DNA from: Brasenia schreberi
Lineage: Eukaryota > Streptophyta > Magnoliopsida > Nymphaeales > Cabombaceae
Length of the DNA: 64,000 nt
Direction: 5' to 3'
NCBI GenBank assembly: GCA_036023115.1
Contig: JAYKKT010000073.1
Span: 14,536,001-14,600,000, forward strand
The position numbers and the translations under genes were made by a program. Shown piece after piece: positions 1 to 64,000 of the stretch. The stretch's first letter is position 1. Each line of letters opens with the position of its first letter. Below the pieces are notes generated by a model. It ran no database searches, was not told the origin of the DNA, and saw nothing but the letters and a program-made list of their open reading frames with translations.

Positions 1-70
1 ACACTTCTAAGAGGTGGAGTGTCGACCTCGACACAGGTGCGACACCGACACCGTGTCTTTGCGGCATGAC
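1..70. other. Unassigned sequence left of the truncated Copia-1 LTR
   Basis: This 70-base stretch does not belong to the adjacent LTR. The homologous 3' LTR continues for about 53 more bases beyond the point matching base 71. It contains GTGTCG and CGACAC style short inverted motifs of the kind seen near the ends of plant DNA transposons, so it may be the edge of another element that cut off the LTR. There is too little sequence to name it. Confidence 0.3.
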
Positions 71-351
71 TATATTATGTAATTCAAATGTAGTTAAGTG
101 TTTGGGTCCTAATGAATTGGGTCAGATTCATTAGGAACCATGTACTTTAAGTAAGGGTATTGTAGTCTTTTAAGTTAAAATAGTGATTAGTATAAATTGT
201 AATTAGGGCTGCCGTTTGGAGTGATGATGGATTAAATAAAGAGGAGCAGGGGACGACGGCCAGAGAAAAGGCGACAACAGTCCTTCAAGTTATTTCAGTC
301 TATGTATTTTTTCAGTCTTGTTTAGCATGATTTGATGCATGAAAAACATCA
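71..351 (+). repeat. 5' LTR of Copia-1 (left end missing)
   Basis: This matches 8602-8846 plus 13011-13029 along its length, including the stretch TATATTATGTAATTC and the terminal GCATGAAAAACATCA. The first 53 or so bases present in the 3' LTR are missing here. It ends directly against the primer binding site. Confidence 0.85.
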
Positions 352-364
352 TCGTATCAAAGCC
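352..364 (+). other. Copia-1 primer binding site
   Basis: TCGTATCAAAGCC lies directly after the LTR end. It differs at two positions from TGGTATCAGAGCC, the usual plant copia site complementary to initiator Met-tRNA, and is intact at 9157 in the nested element. Confidence 0.7.
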
Positions 365-907
365 TAAACTCGTGTTTTTAGTCATCGTGGATCATTAACA
401 GGCAGTTAAGTGGATTCAGTCGAAAAAACTGTAAGTTTGTTCAATCGTTTGGCTCACTATTTTATTCAGGTATAACAAAAGAATCTATTCTTTTGTTGAT
501 TACATTCACAACAGAACATTTTTGAAGGGGATTTGATTCAAGTAATTACTTACACCAACATAAATTATCATTCACGGTGGTGAAGTTTCTTTTTGTTGTC
601 ATTGAAGAGAGCAGCGATTTTGAAGAAATCGGCAGTTGTGAAGTTTGTTTTGTGACGTGGGTTGAAGTACCAAGATCAAGATTTGATCATTTACATGTTA
701 TGGTATATTAATATTTGGTGAAATTTCATCATTGGAACAATCAGAAGTTTCATTATTGAAACAATCGGCTGCCCCTGTTTGCTAAGTACTTTCGGTTCAG
801 TTCTTGGTTAAAATTGACTGCACACATTAAGATTTAGATTTTGAGGCTTTTTACTTGTGTAGTCTATTCTAAGAGGACTTGATCACAATCGATTACTTCA
901 GCGATTG
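365..907 (+). other. Copia-1 untranslated leader
   Basis: This AT-rich stretch between the PBS and the gag start has no open frame of note. It is the expected position of the packaging leader of a copia element. Confidence 0.6.
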
Positions 908-1230
908 ATGGAAAAAAACAAAATGGGTGATACAACTGAAAATTTTTCTGTAGATAAAGGTGAGGGGTTTCAAATAACCAACCTAAAATTAGATGGAAAA
1001 AATTTCCTTCAGTGGGCCAGATCTATAGAGCTAGCAGTAATGGCCAGGGGGCGTTGGAATTATCTGACCGGTGACGTAGTACAACTTTCAGTGAATGATC
1101 CTTTATACACTAAGTGGCGTAGAGAAAATGCACTAGTTAGTGCCTGGCTCCTCCAGTCCATGTCTCCATCGATTTCTAGCACCTTAATGTTTCTAGAGAC
1201 TTCTAGGGACATTTGGTTAGTTGTTCATGA

Positions 1231-4200
1231 CAGTGTTGTCTTACGCGTATCGTATCGTGTATCGCTGGGCTCCACGATACGGGCGTATCGTATCGTATCG
1301 TACTTTAATATTAAAATAATGTAAAAATCAATAAAAAATAGTAAAAATTTGAAAAAAATCAAAACAAATCAGAAACAAATCAGGAAAAATCTGATAAATG
1401 CTTTAAATTCATATAATGTAAGTTTAGTACAGATTGAGCATTCAACATTGAACAATTGCATCCAAATTTACATATTTTGAATCCAAAAAATAAAATACAG
1501 ACATAGTTTACACTTTACAGTACACTACAGTTACATATAATGTTACATTTTACAAATTGTAATCAGGATCATTAACTAAATAATCTTCATCTTCTCCTTG
1601 TTGTAGATCCTCATCATCATCAGCCACGCCCACACCTTCTTCTTCAAAATCAAATTCTTCATCTCCATAATGTTGTTGCGCTCTTTCCAAATTAATCCAG
1701 GCAACGTCTTCTTCTGTTAGGAGGGCATTTTCTTCAGTGTCTTCCATAACCCAATCTTCTAATATATCAAAATTATCCAAACTTATTGGATCAAATTGAC
1801 TTTCTTCTCTATTTACTTTTTTTAATTGCCTACGACACAAACAAAGATAAACAATTAGTAAGTAATATTAACAATTGAAAACTGAAGTTAAATAATATTG
1901 AATTGAAAATTTGAAAGTAATGCAACATTACCCTTCACGAAGGCGCATGTTACAACGAATATAAACCAAATCATTAAGCCTTTTGTGTTCCAACCTGTTG
2001 CGCTTTTTTGTATGGATGTGTTTAAAAACACTCAAATTTCTTTCACAACCTGTTGCACTATAGGTTTGGCTTAAGACTCTGACTGCAAAATCTCTAAGGT
2101 TTGGACAATCACTTCCAAATCTGTTCCACCAAACATCTGTAAAAAAAATACAAACATTAGAGACATAATAATCCACAGTAATGTAAGATGCAACTTAAAT
2201 ATGAAAATAAACAATGTACCTGGACGCATCGTAGAGCGGTTGCGAATTGCAACAGGCAAACCCATCAAGTGAAGAGCATTATCATATATCTCCATCTCTC
2301 GATGTATCGCATCTGCTATGCTCTCATCAGGGACTAATCTGTCGATACAATCAATGATTCCTCGATTAACCTCACCGTCCCTTTTGAAGGTTTCTGAGTA
2401 CCTGAATGATGGGTTTAGATAATATGCTGCTGCATGAATAGGCTGATGCAATTGTTTATTCCATCTACTATCAATTATTTTCCACACGGGCACATAATCT
2501 CTCTTTTTTCCATTAAAATTATTTCTGATGGCTTCTTTTGCCCTGTCCATGGCTTCATAAAGGTAGCCCATAGATGGTTTCTCCTCGCTATCAGCCAATC
2601 TCAAAACTTTCACTAATGGACAAGTAATTTTCAATAATCTGACACATGCATTCCAAAATGAACTTCTAAAAACTGTTTATGCAATCTCATTCAACTTTTT
2701 ATTTCTTCTGTTTTGAGGCAACTCTGCAAATTGTTGCCACTCATCTGAGGAGAACATTCTCTTCAAAGCTTGCTTCTGTCTCACAATACTTTGTACAGAT
2801 AAGAAGTTTGTTGCGAACCGAGTTGCAGCTCTACGAAGAAGCTTTGCACCTTCTGTGTATCTCCTCATCATACACAAAACAAAGGCATGGTTGTAAATGA
2901 ATTTTGTAATATCTTGGCAACACTCAGTTGCTGCCTTTATTTCATCCATCTCACCAATGTCCTGGAGGATGAGATCTAAACAATGGGCTGCACATGGTGT
3001 CCAGTAGAAAGTCCCATAAATATCAGCTAACTCCTTCCCAGCTGCTTTGTAGTTAGCTGCATTATCTGTAATCAATTGGACCACATTCTGTAGCCCAACC
3101 TCCTGTATAATCTTATCAAATTATTCTCGTAGGATCTCTGCAGTGTGTCTCTCCTCTGACATGTCTAGAGATCTCAAAAACATGAGTCCTTTAGGACAAT
3201 ATACAAGAAAGTTTAGCAATGTCCTTCCTCGCCTATCGGTCCATCCATCTGCCATAATAGTGCATCCTGTTTCCTTCCACGACTGTCTCAAAGTCGAACA
3301 GTATTGTTGCACTTCAATTACGGTCTGATCTAATATCTTCCCTCTCAACTTCTGATAAGAGGGCATCTTATATCCTGGACCAATGTTTACAATTGCATCT
3401 GCCATTGCTTGAAAATGAAAACTATTTGCTGCATTAAATGGAATGCATGCATCATAAAACCATCTTCCCACTGCAAGGTCTGCCTGATCATGCAGTTGTT
3501 CTGAAGCCATAGCAGCACGAATTCCTGATTGAGCACCAGGTGTAGTGGAAGGAGGAAAGAACGAATGTATGCTAGAAGAAGAAGCTCTTCCTCTACTCCT
3601 TCCTGAACTTCCTCTTCTGCCACCTCCAAAGTCTTCAGTTGTAACCCTCTTTCCTCTAGTAGGTGCTCGTGAACTGCTACTACCAATCTCTGTTCGAGCA
3701 TCTGAAGGCAAACTATCAGTGAATCCAAATCCAGTGGCAGTAGCATCATCAGCTTCTTCATACATCTGAAAATCATCCTTTTGTTGTCTCCGTTCTTGTA
3801 TGTTCTCAATCATCTGTAGGCATTGCCATTTAATACCTTCTGGTAAACTTCTAACTCTGCCTGTGCATGGAGCAACTTCTTTCCTGGTTCCTGCTAGGTG
3901 GTGTTTCAACCTTGAAATTCCACCACTAACCACCTTTTCACAAAATAAGCATATGATTTTTAACCTTGAACCCTCAACTGGTATACCCCACTGCCATGCC
4001 GGATCATCAGACTTTGAATGAGAGTCTCTACCACCCCTTCCTGCCATCTCAATGGAGTACTTTAATTCAAACAAAAAGCTGAAAATAAAAGCACTTCGTA
4101 AATTCCCCAATTTTCAAATAACACTCAAATCGAGTGTCTCCCACTTCATGAATGCAATAAAAATCGTATACACACACTTAATAACTTCATATTTTGTCAT

Positions 4201-4573
4201 TCAAAAAAAAAACTGAAATAACATAAAAAACAATAAATATAAAGGAAAATAATGAAAAAAACATTAAAAATATACCAAAATCCGAGTTTGGAGGCTTGCA
4301 CGGGCACCGTAGGGCACAATTTTGAAGCTTTGAACACTAAGGAGGCGAAAATCGGCTCTTAGGGAGCTTGAGGAACCCAAGAAGAGAGAGGAAACCCGCG
4401 AAAAATCGAGGGTTTCAGTCGGCCCGGGACCCTTTATAAGGGTCCCAGGGCGTATCGTCCGTATCGTACCGTATCGTGCGATACGGCCCGTATCGCACGA
4501 TACGGTGCGATACTATGGGTTTCACGATACTATGGGTCCCACGATACGATACGGTGCGATACGGATAACACTG
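1231..4573 (-). mobile_element. hAT-1: hAT-superfamily DNA transposon in Copia-1 gag
   Basis: The element runs from CAGTGTTGTC (1231) to GATAACACTG (4573). These ends form an imperfect terminal inverted repeat, and the element is flanked by a perfect 8-bp target duplication GTTCATGA (1223-1230 and 4574-4581), the hAT hallmark. Both subterminal regions (1241-1305 and 4449-4565) are dense in CGTATCG / CGATACG motifs on both strands, likely transposase binding sites. It encodes a minus-strand transposase with two nonsense codons. A close relative sits at 16791-20061. The element is 3,343 bp. Confidence 0.95.
1550..4047 (-). pseudogene. hAT-1 transposase with two premature stops
   Basis: The coding region starts at ATG 4047-4045. 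Its N-terminal BED-type zinc finger has the C-x2-C pair in CLFCEKVVSGG and the His pair in SRLKHHLAGT. It continues through a DUF659-like region (ITDNAANYKAAG, WTPCAAHCLDLIL) to the C-terminal hAT dimerisation domain (SATGCERNLSVFKHIH). An acidic tail ends PDYNL at the stop 1550-1552. Two introns are apparent, about 2137-2219 and 1830-1931, each with GT-AG ends on the minus strand. There are in-frame stops at 3121-3123 (GAA in the sibling copy) and 2677-2679 (also GAA in the sibling). The protein is therefore broken, and mobilisation would need transposase in trans. Confidence 0.9.
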
Positions 4574-5293
4574 GTTCATGATGCATACGTTCAAAGGAAA
4601 ACCATAGCCAAGAAATATGATATTATTGAAAAGATTAGAAGATGTAGACAAGGAAACAAATTTGTTAGTGAATATTATGTAGAACTCCGAGGTCTCTGGG
4701 AAGAACTGCAACTTTATTTCAAAACAAAGTGTCAAAATTGCACCCAAGAGAGGAATGAAGAGCACGAAGAAAGAAAGGTGTTTGATCTTTTATGGGGTAT
4801 TTCTTCAAGTTATGAAGCAGTAAAAAATGATATTTTGAGCAGAGAAGAACTACCATCTTTAAGTATCGTCTATTCACTTCTACTTCGAGAGGATGATAGA
4901 AAGCATTTGGAGGAGGCAAAAATCAATAAAGAAATAATTGCATTTGTTGGAAGAAACTCATCAAATTCATCATTTTTTCGTGGTAGAGGAGGTTATGGAC
5001 GTGGTAGAGGCAGATTTGTACCTACTTCTGATGAACGAGCAAAATTAACATGTTCGTACTGTGGAAAAACCCAACACACAAAGGAGACATGTTGGGCATT
5101 AGTTGGAAGACCTCCTCAATTTCAAAATAGATCAAACAATGCTTATTTTACCAGTGATAAGAATGACAAACAAAATACTGAAGATAGTGCAAGTTCACTA
5201 GCAGACATGAAGGAGGAGATTGAGTTGCTCAAGGCTTGATTAGTTGATTCATAGGCTCCATCTACATCTTCCGGTAATAAATCTCAGGCTACC

Positions 5294-6313
5294 ATGGCGT
5301 ATCCCTTCTCATTCTTGGCTAAGGGTAATTTAAATACTTCTAATTCTCAAATATGGGTTATTGATTCAAGAGCAACCGATCATATGGTCAGTAGAAAGGA
5401 ACTATTTGATTGTTATGAGCAGACTCAAGAACGAGTCAATATCCGTTTGGCAGATGAATCACATACCCCTATAATGGGAAAAGGAAACATTACTACTTCT
5501 TTTGGTGTACTAAAGAATGTTTTACATGTTCCCAGTCTATCAGTTAATTTATTATCAGTCTTTGTCTTAACCCAGGATCTTAAATGTCGAATAATTTTTG
5601 ACTCTACTGGATGTGTATTTCAGGAACTGAGGATGGGGAAGATCTATGGTCAGGGTAGTGTAAGGAGAGGTCTTTATCTCTGTGAAGAAAAGAATGGAGC
5701 GGCTATGCAGTCTACTAGCATCACAGAAAAACAGAAAGAAATACCCCGTTGGCACCAACGATCGGGACATTTACCTCTATCTAAAATTAGAATACTATTG
5801 CCTGAATTCAGTTTATGTAATAATTTGAATTTAAATTATGAGAGTTGTTATAAGGCAAAACATCATCATACTTTATTTCCTTTGAGTGAACAAAAGTCAT
5901 CTGTTCCTTTTGAAATTGTTGATTCTGATGTTTGGGGTCCTTGTGCTACTACTTCTCTGCATGGATTTAAATACTTTATAACTTTAATAGATGATTGCAC
6001 TAGGTTTACAATGATATACCTTATGAAAATTAGAGATGAAGTAAAGAATATTCTACCTATTTACTGTAAATTTGTACGTACTCAATTTCAGAGTACTATC
6101 AAGATATTTCGCAGTGATAATGGTGGAGAGTTCATGTCTCAATCTCTTCATTCATACTTCTTAGAAATTGGGAGTCTACATCAGACTTCATGTGCTTATT
6201 CTCCTCAACAGAATGGAGTTTCTGAAAGAAAGAACAGACATATTCTGGAAGTTGTTAGAACCTTATTGATTGGGTGTAATGCCCTCAAATACTATTGGTA
6301 TAAAGCAGTGTAG
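5294..6313 (+). pseudogene. pol: Copia-1 protease and integrase region
   Basis: This is an open stretch of about 340 codons. The aspartic protease motif reads WVIDSRATDHM, where copia proteins normally have D-S-G, so the catalytic triad is altered. The GAG-pre-integrase segment WHQRSGHL follows, then the integrase core with its three acidic positions in DSDVWGP, FRSDNGGEF and QQNGVSERKNRH. A stop ends the frame at 6313, inside the integrase. It lies between gag and the RT remnants of the same element. Confidence 0.85.
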
Positions 6314-6356
6314 ACAACAGTTTTTCTCATAAACCGCAGGTAGAGCAGAGTCCTCA

Positions 6357-8541
6357 ATGGTAATACTCCCTTTCTCTCACTATGTCCTCGTCAGAAGCAA
6401 TTTTATTTACTTACCAGAGTTTTCGAATGCACCTATTTTATTCATCTTCATCATAGTCTTAAAAGATAAATTAGATGCAAGATCGATCAAATGCATCTTT
6501 GTGGGGTATTCCTCTACTCAGAAAGGTTGTAAGTGTTATGACCCTATCAACAAAAAATTATGTCACTTTGGATGTTATATTTCATGAAGATATACCGTTT
6601 TATAATATGAGGAAGATTTATCATCTGAAATAGATTCTTCAAATGTGATAACGATTCCTCCGATTGAAAATCAGCTACAGCATGAGAGGGAAGATGAAGA
6701 GATGATGCCTACTCAGAATAAAGATTGGCAGGTGTATTCCAGAGGTAACAGAGAGGTGTTCTTACCAGATCAAGATAGTCACTCAGGTTCAGACTCATCT
6801 CCAATTAAGGTAACTTCTAATAATTCAGAAGTCCGAAAAGGAAAAAGAGAAGTAACAAAATACTCATTGCAAAAGTTTGTGTCATTCTCCAACTATCCCC
6901 AAGAATATCAGGTATTTGTAATGAATACTGATATCACTTTTATTCCAAAAACATTCGAAGAAGCAGAACAAAAACTAGAATGGAAGAAAGCAATGGAAGA
7001 AGAAATTGCTGCACTAGTCAGAAATAAAACTTGGGAACTGGTTGACTTACCATCAGGAAGGAAAACAGTAGGGTGCAAATGAGTGTTCTCCGTAAAGTAC
7101 AAAGATGATGGCAATATTGAAAGATACAAAGCCAGATTAGTAGCTAAGAGTTACAGTCAAACATATGGCATCAACTACACTGAAACGTTTGCTCCAGTTG
7201 CAAAAATGAATACAATTCGGATAATTTTGAGCGTGACAGTTAATAAAGGTTGGGAGTTATGGCAATTGGATGTTAAAAATGCATTCGTACAGGGAGATCT
7301 TATGAAAGACATTTATATGGATGTACCTCCAGGATACCTTAAGAAACAAAAGCAGAATAAAGTTATAAATTGAAGAAGGCCTATATGGAGCTTAAACAAG
7401 CTCCAGGTGCTTGGTTTGAGAAAGTTCTCCATTGTGATTACATCTCTTGCCTCCACTCTAGCCTGCATGATTAAGCCCTTTGTTTCTTGAGTGCACTTCT
7501 CATGAGTCGTATCCTGCTCTCCTTATACGTTGATGACGCAGTCATTATTACCGGGATGATCGTGTTGGCCAGATTGTGGAGTTGAAACTCTATTGGCAAG
7601 CATCGGTTTGAGATGAAAGACTTAGGTACTCTTACGTTACTTTTTTGGGGATTGAAGTTGCTTACTCTCTAGAGATGGTTACCTCCTTTCTCAATCTAAG
7701 TACAATGGCACCATTCTTGAACAAGCTCATCTACTCGACTAACTTTAGAGACAAAGGATACTCCTCTTGATCCATAATGTTCGGTATACTTCTTCCGTGA
7801 TCTTTGTTCCTTTGTCCGATCCCAACTTTGTGACGAGTACTCTTGTTGGAAAAGTTTGGTATATCTTACCATCACTAGACACGTATATTGCTTATGCGGT
7901 GCATGTTATTTAGTTAGTTTGTTGCTTCTCTCCACTGTGACTCATTGGGCATGTCCCATTCTTCACATTCTTCGATTATCTTCGGAGTACTCAATTTCGA
8001 AGTCTTGTCTTTCCTTCATCATCTGTCACTTGGAATTACTATGCTTACTCGGATGTTGATTGGGGTGGTGACTCCACCGTCGTAGAAGTCTACCACGAGG
8101 GTTTTGCATCTTTTAGAGGGATTACTCTCATTTCTTGGAAAAGTAAGAAGCAAGTTGTTGTTGTCTCGCTCTTCTGTCCGAAGTCGAATGCGGAGTGCCG
8201 TAGCATATAGCACTTTGCCCGCAAATGCCAAAATAGTTTGGTTGCATTGGTTAAACTTAAGTCTATGGGTGTAGGAGCTTCCCTTGGACCCACTCTATGT
8301 GTGTGATAATATGAGTGCTATACAAATCACTCGCAATCCTTTCAATCTTCCATAAAAGCACAAGCATATTGAGATTGACTGTCACTTTATCAGAGAGAAA
8401 ATTTCTCAACGCTTATTCAACCTTGTTCATGTACGCTCAGAAGATCAACTAGCGGATGTTCTCACTAAATCATTACCAGTCAATGGGTTTAAGAAAATCC
8501 TTGCAAAGATAGGAATCACAACTCTTCAAGACTCAACTTGA
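6357..8541 (+). pseudogene. pol: Copia-1 integrase C-terminus, reverse transcriptase and RNase H, decayed
   Basis: The integrase tail appears as DARSIKCIFVGYSSTQKGCKCY near 6475-6540. The RT starts around 6905 with W-K-x-A-M-x-E-E in EWKKAMEEEI. It passes a stop at 7081-7083, then reads RYKARLVAKSYSQ, ETFAPVAKMNTIR and WQLDVKNAFVQGDL. From 7374 several frames are needed: the active site is visible as LYVDDAVI near 7525, and the RNase H end as HIEIDCHFIREK and DQLADVLTKSLP near 8365-8480. There are multiple stops and frameshifts. Confidence 0.85.
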
Positions 8542-8548
8542 GGGGGCG

Positions 8549-8846
8549 TGTTAGGAGATCAAGTCTCGTCTTCAAGCATGTTTTAGTCTCTTCTGTTTTA
8601 GTATATTATGTAATTCAAATGTAGTTAAGTGTTTGAGTCCTAATGAATCGGGTCAGATTCATTAGGAACCGTGTACTTTAAGTAAGGGTATTATAGTCTT
8701 TTAAGTTAAAACAATGATTAGTATAAATTGTAATTAGGGTTGTCGTTTGGAGTCATGATTGATTAAATAAAGAGGAGCAGGTGTCGGCGGCCAGAGAAAA
8801 GGCGGACTGTTCTATGTATTTTTTCAGTCTTGTTCAGCATGATTTG
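8549..8846 (+). repeat. 3' LTR of Copia-1, left part
   Basis: It begins TGTTAGGAG directly after the polypurine tract GAGGGGGCG and matches the 5' LTR from 8602 on. It is interrupted at 8846 by the insertion of the LTR element that ends at 13009. The remaining 20 bases of this LTR are at 13010-13029. Confidence 0.85.
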
Positions 8847-9156
8847 TGTTGAAGAATATGTTTATCTAGTGTCTTTGTGTTAGTTTCATGTTTCTAGGTA
8901 TTATTGTACTCGCCCGAAACTGTAGGGGCATTTTGGTAATTTTCTGTACTAAGGGATATTTTGGTCATTTTATGTTTTACAGCTCCTTATATAAGGGCTG
9001 ATAAGTTGTATTAGGGTTTAAGAGTCTGTGAATAAGAAAGAGAGAGAAAGAGGGGGGCGGCCTCCATTGGAGGTCCGCCCCCTCATCCGATCTCAACATT
9101 TCTTCTTCGTTTATGTTTGTGATTTTAATCTCCGCTGCGCATCTGCGTTTCCAACA
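8847..9156 (+). repeat. 5' LTR of the gene-capturing element
   Basis: This 310-bp LTR runs from TGTTGAAG to TTCCAACA and is nearly identical to 12700-13009. It includes a TATA box at about 8988 and a GA-rich stretch, and contains the palindromic GC-rich block GGCGGCCTCC / GGAGGTCCGCC, which could fold. Confidence 0.95.
8987..8995 (+). promoter_or_regulatory. LTR TATA box
   Basis: TTATATAAG lies in the LTR about 170 bases before its end. The same motif is at the same place in the right LTR (12840). This is the usual position of the LTR promoter. Confidence 0.55.
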
Positions 9157-9172
9157 TGGTATCAGAGCTTGG
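9157..9172 (+). other. Primer binding site, initiator Met-tRNA type
   Basis: TGGTATCAGAGCTTGG follows the 5' LTR with no spacer. The core TGGTATCAGAGC is the standard site of plant copia and many gypsy elements. Confidence 0.9.
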
Positions 9173-9532
9173 AATCGAAATATTGGTGGCTCGGTGTCGT
9201 CTTCGTCGTTCTCTCTCGGATTAGGGTTCTCTCTCTGTACTGCGCCTCTCACTGGTGCGTTTGGTGGTTTTCGGCGGCTGCCTGTGGTGGTTTTCAGTAG
9301 GCCAACGGATACCACATCCACTTGAGCCATCACCGTTGGAATCTTGTTGCCGTTGTTCACGTTTCCCCCTCTTTCTCCTTGCTGTTGGAAGCATATCAAG
9401 AGATAACGAGGAGTCGAAGACTAATTTGTGTTGTGCTTAAATAGTTCTGGCCATCCCCAATCTCAAATTGCAGAGTGCTCAACATCTTCTTGCAGGTCAC
9501 TTTCATCAAGGCAGAGATAACAGAGTGCAACA
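9173..9532 (+). other. Internal leader of the gene-capturing element
   Basis: No recognisable protein is encoded here. The last 90 bases or so, before the ATG at 9533, may be 5' untranslated sequence of the captured splicing factor mRNA. Open frames on the minus strand across this stretch look like chance. Confidence 0.4.
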
Positions 9533-9694
9533 ATGCCACGATATAATGAAGATTCATCCGGTGACACTCGACTTTATGTTGGTCGTCTTTCTTCGCGCAC
9601 ACGCACACGTGATCTTGAAGACCTTTTTAGCAGATATGGCATAGTACGAGATGTGGATCTGAAGAATGACTTTGCCTTTGTTGATTTCAGCGAA
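9533..9694 (+). pseudogene. Captured fragment: RS2Z-type SR splicing factor, N-terminus
   Basis: The fragment opens with the ATG and gives about 54 residues of an RNA recognition motif: [20 protein letters not shown] with RNP2, then [20 protein letters not shown] with RNP1. This is the N-terminus of plant RS2Z32/33-type splicing factors (known family). The match stops after FVDFSE, before the rest of the RRM, the two zinc knuckles and the RS tail. In the element it is the first captured piece after the leader, in sense orientation to the LTR promoter. It is a fragment, not a working gene. Confidence 0.85.
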
Positions 9695-9856
9695 CACTTG
9701 ATATGCAGATTGAATATTTCTATTACTTCAAGCGCATCATGGAGACATTCTCTGTTCATAGGTTCAGCCAGGCAACATCGCCACTCTCTAATGTGTTCAG
9801 AAACTGTGCTTACTACTGGAATTGTATCAATAAGTATGACTCAAATTCATCGAGAT

Positions 9857-10035
9857 AGAGAGATTCAAGGTTCTGATGAAGACATTGATCAAGCTGCGAT
9901 TGAAAGCCTTCTTCCTGATGATGAGGATGAGTTTTTTGGCTGGCATGATCAGGGAGTTTGACATAAATGATTTGCCCAACCGTGTTTGGATGACTGATCT
10001 TTTTTCCAAAATGGAGGTGGCATGGTGGCTGCAAT
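9857..10035 (+). pseudogene. Captured fragment: Mei2-like RNA-binding protein
   Basis: The reading [11 protein letters not shown] followed, after a one-base frameshift in a T run, by [15 protein letters not shown] matches the conserved segment ahead of the first RRM of plant Mei2-like proteins. In that family the usual form is [15 protein letters not shown] then a DFDLSGLP-like stretch. The fragment is short (about 50 residues) and frameshifted. It directly follows the RS2Z piece; 9695-9856 between them is not identified and may be more of the same mRNA. Confidence 0.7.
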
Positions 10036-10234
10036 ATTACATTGTTGAAATTTCAAGAATTTAATGTTGGGGCAGAGAATTTAATGTTGTGAATAACAGA
10101 AGTAACCATAATTGCAATAAACAGGCCTCGAGCAACCTGCAGCTTTAATGATCATTAATTGTTCTAAGTCAATAATGCTCAATGCCTGTTCTAAATCAAT
10201 TTGCATGCACGGTGGCCTTTCTTCGTTTTTTTAA

Positions 10235-10700
10235 GTGGATGAAAATGAACACTATGTTTTTGAGGAGAGGATAAATTTTGCGGTATTCCCATCACTGCAA
10301 GGTGGACCTCATAGTAACCATATTGTTGCTCTTGCAGTAGACTTGGAACAGGTTGCTGGTCCTGAATATAAAGCATTCATGCAACAGGTGAAGAAAAATG
10401 TCCAAGTTCTGTTAGCTGCTTTGCTTGGAAGAAAATGCAGACTGAAAACTATGAGAAGGTTTAGAAGGTTTGCCATATTAGCCTAAACAAAAGTGCGATT
10501 TTTGGTGATAATGGTGTTGTATCTCAAGGCAGCCCAGATTACAAGCTTGGTACAGAGGGAGTAAGGATTGGAACCCCGGCAATGACGTCGAGAGGTTGTG
10601 TGGAGAATTATTTTGAGAGGATTGCAGAGTTCCTTCTCAAGGCAGCCCAGATTACAAGCTTGGTACAGAGGAAGCATGGGAAGTTGCAGAAGGATTATGC
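10235..10700 (+). pseudogene. Captured fragment: serine hydroxymethyltransferase
   Basis: INFAVFPSLQGGPHSNHIVA and YKAFMQQVKKNVQVLLAALL are unmistakable SHMT. After an internal loss and a frame change, [36 protein letters not shown] and [15 protein letters not shown] follow in SHMT order. SHMT interconverts serine and glycine using PLP and tetrahydrofolate. The segment between CRL and NYEKV (normally about 20 residues) is deleted. A 37-base piece (10635-10671) has been copied to 10522-10558. A stop replaces a codon in NYEKV. Contiguous coding across this length suggests a spliced mRNA source. Confidence 0.92.
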
Positions 10701-10775
10701 ATTTATTGCATATGGCTACTGATTCATTCATCGTGAAGGATTATGCATTTATTGCATATGGCTGTTGTTCATTCA
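10690..10775 (+). repeat. Short tandem duplication within the captured SHMT tail
   Basis: The stretch GGATTATGCATTTATTGCAT followed by ATGGCT occurs twice, about 46 bases apart. It lies just after the end of SHMT similarity. Confidence 0.75.
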
Positions 10776-10907
10776 ATATCTGCTGTGAACTATTCGTATT
10801 CCTAAGAAAGTGAACTGGTGTTTTAGGGGCCAGTCAATTATGACTTCTGTAAGGCTATAGGGTGCAGCAAACGATCATTAAATTAGGCCAGAATGAAAAT
10901 GAGGAAT

Positions 10908-11000
10908 CTGACAAGTATTGGCCGGCGGAGCTTTTATTATAGTATGGGTATTGACCTATGGAGTGCAGACTACATTCTGGCAAAACTGCTGAAAGATGAT
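10908..11000 (+). pseudogene. Captured fragment: CDK-like protein kinase
   Basis: In two overlapping frames the text reads YWPAELLL then GIDLWSADYILAKLL. This corresponds to the W-Y-R-P-P-E-L-L-L and GIDLWSAGCILAELL activation-segment region of plant cyclin-dependent-kinase-like proteins. Only about 30 residues are recognisable. The following text, to about 11150, is open but unassigned. The fragment is sense oriented like the others. Confidence 0.55.
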
Positions 11001-11179
11001 CATGGAGATGTTCATAATGGTGATTCAAGAGGTGACAGTGTCATATCAATTAATGAGCCGAATGCTGCATCAAGTATTGCATCATATACGCATCATTATC
11101 TCTCTACACTTTGTATTAATAGCTGGCAGGTGAAGAGGTACATTGACTAGTACTTTGTATTAATAGCTTAGCAATGGCA

Positions 11180-11512
11180 ACCATGGACATAATTAAACTT
11201 TATGGAGGCACACCCGCCAATTTTCTTGATGCTGGTGGAAATGCCTCAGAGAACAATTGGTGGAGGCATTGAAAATTTTGACAGCCAATGAAAAGGTGTA
11301 AGCAATACTGGTCAATATTTTTGGAGGCATTATGAAATAAGATGAGATTGCAAGTGGTATCGTGAATGCTGCCAACAGGTCACACTCAAAGAGGTTGTTA
11401 GTTGTTTGCCTGGAAGGAACCAATGTCGACCATGGGAAGAGAATCTTGAAGGAAAGTGGAATGACCATAATCACAGCAGAGGATCTGGATGATGCAGCTC
11501 AGCAATTGTGGC
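11180..11512 (+). pseudogene. Captured fragment: succinyl-CoA ligase beta subunit, C-terminus
   Basis: [20 protein letters not shown], then in other frames the remains of the VNIFGG region, then SGIVNAAN, LEGTNVDHGKRILKESGMT and ITAEDLDDAAQ. These are consecutive C-terminal motifs of the mitochondrial ADP-forming succinyl-CoA ligase beta subunit, a citric-acid-cycle enzyme (known family). Several frameshifts and a stop break it. No intron is visible across about 330 bases, in line with capture from spliced mRNA. Confidence 0.9.
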
Positions 11513-11579
11513 TCCCTTCCATAAAGAAAAAAAAAACTGCAAGAATTAGGGAAGAACGACAGTGATCAAAAATTCTTGC

Positions 11580-11850
11580 TGCTAATTCTTGAGTCACATT
11601 TACGTGGATGCACTACAAAGAGAGCACCTCTTGATCTAGAGGTCACCAGCAGTAATCACGAATTAGCGTACCAATTGTTTGATGAAATGCTCAAGCAGAG
11701 ATGGCACATCAAATGTTTGATTAAATGCCAAAGAGAGGTTACCTGCACATAAAGTATTTGATGAAATGCTCAAGAAGAGATGATTAACATGAACATCAAG
11801 TGTTTGAGGAAATGTTTAAGAGAGCAAGTTTGGATGGAATGTCTCCCATC
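11580..11850 (+). pseudogene. Possible captured PPR-like fragment
   Basis: Phrases such as LAYQLFDEMLK, KVFDEMLKK and HQVFEEMFKRA recur at roughly 50-70 base intervals in different frames. They resemble the A-x-x-x-F-D-E-M-x-x-R core of plant pentatricopeptide repeats. The identity is uncertain; it could instead be local tandem duplication of one such phrase. Confidence 0.3.
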
Positions 11851-11889
11851 TGTCGATTCTTGTGAAGTTTGCAGTCATGAGAGCTGCTA

Positions 11890-12400
11890 AAATATGTGTT
11901 GCAGCCAAAGTAGCTGCTTTTGTGACAGCCAGGATGGCTGCTTTGTTGATGTGACAGCCAGGATGGCTGCTTTATTGTTGTGACAGCCAGGATGGCTGCT
12001 TTATTGTTGTGACAGCCAGGATGGCTGCTTTATTGATGTGACAGCCAGGATGGCTGCTTTATTGTTGTGACAGTCAGGATGGCTGCTTTATTAATGTGAC
12101 AGTCAGGATGGCTGCTTTGATATTGTGACAGCCAGGATGGCTGCTTTATTGTTGTGACAGCCAGGATGGCTGCTTTATTGTTGTAACAGCCAGGATGGTT
12201 GCTTTGATATTGTGACAGTCAGGATGGCTGCTTTATTGTTGTGACAGCCAGGATGACTGCTTTGATGTTGTGACAGCCAGGATGGCTGCTTTGTTGATAT
12301 GACAGCCAGGATGGCTGCTTTATTGATGTGACAGCCAGGATGGCTGTTTTGATGTTGTGACAACCAGGATGACTGCTTTGTTATTGTTACAGCCAAGAAG
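11890..12400 (+). repeat. Minisatellite of about 29-bp units with a hairpin core
   Basis: Some sixteen or more units of GACAGCCAGGATGGCTGCTT followed by a short TTGTTGT / TTGATGT spacer. Every unit carries CAGCC-AGGAT-GGCTG, a 5-bp inverted repeat around a 5-base loop. Substitutions between units are few, so the array is fairly young. It has no coding meaning; the minus-strand frame giving repeated SWLSQHQ is a by-product. Confidence 0.9.
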
Positions 12401-12590
12401 GCTAAGTTTATATTGCAGCCAGAGATGCTGCTTGAGATGATTAGCTAGGAAGGCTAAGTTTACATTGCAGCCAGAGATGCTGCTTGAGATGATTAGCCAG
12501 GGAGGCTAAGTTTACATTCCAGCCAGAGATGCTGCTTAATATGATCAGCCAAGAAGGCTGAGTTGAAGATATTGCAGCCAAAGAAGCTGT
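12400..12590 (+). repeat. Second tandem array, about 52-bp units
   Basis: Three to four units alternate GCAGCCAGAGATGCTGC and TTAGCCAGGAAGGCTAA. Each of these is itself an imperfect hairpin. The array continues directly from the 29-bp array and probably derives from it by higher-order duplication. Confidence 0.8.
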
Positions 12591-12699
12591 TGAAGATTAA
12601 ACCAGTGATAAAGACAGATGAAGAACGTTGCAAGCAGATATGAAGATTGTTTGGCAAGTTTGGAGTTCGAAGTATCTCACTCCCAACTTGAGGGGAGGG

Positions 12700-13009
12700 T
12701 GTTGAAGAATATGTTTATCTAGTATCTTTGTGTTAGTTTTATGTTTCTAGGTATTATTGTACTCGCCCAAAACTGTAGGGGCATTTTGGTAATTTTCTGT
12801 ACTAGGGGTATTTTGGTCATTTTATGTTTTACAGCTCCTTATATAAGGGCTGATAAGTTGTATTAGGGTTTAAGAGTCTGTGAATAAGAAAGAGAGAGAA
12901 AGAGGGGGGGCGGCCTCCATTGGAGGTCCGCCCCCTCCTCCGATCTCAACGTTTCCTCTTCATTTATGTTTGTGATTTTAATCTCCGCTGCGCATATGCG
13001 TTTCCAACA
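12700..13009 (+). repeat. 3' LTR of the gene-capturing element
   Basis: This is the 310-bp partner of 8847-9156, preceded by the polypurine tract GAGGGGAGGG (12690-12699). After its end CCAACA, the 3' LTR of Copia-1 resumes. Confidence 0.95.
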
Positions 13010-13039
13010 TTGATGCATGAAAAACATCATATTTATTCT

Positions 13040-13195
13040 GGAGATGATGAAACCAAAGCCTCTTAGTCGACTCATGACCTTATCTACCATGATGACCACC
13101 CGAGTTATCTTACCATAGTTTCCAAAATGCTCTTTCAGCTTGTCTTCCATCATCTCCCATGAAACTCTGCCAATGAACGTAGAAAAATATCTCAA
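13040..13195 (-). pseudogene. Fragment of an RRM RNA-binding protein gene
   Basis: The minus strand reads FIGRVSWEMMEDKLKEHFG, YGKITRVVIMVDKVMSRLRG and FGFII. This is the RNP2-to-RNP1 span of a hnRNP/Musashi-like plant RRM protein. Similarity stops exactly where the Copia-1 LTR ends (13029), so the retrotransposon probably inserted into it or into a copy of it. The other half is not seen in the window. Substitutions such as GRVSW for GGISW suggest decay. Confidence 0.7.
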
Positions 13196-13806
13196 CGCGG
13201 ACCTTCTTCACTTCCTTTTGTGTGAATATTTCACGCTTCAAAATGTGGTATCTATTTTGAAGTTCGGGTCTTTTTGGATAAATGGGTCCGGATAGTGAAG
13301 ATTGATTTGTGTATTATGATGAAATTAGTAGTTGTTTATAGTCTATGTGTTTTGCTTTAATATAAAGTTGTTTACTTGCTATTGTCATATACTTATGTTA
13401 ATTGATGTCTCACTTGTTTTAGCTTGAATATTATATATAATATATAATATTATATATCCTAACCATGTCACTGTACCCAATTTTTTTGAAATTTGTCATA
13501 TCCTGCACCCGCACCCGCACTCGTGTCTGCACCCGTGTGACATAGATTTTATGTTGTTTTTGTTATCTTTGACTTCATGTTTTCTTGTACTTCATTTGGA
13601 TTTGCGTGCCTTCAACCTTGGTGGGGTGCATATTTTGGCTCCTTTCCTCTACACTACTTCATACTTTCTTGACATGCGAAATTTGTTGAATGCTATATTC
13701 ATTTGTGCCTGGAACCTTCTACTCTGCATGTATGCCTCACGTCGTTCGTTTTTGTTTCTCTATCAACAGATGCACTCAGTTTTTTTGGTCCCTTGTTTGG
13801 GTTTTT
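13196..13806. other. Non-coding stretch, no gene recognised
   Basis: It is AT-rich with a run of TATATAATATATAATATTATATA near 13433. At 13500-13545 a C-rich stretch of repeated CACCCG units resembles the ends of some plant DNA transposons, but no pair or TSD was found. The plus frame 13551-13800 is hydrophobic and unrecognised. Confidence 0.5.
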
Positions 13807-14061
13807 GTACACTTATACCCATATATAAGAACAAAGGGAGACATTTAGAATTGTGTGAATTATCGAGGTATCAAATTAATGAGCCATACTGTGAAATTGT
13901 GGGAAAGAATTATTGAATGTAGGTTAAGGCAAGTATCAAGTACAATAGAGAACCAATTTGGATTCATGCGAGGCAGATCTATTGTTAAAGCGATTCACCT
14001 TTTGAGACGTCTTATGGAACATTTTAGAGCAAAAAAGAAAGACCTTCACATGATATTTATT

Positions 14062-16053
14062 ACAACAACAAAACTAAGCCTTTTCCCATAATAGACGGGG
14101 TCGGCTACATGGATTCTTTGAGTGCCATGTTAGCAGTTAACTCCCAATAAGCTAGATCATTCTTTATTGTTTCTTTCCAACACTTCTTTGGTCGTCCTCT
14201 ACCTCTTTTGATACTTTCCAAATTTAGTTTTTCTAACCTTCTTACAGGTTCTTCTTTTGATCTTCTTTCTATATGTCCAAACCATCTTAAACGATGTTCT
14301 CTCATTTTATCCTCTATTGGTACCACTCCTAATTTGTTTCTAATAACCTCATTATGGATACAGTCTTTTCTTGTACGACCACTCATGCATCTCAACATCT
14401 TCATTTCTGTCACAAACATCTTTTGTACATGTTGATGATTAACTGCCCAACACTCAGAACCATAAAACATGGCAAGCCTAATTGCTGCTCTATAATATTT
14501 ACCTTTTAACTTTAATGGTATCTTCTTATCACAAAGAATACCTCCTCTCCATTTTACCCAACCAGCATTAATTCTATGTGTAACATCTCCATTAATTCTT
14601 CCATCACTTTTAAAAATTGACCCTAGGTATTTAAAACTTTTCTTTTGGGGAATGCAATGTGTGCCAATTTTAATTTCTATGTCTTCTGAAGTAGCCAAAT
14701 GATCAAACTTACATTCCATATATTTTGTCTTTGTTCTACTAAGTCGGAGGCCTTTTCTTTCTAATGTTTCTCTCCATAGTTCCAATTTTCTATTAACTTT
14801 TTCCTTAGACTCCTCCACTAATACAATGTTATCTGCAAATAACACACACCAAGGTACTTCATCTTGAATATATTTTTTTAACTCATCTATCACCATTATA
14901 AATAAGTATGGACTTAAAGTTGATCCTTGATATAACCCAATATTAACTTCAAAGAAGTCTGTCATTCCTTCATGAGTCCTCACACATGCTTTTGCACCAT
15001 CATTCATGTCTCTTATAAGGTTAATATATGTCAATGGGATACCTCTTTTTTTCAAAGTTCTCCAAAGAACCTCCCTCGATACTCTATCATAAGCTTTTTC
15101 TAGATCAATAAATATCATGTGAATGTCTTTTTTTTTTGCTCTAAAATGTTCCATAAGACGTCTCAAAAGGTGAATCGCTTCAATAGTAGATCTACCTGAC
15201 ATAAATCCAAATTGGTTCTCTGTTGTACTTGATACTTGTCTTAACCTACGTTCGATAATTCTTTCCCATAATTTCATAGTATGACTCATTAACTTGATAC
15301 CTCGATAATTCGCACAATTTTGATGTCTCCCTTATTCTTATATATGGGTATAAGTGTACTTGCTCTCCATTCCTCGGGCATCTTTTGGTTTTTCCATATT
15401 TCATTAAATAGTCTTGTGAGCCAAGTGATTCCTAATTTTCCTAGTATTTTCCAAACTTCTATAGGAATATTATCCGGTCCTACCGATTTACCACCCTTCA
15501 TATGTTTAAGAGCCTCTTTGACTTCATTCTTTTGAATACGTCGGTAGAAATTGTAGTTTATATACTTTTCTGACTTGGCTAAATCTCCTAAACTAATACT
15601 AACATCTTTATTTTCATTAAAAAGATTATAAAAATAGTTTTTTCATCTATTTCTTATATCATCATTTGCCACTAGAATTTTTTCGTCCTCGTCTTTTATG
15701 CATCTAACATACTTAAGATATTTAGTTTTCTTATCTCTAGCCCTAGCTATCCTAAAATATCTCTTTCACCCTCTTTTGAGTTGAGTTTTTTATATAAGTC
15801 CTCCCAAATCTTAGTTTTTGCTTCACTAACGACCTTTTTTGCTTCCTTCTTTGCTTTCTTATAAGCTTCTAAAGTTTCACTAGTTTTCTTAGCATAATGT
15901 AATTTATAACATGCGCTCTTTGCCTTGATTTTATTTTGTACTACTTCACTCCACCACCAAGCTTCTTTTTGTGCCGGTACACCTCCCTTAGATACCCCTA
16001 ACACATCTTTCACTACTTTCCTAATATGTATAGCCATATTGTTTTACATATCA
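14062..16053 (-). mobile_element. RTE-2: minus-strand RTE LINE inserted in RTE-1
   Basis: The 3' end with the (TTG)n tail lies at 14062 on the minus strand and the truncated 5' end at 16053. It is flanked by a 16-bp direct repeat TCACATGATATTTATT (14046-14061 and 16054-16069), which is a single-copy sequence of RTE-1. This proves insertion of one RTE into another. The endonuclease half is missing, as is common for 5'-truncated LINEs. Confidence 0.95.
14105..16037 (-). pseudogene. RTE-2 reverse transcriptase, partial, with altered active site
   Basis: The minus-strand frames give the RT fingers and palm ([33 protein letters not shown]) and the active-site block LFADNIVLVEES. The family form, visible in RTE-4, is FADD, so the second catalytic Asp is Asn here. 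The C-terminal region [21 protein letters not shown] follows. The upstream pieces [13 protein letters not shown] and AIHIRKVVKDVLG lie in other frames. It is 5'-truncated and frameshifted near 15289 and 15502-15747. Confidence 0.9.
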
Positions 16054-16790
16054 TCACATGATATTTATTGATCTAGAAAAAGCTTATGATAGGGTACCAA
16101 GGGAGGTTCTTTTGAGAACTTAAAAAAAAAGAGGTATTCCATTGACATACATTAACCTTATAAGAGACATGTATGGTGGTGCAAAAACACGTGTGAGGAC
16201 TCATGAAGGAATGACAGACTTTTTTGAAGTTAATATTGGGTTACATTAAGGATCAACTTTAAGTCCATACTTATTTATAATGGTGATTGCTGAGTTAACA
16301 AAACATATTAAAGATGAAATACCTTGTTGTATGCTATTTGGAGATGACATTGTGTTAATGAAGGAGTCTAAGGGAAAAATTAATAGAAAATTGGAACTAT
16401 GGAGAGAAACATTAGAAAGCAAAGGCCTCCAACTTAGTAGAACAAAGACAAAATATATGGAATGTAAGTTTGATCATTTGGTTACTTGATAGGACATAGA
16501 AATTAAAATTGGCACACATTGCATCCCCCAAAAAGAAAGTTTTAAATACCTAGGGTCAATTTTTCAGAGTGATGGAAGAATTGATGGAGATGTTACGCGT
16601 AGAATTAATGTTGGTTGGTTAAAATAGGGAAGAGTATCATGTATTCTTTGTTATAAGAAGATACCACTAAAGTTAAAGGGTAAATATTATAAAGCAGTAA
16701 TTAGGCCTGCCTTGTTTTATAGTTATGAGTGTTGGGCAGTTAATCATCAACATGTACAAAAGATGTTTGTGACATCAACATGCACAAAAG

Positions 16791-19700
16791 CAGTATTGTC
16801 TGACGCGTATCGTATCATGTATCGTTGGGCTCCACGATACGGGCGTATCGAATCTTATCGTATCGTATTTTAATATTAAAATAATGTAAAAATCAATAAA
16901 AAATAGTAAAAATTTGAAAAAAATCAAAACAAATCAGAAACAAATCAGGAAAAATCTGATAAATGCTTTAAATTCATATAATGTAAGTTTAATACAGATT
17001 GAGCATTCAACATTGAACAATTGCATCCAAATTTACATATTTTGAATCCAAAAAATAAAATACAGACACAGTTTACACTACAGTTACATGTAATGTTACA
17101 TTTACAAGTTATAATCAGGATCATCAACTGAATAATCTTCATCTTCTCCTTGTTGCAGATCCTCATCATCATCAGCCATGCCCACACCTTCTTCAAAATC
17201 AAATTCTTCATCTCCATAATGTTGTTGCGCTCCTTCCAAATTAATCTAGGCAACGTCTTCTTCTGTTAAGAGGGCATTTTCTTGAGTGTCTTCCATAACC
17301 CAATCTTCTAATATATCAAAATTATCCAAACTTATTGGATCGAACTGTCTTTCTTCTCTATTTACTTTTTTTAATTGGCTACGACACAAACAAAGATAAA
17401 CAATTAGTAAGTAATATTAACAATTGAAAACTGAAGTTAAATAATATTGAATTGAAAATTTGAAAGTAATAGTAATACAACATTACCTTTCACGAAGGCG
17501 CATGTTACAACGAATATAAACCAAATCATTAAGCCTTTTGTGTTTCAACCTGTTGCGCTTTTTTGTATGGATGTGTTTAAAAACACTCCAATTTCTTTCA
17601 CAACCTGTTGCACTATAGGTTTGGCTTAAGACTCTGACTGCAAAATCTCTAAGGTTTGGACAATCACTTCCAAATCTGTTCCACCAAACATCTGTAAAAA
17701 AAATACAAACATTAGAGACATAATAATCCACAGTAATGTAAGATGCAACTTAAATATGAAAGTAAACAATGTACCTGGATGCATCGTAGAGCGGTTGCGA
17801 ATTGCAACAGGCAAACCCATCAAGTGAAGAGCATTATCATATATCTCCATCTCTCGATGTATCGCATCTGCTATGCTCTCATCAGGAACTAATCTGTCGA
17901 TACAATCAATGATTCCTCGATTAACCTCACCGTCCCTTTTGAAGGTTCCTGAGTACCTGAATGATGGGTTTAGATAATATGTGCTGCATGAATTGGCTGA
18001 TGCAATTGTTTATTCCATCTACTATCAATTATTTTCCACACGGGCACATAATCTCTCTTTTTTCTATTAAAATTATTTCTGATGGCTTCTTTTGCCCTGT
18101 CCATGGCTTCATAAAGGTAGCCCATAGATGGTTTCTCCTCGCTATCATTCAATCTCAAAACTTTCACTAAAAGACAAGTAATTTTCAATAATCTGACACA
18201 TACATTCCAAAATGAACTTCTAAAAACTGTTTCTGCAATCTCATTCAGCTTTCTATTTATTCTATTTTGAGGCAATTCTGTAAATTGTTGCTACTCATCT
18301 GAGGAGAACATTCTCTTCAAAGCTTGCTTTTGTCTCACAATACTTTGTACATATAAGAAGTTTGTTGTGAACCGAGTTACAGTTGTGCGAAGAAGCTATG
18401 CACCTTCTCTATATCTCCTCATCATAGACAAAACAAAGGCATGATTGTAAATGAATTTTGTAATATCTTGGCAACACTCAATTGCTGCCTTTATTTTATT
18501 CATCTCACCAATGTCCTGGAGGATGAGATCTAAACAATGGGCTGCACATGGTGTCCAGTAGAAAGTCCCATAAATATCAGCTAACTCCTTCCGAGCTACT
18601 TTGTAGTTAGCTGCATTATCTGTAATCAATTGGACCACATTCTGTAGCCCAACCTCTTGTATAATCTTATCAAATTCTTCTCGTAGGATCTCTGCAGTGT
18701 GCCTCTCCTCTGACATGTCTAGAGATCTCAAAAACATTAGTCCTTTAGGACAATATACAAGAAAGTTTAACAATGTCCTTTCTCGCCTATCGGTCCATCC
18801 ATCTGCCATAATAGTGCATCCTGTTTCCTTTCACGATTGTCTCAAGTCGAACAATATTGTTGCACTTCAATTACGGTCTGATTTAATATCTTCCCTCTCA
18901 ACTTCTGATAAGATGACATCTTATATCCTGGACCAATGTTTGTAATTGCATCTGCCATTGCTTGAAAATGAAAACTGTTTGCTGCATTAAATGGAATGCA
19001 TGCATCATAAAACTATCTTTCCACTGCAAGGTTTGCCTGATCATGCAGTTGTTCTGAAGCTATAGCAACACGAATTCCTGGTTGAGCACCAGGTGTGTTG
19101 GAAGGAGGAAAGAACGAATGTATGTTAGAAGAAGAAACTCTTCCTCTACTCCTTCCTGAACTTCCTCTTCTTTCACCTTCAAAGTCTTCAACTGCAACCC
19201 TCTTTCCGCTAGTAGGTGCTCGTGAATTGCTACTACCAATCTCTGTTCTAGCATCTGAAGGCAAACTATTAGTGAATCCAAATCCAGTGGCAGTAGCATC
19301 ATCAACTTCTTTATACATCTAAAAATCATCCTTTTGTTGTCTCCGTTCTTGTATGTTCTCAATCATCTGCTGGCATTGCCATTTAATACCTTCTGACAAA
19401 CTTCTAACTCTGCCTGTGCATGGAGCAACTTCTTTCCTGGTTCCTGCTAGGTGGTGTTTCAACCTTGAAATTCCACCACTAACCACCTTTTCACAAAATA
19501 AGCATCTGATTTTTAACCTTAAACCCTCAACTGGTATACCCCACTGCCATGTCGAATCATCATACTTTGAACGAGAGTCTCTACCACCCTTTCCTGCCAT
19601 CTCAATGGAGTACTTTAATTCAAACAAAAACCTGAAAATAAAAGCACTTCGTAAATTCCCCAATCTTCAAATAACACTCAAATCGAGTGTCTCCCACTTC

Positions 19701-20061
19701 ATGAATGCAATAAAAATCGTATACACACAATTAATAACTTCATATTTTGTCATTGAAAAAAAATCCGAAATAACACAAAAAACAACAAATATAAAGGAAT
19801 AAAATGAAAAAAACATTAAAAATATACCAAAATCCGAGTTTGGTGGCTTGCACGGATACCGTAGGGCACAATTTTGGAGCGTTGAACACTAAGGAGGCGA
19901 AAACCGGCTCTTAGGGAGCTTGCAAAACCCAAGAGGAGAGAGGAAACCCGCGAAAAATCGCGGGTTTCAGTCGGCCCGGGACCCTGGGCGTATTGCACGA
20001 TATGGTGTGATACGCTGGGTTTCACGATACGAGCCCCCGATACGATACGTATCGTACGCTG
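16791..20061 (-). mobile_element. hAT-2: second copy of the hAT-1 family, in RTE-1
   Basis: It starts CAGTATTGTC at 16791 and ends ACGCTG at 20061. It is flanked by the 8-bp target duplication CACAAAAG (16783-16790 and 20062-20069). It is closely similar to hAT-1 along its whole length, roughly 95% by eye. The right subterminal repeat block is shorter than in hAT-1, so that end has lost sequence. Length is 3,271 bp. Confidence 0.93.
17102..19600 (-). pseudogene. hAT-2 transposase, multiply broken
   Basis: It has the same domain order as hAT-1: BED finger (CLFCEKVVSGGISRLKHH), DUF659-like block (ITDNAANYKVARKELAD), and hATC (SATGCERNWSVFKHIHTKKR), with the acidic end PDYNL and stop 17102-17104. 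Its lesions differ from those of hAT-1. They include CAG to TAG near 19321, a Trp to stop near 19013, a one-base deletion near 18845, and a Trp to stop near 18290. The glutamates that are stops in hAT-1 are intact here. It is not functional. Confidence 0.88.
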
Positions 20062-20589
20062 CACAAAAGATGTTTGTGACAGAAATGAAGATGTTGAGAT
20101 GGATGAGTGGTCATACAAGAAAAGACCATATACATAATGAGGTTATTAGAAACAAATTAGGAGTGGCACCAATAGAGGATAAAATGAGAGAACATTGTTT
20201 AAGATGGTTTGAACATATAGAAAGAAGATCAAAAGAAGAACCTGTAAGGAGGTTAGAAAAACTAAATTTGGAAAGTATTAAAAGAGGTTGAGGATGACCA
20301 CAAAAGTGTTGGAAAGAAGCAATAAAGAATGATTTTGCTTATTGGGAGTTAACTGCTAACATGGCACACGATAGGGATCTATAGAAACAAAGAATCCATG
20401 TAGCCGACCCCGTCTAGTATGGGAAAAGGCTTAGTTGCTGTTGTTGTTGTAGAGTCAGCATTTTTCATCATCAAAGGTGGAATTTTTTTCTTGGTCCAAA
20501 ATGATTAATGGTTGGATTGCCATCTTAGTGTTTTACTCTGTTATTTCTTTATGCAAATGTTTCTTCTTAATGGAGACATCTTTTTGTAG

Positions 20590-23500
20590 TTTAAAAAAGA
20601 ATGATGGACCGGGAGGGCAGTCGAGGGTGACCGCTGCTGCAACAAATCCTGAAATTCTTACAAATCGAGCAGTGCAAAATGACAATGCTCCTCAAAGCCA
20701 GCCGGCTGTTGCTCCTTTATCTGGTAATTTTCATTTAAATTGTGGTTTCATTTTGTGTACGTCAGCTTGATATGCATTTTTTCAAAAATAAATCAGTTTC
20801 ATGTGCTTGATGTTGTGGAATCTTTTGAAGCACTGTTATAATTTGCACGTGCCAATTATTGTTGCTTGATGACTGGTGATAGGAGCCTCTGGAATGGCAA
20901 GCCCAGGTGATATCAAGCACAATGATAATTCTATCGAGAAAAGTGGAGAACCCCTATCTTGTCCACCTCCAACATATTCCAGTGCTAGACCACCAGTGTC
21001 AGCATCGACTGATGCTCCATCAGGTGGTCCTTATTTTAATGCACTGAACCGCTGCTTCTTTTTTGATTCATAGTTTCATAAAATTTCACTTTTTGCTAGT
21101 TGTTAATTGCTGTGTTTCTCTGTGTGTGTGCATATGGCAACAAATTGTCATGACATATGACTGATTTTATGATTTTTCTATACAAATTTGTGGAATAGAG
21201 GAACCCAATTTTGAATCAAATTCGTAATGCTGATAATTTATATTCAAGTATTATCATTTAATATATTAGACATTGTCCTCTAGCATTTCAAGAAGCTCCT
21301 ATTTAATGATGAGGGCACACTATGTGATAATCATCAATTAACACTCACTTTTATCTGTTGCTTTTTGCTTGCATTGTTTGGTTCAACTCAAATTAGTAAG
21401 GCGTTTGGGATTTGATTTCTTTACGCTATCATTAAGTACTCTGTTCATACTGACCTGGAGCATATGGTCTTTATCATACTTGTCCTTTCTTCCTCTCAGT
21501 TGTTGTATTGTCCTATTGGTTTTGCTTGGTTGATGCACTGGTCTTCAAACATTCTCAGAAGCAGAACTAGGTTTTTGTAGGCTTCAATTCTTCTGGACGT
21601 GGTTTTTGTTCTTTAATAGGATGATATTGTAAATAATTGTTGATAATCGAAGGTTGAATCGGCAACGTTGCAATTCATCAAATCACGAAGATCTCAAAAC
21701 ATCCGAATGTGGATGTCACATATAAAGAACACAATAGGAGATAACAAGAGTCCCAAACAAGGAGGTCAAATGACAACCAAAGGCTGTGCAAGACAACATT
21801 ATTATTTATTAATAAGAAAGTGCAATATTTATATCGGAAGTTACATAGCAATAAGAGGGGAAAGGAGCAGCTAAAGGGAGGCTACTGTGCCTAGCACAGT
21901 CTACCGTTAGAGGCCAGCTGCCTCCAACGGCTAGTTGATGTACTTCAGTCTCAACCCAAACAGGGCTCTAATGGCTCGTGTACCTATTACATTTAACACC
22001 TCCCTCAAACTTACGGTGTATATATGAAAGTTTGTCCAAAAAAAAATGAAAACGAGTGGCCGAGAGATATTTGGTGAAGAAATCAGTTAGCTGCATCTTT
22101 GATTTAATATAACATAAAGTTATCTTCTTTTGCAAGCATTCTCCACGAAGAAAATGACAATCCATCTCAATATGCTTCGTCCGTTCATGAAAGGTGTTGT
22201 TGGAGGCAATGTATATGACGCTTTTATTGTTACAATACATAGTGACAGGTTGTTGAGAAGTAATACCCATATCGCTAAGTACAATTGTAATCCAAAAAAT
22301 CTCCATAGCCGCAGTAGCCATGGCTCAATATTCTGCTTCGGTCGAAGAAAGTGACACCTTCTATTGCTTCTTACATTTCCAAGAAATGTATTCACCTAGA
22401 AAAATACAAAACCTAGTCGTAGAATGTCTATTGTTGACATCTCCACCCCATCCAACATTAGTATAGACAGATAAATCAAAAGACGAGGAAGAAGTTAAGA
22501 GGACCCCTTTATTTGTAGTATTTTTCACATATCTAATAATTCTCATAATAATACTCATATAATTAGTGGTGGGTGCTTGTAAAATTGACTAGTTGTATGT
22601 ACCACATGAGAAATATCAGGCCAAGTAATAGTAAGATATGTAAGAGCACCTATGAGTTGTCTGTAGGGAGTAGGATCTTCTAAAATTTCGCCATCATTAG
22701 ATCTTAACTTAGTACCAAGGATTTCAGGAGTATCAACCATCTTGTTGTCTGTGATACCAGATCTTTCAATTACATCATTAGCAAATTTAGTTTAAGACAT
22801 AAATGAGTATTTCTAACAATCTCAATACCCAAAAAATAATTAAGCAAACCTAAATCTTTCATATCAAATTCTTGATGAAGATTAGATTTAACCTCTACAA
22901 TCCCTGTTTCATCATTCCCAGGAATGATCATATCATCCATATATAGAAGTAAAATAACAATACCTGCTTTTGACTTTCGTACAAACAAAGCAGTATCAGT
23001 ATAACAAGATGTAAAGTGATGCAGATGCATGAATTTTTCAAAACGATCAAACCAAGCCTTAGGAGCTTGTTTCAAACCATACAATGCTTTTTGTAGTTTG
23101 AGAACATGATCCTGGAGAAGATCAAACCTGGAAGGAGTTGTCATATAAACGTAACATCAAGTTGATATATATCCCAGTGTTGAATAGCACTAAGGGTGAT
23201 TATAATTCTAATAGTAATCATTCTAGCAACATGAGCAAAAGTTTCATCATAGTCGATTCTATGCTCGTGAGCATATCCCTTGGCTACCAATTTAGGCTTA
23301 TATCTTTCAATATTACCATTACTATGAGTTTTAATTTTATAAACCCGTTAACATCCAATAACCTTCTTATTTTTAGGCGTAGGTACAATGATCCAAGTTT
23401 GAGTTTTGTCTACGGCTCTAAGTTCAACACTCATAGTAGCTTCCCATTCGAGAATACCCTTAGCTTGGCGATAAAACTTAGATTCTTTGACTTGATGAAG

Positions 23501-26500
23501 AATTGCAATCAAATTTTTGCGTTGAGGTTCAAAAGTTCATAGAAAACAAAACATTAAGAAGTTTTGAAATTCTAGGTTCTAGACATGTGTTATCAGATTC
23601 TCTATAACATCGTGTATAATGTAATGGGAAGGGTTCAATGATGGGTTGAGGATCAACAATTTCATTTTGGATACTACTACGCTCAAGAGTACTATCTTGA
23701 TGATCTTCAAGGTCACATTGACAATCTTCTTCTAAAGATTTAGACTTATAATAAGCATCATTCTCAAAAAATTTTACATCCCTAGAAACATTCAATTTAT
23801 CATTAACATGATCAAAACGTCTATAACCTTTTTTGTCTATGCTATATCCAAAAGATACACATTCAATGGCCCTAGGATACAATTTATCATTTTTGTCTGT
23901 ATAAACAAAGCATTTGCACCCTAAAACACTAAGTCTTTCATAATAAGGAAGAATATTATATAATTTTTCAAGAGGATAAATATTTTCAAGTTTGGATGAA
24001 GGCATTCTATTAATAAGATATACAACTGTAAGAGTGGCTTCTGCCCATAAAACTTACGAACATTGCGACAATTAACATAGTTCGACATGTTTCTATGATA
24101 TGTTTATGTTTTCTCTCAGCCAAGCCATTTTGTTAAGGGGTTTTGGTACACGATTTTTGATGCAAAATTTCATTAGTTTCGACAAACTTTTGAAACTCAT
24201 TTGACACATATTCTCCTCCCGAATCAGATATGGAAATGTTAATAGTGGAGCCAAATAAATTTTTAATGTTGCAAAAGGTTACAAAATTTTCAAACACTTC
24301 AAGACTTGTGCTTCAAAAGATATATTCAAGTAAAACGAGTAAGGTCATCTACAATTATCACATAATATTGAATTTCTTTCTTAGAGACAACAGGAGTAGG
24401 ACCCCAAATATCATAGCGTATTAATTCAAAAGCTTTGCTTGGTAGATAATTTCTTTCACCAAAAGGAAGAAGATGCATTTTTCCAAGAACACACTCTTTA
24501 CATTCAAACTTTTGTTTTCCAATTTTTTTCAAAGGAAAATTACACAATTTATGTATATCCAAATGTCCAAGTCGTTTATGCCAAAGGGTAGCATCTTGAG
24601 CACAAGAATCAAAATTTGTAATAACTAAACAATCTATTTTGTATAGTCCACTTTCTCTATGGCCTTGACCAATCACTTTCTTCGATAGGTGATCCTGCAT
24701 CACAGAATGCTTCGATGAGAAAGTGACTATACAATAATTATCATAAATTTGAGCAACCGAAAGTAAGCTTAAGTTGAGTTTAGGTATAAAGCTTACATTT
24801 TGGATTTTAAAATTTTCTTTTTCAAAATTTTCTATTTTTTCAATTTGAGTTTTTGTACTATCGGCCGTAAATACATGCTTTCCAAAGATATCGTGAGATC
24901 CATTTAAGGATTTTTTACAATAAGTCGTATAAAAAGAAGCACCTGAATATAAAAACTAAGACATACCTTGAGAGATAGAGAGGGTATTTACGAAGACGCT
25001 TGCTTTTTTCTTAAACATTTCCTCTATATATGCGTTGATGTTGGTAGGCAAAACTCCTCTTTTATCTTCCACAGCTCCCACATTTCCAAATTTCTTTCGA
25101 AGAAGAGGACAAATGGTTTTAATATGCCCACTTTTCTTGCAACAGTGACATATGGTGTCCTTCGTTGGTCCCGTGGGTTTCTTGTTTTTCTCTTCAAATT
25201 TTTTCACATGGGGAGGCTTGTATATCTTCATATTAGCTCCCGGTTTGGAGGCGGTAAGAAAGACTTCTTTTGCAACATTGATATTTTTAAACCTTGTTTC
25301 TTCCATAACAAGATCGACAAAAAATGAGTCTCATTTTGGTCTAGGTTTTTTATTTATTAAGTTTGATTTAATGTTTTTAAATTCGTTTCTTAAACCACAC
25401 ATAAACAAAAAGAAATATTGATTATCGAAAAACTCTTCAAATTCATCACATTTTTTAAGTTTTTCGAATTTATCAAAACTTCTAAGTTGTCCATAATTTC
25501 GAAAACTCATTGTGATAGTCTCTAATGCTTAAGTTCTCTTGCTTAAGCATTATGATCCTTTTCATTAAATCAATTTGAACAAAATCATCTTGAGAGTAAA
25601 GCCTTTTCAAGTATTCTCATGTTTCAAAAGCACTTTCAAAAACACTAATTCTATTTCTAAGTTTTTCATCTACATTTTGAGAAATAATCTAAGTTATTTT
25701 ATGATTCATCTTTTCTCAAGTTTTTAGATCTTGCTTATATTTTTCATGTGCTTTAACAATATCATCATCATCTAAAGATTCTAAACCATAAATGTCTAAA
25801 ATCGGTTCTTTGACTGTACCATTAATATGATCCTAAGAATCTTTTGATAAAAAATGCTTTTTCATGGTCCTTTCCTAACTTTGATAGCATTTTGGGTCAA
25901 AAATACATATAAAAGATTCATTTTTGCTTTTCATTTTATGCAAAAACAAAAGTTTTAGACTTACCTAAATTTTGGAGTGATTTCATGAAATTTGAAATCT
26001 TGGCATGCTTCCCAATGTGTGCTCGAAATCTTCAATACAAGGCTTTGATATCATATAAATAATTGTTGATAATCGAAGGTTGAATCAACAACGTTGAAAT
26101 TCTTCAAATCGTCAATATCTCAAAACATCCGAATATGGATGCCACACATAAAGAACACAATAGGAGATAGAAGAGTCCTAAACAAGAAAGTCAAATCACA
26201 AACAAAGGTTGTGTAAGATAGCATTATTTATTGATAAGAGATTGCAATATTTATAGAGAAAGTTACATAGCAATAAGAGGGGAAAGGAGCAGCTAAAGGG
26301 AGGCTGTTGTGCCCAGAACAGTCTAGCCGTTGGAGGCAGCTGTCCTCCAACAGCTAGTTGATGTACTGGCCACAGGCCCTAGTGGCCTGGGTCAGTCTCA
26401 ACGCAAACACGGGCACTAATGGCTCGTGTACCTATTACATTTAACAGAGATGACTCCGCTGAATCCTTCTACAATCTAATGATCTAAGAGCCTTGAGAGG

Positions 26501-29500
26501 TATGTGAGCTTTTGTGCTGATCCAAATGAAGGTGATCTGATCATAGCTCATAGTTGCTTCTAATTCAGTAACTTAAGATGTGCTCATCATCATCCGCATG
26601 GTTGGTGTATGCTTAATCTTGAGTGGGTCGATTTCAATATGTTCTACCTTTTGAGGAGGGATTCTATAGACGGTTTGCAAGCTTGTTGGTTTGATATAGA
26701 AGGATTCTCAACGCTTGTGCAACCGACATTGTTTGCTCATGCATGAAAGGCAAAGGAGGCATGAGCTGCTTTGCTGCAGGTAAAATTTTCTTGTAGTAGA
26801 ATGGAGACATTAGTGTAAGCCAAGCTATCTAGAGGACCACAAGGGACAACGTGTCAAAGACTCAGAGCTGGTTATCGATGCCAAGACCTGTTGCTTGTAT
26901 TAAACTTTGACTGCCACATTGGACTAGGCTTAGTTCACGATAGGTATGCTATAGCAAGAATGTGACACTTCTTAGGTTTGCGGTGGACTTTGTCATGTGT
27001 GCTGCTTAGGAGTGAGGCAGGGATTCAACCTTCATGATTCAAGCAGGTGACTTGTCGGTTAAGGAGTGATCCTGGCAGCTAGATTCCCTAGGTAGTTTGG
27101 TTTTGGATCACCGCAGCCTAGTCCAGGACTATTCATTGACTAATCCCAATTTTGACTGCACAGGATCTGCCAAGTTAATTAAATATTTAAACAAGTTGTA
27201 GTTTTGAATATTACATTTGCCAACCTATTATAAGTTAACGGGTAGCAAGTCAATCACTACAATTAAAAAGGCAGACGGCTAAGTATCACCATTTGTGATT
27301 TTTTATTTTCATGAAAAAATAACATAAAGGGGTTAAAAATGTTCAAATTTCAAGCATCTCTTTGAATGTGGACAAACTATATATATGGAATGATAGAAAT
27401 TATAGTCTTAAAAAATGTTCTTTGGGTTGGAATTGGTGTACCAGATGAAGACACAAATCTATACACTTCCCTACAAGTAACGAGATGGGTATGGGGTACA
27501 AAGATTGAGGGTTGGGTATGGCTGGATATATATGTTTTCGTTTGCCTACATTTCCATCCTATCTTAACCAAAAAATTGACAACACTGAATCAGACCTTAA
27601 TTGGGTACTCATGATTTCATTCCACGCCTGATGGGCTGATACTTCTAATATAAATCCGTTTCATGTGAGAATGCCTTTCTTTTAATGGCTAAAGAAAAGG
27701 GGTTCTTGTGGAGAGTTCTCTTTTTGTCTTTTTAGTATTAATTGGGAATGGTCCAGAAAAAGGGCTAAAGTAAATGTAGAAGGATTGAAACTGTAAGAGT
27801 ATTGAAATAGAAGATAGATGGAATGGGAGGACGAAGAAGGCAATCAAAGAATGTGGGCCCTCATTATTTGTTTACTCTCTCTCTTTTTTTTTTCTGATTG
27901 TTTTAATTGGGTTGCTTTGAGTCCTAATAAGATAGGCAAGGAATAACTCTGTATGTGTATGAGCACCTGTGCATGCACATGAACCTGCACATTTATGTGC
28001 ATTTGCTTGACAGTATTACTGAAAATGTTTGACATTTTACTTTTGAGAAAGTCTATTTTTTTATTACTCAGTAAATCTTAGGTAGTACATTTAAATGCAA
28101 TCATTTGTTAGAGATTCTAACAGTCAAATGGCTTCATTCATGCTCATAATATTTGTTGTACTCGGTATGTGTTTGTGTGTTATCAATGACAAGGTGCATC
28201 TCCATTCTTGAACTCTTTTCATACTGCTTTATTGGCGATGCCTTATACGCTTTTGTCACTCGGATGTGTACTGTGACTGTAGCTTCTGCTCACTACAACA
28301 ACAACTAAGCCTTTTCCCATACTAGATAGGGTCGGCTACATGTATTCTTTGTTTTCACCGAGCCCTATCATGTACCATATTGGCAGTTAACTCAACATGA
28401 GCTATATCATTCTTTATTGTTTTTTTCCAACACTTTTGTGGTCTTCTTCTTTCTCTTTTAACATTTTCACTATCTAGCTGTTATACTCTTATTAGAGCTT
28501 CCTTTGGTCATCTTTCTACATGTCCAAATTATCTTAAATGATTTTTTCTCATTTTATCCTCTATTGGTGGCACTCCTATTTTGTTTCTAATAACCTCATT
28601 ATATATATGGTCTTTTCTTGTGTGACCACTCATCCATCTTAAAATCTTCATTTCTGTCACGGATATCTTTTGTACATGTTGATGATTAACTGCCCAATAC
28701 TCTTAACCATAAAAATAGTAGGTCCTGTCTAATTGCTGTTCTATAATATTTACCTTTCAACTTTAATAGTATCTTTTTATCACATAAAATACCTGATGCC
28801 CCTCTCCATTTTAACCAACCTACATTAATTCTCTCTGTAACATCTCCATCAATTTTTCAATCACTCTGAAAAACTTACCCTAGATGTATCACAATATTCT
28901 CTTTGTGTTTTATTGTAGTAGTTGCAGCTTATTGTTCACTTCCGTTCCTGCTGTGCTACTTGGAACCTTCAAATCCTTAGATCATTATAATGAAAGAATT
29001 CTACAAAGCCATGAGGACCAACTTTTACCTCCCATCAAATTTTGTGTTCTAGAACTTGTATTGCTAGTATAGTTTCCTCATCTATTCTACATTTTCATTT
29101 TCCTTAAATACTTTGCTCACTGTTGGTTTTGTTGTTGGATTATGTCAGGAGATTCCTCCAAAAACTATTCTCTTCAATTTGGGACCATAAGTCCAGGTTT
29201 CATGAATCGAATTGAGGTCTGGATTTACATTTTTTTGTTAAATGAATTTATCATTTTCTTATGGATGCAGGCTTTTGCCTGGTTGCAACTATTTTGTTTG
29301 TGTTCTTTATTCTTTTGTTTGTGACCATTTCACATATAAAATCTTTAGTGCAGATACCTGCACGGACCAGCTCTGCACCACCAAACTTGGACGAGCAAAA
29401 ACATGATCAGGTTCTCTCTCTCTCTCTCTCTCTCTCTCTTGCGAGCACACACACACACACTTGTGTGCTTTTGCTTTTTTATCTACTTCTGCCACTTTCT

Positions 29501-32500
29501 ATCTCATGTTTCTGTTTTCTGATCTCCTTTTGTTGCTTCTGTATAGGCATTCCATGTTACTCGGCCTAGCCCCATGCCAACAATTGTTGCTGCCAAGCAG
29601 CCACAGTATCAGCATCAGCTTAGAAAGGATTCAGGTGTTAAACTTTCTAATGTTCCTGAGACTCACCAAGCTTTCCAGCAAAGAAGGGATGCAGCGACTC
29701 TCCAGATTCCAGTATCAACTCAAAATACTACTTTAAAGCCTTCAGTGTTTCCTCATGTTGCGGGGTCTGTGTCAGTGTCTTTTCAGCAACTTCAACCACC
29801 AGCTCAGTTTAATAACCCAAATGCGCAGAATTTACAGAGTGTTTCTGCTGGCTCAGTTCAAATGCCTATGTCCCTTTCTGTTGGTAATGTTGCACAAGTT
29901 CAACCATCTGTATTTGTTCACAGTTTGCAACCTCATCCACTGCAGGCTCAAGGGGTGATTCATCAGAGTCCAGGATTGGGCTGTGGTCCCCAGATGAATC
30001 CTCATCTTGGACCTCAGTTAGGAAGCTTAGGTATCGGCATGGCTCCTCAATTCCCTCAATCAGCTGTAAATAAATTTGGTACAATGCGAAAAGCAGTTAA
30101 GATAACTGACCCTAAAACTCGTGAAGAGTTGAAATTGGATAAGAGGATTGATTCTTCTGTGGATGCATCAACTTCGGGCCAGGCAGTGCAATTTGCTAGA
30201 TCACAAGCAGGTGTGGCCCCTCAGTCACAGCAGCCCATTAGTTCATTCGCTTCTGCCCATCAGATCGGTTATTATTCCACAATGCAACCCAGCACATATA
30301 CTCCTTCCATGTTTTTTCCTGGTCAGGCTGCCCATCCTTTACCGAATACTCAAGTTACTCCTGGGTCTTCAGCCCCAAGATACAACTACCCACTTCACCA
30401 TGGTGGCCCTGCTGTGCCTGTTGCAAACCATGCTGCACAGGTCACTTCCTTACCTCCTACTAAGCCTGGGCCTGTGATCCAACCTACTTCAGAGCCAGCA
30501 AACTTAGAAGCAGTGACTGGACAATTTGCATCTGTTAACATAAAAGCAAAGCCACCTACAGTTCTGATTCCGGCAAAAGTCGGGAGCTTCAACTCTGCAT
30601 TATTTGTACATTCCTCTTTCACCAATACAGGTGTTCTTCGAAGTGAACCAGTTAAACTATCTGGGCGTCATGAGGAGTCTGGCTCTGCACATTTTCAGAA
30701 GCCCACTGATGGAGCGAGACTGATATCTTCTGCCATGGGAGAGATACTGGCACAACTTCCTCCAACCGTTTCTTCAGTAGTGCCAAGTGACACTGGGCCT
30801 GGCATTTGCGTCCAACAGCCAAAGCATGTTTCTCGACCACCATCCTTTCCAGATTCATTGCATGTTAAGGATTCTGTACCTGCTGGTGTTACTGGTGAAC
30901 CAAGACAGGCATCCATGCTTTCTTCACTCGAGCATGTTGTTATATCTGAGGAACCGGTCCATGCCTTGACTAATATTAAAGGTGGTCACAAGTGGGACCC
31001 TCTTAAACGGTCAGTTTCCTTGACAGATCAGCAGAATCTGAAAAGAAAAGAGCAAAGGCAATCTGAATTGTCAGACCAGGTATGTGGCCTGATGTTTTTC
31101 GAGTTGGCTATTTTCTATGGTTTGAAGTTTGAAGCTATTCTGCTTTCATTTTGTTGCTTGCGGATTTTAGAGTTCCATGGTTATTTGCTATGCAGGTATA
31201 TGACTCTGCTGGTAACCTGACTTTAGAAATGGTAAAGAATGGTTTGAAAACTCAGGAGTCCAGTCTAGCTGCACCAGATCAAGTCCCATCTCCCACACCA
31301 CCATTTTCTTCATCTCTCAAGTTGGAGAACAGCAGTTCATCTGAAGATGCAGTTTCTGAAGTAAAAGATTGTAAAACTTTGTCTGCTTCAGTGAAAAATT
31401 CCAACAGAGAATTGGAAGGAGAACCAGATTCATCTACAGGTTCTGAGCATGTTAATGCCATTAACGAAGTGCCAATTATTTCTAGTGTAGGGGAGAGAGG
31501 CCCTAGTGAGCCATTGAGTTCTGTTGATCCTGAAGTTATTCCAGAGGGGTTATTTAGTTCATCTTCCATAACAAATGAAGATTTTCCACTACATGATCCT
31601 GGTACGGCAAAACAAACTAATAAGACAACACGGTTTGAAGAAAGCAGAAGTCCTAATGTCACGGAATTACAAGGTCAAGCATCTATAAATACTCCTGTTG
31701 GGTGTTCTGATAGTAGTGAGACCGTTGATGCCTTTCTGGATGAGGTATCAATGGTTGACAGAGCAGACAAAAGAGTCACTGGTGTTCTTTCGAATCAGTT
31801 AGAACAAGAAAATATTTCCAGGGAAGAAGTGTCAACTTCCTTGACCTCTGGTCCAGTTGAAGTTGTTGGGACTGAGATCAACAAGGAAGAGAAGGAAGGG
31901 ATCTTGGGTGATTCTCCTGCTACTTCACAAACATGTTCAGATTCTCGGCAGGATGAGGACTTGTCTTCTCCTCATTTGGTCTTGGATGGATATGGAAAGT
32001 GCATGAAAAGGGATTGCTTTGATGAAAGAAGCAGATCAGCAGAGGAACATGCTGATTCTGATAGAGGGTTATCATCTGGTCTGCCTTCAGTTACTTCTGA
32101 TGTGGTACAGAAACATGAAACTAGAGGCACAGAAAATAGAAGTTGTGTCTTGACTTCCAATGCTTTGTCAAGCTCCAAAGATAAGATGTTTTTGGATCAG
32201 GGAAAGCTAAAGAATGTTTCTGGCAAAAAGAAAAAGAAGAGAGAACTTCTTTCTAAAGCAGATGCTGCAGGCGCAACCTCTGATCTTTATATGGCATATA
32301 AAGCACCGGAGGAGAAAAGAGGAGTTGCTACGTCCGAAAATGTGGAAACCCTGTCTTCAAGCAACGATAAGCAGATGCCTGCAGATGAAACAGAGAAGCT
32401 CTCTGCTGCAAGAGCGGAAGATCAAAACAGATCTGAGCTGGATGATTGGGAAGAAGCTTCTGAAATATCTAGCCCTAAGCTAAAGGCGTTAAGGAAATGT

Positions 32501-35500
32501 GAACAGATGCACAGTCATAAGTCCGTTGAAGACCATAATGGTGGATCTGTAGGTAAAAAGAGATACACCAGGGACTTCTTCATGACCTTCTCAGAGAAAT
32601 ATAAATTGCTTCCCCCAGGATTTGGGATAGGAATGGATATAGCTGATCTGGTTATGAGTGCTCAAGTAAATGTTTCAGCACGTGGGTGTGGAAGAATACA
32701 TGACAGGCAGCCAAGTGGGTCTTCTCGACCTGATTGTTGTGGAAGTGGAAACATGGAGGAAGATAGGTGGAACAAATTAACAGTTCCTTTTGTACCTGGA
32801 CGTGGGGACCTGGCATATAGTGTTCCGGCTGGAGGACTTCGTCCCGGCCAAGGGGGGAATATTGGAGTGTCGAAGAATCCACGTGGTCATGCAGCTGGTC
32901 AATATGTAAGCGGTATTCTTTCTGGGCCCGTGCAGTCTCTTGCTTCTCCAGGTGGACTTCCAAGACCAAGTGCTGATTCTGATAGGTGGCAGCATGCTGT
33001 TCCTGTTCAGAAGGGATTGATTCCTTCCCCTCATACTCAATCGGTAGTCATGCACAAAGCTGAGAAAAAATATGAACTTGGCAAAGTGTCTGACCAGGAG
33101 GAAGCTAAGCAGAGACAACTGAAGGCCATTCTTAATAAGCTAACTCCTCAGAACTTTGAAAAGCTATTTCAGCAAGTCAAAGAAGTTGCCATTGACAATG
33201 TTGTTACTCTTGCGGGTGTTATCTCCCAAATTTTTGATAAAGCTTTGATGGAACCAACATTCTGTGAGATGTATGCTGATTTCTGTTTTCATCTTGCTGG
33301 AACACTGCCAGACCTAATGGAGGATAACGAAAAGATCACTTTCAGAAGATTGCTTCTGAATAAGTGCCAAGAGGAGTTTGAGAGAGGGGAAAGGGAGCAA
33401 GCAGAAGCTGATAAGGTTGGGGAGGAAGGTGAGGTGAAACAGTCTGAAGAGGAAAGAGAAGAAAAGAGGATTAATGTCCGTAGGCGGATGCTGGGGAATA
33501 TTCGACTGATTGGAGAGCTTTACAAGAAAAAGATGTTAACTGAAAGAATTATGCACGAATGCATCAAGAAGTTGTTGGGACAGTATCAAAATCCTGATGA
33601 AGAAGATGTTGAAGCCTTGTGCAAGTTGATGAGCACAATTGGAGCTATAATTGATCATCCCGTAGCCAAAGACCATATGGATGCATATTTTGATAGAATT
33701 CAGAAGCTATCAACAAATCAGAAGCTATCTTCTAGAATGCGCTTCATGCTGAGGGACACAATTGATCTGCGAAAGAACAAGTGGCAGCAAAGGAGGAAAA
33801 TTGAGGGGCCAAAGAAAATTGAGGAGGTACATCGTGACGCAGCTCAAGAGCGTCAAATCCAGGCAGGGCGAGCATCTCGTGGCTCTGGCATGAGTTTGCC
33901 AAGGAGAGGACAGGCTATTGATTATGGTCCTCGGGGTTCCCCTGGTTTACCTACTCCAGCTGGGCAGCAGATGGGTTCAGTTCGTGGAATGCCAGCATCT
34001 GGTCGCTTTGTTGCCCAAGACATTCGTTTGGAGGATAGACACACTCTTGAGAGCAGGACTACATCACATACCTTGCCTCAAAGATCTAGGGATGATGATT
34101 CCATCACCCTTGGACCCCAAGGTGGTCTTGGTAAGATGATGTCTATGCGAGGACAGCCATCAGCATCAAGTGGGTCCACAAACGATCTTGCGATGAGCAC
34201 TAGGAATGCCAGAAAATTGGCAACAGGCATAAATGGTTCTGGTTCTGCTTATTCTGGGGCAGATTGGATATCTTATCGCTCAAGGGAGGAGGTCAGTTCC
34301 AGGGATCGTCTACCTGATAGGTCTATGTCTATACCTGTTCGTGATCAATCAAATCATCAGGATCACATACACGGGGACACAATAAACAATCAAAGCTCTT
34401 CACCTGGTCGACATAACTCATCGGATAAATTGTCTGAAGAGCGCCTAAAAGAAAAATCAATGTCTATTATCAAGGAGTTCTACAGGTACCATGTTCTCTT
34501 CCTCTTGTTTATACTGAAGTTTCTCGATTTCAATTACTACTGCAATTCATTTATTAAGCCAGTAAAGCTGCCGCTTATGGAGTATTTTTTCTCTCCATGT
34601 CTCACAGTTTTTTTTTACTAAAGCTTGCACAATGCTAATCTTAAGTGCATATTGACTAGTGCGCTTTCTCCTCTGTTCTCTGACATTTGCCTGAAGCCTG
34701 CTTGATTCCTAGTTCGTGTCTATTAGCCATGGCAACCTTAATCAAAGAATATATTTTCCTTTCTTGTCTTGGAGTTTGTGCATGATAGGTACCATTTCTC
34801 CATTTTATAGATCCAAAAAATGCTTTGACGTACCCTTGGTTTTGAGATGGACAATTTTATAGACATACTTGAGTGCTATGTTAATTGTATGGTGAAATTG
34901 ATGAATTGAGTAATTTGTAGCACCATCCCCATGTATGTCTCCTTGCGTGCTCTTACTTGTGTTGACAGGGATAGTAATTGTGGGCATAAAATGCTTAATA
35001 TATATTTTTTATGTGTGTATATATATAGCTGCTAATTCCAGCAGTCTTAAATTTTAGAACAGACAACCTGGAATTATTGAAATTTACTTACAGTAATATT
35101 CAGCAAATAGGTGGTTTTTGAGAAAAAAACTAGCGGAAGAAGCCATTCAAGGATGGGAAGTTGATGAAACTCTTAATTAAATAAATATTTTCAAATTGTA
35201 TTTTGGGTTTGAGATGTTTCATATTGTGTTATCAGAATATAGATTATGAAGCATAAATTGATTTCAGAAAAAAATATTGCATGTGATCTATCAAAATATA
35301 GATTATAGGAAATCTCATCAAACTAATATAAAATTTGAGAATACGGTGTAAATTCAAAGAAAGCAATTAATTTTATACATAGACCTTCCAACGCCTGATC
35401 TTAGCACCAACATCTCCTAAATCAGAATCTGACAAATAGATTCAAGTGTAAAAGAAAAACAATCAAAGTGATATTTGAAGCATTCGTTTTTAGATTCAAT

Positions 35501-38293
35501 TAAAACCTTGAGGAAATTTATAAAGTAAATAGAAAAAGATTCAACAATTAGAACGTTAAAGATGATCCATATGAAAATATCATGTTGTAAAAATTATTTT
35601 ATAAGGGATATATTTTTATTATATTTTGGTTGCAGTATTAAGGTACTTTTATATATTTTACCTTAATAATTATATATTATTTGATTAAAAAGGTAAAGAA
35701 ATTGTTGATCAAGTCAGCACATTACATTAGAAAATAAAATTTTAAAATAAACCCTTACCGTGTAGCTTTGGAGGTAAAGCTGAAAATCTCATACATATGG
35801 AATGATACAAAATTCACATTGTACGTAGTAAAAGCACATAAAGAGTGCGTACGATTCTGGAACTGTGAGTTACTAAAGGACTGTTGTTAACTGAAGTTAC
35901 TACTGACCTTTCATTTTATTTCCATTATCTGTTGCTATGGTGCATGGATACTGGTACGGTACCCGTATCTGGTACGGGGTGCATACATTTAAAAAAAAAC
36001 TAATGTACGGATACACCACTATTAAAAATATAATAAAAAATAAATTTAGATGAATGAATTTATTGCAATACCAACTAACAAGTATATCATATCAAAACAC
36101 AAGAAAGTTTCATTCAATAACATCTTCAACTTTATACGTATAACCTTCATATCAAAATTCTAAAATATAATGAGGCATCTAAAAAGCACAGTATAGTATG
36201 AAAATGAAAAGGCTAAAGCAAAGAGCACAATGCACCCACATACACATAGTATCCAGTAATGACTAATTAATGAGTAATAGAAAATACAAAATATTTTCTT
36301 AATGCAACAAACCTAAAGAGAAAAAGAAGAAAAACTTAGCGTGATTCCTTTTGTGAGTCAAATGATTCCAATCAAATGGATTCTCAATTTCACACGGTGC
36401 GTGAGAATTGGAATCCTAGAGGATGCCAAATGGGATGCCCTTCCAGTGAGAATTCATGACCAGTGTTCAGTTGTTCACCGGGGATTCAATCATGTTTAAT
36501 CAATGGCCGGCCTCAAAACTCAATGGAGTGCACATGGAAAACACGATCAATCGAGCGTGATTGTGCGTATCTGAAGATCGATTAATCGATAGTTCCTCAC
36601 CCAAAAACTCAGAGAGAGAGGGAGCCTTCAAAATCTCCAGATAATCGTTGCCTTGGTGGTGATCCTGCCGGTGATGAGTGCAGAGTGCCAGAGAGACAAC
36701 ACGATATCCAGCCACAGAACAGAATACTGAATAGGTTCAGAAATTAGGGGTTTTGCAACCCTTATTTTGAAATTTGGATCAGGTCGACCCATATCCATAT
36801 GGATCGACCTAATCCAACTCCAATGGATACAGATACACGTATCGGTATGTGTACCCATACCTGATAATACTCGATACGGGTACGCAGCCCTAACTGCTGT
36901 ACTCATGCATCAGAGATCTGATGTGAGCAAATTGACCTGACTAGTATGGGTAATTAACAGCCAGTAACTCTTTCTCTTAGTTGCACTTGGGGGTGTTAGT
37001 GAAGAGTTATGTACAACTCGTGACTTTAACCATATGGATTTGCAGCCACGAACATGCCTCCTCAGACATTTTGCCATTGCTTTTGAGTTGGCTGGACTAC
37101 TCAATGGTGATTGACTCCATGGGTTCGTATTTGTTATCAATTCTTTAACATAGCCTTTCTTGTATCAATGATAAGCGTTTACTTTAGTCTCCAGGCATAT
37201 TAGGCAGTGAGTAAAACTTTATACGGTCTATCTACCAGTGGCTAATTGAACAAAATGGTTTGGTACATGCACGTGATTTGAACAGAGAGAATTCCATGTA
37301 TTAGCACCTTTACAAAGCTTTTCTACTTTTGTTATAACACTAACTTCATCCGACTTTATGCATGATGACGATGATGGGTATTATGACCCTTCAAATCCAA
37401 GTTAAACGTCAGTTGGATATTGATTCATAAAAGGTGGAATATGGCATTGTAATTTTTTGTTTCCACAAACATTTAAGTATATTGATTTCCATTTGGTTAA
37501 CTTGCAGTGCAAATGATGAAGAAGAAGTTGCTTCCTGCATGAAAGATTTAAACGCACCGAATTTCTACCCGACTATGGTGGCACTGTGGGTGACAGATTC
37601 TTTTGAAAGAAAGGACACAGAGAGGGGTCGGTTAACGAAGCTTCTTATTTTTTTGTGCAAATCAAAGAATAACTTGCTGAGTCAGCTGCATCTTGTGAAA
37701 GGGTATGTCATGTGATTCAGAGTCGTGTCTATTTGGCTATCGTTTGTTTTAATATTTTGTGGTTTAGGTACGAGTTATTCTGTCAAATTAAGTTTTATGG
37801 TGGCTCCTTTTGGGCTTGAGCTGCCCATTTATCATATCTTGATTTTGGTTAATTTTGAAGAGCCCTTCTCTACCAGAGAAGAAGATGCTTATCAAAGTTA
37901 GACTTTTTTGAGTCAAATGAGCTATTGAAACTGTTTCTGAATATCTTTTGTTTCTCTTCCAGATTTGAGTCTGTTTTCACCATCTTGCCAGATGCCATAT
38001 ATGATGCACCAAAAGCAGCTGAATTCCTAGGTGGTATTCTTGCTAAAGTAATTTTGGAGAACATTATTACATTAGGAGAGGTTGGAAGATTGATACGTGG
38101 AGGAGGCGAGGAGCCTGGTGATCTCACGGAAGCCGGAATCGCAACAGATGTCCTCTGTAGTATATTTGAGATCATAAAGAAGGAGAAAGGTGAGAATGTT
38201 TTAAATGAAATCCGCAGAACTTCTGATTTCCGGCTTGAATATTTCCTCCATCCAGATCCCCAAAGACAGTCAAAGCTCACTGCCTTCGCTTAG
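20590..38293 (+). CDS. EIF4G: Eukaryotic translation initiation factor 4G (eIF4G), 5' partial
   Basis: eIF4G is the scaffold of the cytosolic cap-binding complex eIF4F: it holds eIF4E and eIF4A and recruits eIF3 and the 40S subunit. Visible exons are 20590-20723, 20883-21023, 29149-29216, 29354-29410, 29547-31079, 31196-34485, 37508-37702 and 37963-38293. All have AG/GT borders, and together they give an exact open frame of 1,915 residues ending KLTAFA. The first coding base completes a codon begun in an upstream exon, so exon 1 is missing from view. N-terminal motifs are GGQSRV and ISPGFMN followed by [16 protein letters not shown]. Then come [30 protein letters not shown], the eIF4E-binding site, MIF4G ([13 protein letters not shown]) and MA3 ([18 protein letters not shown]). 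Length and order fit plant eIF4G rather than the shorter eIFiso4G. Introns 2 (8.1 kb) and 6 (3.0 kb) are swollen by transposons. Confidence 0.95.
21024..21627 (+). other. eIF4G intron 2, left part, unremarkable
   Basis: Intron sequence starting GTGGTCC after the exon ending at 21023. It is T-rich with no coding signal and ends where Copia-2 begins. Confidence 0.7.
21628..21998 (-). repeat. 3' LTR of Copia-2
   Basis: About 371 bp, starting TGTAAATAATTG on the plus strand and ending CATTTAACA. It matches 26054-26446 except for scattered changes and a missing block near 21945. Confidence 0.9.
22000..25870 (-). pseudogene. Copia-2 gag-pol remnants
   Basis: From the 5' side (right): a CCHC knuckle in [14 protein letters not shown] near 25120. 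Then GAG-pre-integrase and integrase ([35 protein letters not shown]) at 24326-24703, and [16 protein letters not shown] and [11 protein letters not shown] at 23820-23940. The RT follows with [14 protein letters not shown] and the active site LLYMDDMI near 22930, then [14 protein letters not shown] near 22620. RNase H reads [14 protein letters not shown] and [13 protein letters not shown] near 22170-22240. Frames change many times and there are stops, so nothing is translatable as a whole. Confidence 0.88.
26041..26053 (-). other. Copia-2 primer binding site
   Basis: On the minus strand TGATATCAAAGCC follows the 5' LTR. It differs at two bases from the initiator Met-tRNA site TGGTATCAGAGCC. 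Confidence 0.65.
26054..26446 (-). repeat. 5' LTR of Copia-2
   Basis: About 393 bp, the partner of 21628-21998. It contains a duplicated GGCC-rich palindromic patch, CAGGCCCTAGTGGCCTG, near 26370 that the other LTR lacks. Confidence 0.9.
26452..28294 (+). other. eIF4G intron 2, middle part, no gene
   Basis: Intron sequence without supported coding potential. Short frames on both strands, such as 27366-27614 and 27844-28035, look like chance. Confidence 0.6.
28295..28880 (-). mobile_element. RTE-3: 3' fragment of an RTE LINE in eIF4G intron 2
   Basis: ACAACAACAACTAAGCC at the left edge is the reverse complement of the family (TTG)n tail, and CCTTTTCCCATACTAGA follows. Similarity to RTE-2 and RTE-4 runs to about TTACCCTAG near 28875. 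Only the last 0.6 kb of the LINE is present, with many substitutions. No clear target duplication was found. Confidence 0.85.
29411..29460. repeat. CT/AC microsatellite in eIF4G intron 4
   Basis: A (CT)n run of about 14 units is followed by a short spacer and (AC)n. It starts immediately after the splice donor at 29410/29411. Confidence 0.9.
32563..32583 (+). other. eIF4E-binding motif of eIF4G, non-canonical
   Basis: The codons read YTRDFFM at the place where plant eIF4G has a Y-x4-L-hydrophobic motif (usually YSRDFLL), followed by [13 protein letters not shown]. The Leu position is Phe here. The surrounding context KKRYTRDF and DIADLVMS is conserved. Confidence 0.8.
33118..33795 (+). other. 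MIF4G (HEAT) domain of eIF4G
   Basis: It begins [17 protein letters not shown] and runs through [39 protein letters not shown] and [19 protein letters not shown], ending [16 protein letters not shown]. This is the eIF4A- and eIF3-binding HEAT domain. It is complete, with no disruption. Confidence 0.93.
34486..35939 (+). other. eIF4G intron 6, left part
   Basis: It starts GTACCATG after exon 31196-34485. It is strongly AT-rich with no coding signal. This intron interrupts the MA3 domain between KEFYS and ANDEEEV. Confidence 0.7.
35940..36895. mobile_element. Non-autonomous hAT-like element in eIF4G intron 6
   Basis: The left end TATGGTGCATGGATACTGGT and the complement of the right end (TTAGGGCTGCGTACCCGTAT) form an imperfect terminal repeat. 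Both subterminal zones are rich in GGTACGG / CGTACCC and GATACG words, as in hAT elements. Flanks CTGTTGC and CTGCTGT could be an eroded 8-bp target duplication. There is no transposase. The subterminal words differ from those of hAT-1, so it is another family. Confidence 0.55.
36896..37507 (+). other. eIF4G intron 6, right part
   Basis: Intron sequence ending TTAACTTGCAG at 37507. No gene seen. Confidence 0.7.
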
Positions 38294-39200
38294 AGTACTG
38301 ATCAACGCCTGCTATCTGGGGAACTACACAATTTGCAGAGGATCATCTTGTTCATGCCTCTGATATATTAAAATCCTCGTCTTCTTTTTGTACGTGTCTT
38401 GATCTTCTGTTGGCTACTTCATTACTTAATGAAGCCAATCAGAAGTGTATAAAGAACGAGCTGGTGTGAACACATTATATTCAAAATCGCATTTAAGGTT
38501 ACAATGCAGAGCAAAATATTGGGTCCGAGTCTTGATCTTTGATCAGTTCAGGTCGACTGACTTGTCAGATTCAAAGAGTATACTTGATGTTAACGCATGA
38601 TGAAGGATTATCTTCAAATCTTCACAGGGAACCTCTGAAAGTGTGTGCGCCATGGTACGCAAGTTTGACATTAATTCCCAACATTCCTCAAAACAGGGCT
38701 ACAGGACGTACTTTTGAAGTGTTTGATTCATTAACCCCCCTAACACCCACCAATTTTATTACATAAATATTTCTTACGAAGCTTATAAGACAACGTTATA
38801 AAATGGGAAACCTAGTTTAAATGCTGCTCTAACTCTCGGGCCTCAGGCTTGCCTCCCCTGTACCCCCCTCCCCCAAAAAAATCAATGTAATAAATATTCT
38901 CATAATCAGACGCACTTGAAGGATTTCTTTCTTAGTCATTTACGAACAATCGAAAATGGCGTTTTCTCTAAGATTTGGAAAGACAACCATGCTCATCAGA
39001 ACCCATTTACGATTAAGAATAGATGAGCATCACCTAACTAACGTTTTCAGAAAGAATTAGTTTGTAAAAAGAGTACTTCTCATGGTAGAACTCATAGGAC
39101 TTGGATTGGGGCCATCCCATAAGGACCATACTTGTGTGTGGTACATGTCAAATGGCACAAGGAGCCACGATTCTCCTGGTTAGGGGGTAAACCGAAAGGG
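38294..39200. other. Sequence downstream of eIF4G
   Basis: This contains the eIF4G 3' untranslated region and then intergenic DNA. No convincing frame or RNA gene was seen. Confidence 0.5.
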
Positions 39201-39727
39201 CATTCAAGTTGAAGGTCACAAATTTGATACCTTAAAGAACCAAGTTATGTTTCAGCTTAAGGCAAAAGTCGCGGCTCAAGCATGGTTTAGTCCACGGGTT
39301 ATTTCTGAATGCCATGCCCGAAATGGTTACCATCAGAGAGGGTCTACCCAACCCTAGTTCTAATCAGAGAAACAATACAAATGAGGACATATTTGATTCG
39401 GGTATGCCACATTAACTACCCGTGGTTACTTCTTCTACCCACCTTTATCATATAAGGCATCCATTAATTTCTCAAGGCGGTTTGCTGTCATTGTTGATGA
39501 ACACCGCAGACTTTGACGTTCAACAACTTCCACACTCAGAAGCATTTGAGGATTGTCAATCCTCAGTTACAGCAAGCATGACGGATGCAACAGTTCAAAA
39601 ATTGTTGTTTCAACAAACGTAGTGAATATTTTCGGCAAAATCCAGTTTATTTCCTTTACTTAGAGAAACTGCATCCCGGAGTTGATGACGGTAACGTCGC
39701 AGGCTAAGACCCATGGTAATTGATGAA
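39201..39727. repeat. 0.5-kb dispersed repeat, copy A
   Basis: Similar over its length, by eye about 85%, to 49568-50093. Shared landmarks are GTCACAAATTTGATACC, CAAGCATGGTTTAGTCCACG, TTTGACGTTCAACAAC and CTGCATCCCGGAGTTGATGA. It contains the hairpin GAGGATTGTCAATCCTC. No terminal repeats were seen and no coding function recognised. Confidence 0.8.
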
Positions 39728-39731
39728 GGTC

Positions 39732-39800
<69 letters not shown>
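39728..39800. repeat. TA/GA microsatellite
   Basis: (AT)n of about 10 units joined to (AG)n of about 18 units, at the right edge of repeat copy A. Confidence 0.9.
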
Positions 39801-40123
39801 TTAATATATGCTAGCACACTTAAGTATTTGTAAATCTAAACAAATCTCAAACTATTTGTAAATCTAAACAAATCTCGATCATATACGTTTCAGATTTGAA
39901 CTAACAATACATGTAAATAAAGTATACTTCCTAATTTTTGTATCTCTATAAAAAATCAACTTTCATCCTTTATAATGATTTCATTAATATTTTATTTCTT
40001 TATAAGTATACGTAGACATCTCTCCAGTTCATAACCAGATCGGCAGTTCAAATAAAATCTGAATGAACCTGAAAACCGACTGAATCAGACCTGAAACTAT
40101 AACCGAACCCTGGTCGTTGATGA

Positions 40124-40530
40124 TGTGTTGTGGCCATTCTCGACCATCCAACACAGGTAACGACTGGATTGACCATCCAAACTGTTACCAGTATCTTTGA
40201 TAAGGAAGGATCATAACAGTCAAAGGACATTACCAAACTTTACGGTAAAGCTCTAGATAACGCTTCAGATGAGAGAAGTCGTAGGAGGAAAATCTGGGAA
40301 GAGGGGAGAGCACACTGCTCTATTTAAATAGAGCAGCTAATACAAAAAATGACATTGAAAAATATTGTGAAAAAGGAAAAACCAAACCGAGTTCTTCTCC
40401 TGGGAAACCCTTGTTTGGAAACCTCAAACAAATCCACAAAAGGAATTCCGTTGCAGACTCTCCAGGCGAATAGAAGCACTAGGCCGGAACATAACTGAAG
40501 TACATCACTGAAAGCAGTCAACATCCAACA
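40124..40530 (+). repeat. 5' LTR of Copia-3
   Basis: It begins TGTGTTGTGGCCATTCTC and ends CATCCAACA. A TATA-like CTATTTAAATAGAGC sits near 40320. Confidence 0.88.
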
Positions 40531-40532
40531 TC

Positions 40533-40546
40533 TGGTATCAGAGCCT
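40533..40546 (+). other. Copia-3 primer binding site
   Basis: TGGTATCAGAGCCT, the standard initiator Met-tRNA site, lies two bases after the LTR end. Confidence 0.9.
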
Positions 40547-41800
40547 CGTCACGGACCCTGCAAAAAAAAAATCGCTCAAGTAAAGAGAAAGAGAAAAATA
40601 AAAAGGGAGAGAGAGAGGAGAAAGACAAAAAGGAAAAGGAAGGGAAAAAGGAGACAACAAACGGAAGAGAAGGCAGAAAGGCCGAAGCCGCCCACAGCCA
40701 GAAAGCAGGAAGGTTAGAAGGCCAGAACACGCCAAAGTTACCCACGACAAGAAAGCAGGAAGGCCAGAAAATACCGAAGCCACCCACGACCAGAAGGCAG
40801 GAAGGCCAGAACATGCCGAAGCTGCCCACGGCCAGAAGGCAGAAAGGATAGAACAGGTCAAAACAGCCCACGACTGAAGGCAAAAAGGCCAGAATAGACC
40901 AAAGCGACCAACGACCTAAAGGAGGGCTACCAAGAACAGGCCACAACCAACGCCGCAGAGCGGAACACAAAAAAATAAATAAAGGGAATAACGGAAGAGC
41001 TGTTGGCCACTTCTCCGTGTCTCCCTATCTTCCTCCCCGTAATCAACTTTCCGTTAGAAAAAGCAAGGGAACAATGGCGATCGGCAAACAACCGATCGTT
41101 CCTCCCTCTCTTTCTCTCTCCTCATTTTATATCAACAGAAAAACCGACAGTTGGTTTCAAAAAATCGCGAACCAAAACCGGCGGTTTTTCAAGAAATCGC
41201 CTCGGGCAACGGACTAAAAAGTTCGTTCTGCCCCAACCAATTTTTCATATTTACATTTTGCCACCAGACGAAATAACGAAACTGTCTAAATATTTTTGGG
41301 TGAAAAGATTGTTTTGCCCTTATTGTGCAAAAGGTTAGATGTGCCCTTTGGAAGTTTATGAAAATTACGAATTATCGGGCTATCATTTTACGTTTTTGCG
41401 TTTCCTTGTCATTCATTCAAAAAACAAGATTGTCCTTATACTTTTGAAATAATTACAGATTTGGTCAGAGGGTTAGTTTTAACCCTAATCAATCATGAAT
41501 TTTATAGAAATACCAAAGAGTAATTTTACAAGTTTGTCCTTAGGCTTTTTCAAAATTTTCAAAAGTGGATAGATAGTTAAAATTATGGTTTTACCCTTGG
41601 TATTATTTAAAACGTTCAAAGACAAAAATTCTTTGGGAAAATTTATAAGTTTATCCCAAAGTGCTTATAGAATTATCGTTGGTTTGTTTGTATGATATTA
41701 TGCATCATTCTAACATTATTCTTCCTATGTGTGATATTTGTTTTATATTTGTTTTCTTTTTAGACCGTTTAATTGTTATTATTGCTAAACACATAAAAAT

Positions 41801-44800
41801 GAGCTCTAGAATATGTGTGTTTGAGTTGGCAAAAACTGAGAAGTTTGACGGTCTTAACTTTCAAACATGGAAGAGGAAAATCCCACTAGCTTTAACACTT
41901 GAAGGTGTTAGTATGTGTTGAAGAAAACTATACGTCCGCCACCTCCAAACGCAACTGAGCAACAAGTAGAAATGTATAAAACATTTGTAAAAGATGACAC
42001 TATAGCGAGGACAATCATGTTGACCTACATAGGAAATAACTTGATTAGGGTCTTCGAATAATACCAGACCGCTAAAGAGGTGTTTAACTCAATAACAGCT
42101 AAGTATGATACAACTGTCAAGTTGCATGTGCAGTTGCTACTACAAAAATATAACTCCTTTAAAATGAGAGGAAACAATGTAGTAGAGTATGTAAACCATA
42201 TGTTGGTAATGGCTAGGGACTTAGCCGTAGCAAAATGAGTCATCGCAGAACCGATGCAGATATTAACAATATTAAACAGTCTACCTTCTTCATGAAACAT
42301 GATCACCACTGCCCTCAAATTAGGGCCTGAGATTAACCTTTCTAAGTTGCCCCTAAAACTAACAATAGAAAAAGAACACATGGTCAAAAACAAGAAAAAA
42401 ATACTATTAGTCGAAGATGAGATAACATCTAGCTCCAAAACCATCAGAAGAAAAATAAAGCAAACAAGAAGTTTGACAAGAATAATAAGAAAGACAGTCA
42501 AAATTTTAAGAAACCGTAGGAAACCGCTTCTCGGGTCAATTGTTTAAACTACAGAAAAATGAGACACTACAAAAAGAACTGTTGCAAAAAGAAAGGTGGA
42601 GGAAACAAGCCACAGCGAGGATAATTGAAGAAGTAGGATATAATCTACGTGATTTTAGAGTGCTTATATATGGACCGCCCGGTGATAGGTTGATGGATAA
42701 ACTTAGAAGCTACACGATACATCTCGAAGACTAAGGAAGAGGCAATGGATCTAAATGAATACAAACTTGGAGAACATCGAGTCTATATGGAAAATAATAC
42801 TTTCTCGGATGTTTTGGATATTGGGTCCTTTAGAATATTTATTCAAGGCAAACAAATTATATTTAATGATGTATTAATTATGCCATTTATAAGGCGCAAT
42901 TTGGTCTCAGTCCCTGCCTTGGTAAAGAAAGGTTTTGAGGTCAGGTTTATTCTTGGTAAGGTAACTGTGGGAAATCATGAGAGAATATTATTCTCTAGGG
43001 AATTCGATGTGGAACATGGACTGTTTAAACTTTGTGATAATGAAATTAGTACTTCTTCTGCTTATATTGAGAGTACGTTTACTGTTGATGTGAATATGTG
43101 GCATAAACACCTTGGGCATATAAGTCTAGAAAAGTTGAGAAAATTATCCAACTTTGACTTATTGCCTGGATTTGAGGAAAATACTTTCAACAAGTGTTAA
43201 ACTTGTATATAAGAAAAAATGACAAGAAAAGTTTTTCCTAAGGAATCAACAAAGGCGACAACCCTATTGGAGGCCATTCACATAGATTTATGTGGACCTT
43301 TTAGATTAAAGTAACATCGTGGAAAGGGTTATTTTATAACCTTTATCGATGATTACTCTATATATATGTATTTATATATTTTGGCATATAAATCTAAGGC
43401 ACTTGATATTTTTAAAGAATATAAGCAAGAAGTGGAAAACCAATTAGGGCATTCGATTAAAGTCTTAAGATCAGACAAAGGTAGTGAATATACCTCGGCA
43501 GAATTTTTAGAATTCTATAAAGACTTTGGTATTGCAAAGCAAAATAAAATACGAGAATACCTCAACAAAATGGTGTAGTTGAGAGATACAACATAATCTT
43601 ACTGAATATGACAATGTCTATGTTGATCGATACCTCTCTACCAAAGATATTTTGAGGAAAAACAGTAAGTACAACGATTTACATACTCAATAGAGCACCG
43701 TGTAAAACTCTATTCACTACACCATATGAGATGTGGTTTAGAAGAAAACCAAACCTAGGTCATCTTAGAAGGTGGGGATCTGTTGCACATGTAAATATCT
43801 TTGATGAGTCTAGAGATAAGCTAGGCAGTAGGTCCTTGATATGTATATTCATTGGATATCCGAAAGGTTTAAAAGGATATCAGTTTTATCATAATGACCA
43901 TAGACTCATTGAAAGCATAGATGTTGAATTCTTAGAAGATACTAATAATGATATTCTAGAAAACAATGATGAATGTGTTGATGATCTGGTAGATTTAGAC
44001 TAATTATCTTTTGAGCATATTGAAGATCTTCCTAAAACTATCGAAATCTTAAGTGGATATAAAAGGCCAAAAGCAACTCCGTCCTATTTAAAGGATTATC
44101 ACACTTATCTTGCAAAAAGTGTATAATTCAGTGGATTTAAATGAGTTGATTGATAACTTAACTTATCATCAAGCTATGAACTCATCAGAAGCAACAGATT
44201 GAGAGAAAGCCATGGATGAAAAAATTGAATCCATTGAGAAAAACTAAGTTTAGGAATTGACTGATTTGTCAAAAGGAAGGGAAGCCATAAGCTGTAAATG
44301 AGTTCTGAAAAAGAAATACAAGGTCGATAGTACAATCGACAAGTTTAAAGCGAGATTGGTTGCAAAGGGTTTTTCGTCGAAAGAGGGGATAGATTATGTT
44401 GAGACATATTCCTCAGTTACGAAATTTGCATCCATACTATAATCCTAGCAATAACTGCATACTATAATTTTGATTTACATCAGTTAGATGTAAAAACAGC
44501 CTTTGTAAATGAAGATTTAGAATAAATCATATACATGCATGAACCCGAAGGATTTGTGGTTGAAGATCAAGAAGATAAAGTATATAGGTTGAAAAAATCC
44601 CTATATGGCCTTAGATAATCGCCTCGCCAATGATATTTGACTTTTCAAAATTCTATTATAGAACTTGGGTTTGTAGTTGATAAACTTGATAACCGTGTAT
44701 ATGTCTGGAACAATGGGAGCCACTTTGTTATCCTATCGTTATATATAGATGACATTTTGTTGATTGAAAATGATAACTAGATGATTGTCAAAACTAAGTC

Positions 44801-45703
44801 ATGGTTAAACTCCAAGTTCGAAATGAAGGATATGGGGAAACATCTTATATCTTGGGAATAAAGATCTCTCGAGATAAAGAATTTAGACTCTTATGCCTAA
44901 GTTAGGAGAGATATATTGACTATATCATCAAGAAGTTCAAAATGGGTGAATGCAAGTCTGTTGATATATCTGTTGCAAAAGGGATAAAATTAAGTAAGGC
45001 TGATTATCTCGGTGAAGGATACGATAAGCTTAATGTTCCTTATGCAAAAGTTGTTGGTAGCTTGATGTATGCTATGTTGTGTACAAGACCTAATATCAAC
45101 TTTGTTGTTGGTCTTGTAAGCAGATATCAAAGTAATCCTCGTTGGCAACATTGGGTAGCTGTGAAAAGGATTTTAAGATATCTGAAAGGAACAAAAAACT
45201 TGAAACTGTGTTTTAAAGGAGATAAACTGAAAGTGGTAGGATACTTAGATGTTGACTTTGCTTGGAGCAAAGATGACAGCAAATCAATCTCAAGACAAAT
45301 ATTCTTATCTAGAGGTGGTGATGTTTCTTAGGCATTTAATAAACAGGGTTGTGTAACATTGCATATACAAGAAGTTGAGTATGTAGCTTGCTGTATGGCT
45401 ACAACGAGTATTGTTTGGATAAGTCGCTTCATACATGATTTGAAGTTAAAAATAACCGACGAGTCAGTTGTAATTTACTGTGATAACAATGGAGCAATTA
45501 CTCTTATCAAGAGTGGAGCGGATTGCTCAAAAAACAAGTATATAATGGTGAAATACCACCATGTTCATGATATGGTTATGAGAAAGGAAATATCTATCTC
45601 ATACATGCCAACAAATGATATGTTGGTAGACCCCTTGATAAAAGGCATAATAGAGCAACTTTTCTCAAAACATGTTACAAACATGGGTTTGAAGTATGTT
45701 TGA
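41801..45703 (+). pseudogene. Copia-3 gag-pol remnants
   Basis: The gag start reads KTEKFDGLNFQTWKRKI. The zinc knuckle near 42545 reads CLNYRKMRHYKKNC, where the second Cys of C-x2-C-x4-H-x4-C is Tyr. The protease-to-integrase segment follows (YKLGEHRVYMENN, VDVNMWHKHLGHISLEKL), then the integrase (SDKGSEYTSAEF). The RT has WQLD-like text near 44480 and the active site LYIDDILLIEND near 44740. RNase H reads VEYVACCMATTSIVWI, VIYCDNNGAITLIKS and MLVDPLIKG near 45370-45630. Many stops interrupt it, for example at 43198 and 44003. Confidence 0.88.
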
Positions 45704-45915
45704 TTATTTTGTAGGGAAATAACCACAAAACGGATTAAAGTGTTGTATAGGTAAATAATTATACAACTGATAGATTGTTGTAAAGGAAAATAACTACACA
45801 ATAGGTATTAATTGCAGTAGCAATCATGAAAAGACAATACTAGGTGAAACCCATTAAGAGTGGGAGGAAACGAGTATGTCTGTATACTTAGCTCGAATGA
45901 CGAAGTGGAAGATAA

Positions 45916-46279
45916 TGTGTTGTGGCCATTCTCGGCCATCTAGCACACTGTTACTTATATCTTTGATAAGGAAGGATCATAACAGCCAGAGAACATTATC
46001 GAGTTTTATAGTAATGCTCTGGATAATAACGCTCAAGATGAGAGAAGCCGCAGGAGAAAAATCCAGGAAGAAGAGAGAGGACGCTGCCCTATTTAAACAT
46101 AGCAGTTAATACAAAAAATGACACCAAAATACAAAAAATGACACCAAAAAATACTGTGAAAAAGAAAAAACTAAACTGAGTTCCTTTTCCAAAAAACCCC
46201 GATATAGGAATTTCAAACAAATCTACAAAAAGAATTCGGTTACATACTCTCCCGACGAACAAAACCGAAGTACGTCACA
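45916..46279 (+). repeat. 3' LTR of Copia-3, truncated
   Basis: Starts TGTGTTGTGGCCATTCTC and aligns with the 5' LTR through GAAGTACGTCAC. The terminal CATCCAACA is missing. Confidence 0.85.
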
Positions 46280-46691
<412 letters not shown>

Positions 46692-47825
46692 ATGGCTGAG
46701 GTCACGGATCCCAGCATCCAACTGAGGATAGAGTCACCATCTCGACTCTCCAATACGGCCATTACCACCTCCAACTCCTTCCTCCACCGCTGGTGGATGC
46801 CCCTCTTGATCGCTGTCAACATATTTTTCCTCCTCGCCGGTCATACCTCCGCCATCCTTCTCAACCGTTTCTACTTCGACAAAGGCGGTAATTCCAAGTG
46901 GCTCTCTACCCTCATTCAGATCGTCGGTTTCCCCATCCTATTCCCCCTCTTCTTCCTCCCTTCCTCCGCCACCCCCACCCCCACCCCCACCCCCACCACC
47001 ACCACCACCACCACCACTATTCTGATTTACGTCGGTATCGGCATTCTAGTCGCTGGCGATGACATGCTATACAGCTACGGCGTCGCGTTCCTGCCGGTCT
47101 CCACCTACTCCCTACTTTGCGCCACTCAATTGGCCTTCAGTTCCATCACCTCCTTCTTCCTTAACTCCCACAAATTCACCCCTGCAATCCTCAACTCCTT
47201 GATGCTTCTTATCCTGAGTTCCGTCCTTCAAGCCGTGCGCTCCGACTCCGAGCGTCCCGCTGGGGTCTCCCATGCCCAATACGCCGTTGGCTTTGTCTGC
47301 ACCCTCGGTGCCTCCGCGGTTTACGCCCTCATCTTGTCCCTCATGCAGCGTTCGTTCCAGAATTACTTCAAGAAGGAGACTTTCTCCGCCGTCTTGGAAA
47401 TGCAGGTCTGGACCTCGGTCGTCGCAACTGTTGCATGCCTAATTGGTCTCTTTGCAAGCGGTGACTGGCGGGCGATCTCCGGCGAGTACCACAGTTTCGG
47501 AACTGGTAAGGTTTCTTACGTGATGACCGTTGTCTGGAACGCGATAGTGTGGCAGGTTGGTTCTGTTGGTGTTGTGGGACTCATCTTCACCGTCTCTGCT
47601 CTCTTCTCGAACGTTATTAGTACTGTGGCGTTACCCATTGTACCTGTTCTCGCCATCTTTGTTTTCCATGATAAGATGGACGCTGTGAAGCTCATGTCAC
47701 TGCTTCTGAGTCTGTGGGGATTTGTGTCGTATGTGTATCAGCAGTACATTGACGCTGGAAAGAAGCCCTCCTTTGGTTTCGAGTTCAAGAGGAAGAAGAA
47801 GGGAATTGATTACGTTAGCAGTTGA
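46692..47825 (+). CDS. Purine permease (PUP family transporter)
   Basis: A single uninterrupted exon of 377 residues. Plant PUPs are plasma-membrane or tonoplast carriers of the drug/metabolite transporter superfamily that move adenine, cytokinin bases and some alkaloids with protons. Family landmarks are HRWWMPLLIAVNIFFLLAGH at the first membrane span and RFYFDKGGNSKWLSTLIQ before the second. Next are YGVAFLPVSTYSLLCATQLA, FCTLGASAVYAL-like text (VGFVCTLGASAVYALILSL) and the end VLAIFVFHDKMDAVKLMSL. About ten hydrophobic spans are visible. The start was chosen at 46692 because upstream in-frame codons only translate CT and AT microsatellites. An unusual feature is [16 protein letters not shown] at residues 93-109, encoded by a simple repeat in the loop before span 3. 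The exact substrate cannot be told. Confidence 0.93.
   Translation: MAEVTDPSIQLRIESPSRLSNTAITTSNSFLHRWWMPLLIAVNIFFLLAGHTSAILLNRFYFDKGGNSKWLSTLIQIVGFPILFPLFFLPSSATPTPTPTPTTTTTTTTILIYVGIGILVAGDDMLYSYGVAFLPVSTYSLLCATQLAFSSITSFFLNSHKFTPAILNSLMLLILSSVLQAVRSDSERPAGVSHAQYAVGFVCTLGASAVYALILSLMQRSFQNYFKKETFSAVLEMQVWTSVVATVACLIGLFASGDWRAISGEYHSFGTGKVSYVMTVVWNAIVWQVGSVGVVGLIFTVSALFSNVISTVALPIVPVLAIFVFHDKMDAVKLMSLLLSLWGFVSYVYQQYIDAGKKPSFGFEFKRKKKGIDYVSS
46970..47017 (+). repeat. In-frame CCACCC/ACC simple repeat in the PUP coding sequence
   Basis: Hexamer CCACCC units grade into trimer ACC units, coding for alternating Pro-Thr and then Thr8. Length change in units of 3 or 6 would keep the frame. Confidence 0.9.
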
Positions 47826-49567
47826 GAATTTGCCTGAGAAAGGAGAATATCTCCATTTCAGAATATGAGTGCGTATTTACTCCTGATTTTGGCTTTTTAG
47901 AAGATTTTAATGCATTCTCATAATCATTGTCTCTGCAAAAGATTGTGTTTAGGTTCTATTAGTAGTTGCATGGGTATATGTTATTGTTATCACTGGATGC
48001 TGTCATTGCTTTCTCATGTATTGTTGTCATTGCTATTACTGTTCGAGGGCCACCATGGGGGCAAAGCTGCAGCAGGTAACGACTAAGATCTTCATTGAGA
48101 GCATGTGCAGGAAGTCAAAACAGGGGTCTCCCAGGGTTTGTATACTGAATGGGGAAGAAGAAAGAAAGAGGGACAACTACTGCTCCCTGTTCGTGTTTCT
48201 GAACTTGGAAAATAATTGAGAGGCATGAAATTGAGTGACCCAGTAGAAACACTGAGATTAAGACTTCTCCTTGCGCATTGTAGGGATGCACCATGAGTCG
48301 AACTTTAGTGAGATTGGCTAGAATAAAATGGGATTATGTTTAAAACAAGAACGCTGTTACATATGAGTTTTGAAATTGCTAACGAGTGTGCTCGTAGAAA
48401 TAAACAGTTTTGAGTTGGAGTCTGGTCTGAAGCTCGAGTATGACCTCAGTATAAGTGCAAACTTCACCACTGTAGATTCGTGATCAAAAGCTCATAAAAG
48501 TGCAGGCAAAGACAAGCAAACAAGAATTTTTCCGAATAAGCCTAGCTGATCTGCAACCAAACAGCTCAACTTGTTTAACAGATGATCCTAGTATAGGTCC
48601 ACTTGATTACAGTGAAATTCCAGCTGCACTTAACTGGACTTAACTCGTGCTACTCACGCAGTTGCGGACCTCCATCCTCGGGGGCCATACTGGGTTTGAG
48701 CTATTCGGATGGATTGAAGGTGCATATGAATCAAACCTTCTGCTCACGTGACGGCCAGGGATTCCTCTCTCTGCCAGCCGCAAATGGGTGCAGGTTAATG
48801 GGCCTCCTATTGCTCATTTTCTTTGGGTTGTAGCAGTGCACGTTATTGAATTGATCTTGCCTATCATATAGTTAGAAAATGCTGACCCTCATGCCGTGTC
48901 TACACTATGTAGTCAATCTCCATTTAGACTGGCTTTGGTGATCAACTTCTTTGCTGTACGCAGAAGTGCAGATATTTCTTTCGTGACAGAGAACCGCAAA
49001 TCCTCCATTTGCTTGAAACACGCTCTTATATATAGGACCTATTCATCTATTGACACAAGGACAATACTCTCTCTTCTTTTTTTTGGTGTGTGCGCGTGTG
49101 CACGTGTATGTGTGTACGAAACCTAGATAAATGGATACTAGTAGAGCTATAAAACACAGGGGATCTCATGCTGAAAATTATATATTCATGCTCCCAAAAA
49201 TAGAGTGCACATGAATATGCATATTCATGTGTAAAGAGATTGTAGGATCCAATCTCTCTTTGTTTATATATATACAACAACAACAACTGTTATATATATA
49301 TATATATATATATATAAAGTGTGCCTAATTTTATAGGCGCTTTTGTCTGTGTTCTGCCCTCAATCAAATGGTTGTAGCATCTTCCCGAACATAAAATTTT
49401 AAACTTTTCAAGTTTAATGGGAAAACTCGTCATTGGCTCATCTAACTCACAACTCATCTCGGTATTAATTCTATCTAGGAGAGCAAAGAAAGCCATGAGC
49501 AAGCAAACGTTTATAACCTTCTAAATGATAACTCATGTCCTCCAAAGATAAAAAGATCAATGAAAAT
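47826..49567. other. Intergenic sequence downstream of the purine permease
   Basis: It holds the 3' untranslated region and unassigned DNA. There is a TA microsatellite at about 49287-49316. Small frames here have no recognisable content. Confidence 0.55.
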
Positions 49568-50093
49568 GGCATTTTCATTTAAGTTGAACGTCACAAATTT
49601 GATACCCCAAGGCAACAAGTGCCCCTCAAACATGTTTCAGATCACGGCGCTCAAGCATGGTTTAGTCCACGGGCTATTTCTGAACCCCAAGCCCGAAAAG
49701 GTTTCCTGTATCTACTACCATCAGAGAGGGTCTGACCAATCCTAGTTCTAATCAGGGAAACAATACAAATGAGAACATACTTGATTCGGGTACGCCACTT
49801 CATGGGTACCCACCTTTATCATATAAGAAACCCATTAATTTCTCAAGGCGGTTTGCTGTCATTGTTGATGAACACCGCAGACTTTGACGTTCAACAACGC
49901 CCACACTGAGAAGCATTTGAGGATTGTCAATCCTCAGTTACAGCAAGCATGACGGATGCCACAGTTCAAAAAGTGTTTTGTTTCAACAAACGTAGTGAAT
50001 ATTTTCGGCAAAATGCCGTTTATTCCTTTACTTAGAGAAACTGCATCCCGGAGTTGATGATGGTAACGTCGCAGGCTAAGACCCCATGCTAAT
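49568..50093. repeat. 0.5-kb dispersed repeat, copy B
   Basis: The partner of 39201-39727, joined at its right edge (CTAATT) directly to the stop codon end of the small pseudogene at 50094. Some local insertions relative to copy A are seen near 49640 and 49705. Confidence 0.8.
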
Positions 50094-50339
50094 TCAATAA
50101 TCCAGGGCATTATCATAGGAATTACGGGTACGGAGGCGTTTGATGAGGTCATCGAGTTCCTTCCTCGCCGATTCCCACCCGAACATGAACCCGTACCTGC
50201 TTGAACCACGACGCAGCTCACGGACTGAAAAATCGAAAACGAGAAGAAGAAAAACCGGAGAGAAATCATACCAGAAGGAAACGTCGGATGAGACGCCGGC
50301 AACCGCAATGGTCTGGACAAGAGAAAACCTTCTTTCCTA
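50094..50339 (-). pseudogene. Duplicate of the 56-residue two-exon gene, start codon lost
   Basis: Compared with 60708-60981, exon 2 (50196-50094) is the same length, 103 bases, and stays open: YGFMFGWESARKEL then the stop. Exon 1 (50339-50272) is also the same 68-base length, but its first codon is TAG where the other copy has ATG. The splice donor GTATGATT and acceptor CAG are kept; the intron is 75 bases, shorter than the 103 bases at the other locus. Loss of the start makes it a likely pseudogene, although another upstream start could be used. Confidence 0.75.
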
Positions 50340-51090
50340 AGCACCTCCGTTACTATTTTACTCTTATTTGCAAACATCTCTCCTTCCTCCGTCACTCTCT
50401 TCCCTCGACCGTTCTTTCTCGACATTCACGTTTCTAATCCGTCGCTCTATATTCGATTATTATCTATTCATCCTTGAACACCACCACCAACTACGATATG
50501 TCCGACTTCTCTCTTACCTACTTCACGCATCCAGAGCAGTGCCTTGAAAGAAGCATCGCACGATCGTGCCTTTTACTTTGAATGAGACGACATTGCAGCC
50601 TCTTTCTTAAAGGAAACTTGGTTTTAGTAGGTCTCATCCTTTTGAAAGACGTATTTAATGTTTTTGTGTTACAAATGTTATTAAATTTGTTGAAGATGTC
50701 GTGATTAGTAAAAACAATTACAATCAGTTACAGTCATGAACAAAATGAAATTGATTATTTACTAATTTTTGAAACCAATATAATACTTTATAACTGATAA
50801 TAGTTCTTTTACTAGATAAGAGAAATTGAGAAATAATATACTAATAATTGTTTGTTTAAAACCGAAAGATGAAAGAGTGACTTGGATGTACACGAAATGG
50901 TGTAACCATAAATAAGAAATATAGTGATATAAAAAGCAGTTGATTTATCTGTAAAAAAAGTAAAATATTTATTTTTATCTAAGAAAATGATAAAAATAAT
51001 GGTTAATGAGAATTGATTAACAAAAGTTGTTAATCGTTAATGAAACATATAATCATCTTTTAAAGATGTTAAATATGAAGTGATAAAAAA
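50340..51090. other. Intergenic sequence upstream of the MATE gene
   Basis: AT-rich from about 50640 with no gene recognised. Confidence 0.55.
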
Positions 51091-51094
51091 TTAT

Positions 51095-51190
51095 TATAAA
51101 CCGCACCGAGAGCGTTGGGGAGTTCGACTCCAGAAGGTGCACGTGTGGGTGTGGGGTAGGCTTCGGCCTTCTCTTTGTAAAACAAAAGAA
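51095..51190 (+). mobile_element. Possible SINE remnant (box B and 3' part)
   Basis: GGAGTTCGACTCC resembles the pol III box B (GGTTCGANTCC). It is followed after about 38 bases by TTCGGCCTTCTCTTTGTA. The same two blocks at similar spacing occur at 60346-60410. Box A is not visible, so this would be a truncated copy. Confidence 0.35.
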
Positions 51191-51320
51191 TAATGATCGT
51201 AATAAACCGATGCTATTAGCGACGCTCTCTATATAAATTCTCTCTCGACGTAGGGAGAAAAGAAGAGAGAATTAGACTGCAAAGAAATTCTCGTCCATGT
51301 CTAGAGGTGAAGTCGGACAC

Positions 51321-51323
<3 letters not shown>

Positions 51324-51413
<90 letters not shown>
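51324..51413 (+). repeat. (GA)45 microsatellite abutting the MATE start codon
   Basis: About 90 bases of pure GA end one base before the ATG at 51414. Upstream ATG 51297 is in frame through it and would add an Arg-Glu repeat of about 30 residues to the N-terminus. GA runs in 5' leaders can bind plant GAGA factors (inference). Confidence 0.9.
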
Positions 51414-51416
<3 letters not shown>

Positions 51417-54400
51417 CTGATGCCGGGGGAGAATGAGAAGGGTTTGGTAAGAGAGAGGCTCTTGGGAGAGGAGGCTGAAGGAGAAAGGAAGGTGAAGCGC
51501 TATGAAGAAGAAGAAAAAGGATCGTCGAAGGCGGTTGTGAGGTGGGGAAGGATGGTGAAAGAGGTAAAGAGACAAGGTGTAATAGCTGCGCCCATGACAC
51601 TCGTAAACATGTTCCAGTTCCTTCTACAGGTCATATCCGTGATGATGGTGGGCCACCTTGAACGCCTCTCCCTCTCCAGCGCCTCCATTGCCTCCTCTCT
51701 CTGCAGCGTCACCGGTTTCACCATTCTTGTACCTTTCTCTCTCTCTCTCTCTCTCTCTCTCCATATATAGACGTATGTTTGTATCTGTTAACTGGTTAGT
51801 TCAAAAAGATCAACATAAAAGATTATTCTTTCGTTGTAAAGTTATTCCTGCACGAGCTGTTTATTTTAGTCATTATAAAAGAAACCTACACACGAAAAAG
51901 TATCTCATCTAATGCATGTTTTCAGTGCAACCGTGTTAGCAACTTGTACGATACTGTGAAATGCATCGGTCGGTTCACTTTTGAAAATATTATGCTGCAG
52001 TTGTGATTCTTTTGTAATTGTTTCAGATAAATCAATAGAAACTGTTTATAACCAATAACAGGAGGTCTCCAACTTCATGTGATCAATTATACTGAAGATC
52101 CATGTATGACATGTCAGATTATGATATTTACTCGTAGCTCGGACTAACCGAAATCCAATCGAGATCAAGCAATTTTCTACACTAATTGGGGTCAGTTACC
52201 TGGATGTTAGATCATGTTTGATATTTGTGCCTTGTTTACTGAAAAGAAGCAAGATAATGTACTGTTTTGTCCTTTCAAACACTTTAGAGGCCTACCCCTC
52301 CTTTTTTAAAAAAGTCCATCTTCTAATTTCTCAACAGTTTGGAATGGCAAGCGCCTTGGAGACATTATGTCATACTTCATGTTTTGAGGTCATCCAGTGC
52401 CTCCATTGCCTGCCTTCTAATTATATCTTCTATTGTAGCTCTGACATGAATACCACTATTTTTCAACAGCTTGGAATGGCGAGTGTCCTTGGAGACATTA
52501 TGTGGTCAGGCTTTTGGAGCCGGGCAGTACCAAAAAGTGGGGATATATGTGCAAAGAGCTGTAGTTGTTCTGCTACTTGTGTGTATACCATTGTCTCTTT
52601 TCTGGACTTTCTTGGAGAAACTCCTCCTTTTGATCCCTCAAGAGCCGGCCATTGCTCATAAAGCAGGAAGTTATGCTGTTTTCCTTATCCCAGGATTGTT
52701 TGCGGTCGCACTTCTTCAGCCATTAGTGAAATTTCCGCAGTTGCAGAGCTTGGTTCTTCCACTGCTCTTTGGTGCTGTTGTAACTCCTTGTTTCCATGCC
52801 CCTGTTTGCTGGCCGCTCCTCTTTAAATCTGAATTCGGACACATTGGAGCTGCTATTTCAGTCAGCATCTCATATTGGTTGAATATGGCTGTTTTGGCAC
52901 TTTATGTGAAGTTTTCATCTTCGTGTAAGAAGACATTTTCTCCACTGTCAATGGAATCATTTTCTGGGATTGGTGATTTCCTTAGGCTTGCACTTCCTTC
53001 TGCAGTCATGATATGGTAATTGCTTACTAATTTCTATGATTTCTTAACTTCCTGTCCTAAATAACCTTAGCCTTTTTAGATGTCAGATTCCTTGAAATTT
53101 TTATGTGATCTTCTGGTGTCTGATTGTTGTAGTCTGGAGTATTGGTCATATGAACTGCTGATATTGCTCTCTGGATTGCTGCCTGATCCTGAACTCGAAA
53201 CTTCCGTGCTTTCTATTTGGTACGGCTTCATATTTCAATTCCATATCCTTTTTTACTTTTGGATGATAAAATGAAACATTGATTTGTCACATCTGCATAA
53301 TGCGGGGTGCCTAATGGTGGCTATATCTAGTTTTCACTTTTGCGATGGTAAACCCGTTTTGCAGTCTTCTATATTTCAATGTTCATCAACAACAACAACA
53401 ACAACAACAACTAAGCCTTTTCCCATACTAGATGGGGTCGGCTACATGGATTCTTTGTTTCCACAGATCCCTATTGTGTGTCATGTTAGCAGTTAACTCC
53501 CAATAAGCTAGATCATTCTTTATTGTTTCTTTCCAACACTTTTGTGGTTGTCCTCTACTTCTTTTAATACTTTCCAAATTTAGTTTTTCTAACCTTCTTA
53601 TAGGTTCTTCTTTTGATCTTCTTTCTATATGTCCAAACCATCCTAAACGATGTTCTCTCATTTTATCCTCTATTGGTGCCACTCCTAATTTGTTTCTAAT
53701 AACCTCATTATATATACGGTCTTTTCTTGTATGACTACTCATCCATCTCAACATCTTCATTTCTGTCACAGACATCTTTTGTACATGTTGATGATTAACT
53801 GCCCAACACTCAGAACCATAAAACATGGCAGGCCTAATTGCTGCTCTATAATATTTACCTTTTAATTTTAATGGTATCTTCTTATCACAAAGAATACCTA
53901 TGCTCCTCTCCATTTTAACCAACCAGCATTAATTCTATGTGTAACGTCTCCATCAATTCTTCAATCACTTTAAAAAATTGACCCTAGGTATTTATAACTT
54001 TCCTTTTGGGGAATGTGTGCCAATTTTAATTTCTATGTCCTCTAAAGTAGCTAAATGATCAAACTTACATTCCATATATTCTGTCTTTGTTCTACTAAGT
54101 CGGAGGCCTTTTCTTTCTAATGTTTCTCTCCATAGTTCCAATTTTCTATTAACTTTTTCCTTATACTCCTCCACTAATACAATGTCATCTGCAAATAACA
54201 TACACCAAGGTACTTCATCTTGAATATGTTTTGTTAACTCATCCATCACCATTATAAATAAGTATGGACTTAAAGTTGATCCTTGATGTAACCCAATATT
54301 AACTTTAAAGAAGTCTGTCGTTCCTTCATGAGTCCTCACACATGTTTTTGCACCATCATACATGTTTCTTATAAAGTTAATATATGTCAATGGGATATCT

Positions 54401-57400
54401 CTTTTTTCCAAAGTTCTCCAAAGAACCTCCCTCGGTACCCTATCATAAGCTTTTTCTAGATCAATAAATATCATGTGAAGGTCTTTCTTTTTTGCTCTAA
54501 AATGTTTCATAAGACGTCTCAAAAGGTGAATCGCTTCAATAGTAGATCTACCTGGCATAAATACAAATTGGTTCTCTGTTGTACTTGATATTTGTCTTAA
54601 CCTACGTTCGATAATTCTTTCCCATAATTTTATAGTATGACTCATTAACTTGATACCTCGATAATTCGCACAATTTTGAATGTCTCCCTTGTTCTTATAT
54701 ATGGGTATAAGTGTACTTGCTCTCCATTCCTAGGGCATCTTTTGGTTTTTCCATATTTCATTAAATAATCTTGTGAGCCAAGTGATTCCTAATTCTCCTA
54801 GTATTTTCCAAACTTCTATAGGAATATTATCCGGTCCTACCGATTTACCACCCTTCATATGTTTAAGAGCCTCTTTGACTTCATTCTTTTGAATACGTCG
54901 GTAGAAATTATGGTTTATATACTTTTTTGACTTGGTTAAATCTCCTAAACTAATACTAACATCTTTATTTTCATTAAAAAGATTATAAAAATAGTTTTTC
55001 CATCTATTTCTTATATCATCATTTGCCACTAGAATTTTTTCATCCTTGTCTTTTATGCATCTAACATACTTAAGATCTTTAGTTTTCTTATCTCTAGCCC
55101 TAGCTATCCTAAAAATATCTCTTTCACCCTCTTTTGAGTTGAGTTTTTTATATAAGTCCTCCCAAATCTTAGCTTTTGCTTCACTAACGGCCTTTTTTGC
55201 TTCCTTCTTTGCTTCCTTATAAGCTTCTAAAGTTTCACTAGTTTTCTTAGCATAATGTAATTTGTAACATGCGCTCTTTGCCTTGATTTTATTTTGTACT
55301 ACTTCACTCCACCACCAAGCTTCTTTTTGTGCCGGTACACCTCCCTTAGATACCCCTAACACATCTTTCGTCACTTTCCTAATATGTATAGCCATATTGT
55401 TCCACATATCAAAGGGTGTGCCAACATAATTCCAAACATCTCCTTGAAAGACTTTCTGTTTAAATATATCTTCTTTCTCGCTTTTGAGGTTCCACCATTT
55501 AGTCCGAATAGCTCGATGCACTCTTTTCTTCTTTGTCCATTTTTTATTTGTAAATCCATAACTAAAAGTCGATGTTGGGTGGTTAAGCTTTCTCTTGGAA
55601 TTATCTTACAATCTTTACAACACGCTCTATCTTTTTTTCTACAAATAAAGTAATCAATTTGTGTTTGTGATAAGCCACTCTTATAAGTAATTAAATGTTC
55701 ATCTTGTTTTTTGAAGATTGTATTGACTATAAAGAGATCAAATGACAGCAAAATTTAAAATCTCCCTACCTTCCTCATTTATATCCCCAAAACCAAAGTT
55801 TCCATGAATCCCTTGATATCCTAATGCCTCTTTACTGACATGTCCATTTAAATCTCCTCCTAAACAAATCATCTCCCTTTGTGAAATCTTTTGAAACACC
55901 TTATCTAACTCTTCCCAAAAAACTGTCTTTATACTATCTTCTAGTCCTACATGGGGTGTGTAAGCACAAACTATATTCAAAACCTATGCTCCTAACACTA
56001 ATTTCAACGTCATGATTCGGTCACCATATCGTTGTATGTCTACTACACTCTCCTTTAAATCTTTATTTATGATAATACCAACTCCGTTTCGGGCCTTTTC
56101 TTTACCTGAGTACCATAATTTAAAACCTGTATCCTCTATCTCCTTTGCTTTTTCTCCAACCCATTTTGTCTCTTGTAAACATAGAATATGAATCTTTCTC
56201 CGAATCATAGTATCTACCACCTCCATTAGTTTACCCGATAATGTTTCGATATTCCAAGAACCAATACGAATCTTATTTTTTAAGACTAGCTTCCTTACCC
56301 CCCGCATCCGTCCATAATAAAAATGCGGAGACCCTCTCTGAAAATATTTCACTACATTCGGGCGACAATGTAGCGAGACTAACTTCTTTACCCACACCCG
56401 TCCATGATGTGAGAACTCTCTCTGCAATTGATTCACTACATTCGGGCAAAAATGTAGTGGCCCTTGCTTACTTCTTACTGCATTCGGGCTCTGCAACACG
56501 TCGCTAGGCGGGGACGCCCCAAAGCAATGCTCATAATTTTTGTAATCCATGTAAAAATCCGACGAAGTTTTACGCTGGCTGTCGGAAGCCTAACACAACC
56601 CTACTCCTTTATCCGGGCTTGGGACCGGCAATGCAAGGGTGATCCCTTACATGGGCGGAGTTTCAATGTTCATATTGTAAAATATTTACTCTTAATTTTG
56701 TAAAGAACCAATATATGTGTGTTTAGAGTAACTAAGGCTACTGTAAAGAAAAGAATGTAGTGTCAACCCAATGATGTTGTTCTTGGATCATATTTGCGAT
56801 AATATGTTTATGTTTTGGCTTCATGACCCAAGATCGTTCTATTTAATTACAAACTGCTGATATTGCATGATGTGTGATCGACTTCTGAATGACTTGAACA
56901 CGATAAACAACTTGCTTCCTTTGGTCTTTGGGTAGAAATTTTGGTAACCGAAGCCAAACTTAAGGTATTCTAGCTTTTGAAATGTTATGGTTCAAAAGTA
57001 TGGAGCATAACATGTACGTGAGCATTTAGTACTCAAGGAAACTATGGATATAGCATTGCCTCTTTTCTATTTACAGCCAACAATATGAAATGTGGTTTTG
57101 TTGCTTACACATGGTCTTCATCAATTGCATATGATATGGCAAATTTGCGGGATGTCCTCTTTGTTGTGTACATCTCTTATTGTAGATTAGAGATAGAATT
57201 TTGTTGTGGTTGTTGTTGCTTGATATATATATATATCATACTGATAATTGTGAATTCCTTCTAATACAAATTTGTTTCTTTTTTGACTGAACAGCCTGAA
57301 CAACATATATCTTCTCTATTCTATTCCCCATGGCCTTGGTGCTGCTGCAAGGTGCACTTCCCATTTTTTACCTACGTAGGTTGCAATCTCTATATTTAAC

Positions 57401-59327
57401 TGTTGGTCCTCACACAGTTTTCAAACTTTGCAGCACAATTGTGTCTAATGAATTAGGGGCTGGATGTCCAAGAGCAGCTCAATTGGCAGTTTTCACAGTT
57501 GTCTGCCTTGCTGTCATAGCTATTGCAATTGTTAGTACAACAGTCTTCACCATGAGGTATCTGCTGGAACTCGCTTACAGCAGCAAGAAGGACGTAATTG
57601 ATTATGTCTCCAAAATGGCACCCCTTCTTTCTCTGTCCACATGCATGGATGCTCTGCAAGGAGTGCTCTCAGGTAAGACAATTTCACTATTTTTTGCTTG
57701 TAGTTTGATGGACAAACTCCTTTTCAGTGTTTAAAAGTCTGGAAGGAACTTAACTAGGGTTACATTCATGAAAGAATGGGACTGAAACTCTGTAAACTTG
57801 TGAACTGGCCCAACTCTTGAGGCTCGGGAAAGAAGTTGAAGTGCTAGCACGCCTCCACACAAATTTTGCATCTGCATGGATGCAAACTCATACAGATTTA
57901 ATTTAGTGGATTAACTGCATAAAACATGTTTCTCTTTTTTCTTTCTTTCATACAATAGGAAGTTCAAAGCCAGATGCATGCCCCGTGTATCTAACTCATA
58001 AACCAAAAAGTTGCTTTTATAATTTACTAGGAAAAGCATTTACATGATGAATAGCACAGGAATGATTTCTGTGGATGGCGTGTTTCTCTAAAATATTTTG
58101 GCTGATAAAAGCTTTGGTTTTCCAACTTTTAATTTCTTTTCTATATTTATGTAAACATGAGTTTTCTCCTGTTATCAGTAAAATATGACATGAAGTTATC
58201 ACGTTGGTGTCGGTAAAGTTTCAATAGGTCTAAAGTTGATCTTTACATTAAGGATTTGAGAGTTGGAAAAATGCATATACAATGCATATCACTGACATGG
58301 AATTTTCAGTTTCTTTTTGAGTCTTTTCAGTTTCGTATAATTCATTCTAAAAATAGATGGCAAATCTACACTCTTGAGTCTTTTCGTTGTGTCTGTTTGT
58401 GTGTGTGCGGGTGTGTGTATATCTGTGTGTTTTCCATGGGTTGCTAAAGTCCCAATAATCCAAGAATCACTGCTATCTTGAATCTACCTGTTATTTTTGG
58501 TCAGCCCCAAACATCAAGGTCAATGAGAAGAATAAGGACCTGTTCTGGTTTGAAAGAGCAATCATGGCCAAAACCTTGTTTGATGATGGTGAAGAATAAG
58601 TTTTATGCATTGAGTTACTATTTTAATTAATGATTGCAACAACTGAATTCAAATTTCAGCACCATTAGCAGGATAAAACGCAAACTGTTTTGTCAATATC
58701 TTCTCTCTCTCTCTCTCTCTCTCTTTATATTGTATAATTGATTTTCAGTGCATATGGTATACTAAGAAACTAGCAAGATAAGCATTTTCTGGTTTATGGA
58801 TGATAGAGGTCAAAGAAAGCATGAAAATCTTTCAACCATAGACTTTCAAAGGTGTTTTGATGGATATTGATCCAAGCTTCAAATTGGAAGACATTTTAGT
58901 GCCACTGAGGACTGGGATGTATCTGACTTGAAGAATTTCCAAGCAGGACCCTTTTTTTTCTTCTTTGAAACCTCCTAACGGAAACATTTAACTAAGGATA
59001 GTACACTCGGTTTTCTCCTTCATGTATAGGTCTCTGCTAGTGAAATCGTCGCCTATGTAGATGTTTAATTGTTAAGAAAAATAAATTGAAGCAAGTTTCA
59101 ATACCTTCGTCTATGTAGGTGTTGCAAGAGGATGTGTACGGCAACACCTTGGTGCATATGTCAATCTTGGAGCATATTATCTGCTTGGAATTCCCACAGC
59201 CATAATCTTGGCCTTTCTGTTTCATTTTGGAGGAAGAGGGCTCTGGGTCGGTATATACTGTGGAGCTACGGCTGAAACAATTCTGTTAGCTCTTATAGCA
59301 GGATTTATAGCTTGGCAGCACAGTTAG
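51414..59327 (+). CDS. MATE efflux transporter (DTX10-19 type), frameshift in exon 2
   Basis: MATE proteins export organic cations, flavonoids or alkaloids in exchange for protons through twelve membrane spans. Exons are 51414-51728, 52470-53015, 53133-53219, 57295-57351, 57434-57672 and 59119-59327, all with GT-AG borders. Landmarks are [20 protein letters not shown] (exon 1), [20 protein letters not shown] (exon 2) and [20 protein letters not shown] (exon 3). Next are IPHGLGAAA (exon 4), [14 protein letters not shown] and [20 protein letters not shown] (exon 5), and [20 protein letters not shown] (exon 6). There is one extra T near 52487 (GTGTCCTTGG where GCGCCTTGG is expected). Without it the exons total exactly 484 codons; with it the frame breaks after LGMASV. 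It may be a recent pseudogene, an allele or a sequence error. The start at 51414 follows the GA run. Confidence 0.85.
51729..52469 (+). other. MATE intron 1 with scrambled exon copies
   Basis: It begins GTACCTTT followed by (CT)n. It holds a copy of the exon 2 start at 52324-52372 and, at 52393-52417, a block CCAGTGCCTCCATTGCCTGC close to CCAGCGCCTCCATTGCCTCC of exon 1. Apart from these no coding signal was seen. Confidence 0.65.
52324..52372 (+). repeat. Partial duplicate of MATE exon 2 start with its acceptor site
   Basis: TTTCTCAACAGTTTGGAATG then GCAAGCGCCTTGGAGACATT mirrors the real acceptor and exon start at 52460-52506. This copy lacks the extra T that breaks the frame in the real exon 2. 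It runs into unrelated sequence after TTATG. Confidence 0.85.
53387..56660 (-). mobile_element. RTE-4: near full-length RTE LINE in MATE intron 3
   Basis: The (TTG)n tail complement starts at 53387. The 5' leader ends at 56660 (minus-strand start ACTCCGCCCATGTAAGGG). It is flanked by a perfect 13-bp target duplication TTTCAATGTTCAT (53374-53386 and 56661-56673). The 3,274-bp element includes leader, AP-endonuclease, RT and 3' region, so it is the most complete RTE in the window. It is antisense to the MATE gene. Confidence 0.95.
53428..56550 (-). pseudogene. RTE-4 endonuclease-reverse transcriptase, frameshifted
   Basis: From the 5' side: AP endonuclease motifs [40 protein letters not shown], then in another frame [13 protein letters not shown] and [18 protein letters not shown]. 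Linker text with [17 protein letters not shown] follows. The RT reads [55 protein letters not shown], and the intact active site [12 protein letters not shown]. The 3' domain is [17 protein letters not shown]. Frame changes near 55980, 55738, 54730 and 53960 break it. Plant RTE proteins are often mis-annotated as craniofacial development protein 2-like. Confidence 0.92.
56674..57294 (+). other. MATE intron 3, right part
   Basis: Intron sequence ending GACTGAACAG. It has a short (TA)n at 57222-57236. No gene seen. Confidence 0.7.
57673..59118 (+). other. MATE intron 5
   Basis: It starts GTAAGACA and ends CTATGTAG. A (CT)n microsatellite lies near 58702-58724 and a GT-rich stretch near 58390-58430. 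No coding signal. Confidence 0.7.
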
Positions 59328-60285
59328 TCATCTTCAGAGATACATCATGATTAATTAACTTAATTGGCTCTTAGTGACCGTTTGTGTTGTGAAATTGTGG
59401 TGGAATCATGGAACTTTGTCCTCTAAGAGAGACCGTTTCATGATATTAGAAGTTTTGTTTTTGCTTTACAAGAGACGGGCTTTAAGAGGTAAATGAGTTT
59501 CAAAGAGTCTGGAGAAAAGGAGAGATGTGACCCCTATTTTTCCAGATTATATAGAAATCTCGATTGCATACAACATAGATTTTCAGATACCTCAAGTTCT
59601 TTGTTCGCGTCAATAAGCTGAAGTACCGGTTCCACTTGAAAAGTTTCACCATGCTAACGGCCCCTTAATGAAGTCAGAAGGAATACTGTTCTTTGTGATG
59701 TTTTATTAGTTCAGTCTGTCATATGTTGGATTCTAGATGCCCATTCATCCCATGGAGGTCAGCGCAGAGAAGTTCGTGATCTTCAGTTTCCTTAATCTGT
59801 GGAGACCATAAACCAGCATGATTTATAAAAGATTGATCTGCAAAAGCGTGTGATCTTCAGACACATTAACATAGGGAAGATTGTAAGTGACGTGATCTCA
59901 GAGTAGTAGTTTGTGATCTTCAGAAGATTTATCTAGTATATATTTTCATGCATTCCCATTTTTGAAGACAGAAAACGAGAGCTAATGAAGTTTTGATATT
60001 TAGCACCTAAATGTATTTAGCTTATACCAAATTATCTTTCTGTATATACACTAGCATAATTAGGTACTAACATATCCAAATATAATGTGGTTGGAATTTG
60101 AATTAAAAAATATTTTATGGACATGAACACTTGTTTTTTCAATTCAAATTTCCAGCCAAAAGTAAATGGATACCAAGTTCTCTGTTATACAGGAAAACTA
60201 GATGATGCTCACTCTCGGAAAACCAATGCTTAAAACAACTTTATTACACCACATCACTTGTGCCACCAAAAACAATGATTTAGTT
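59328..60285. other. Sequence downstream of the MATE gene
   Basis: 3' untranslated and intergenic DNA. The words GTGATCTTCAG and similar recur three times between 59775 and 59925, a weak local repeat. No gene seen. Confidence 0.5.
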
Positions 60286-60299
60286 TATGAATACATGTT

Positions 60300-60415
60300 T
60301 GTCAGCTTACCTACGACAGCTCTCAACTTGTGCTATATTGGCCGCCAGTTCGATTCTCGCCTTCTCGGGGGGCATGCATACCTAGTTTCGGCCTTCACTT
60401 GTATTGGAAAGTGAA
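60300..60415 (+). mobile_element. Possible SINE (tRNA-like head)
   Basis: GACAGCTCTCAACTTGTGC resembles a pol III box A. About 20 bases after it, CCAGTTCGATTCTCG resembles box B, and TTTCGGCCTTCACTTGTA follows, shared with 51150-51170. This spacing is that of plant tRNA-derived SINEs. The right end and target duplication were not defined. Confidence 0.4.
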
Positions 60416-60707
60416 TACGGCGTTTGTCACGAAAAGATGGGAATTTAATATGGAGGATCGTGCTTACGCAATTGATCAAACGGGTAAAATGCATCTCTCA
60501 CAAAACGAGACGGAGAGAGGAATTTTCCTTTCTCGATAAAGAAACTGTAACTAAATTAGAACAGATATATGCTCTCCAAAAGGGGGAACACAAACCCAAC
60601 CACAAACAATAGTACATTGCGTCCATTTGTTAACAGAGCGAAGCCGCCCCCTCTCAAATCTAAACCGGATAAACGAATAGAGAAGAACAAAGCATGTCTT
60701 GCCAAAC

Positions 60708-60981
60708 TCAATAATCCAGGGCATTATCGGAGGAGTTACGGGTACGGAGGCGTTCGATTAGGTCACCGAGTTCCTTCCTCGCCGATTCCCACCCGAACAT
60801 GAACCCGTACCTGCGCGAACCAAGACGCAGATCACGAATTGAGTAAATCGAAAACGAGAAGAAGAAAGACCCGAGAAAACAGGGTGCCAACAACGAAAGA
60901 GAAGAAATCATACCAGAAGGAAACGGCCGATGAGGCACCGGCAACCGCGATGATCTGGATAAGAGAAAACCTTCTCTCCAT
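60708..60981 (-). CDS. Small two-exon gene, 56-residue protein of unknown function
   Basis: Exon 1 (60981-60914) and exon 2 (60810-60708) join through a GTATGATT donor and a GCGCAG acceptor into 57 codons including the stop. The product begins MERRFSLIQIIAVAGASSAV, a hydrophobic N-terminal segment that could be a membrane anchor or signal. It continues SFWYGFMFGWESARKELGDL and ends IERLRTRNSSDNALDY. A duplicate at 50094-50339 keeps both exon lengths and the splice sites but lacks the ATG, which supports this gene model. I do not recognise a named family and assign no function. Confidence 0.6.
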
Positions 60982-61879
60982 GATCCGCCCAAAACTCTCT
61001 CGTTTCCCAACGGTCGCTGATCCCTTTCTCGCCAGCAATATGGATCCAGCCGACTCCATAGTCATGCTTTCGGGTCATGTTCGTGTCAACTAGGATGGCT
61101 TCATTTTCTTTTGCGACTTTCTGATCATGTACACGTTAAGTGTTCTTTGTGGCTTTTCTTTTCTAAACCATGGACTAAATAGAGTTTGATGGTTAATCAA
61201 AAAGCTGCAGGAGTCCATTGCCAAATCCTTAGGAGAGATAATCAACCATATTTAAGATTTTAATACACAATTATATATTCTCTTCTTTCGTAAAAATAGA
61301 GGTGATTGTATGGGATTGAAAAGAAAGAACACCCTTCAGCATAAAAGATCAACAACAATAAATCCCATATTGTACAACAAATTATCCATTTGGTCTAGGG
61401 TTGCATACCGAGTTCATCCCATCTCACAAGCTCACATATTATCTCAGAATGAACATGTTGCCCCTCATAAAAGATAAACCAGCATGAAAGAATCCCTGAT
61501 ATTCAATCAAATGAAACAGTAATGTGATAATAAATACATTTCATCTTGAACCATTATCTTTTCTTATCTTCAGTTGGCATGCGAAAGATACTTGGTTCAG
61601 TAAATGCATTCCTTTGAGGAAATCAGGAACTGCTTATCTAACATTGCAAGTAAGAGGGTGCCTAGTCTCAGGTTATAGTCACGATAAGCTAGCCTACCTA
61701 GCTCAAGCTCACAAAGATTGAGCTAAAATGGGTCAACATAGGCAACTTGGCTACAAAATATGTTTCACTTGTACTGTAAAACCAGTGGCATACGAGGAAC
61801 ATTTTTTTGAGTGAGTAGCACTTGTATTTCATATCTATAAAATATATGTATTTATTTCTCTATAAACAATGATTCAAAT

Positions 61880-61950
<71 letters not shown>

Positions 61951-62755
61951 GAGCATAGTTCATGCACAAACTAATCGATGCTTAAAGATCTCAATTATTA
62001 GATCATTGACATCAATGATTGAGATCTTTACACACAATAATACTTTTTACTTCAAAACTCAATAATTTATCTTATTGATTGAATGATTGAGATCTTTAAG
62101 AATGTTTCAACCTAAGCAAGTACATTTTCACTTTCTCTATGACACATTCTCTCTTTCTCTCTATATATAAACACAAGTGAACCCAAGACCTAATTGGGTC
62201 GGGTATCTCCCAGAGTGTCCGGGTTGCACGGATAGAGCCAATACTTTCCATCCCTAATCAGCCTATGGATTGTGGAGAATGAACCTCAAAACGTGTATTA
62301 GAGAAAAGATAGGTTCATGATTCCATTATCGATTCTGGAAACAGAAATATATTGCAGGAAAAAAAAATTGATGGGCCACCTCTCTCTGCTTATGAACCAC
62401 AATAATATTCAAATACATTTACATCATTTATTTATTTATTTATCTTTTGTTTCACAACAACCATCAACTTTTATAATAAAGAGGGGACAATGCACACTCA
62501 CTGCCGCATCACCGCACACAGGATCCTACCATTTCCCTAAATAATTGAGGGTCCACATGGACCTCTTTGCCCACAGTGATAACCAAGTGAACCATTATCA
62601 AATTCGAATGCCAAAACACCATCTCTCTCTCTCTACATGTATACACAAACATATAAATCGAAGACATGATGCTAATGACCGTAAAATTCACTCTTCTAGC
62701 CATCGTTTCATGTTGGAGCAACCTAAAATCATGTTAATAAACTAATCAAGACCAA
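60982..62755. other. Intergenic sequence with TA microsatellite
   Basis: A (TA)n run of about 70 bases at 61878-61947 is the main feature. The first 100 bases are likely the promoter and leader of the small minus-strand gene. No other gene was recognised. Confidence 0.55.
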
Positions 62756-62990
62756 CATATAACAACAACCAACCCTTTTTTCTTCCTAAACAGGGCCTAT
62801 TATATGATTTTTTATTTCCATAGAGTTCGATCATGTGATGTGGTATGCTAATAATTAACTTAATTAGATCATTCTTTACCACTTTCTTTCATTTTCTTCT
62901 TTTTCTTATAGTTTAGTTTGTCATACCTTTTTTTATAGAAATTTTCTCCTATCCTTTTTTATGAGAGTTTCCAAATCACTCTGATAAATA
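62756..62990 (-). mobile_element. RTE-5: diverged 3' end of an RTE LINE
   Basis: AACAACAACCAACCCTTTTT, then a decayed version of the RTE 3' region with TAGATCATTCTTTACCACTT, matches the order in RTE-2 to RTE-4 (TAGATCATTCTTTATTGTTT). It is heavily mutated, the oldest RTE copy here. Confidence 0.5.
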
Positions 62991-63771
62991 TATATATGGT
63001 AAAAGCTATCCATTCAGTAATTTCTCCACGTTACACAGCTTTAAATAAGGATGCCACAACACCCAAGTACCAACTATGGTATAATTTATACTGTAAAAAG
63101 GAAAATCATGGTATATTTCATGAAAGGTACAATGTACGTTAGCTTCATCGAATACCAAAAATCGAGACGGTGTGAATTGTATATTAGCGAGCCTGATCTT
63201 CTAACAAGATGGTATATTTTATGTAATGCACTAAGGTATACGTACGTTCGAATTCGATGAAGCACGAGCAAGTTGATTCATTATCAAAGCCAAACTGGAA
63301 GCCGCTTTATACTTTAAATTAACGTGAAAGGTTGAGTTGAACCATGCACACAAGAACCCAGTAAGGCATGCAAAAGAGAAGCAAAAAGCAAGGGAGAGGG
63401 GAAGATGCAAATTTCCAGAAGCTCAAGGGAGAAAAGCTCCAGGATAAAGCGATTCACAATCTACATGTTGGCAGCTCAATAGAACGACGTAAAAGCCTCG
63501 TCAATGATCCACCATTAAAAATACACAAGGAGGAAGAGAAATAGGGGCGTATTCGTCCAAGCGAACGCTCTTCGTCCCTGATTTACCCCTAATCTCACCG
63601 TCATACCCGAACTACCCCTCATCTTCGGCCCTAATTCCCGAAAAAGAAAATAAAGGCTTCGCCCGTTCCACGCCGGAAAAAGGAGGAACGCCTTTTTCTT
63701 CGCGATTCTTCTTCCAGTGTCCGGCGCTAGTTTGAAGATAAATGCACGAATGCGCGGTTCAACTGGGAACT
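62991..63771. other. Region downstream of the FLZ gene
   Basis: Presumed 3' untranslated region of the minus-strand FLZ gene near 63771 and then intergenic DNA. No other coding signal. Confidence 0.5.
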
Positions 63772-64000
63772 CTAAGCGACGGCAACGGTGCCGGAGGGTA
63801 CGCGGATGCGATCGCTCCGAGAGGAAGATTTCCGCTGGTCCTGCTCCGCTAGCGAGGCCTTGCTCTTGGCCCGCATCGCCCTCGCCGTGTGCCACGCCTT
63901 CTCCATCGCCTCGTCGAGCTCGATCTGCTCCTGTCGGCACTCGTCGCTACAGAACGGCGTGTCGCCTTTGTACATGAAGATGTCATCTCCGTCGCCGAGC
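63772..64000 (-). CDS. FCS-like zinc finger (FLZ, DUF581) protein, 3' part
   Basis: The minus strand gives 75 visible residues running off the right edge, ending PSGTVAVA and a TAG at 63774-63772. The opening text [20 protein letters not shown] is the C-terminal half of the FLZ finger: the second Cys pair lies in F-C-S-D-E-C, and the first pair (C-x2-C) must lie beyond the window. Then [20 protein letters not shown] forms the usual helix. FLZ proteins are plant-specific adaptors of the SnRK1 energy-sensing kinase. The codons are GC-rich, unlike the surrounding repeats. The start and full length cannot be seen. Confidence 0.9.

Follow-up and report, generated by a model that had tools for sequence, protein, structure and literature searches.

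How did a short LTR element come to hold pieces of several unrelated plant genes in place of its own coding region? The question is raised by positions 8847-13009 of a 64,000-nt stretch of Brasenia schreberi DNA (the window; assembly GCA_036023115.1, contig JAYKKT010000073.1:14,536,001-14,600,000, forward strand). Coordinates given below are window positions; C-numbers denote contigs and L-numbers loci of the same 1.06-Gb assembly.

The insertion and its family backbone

Positions 8847-13009 represent a single LTR-element insertion, which sits within the LTR of another, Copia-type element and whose empty site is kept in the other LTR of that host element. As a first-pass annotation had claimed, the insertion has 310-bp LTRs, a primer binding site and a polypurine tract (Table 1). 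The LTRs have the termini TGTTGA...CCAACA (TG..CA ends) and differ by 9 substitutions and two one-base gaps (K2P 0.030), and the primer binding site at 9157 is presumably of the initiator tRNA-Met type. The reported lack of gag-pol was borne out: inspection of the three sense translations by eye revealed none, and Pfam found no pol domain in the frames of either strand of 9157-11900. The flanks have only 3 nt (TTG) in common and not 5, which counts against the explanation preferred below; perfect 5-bp target duplications were present in 13 of 16 tabulated elements, the window element not being among them.

A genome search with the 5′ LTR, in which 40 of 3624 candidates were scored, gave at least 41 matches. 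The pattern of LTR end plus primer binding site occurs at 34 exact sites in the genome and, with up to 3 mismatches, at 558 sites (reversed control: 2), a number that does not measure the size of the family, because the same end may occur in other LTR elements. The sister elements have their LTRs and 3′ end in common with the window element. A PPR-like sequence in this 3′ part had been suspected to be a further captured piece. It belongs to the family backbone, because similar sequence is present in 13 of 15 sister elements with LTR pairs; in the window element the PPR-like match is weak, the query having joined two frames.

Table 1. Features of the window element and of the adjoining host LTR
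Feature	Positions	Strand	Basis
5′ LTR, 310 bp	8847-9156	+	LTR pair comparison
Primer binding site, TGGTATCAGAGC	9157-9168	+	read from sequence
Family 5′ leader	9157-9228	+	query 1-72 or slightly more matches other places, 80-100%
RS2Z splicing-factor cDNA piece (5′ UTR and first exons)	9228-9693	+	C70 donor, protein similarity
Inverted 41-nt patch resembling family 3′ PPR-like region	9684-9724	-	97.6% to L020 and L024, opposite strand
Enoyl-CoA-reductase-like piece	9718-9820	+	five genomic places, 89-96%
Mei2-like (AML) piece	9812-10023	+	C65:20362219, C52:1816986, 86-87%, one block each
Repeat-like piece without coding match	10022-10134	+	L064, 89%
Inverted piece of the same sequence as 10022-10134	10132-10191	-	L064, opposite strand, 93%
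SHMT piece	10228-10696	+	paralogs C89, C49, C90, 91-96%; Pfam/PDB
Module with CDK-like trace (weak)	10816-10990	+	also present in other family members
Piece matching unnamed C82 sequence (candidate gene)	11021-11105	+	one 85-bp match, 95%
Succinyl-CoA ligase beta C-terminal piece	11166-11505	+	C91:40466785-40472363, four blocks, 90-97%; Pfam/PDB
Spliced piece of unnamed C60 gene	11492-11647	+	L061 in two blocks (89, 95%) separated by a GT..AG intron
PPR-like repeats, family backbone	11666-11846	+	similarity to sister elements
29-bp tandem array, 16.7 copies, family backbone	11920-12403	+	repeat count, sister elements
52-bp tandem array, 3.3 copies	12391-12564	+	repeat count
Polypurine tract	12690-12699	+	sequence; similar tract precedes 3′ LTR in sister elements
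3′ LTR, 310 bp	12700-13009	+	LTR pair comparison
Host Copia-type element, remainder of 3′ LTR	13010-13030	+	matches 332-352

Cargo pieces, donors and missing introns

A search for donor loci, as the first-pass annotation had envisaged, gave genomic matches for seven pieces (RS2Z, enoyl-CoA-reductase-like, Mei2-like, SHMT, succinyl-CoA ligase beta and two unnamed sequences), with donors spread over contigs C70, C92, C65, C89, C82, C91 and C60. The interior of the window element was confirmed as a mosaic of host-gene pieces. Of the five donors named initially, RS2Z (RRM_1), SHMT and the ligase were supported by Pfam and/or PDB matches and the Mei2-like piece by its two loci; Pfam gave no match for the latter, and we take its name from our reading of the donor frame. 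The fifth, a CDK-like kinase, is weak: the PDB match to CDK7 had an E-value of 1.1, the Pkinase match of the sister copy L050 (E 0.007) was below the curated cut-off, and a PDB search with an earlier form of the query gave nothing convincing. Six more places match module 10816-10990 alone; the four of these that were examined (L050, L051, L053 and L054) carry family backbone or LTR matches and so do not reveal a donor gene. The enoyl-CoA-reductase-like piece, the pieces at 11021-11105 and 11492-11647, the 9684-9724 patch and both tandem arrays had been overlooked.

The RS2Z piece matches C70:3781523-3787120 from 9228 to 9641 in three blocks (92, 99 and 97%), and 9642-9693 by protein similarity only. 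A protein-database search with the RS2Z-Mei2 frame gave 13 proteins, of which the nine examined were all RS2Z-type, with no chimeric relative among these nine. One of the five enoyl-CoA-reductase-like places, L063, has an open frame with a Steroid_dh Pfam match (E 6.7e-5), and by name we take this piece to be CER10/TECR. The unnamed C82 sequence had no Pfam match, and a Pfam search of L062 yielded no name. Within the SHMT piece an exon is partly lost at 10444/10445, and a displaced copy of 10635-10679 occupies 10522-10566.

Introns of ~80 bp to 5 kb are absent from the window element for RS2Z, SHMT, the ligase and the unnamed C60 gene, as the intron-free state claimed for the cargo implies; none of these donor alignments revealed intron carry-over. 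The RS2Z blocks 9228-9324, 9324-9525 and 9524-9641 adjoin in the element and are separated in the genome by ~115 and 5066 bp (by coordinates). A base-level check of five junctions (three in the ligase, one each in SHMT and the C60 gene) showed GT..AG introns to be gone, with an exact join in three cases and changes of 1-3 nt in two. One SHMT junction is no proof of splicing, because the intron is gone along with part of the preceding exon, and the enoyl-CoA-reductase-like, Mei2-like and C82 pieces are one-block matches each. The missing introns support an mRNA origin of the cargo.

They also argue against capture at the DNA level in the manner of Helitrons or Pack-MULEs, with LTRs enclosing the cargo later. 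Helitrons and Pack-MULEs often bear several gene pieces, which would fit the mosaic, but introns are missing in RS2Z, SHMT, the ligase, the C60 gene and the squalene/phytoene-synthase piece of sister element L009, LTR ends are present, and Pfam matches were found in none of 18 antisense frames (three each from six elements including the window element), so that we regard such a history as hardly credible. The claim that all cargo is in sense orientation is upheld by the same antisense control where a piece has a coding match, but fails for 9684-9724 and 10132-10191, which are inverted.

Sister elements and modular cargo

The cargo of the sister elements differs from that of the window element and is varied and often multi-gene. 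L009, for example, has a spliced donor for its squalene/phytoene-synthase piece at C69:6326649-6327590, the introns being missing in the piece. The cargo of L022 includes WD40 and AUX/IAA pieces. L021 has a calreticulin match at ~1723-1905 of the query, and C70:5787838-5788823 is a spliced, unnamed donor for its query blocks 1911-2357; this locus was rejected as calreticulin donor since the calreticulin match falls outside its blocks, and the calreticulin donor was not located among the genome matches.

A search for other copies with the same cargo had also been suggested. Two sisters hold both the RS2Z and the Mei2-to-ligase module, as the window element does; other sisters carry other cargo. 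Four extant copies have the RS2Z module without the remaining cargo, and four the Mei2-to-ligase module without RS2Z. The window element has the appearance of a recombinant between two types, each with cargo of its own and each still extant. The uniform sense orientation of the pieces with a coding match would also fit a single capture of one chimeric host transcript, with a mosaic older than the element family. With donors on different contigs and the two cargo halves occurring in separate elements, this reading is refuted for the whole cargo and very improbable overall; it is possible for small groups of pieces.

Route of capture and known systems

Four junctions only were measured, as the best overlap near the join, a measure biased toward long values. 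The enoyl-CoA reductase/Mei2 junction has 6 nt in common and the ligase/C60 junction 11 nt, lengths reached by random joins of the same donors in 0.17% and 0 of 20000 cases, respectively; at the other two the overlap is 2-4 nt, about what chance would give (P = 0.18 for ≥2 nt, 0.02 for ≥4 nt). The two clear microhomologies support template switching as the likely route. They count, at the same time, against a history in which LINE-made processed pseudogenes entered an LTR element in succession and were shortened afterwards. In favour of such a history, the window is rich in reading frames that by name we take to be LINE-type, RS2Z has further contiguous matches at C70:10105644 and C58:3747394, and an A10 run near 11530 might be a retrocopy tail, an alternative that weighs against template switching. 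However, this run lies inside the C60-gene match and not at its end, and no target duplication was seen by eye around the joins inspected, so that we consider this LINE-based route very unlikely.

We therefore conclude that the window element very probably belongs to a non-autonomous Copia-like LTR family whose interiors are mosaics of host mRNAs, formed by template switching and by recombination of cargo between members. The family would be mobilised by enzymes provided in trans; as the RNA is reverse-transcribed, the polymerase may jump from the element RNA to an mRNA packaged in the same particle and back, and a later switch between two cargo-bearing element RNAs could have produced the combined window element. 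The two short inverted pieces would need a switch to the opposite strand, which counts against this explanation. So does the fact that a narrow search for an autonomous partner identified none. The serial template switching proposed at first agrees with the missing introns, the unlinked donors and the two microhomologies, but not as serial capture in one lineage solely. A family specialised for the uptake of host mRNAs, with unusually frequent mRNA entry, a 3′ backbone (PPR-like repeats, tandem arrays) serving as landing or recombination platform, and cassette-like module exchange, would parallel Pack-MULEs and Helitrons at the level of RNA; we propose this tentatively and think it rather doubtful.

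In the parts of the published accounts used here, the closest systems, by description of structure and cargo, are Bs1 of maize, an LTR element that has transduced parts of three host genes (PMC13317346) whose cargo consists of exons only (PMC4717578), and GmaRetroS15, with intron-free pieces of three genes (PMC4717578). Like these, the window element encloses between its LTRs intron-free pieces from several unlinked host genes; it differs from Bs1 in having about seven donors instead of three, and sister elements of Bs1 with other cargo sets are not described in those parts (PMC13317346, PMC4717578). GmaRetroS15 and other soybean gene-carrying TRIMs have LTRs, 5-bp target duplications and mostly two or more copies, but are 1,172-1,449 bp long (PMC4717578). 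The present elements are ~2.1-4.3 kb, hold more donors and show recombination of modules, and their interiors of 1511-3700 bp (16 tabulated elements) are too long for TRIMs. In maize B73, 425 intact LTR elements with gene fragments, representing at least 189 captures, were reported (PMC2774510); they share the gene-fragment cargo, but under the conditions of that survey, by which Bs1 evidently was not counted, no element combined fragments from two or more standard nuclear genes. For the LTR-captured genes of rice (672) and sorghum (1,343), the portion of the report used here does not mention several donors per element (PMC3726574). Pack-MULEs and gene-capturing Helitrons also form families with varied gene cargo, but are DNA transposons. 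Pack-MULE cargo includes exons and introns (PMC4717578). Introns are absent here where examined, and the ends are those of LTRs.

Multi-gene capture is thus already known, and the number of donors and the family-wide modularity exceed these cases as far as the cited accounts extend. First taken as exceptional for its donor number, the element is one member of a family and not a lone case. As its coding pieces are broken, it most likely yields no useful protein and depends parasitically on an autonomous relative for its spread. A chimeric RNA from the LTR promoter might, as first proposed, also give rise to small RNAs with regulatory effects. One mobile-element family seems to keep acquiring and shuffling the messages of the plant. 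With the parent types surviving and the RS2Z donor still 92-99% identical, the order of capture, the rules of template switching and the exchange of cargo are directly readable, which bears on the origin of exon-shuffled chimeric genes through RNA.

Structure of the insertion

The LTR-bounded unit at 8847-13009 is inserted in a Copia-type element, within its 3' LTR (see table). Its left flank aligns with the first copy of the host LTR up to position 334 and its right flank with 332-352, and the repeat at the flanks is 3 nt only, TTG. As the flanks are continuous with the first LTR copy, this copy shows the empty site, and the whole stretch is a single insertion. Between the LTRs of the unit we counted 9 substitutions as well as two gaps of one base each (K2P 0.030), corresponding to an age of ~1.1 My or 6 My at the rates used for LTR dating, 1.3e-8 and 2.5e-9 per site and year, respectively.

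Coordinates of features in the window, of donor loci, and of related sequences (C, contig; L, locus of the same assembly)
Feature	Coordinates	Remarks
Copia-type host element	71-13030	one LTR copy near 71-352, the other near 8549-8846 and continuing at 13010-13030
5' LTR of window element	8847-9156	
3' LTR of window element	12700-13009	
Displaced and tandem copies	10522-10566, 10689-10763	SHMT or adjacent sequence
3.2-kb copies	1231-4433, 16791-19985	95% identity; reading frames presumably hAT-transposase-like
Two copies, presumably LINE-type	14062-16053, 53398-55411	95% identity; second copy flanked by frames that we take to resemble MATE transporter
721-bp inverted repeat	14408-15122, 16054-16774	91% identity
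RS2Z donor	C70:3781523-3787120	
More contiguous RS2Z matches	C70:10105644, C58:3747394	match 9231-9607 and 9231-9605, respectively; not among the seven RS2Z-module elements
Squalene/phytoene synthase donor of L009	C69:6326649-6327590	block-wise
Spliced unnamed locus, cargo of L021	C70:5787838-5788823	
Open PPR reading frame in a sister element	L016:4517-5401	295 aa

Of 54 proteins, those of Nymphaea thermarum (47%) and Victoria cruziana (45%) came closest to the eIF4G gene of the window, so that its host is probably related to the water lilies.

Donor loci of the captured pieces

The assembly (1,055,133,615 bases, 92 contigs) was searched with 9694-11660, where 40 of 135 candidates were scored, and with 9157-9717, where it was 40 of 53; both queries aligned to the genome exon by exon. 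In total, seven donor loci were matched. Intron sequence in the donor alignments was named in the first-pass annotation as an argument against serial mRNA capture; for four donors, introns are missing from the window element, in the case of RS2Z as judged by block gaps. The RS2Z donor matched in three blocks (92, 99, and 97%) separated by ~115 and 5066 bp that the window element lacks; a paralog on C81 shows a gap of nearly 25 kb. The succinyl-CoA ligase beta donor on C91 (paralogs on C74 and C69) matched in four blocks at 90-97%, and the unnamed donor gene on C60 in two. Base-level inspection showed that introns with GT..AG ends are missing for SHMT (one), the ligase (three), and the C60 gene (one). 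The exon joins are exact in SHMT, at the third ligase join, and in the C60 gene, with 1-3 nt changes at the first two ligase joins; the remaining SHMT intron is gone together with part of the preceding exon.

Among the candidates scored, the enoyl-CoA-reductase-like piece matched at least five places (89-96%), the SHMT piece at least three loci at 91-96% and two further at 80%, and the piece that we take to be Mei2-like at least two loci at 86-87%, in one block. One of the five reductase-like places, L063, was inspected and contains an open frame with a Steroid_dh match (E 6.7e-5). The C82 sequence, matched in a single 85-bp block (95%), may be part of a gene. The CDK-like kinase piece proposed earlier gave a weak match, and the PPR-like repeats, suspected to be another capture, belong to the family backbone.

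Cargo and structure of the sister elements

Among 20 loci sampled around strong LTR matches, 15 had an LTR pair. The 3' interior end is common to all 15 sister elements and the PPR-like stretch to 13. No Copia reverse-transcriptase motif was found in reading frames >60 aa inside the 15 interiors, the only motif match falling in the Cpn60-like piece of L021. With the window element included, 13 of 16 elements have perfect 5-bp target duplications, the exceptions being the window element (3 nt), L010 (4/5), and L024 (none found), and LTR divergence K ranges from 0.016 to 0.051.

The Pfam scan (sense frames, E up to 0.01) covered part of the interior in 11 of the 15 sister elements; the other four (L015, L017, L023, L024) have cargo in common with scanned elements or the window element. 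Non-PPR domains were present in 6 of the 11. Matches above the curated cut-off were ArfGap, DUF7074, and DUF7075 in L012 (C2 and DYW below), calreticulin in L021 (a weak Cpn60 match, E 0.0026, below), and WD40 and AUX_IAA in L022; Pkinase (8.6e-7) and SQS_PSY (3.9e-4) in L009, KH in L010, and CBM_20 in L027 were below it. PPR was the sole domain in L011, L016, and L020, and none was found in L013 and the scanned part of L025. In the antisense frames of six elements, 18 of 18 gave no Pfam match. Genome searches revealed further places with long matches to the cargo of L012 (at least eight), L021 (at least six), and L009 (at least three). The synthase domain match of L009 spans a block join; for the L012 cargo, C85, C62, and C49 hold a DUF7074-type donor block, and C62 also has an unnamed locus matching in two blocks. 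L050, a further family member, has a Hexokinase_2 match (E 1.9e-9) next to the kinase-like module.

Bs1 contains pieces of three genes (PMC13317346), and two TRIMs contain exons of more than two genes, with three genes in GmaRetroS15 (PMC4717578). In maize, gene fragments were reported in 425 elements, none of which held more than one standard nuclear gene under the conditions of that survey (PMC2774510). A comparable family was not recognized in the literature searched, which was screened mostly by listing and included few subscription papers.

Junctions and assembly history

The donors share ACTGGA at the enoyl-CoA reductase/Mei2 join and 11 nt at the ligase/C60 join. Among random joins of the same donors, 18% reached 2 nt, 2% reached 4 nt, 0.17% reached 6 nt, and none of 20000 reached 11 nt; the overlaps at the joins of Mei2 to the repeat-like sequence L064 (2 nt) and of L064 to its inverted copy (4 nt, or 3 nt by alignment overlap) are near chance. 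A 41-nt inverted copy, of which the same sequence is sense-oriented in the 3' region of L020, separates the RS2Z and reductase pieces; by eye, its ends share ~7 and ~4 nt with the adjoining sequences, and its formation requires switching to the other strand. The displaced and tandem copies of SHMT or adjacent sequence are possibly polymerase slips.

The RS2Z module was found without the rest of the cargo on C70 and C39 (from sequence) and on C79 and C91 (from the match table only), and the Mei2-to-ligase module, including the reductase piece, without RS2Z on C36, C72, C80, and C54. Both modules are present on C73 (the window element), C77, and C92, the last without about 11232-12471. The RS2Z piece extends further into the gene in L020 and L024, and L031 has ~213 bp extra where the window element has none, starting with more Mei2-like sequence. 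Because the modules occur both separately and together and pieces are longer in these three loci, the window element looks, by sequence comparison, like a recombinant of an RS2Z type and a Mei2-to-ligase type, with losses.
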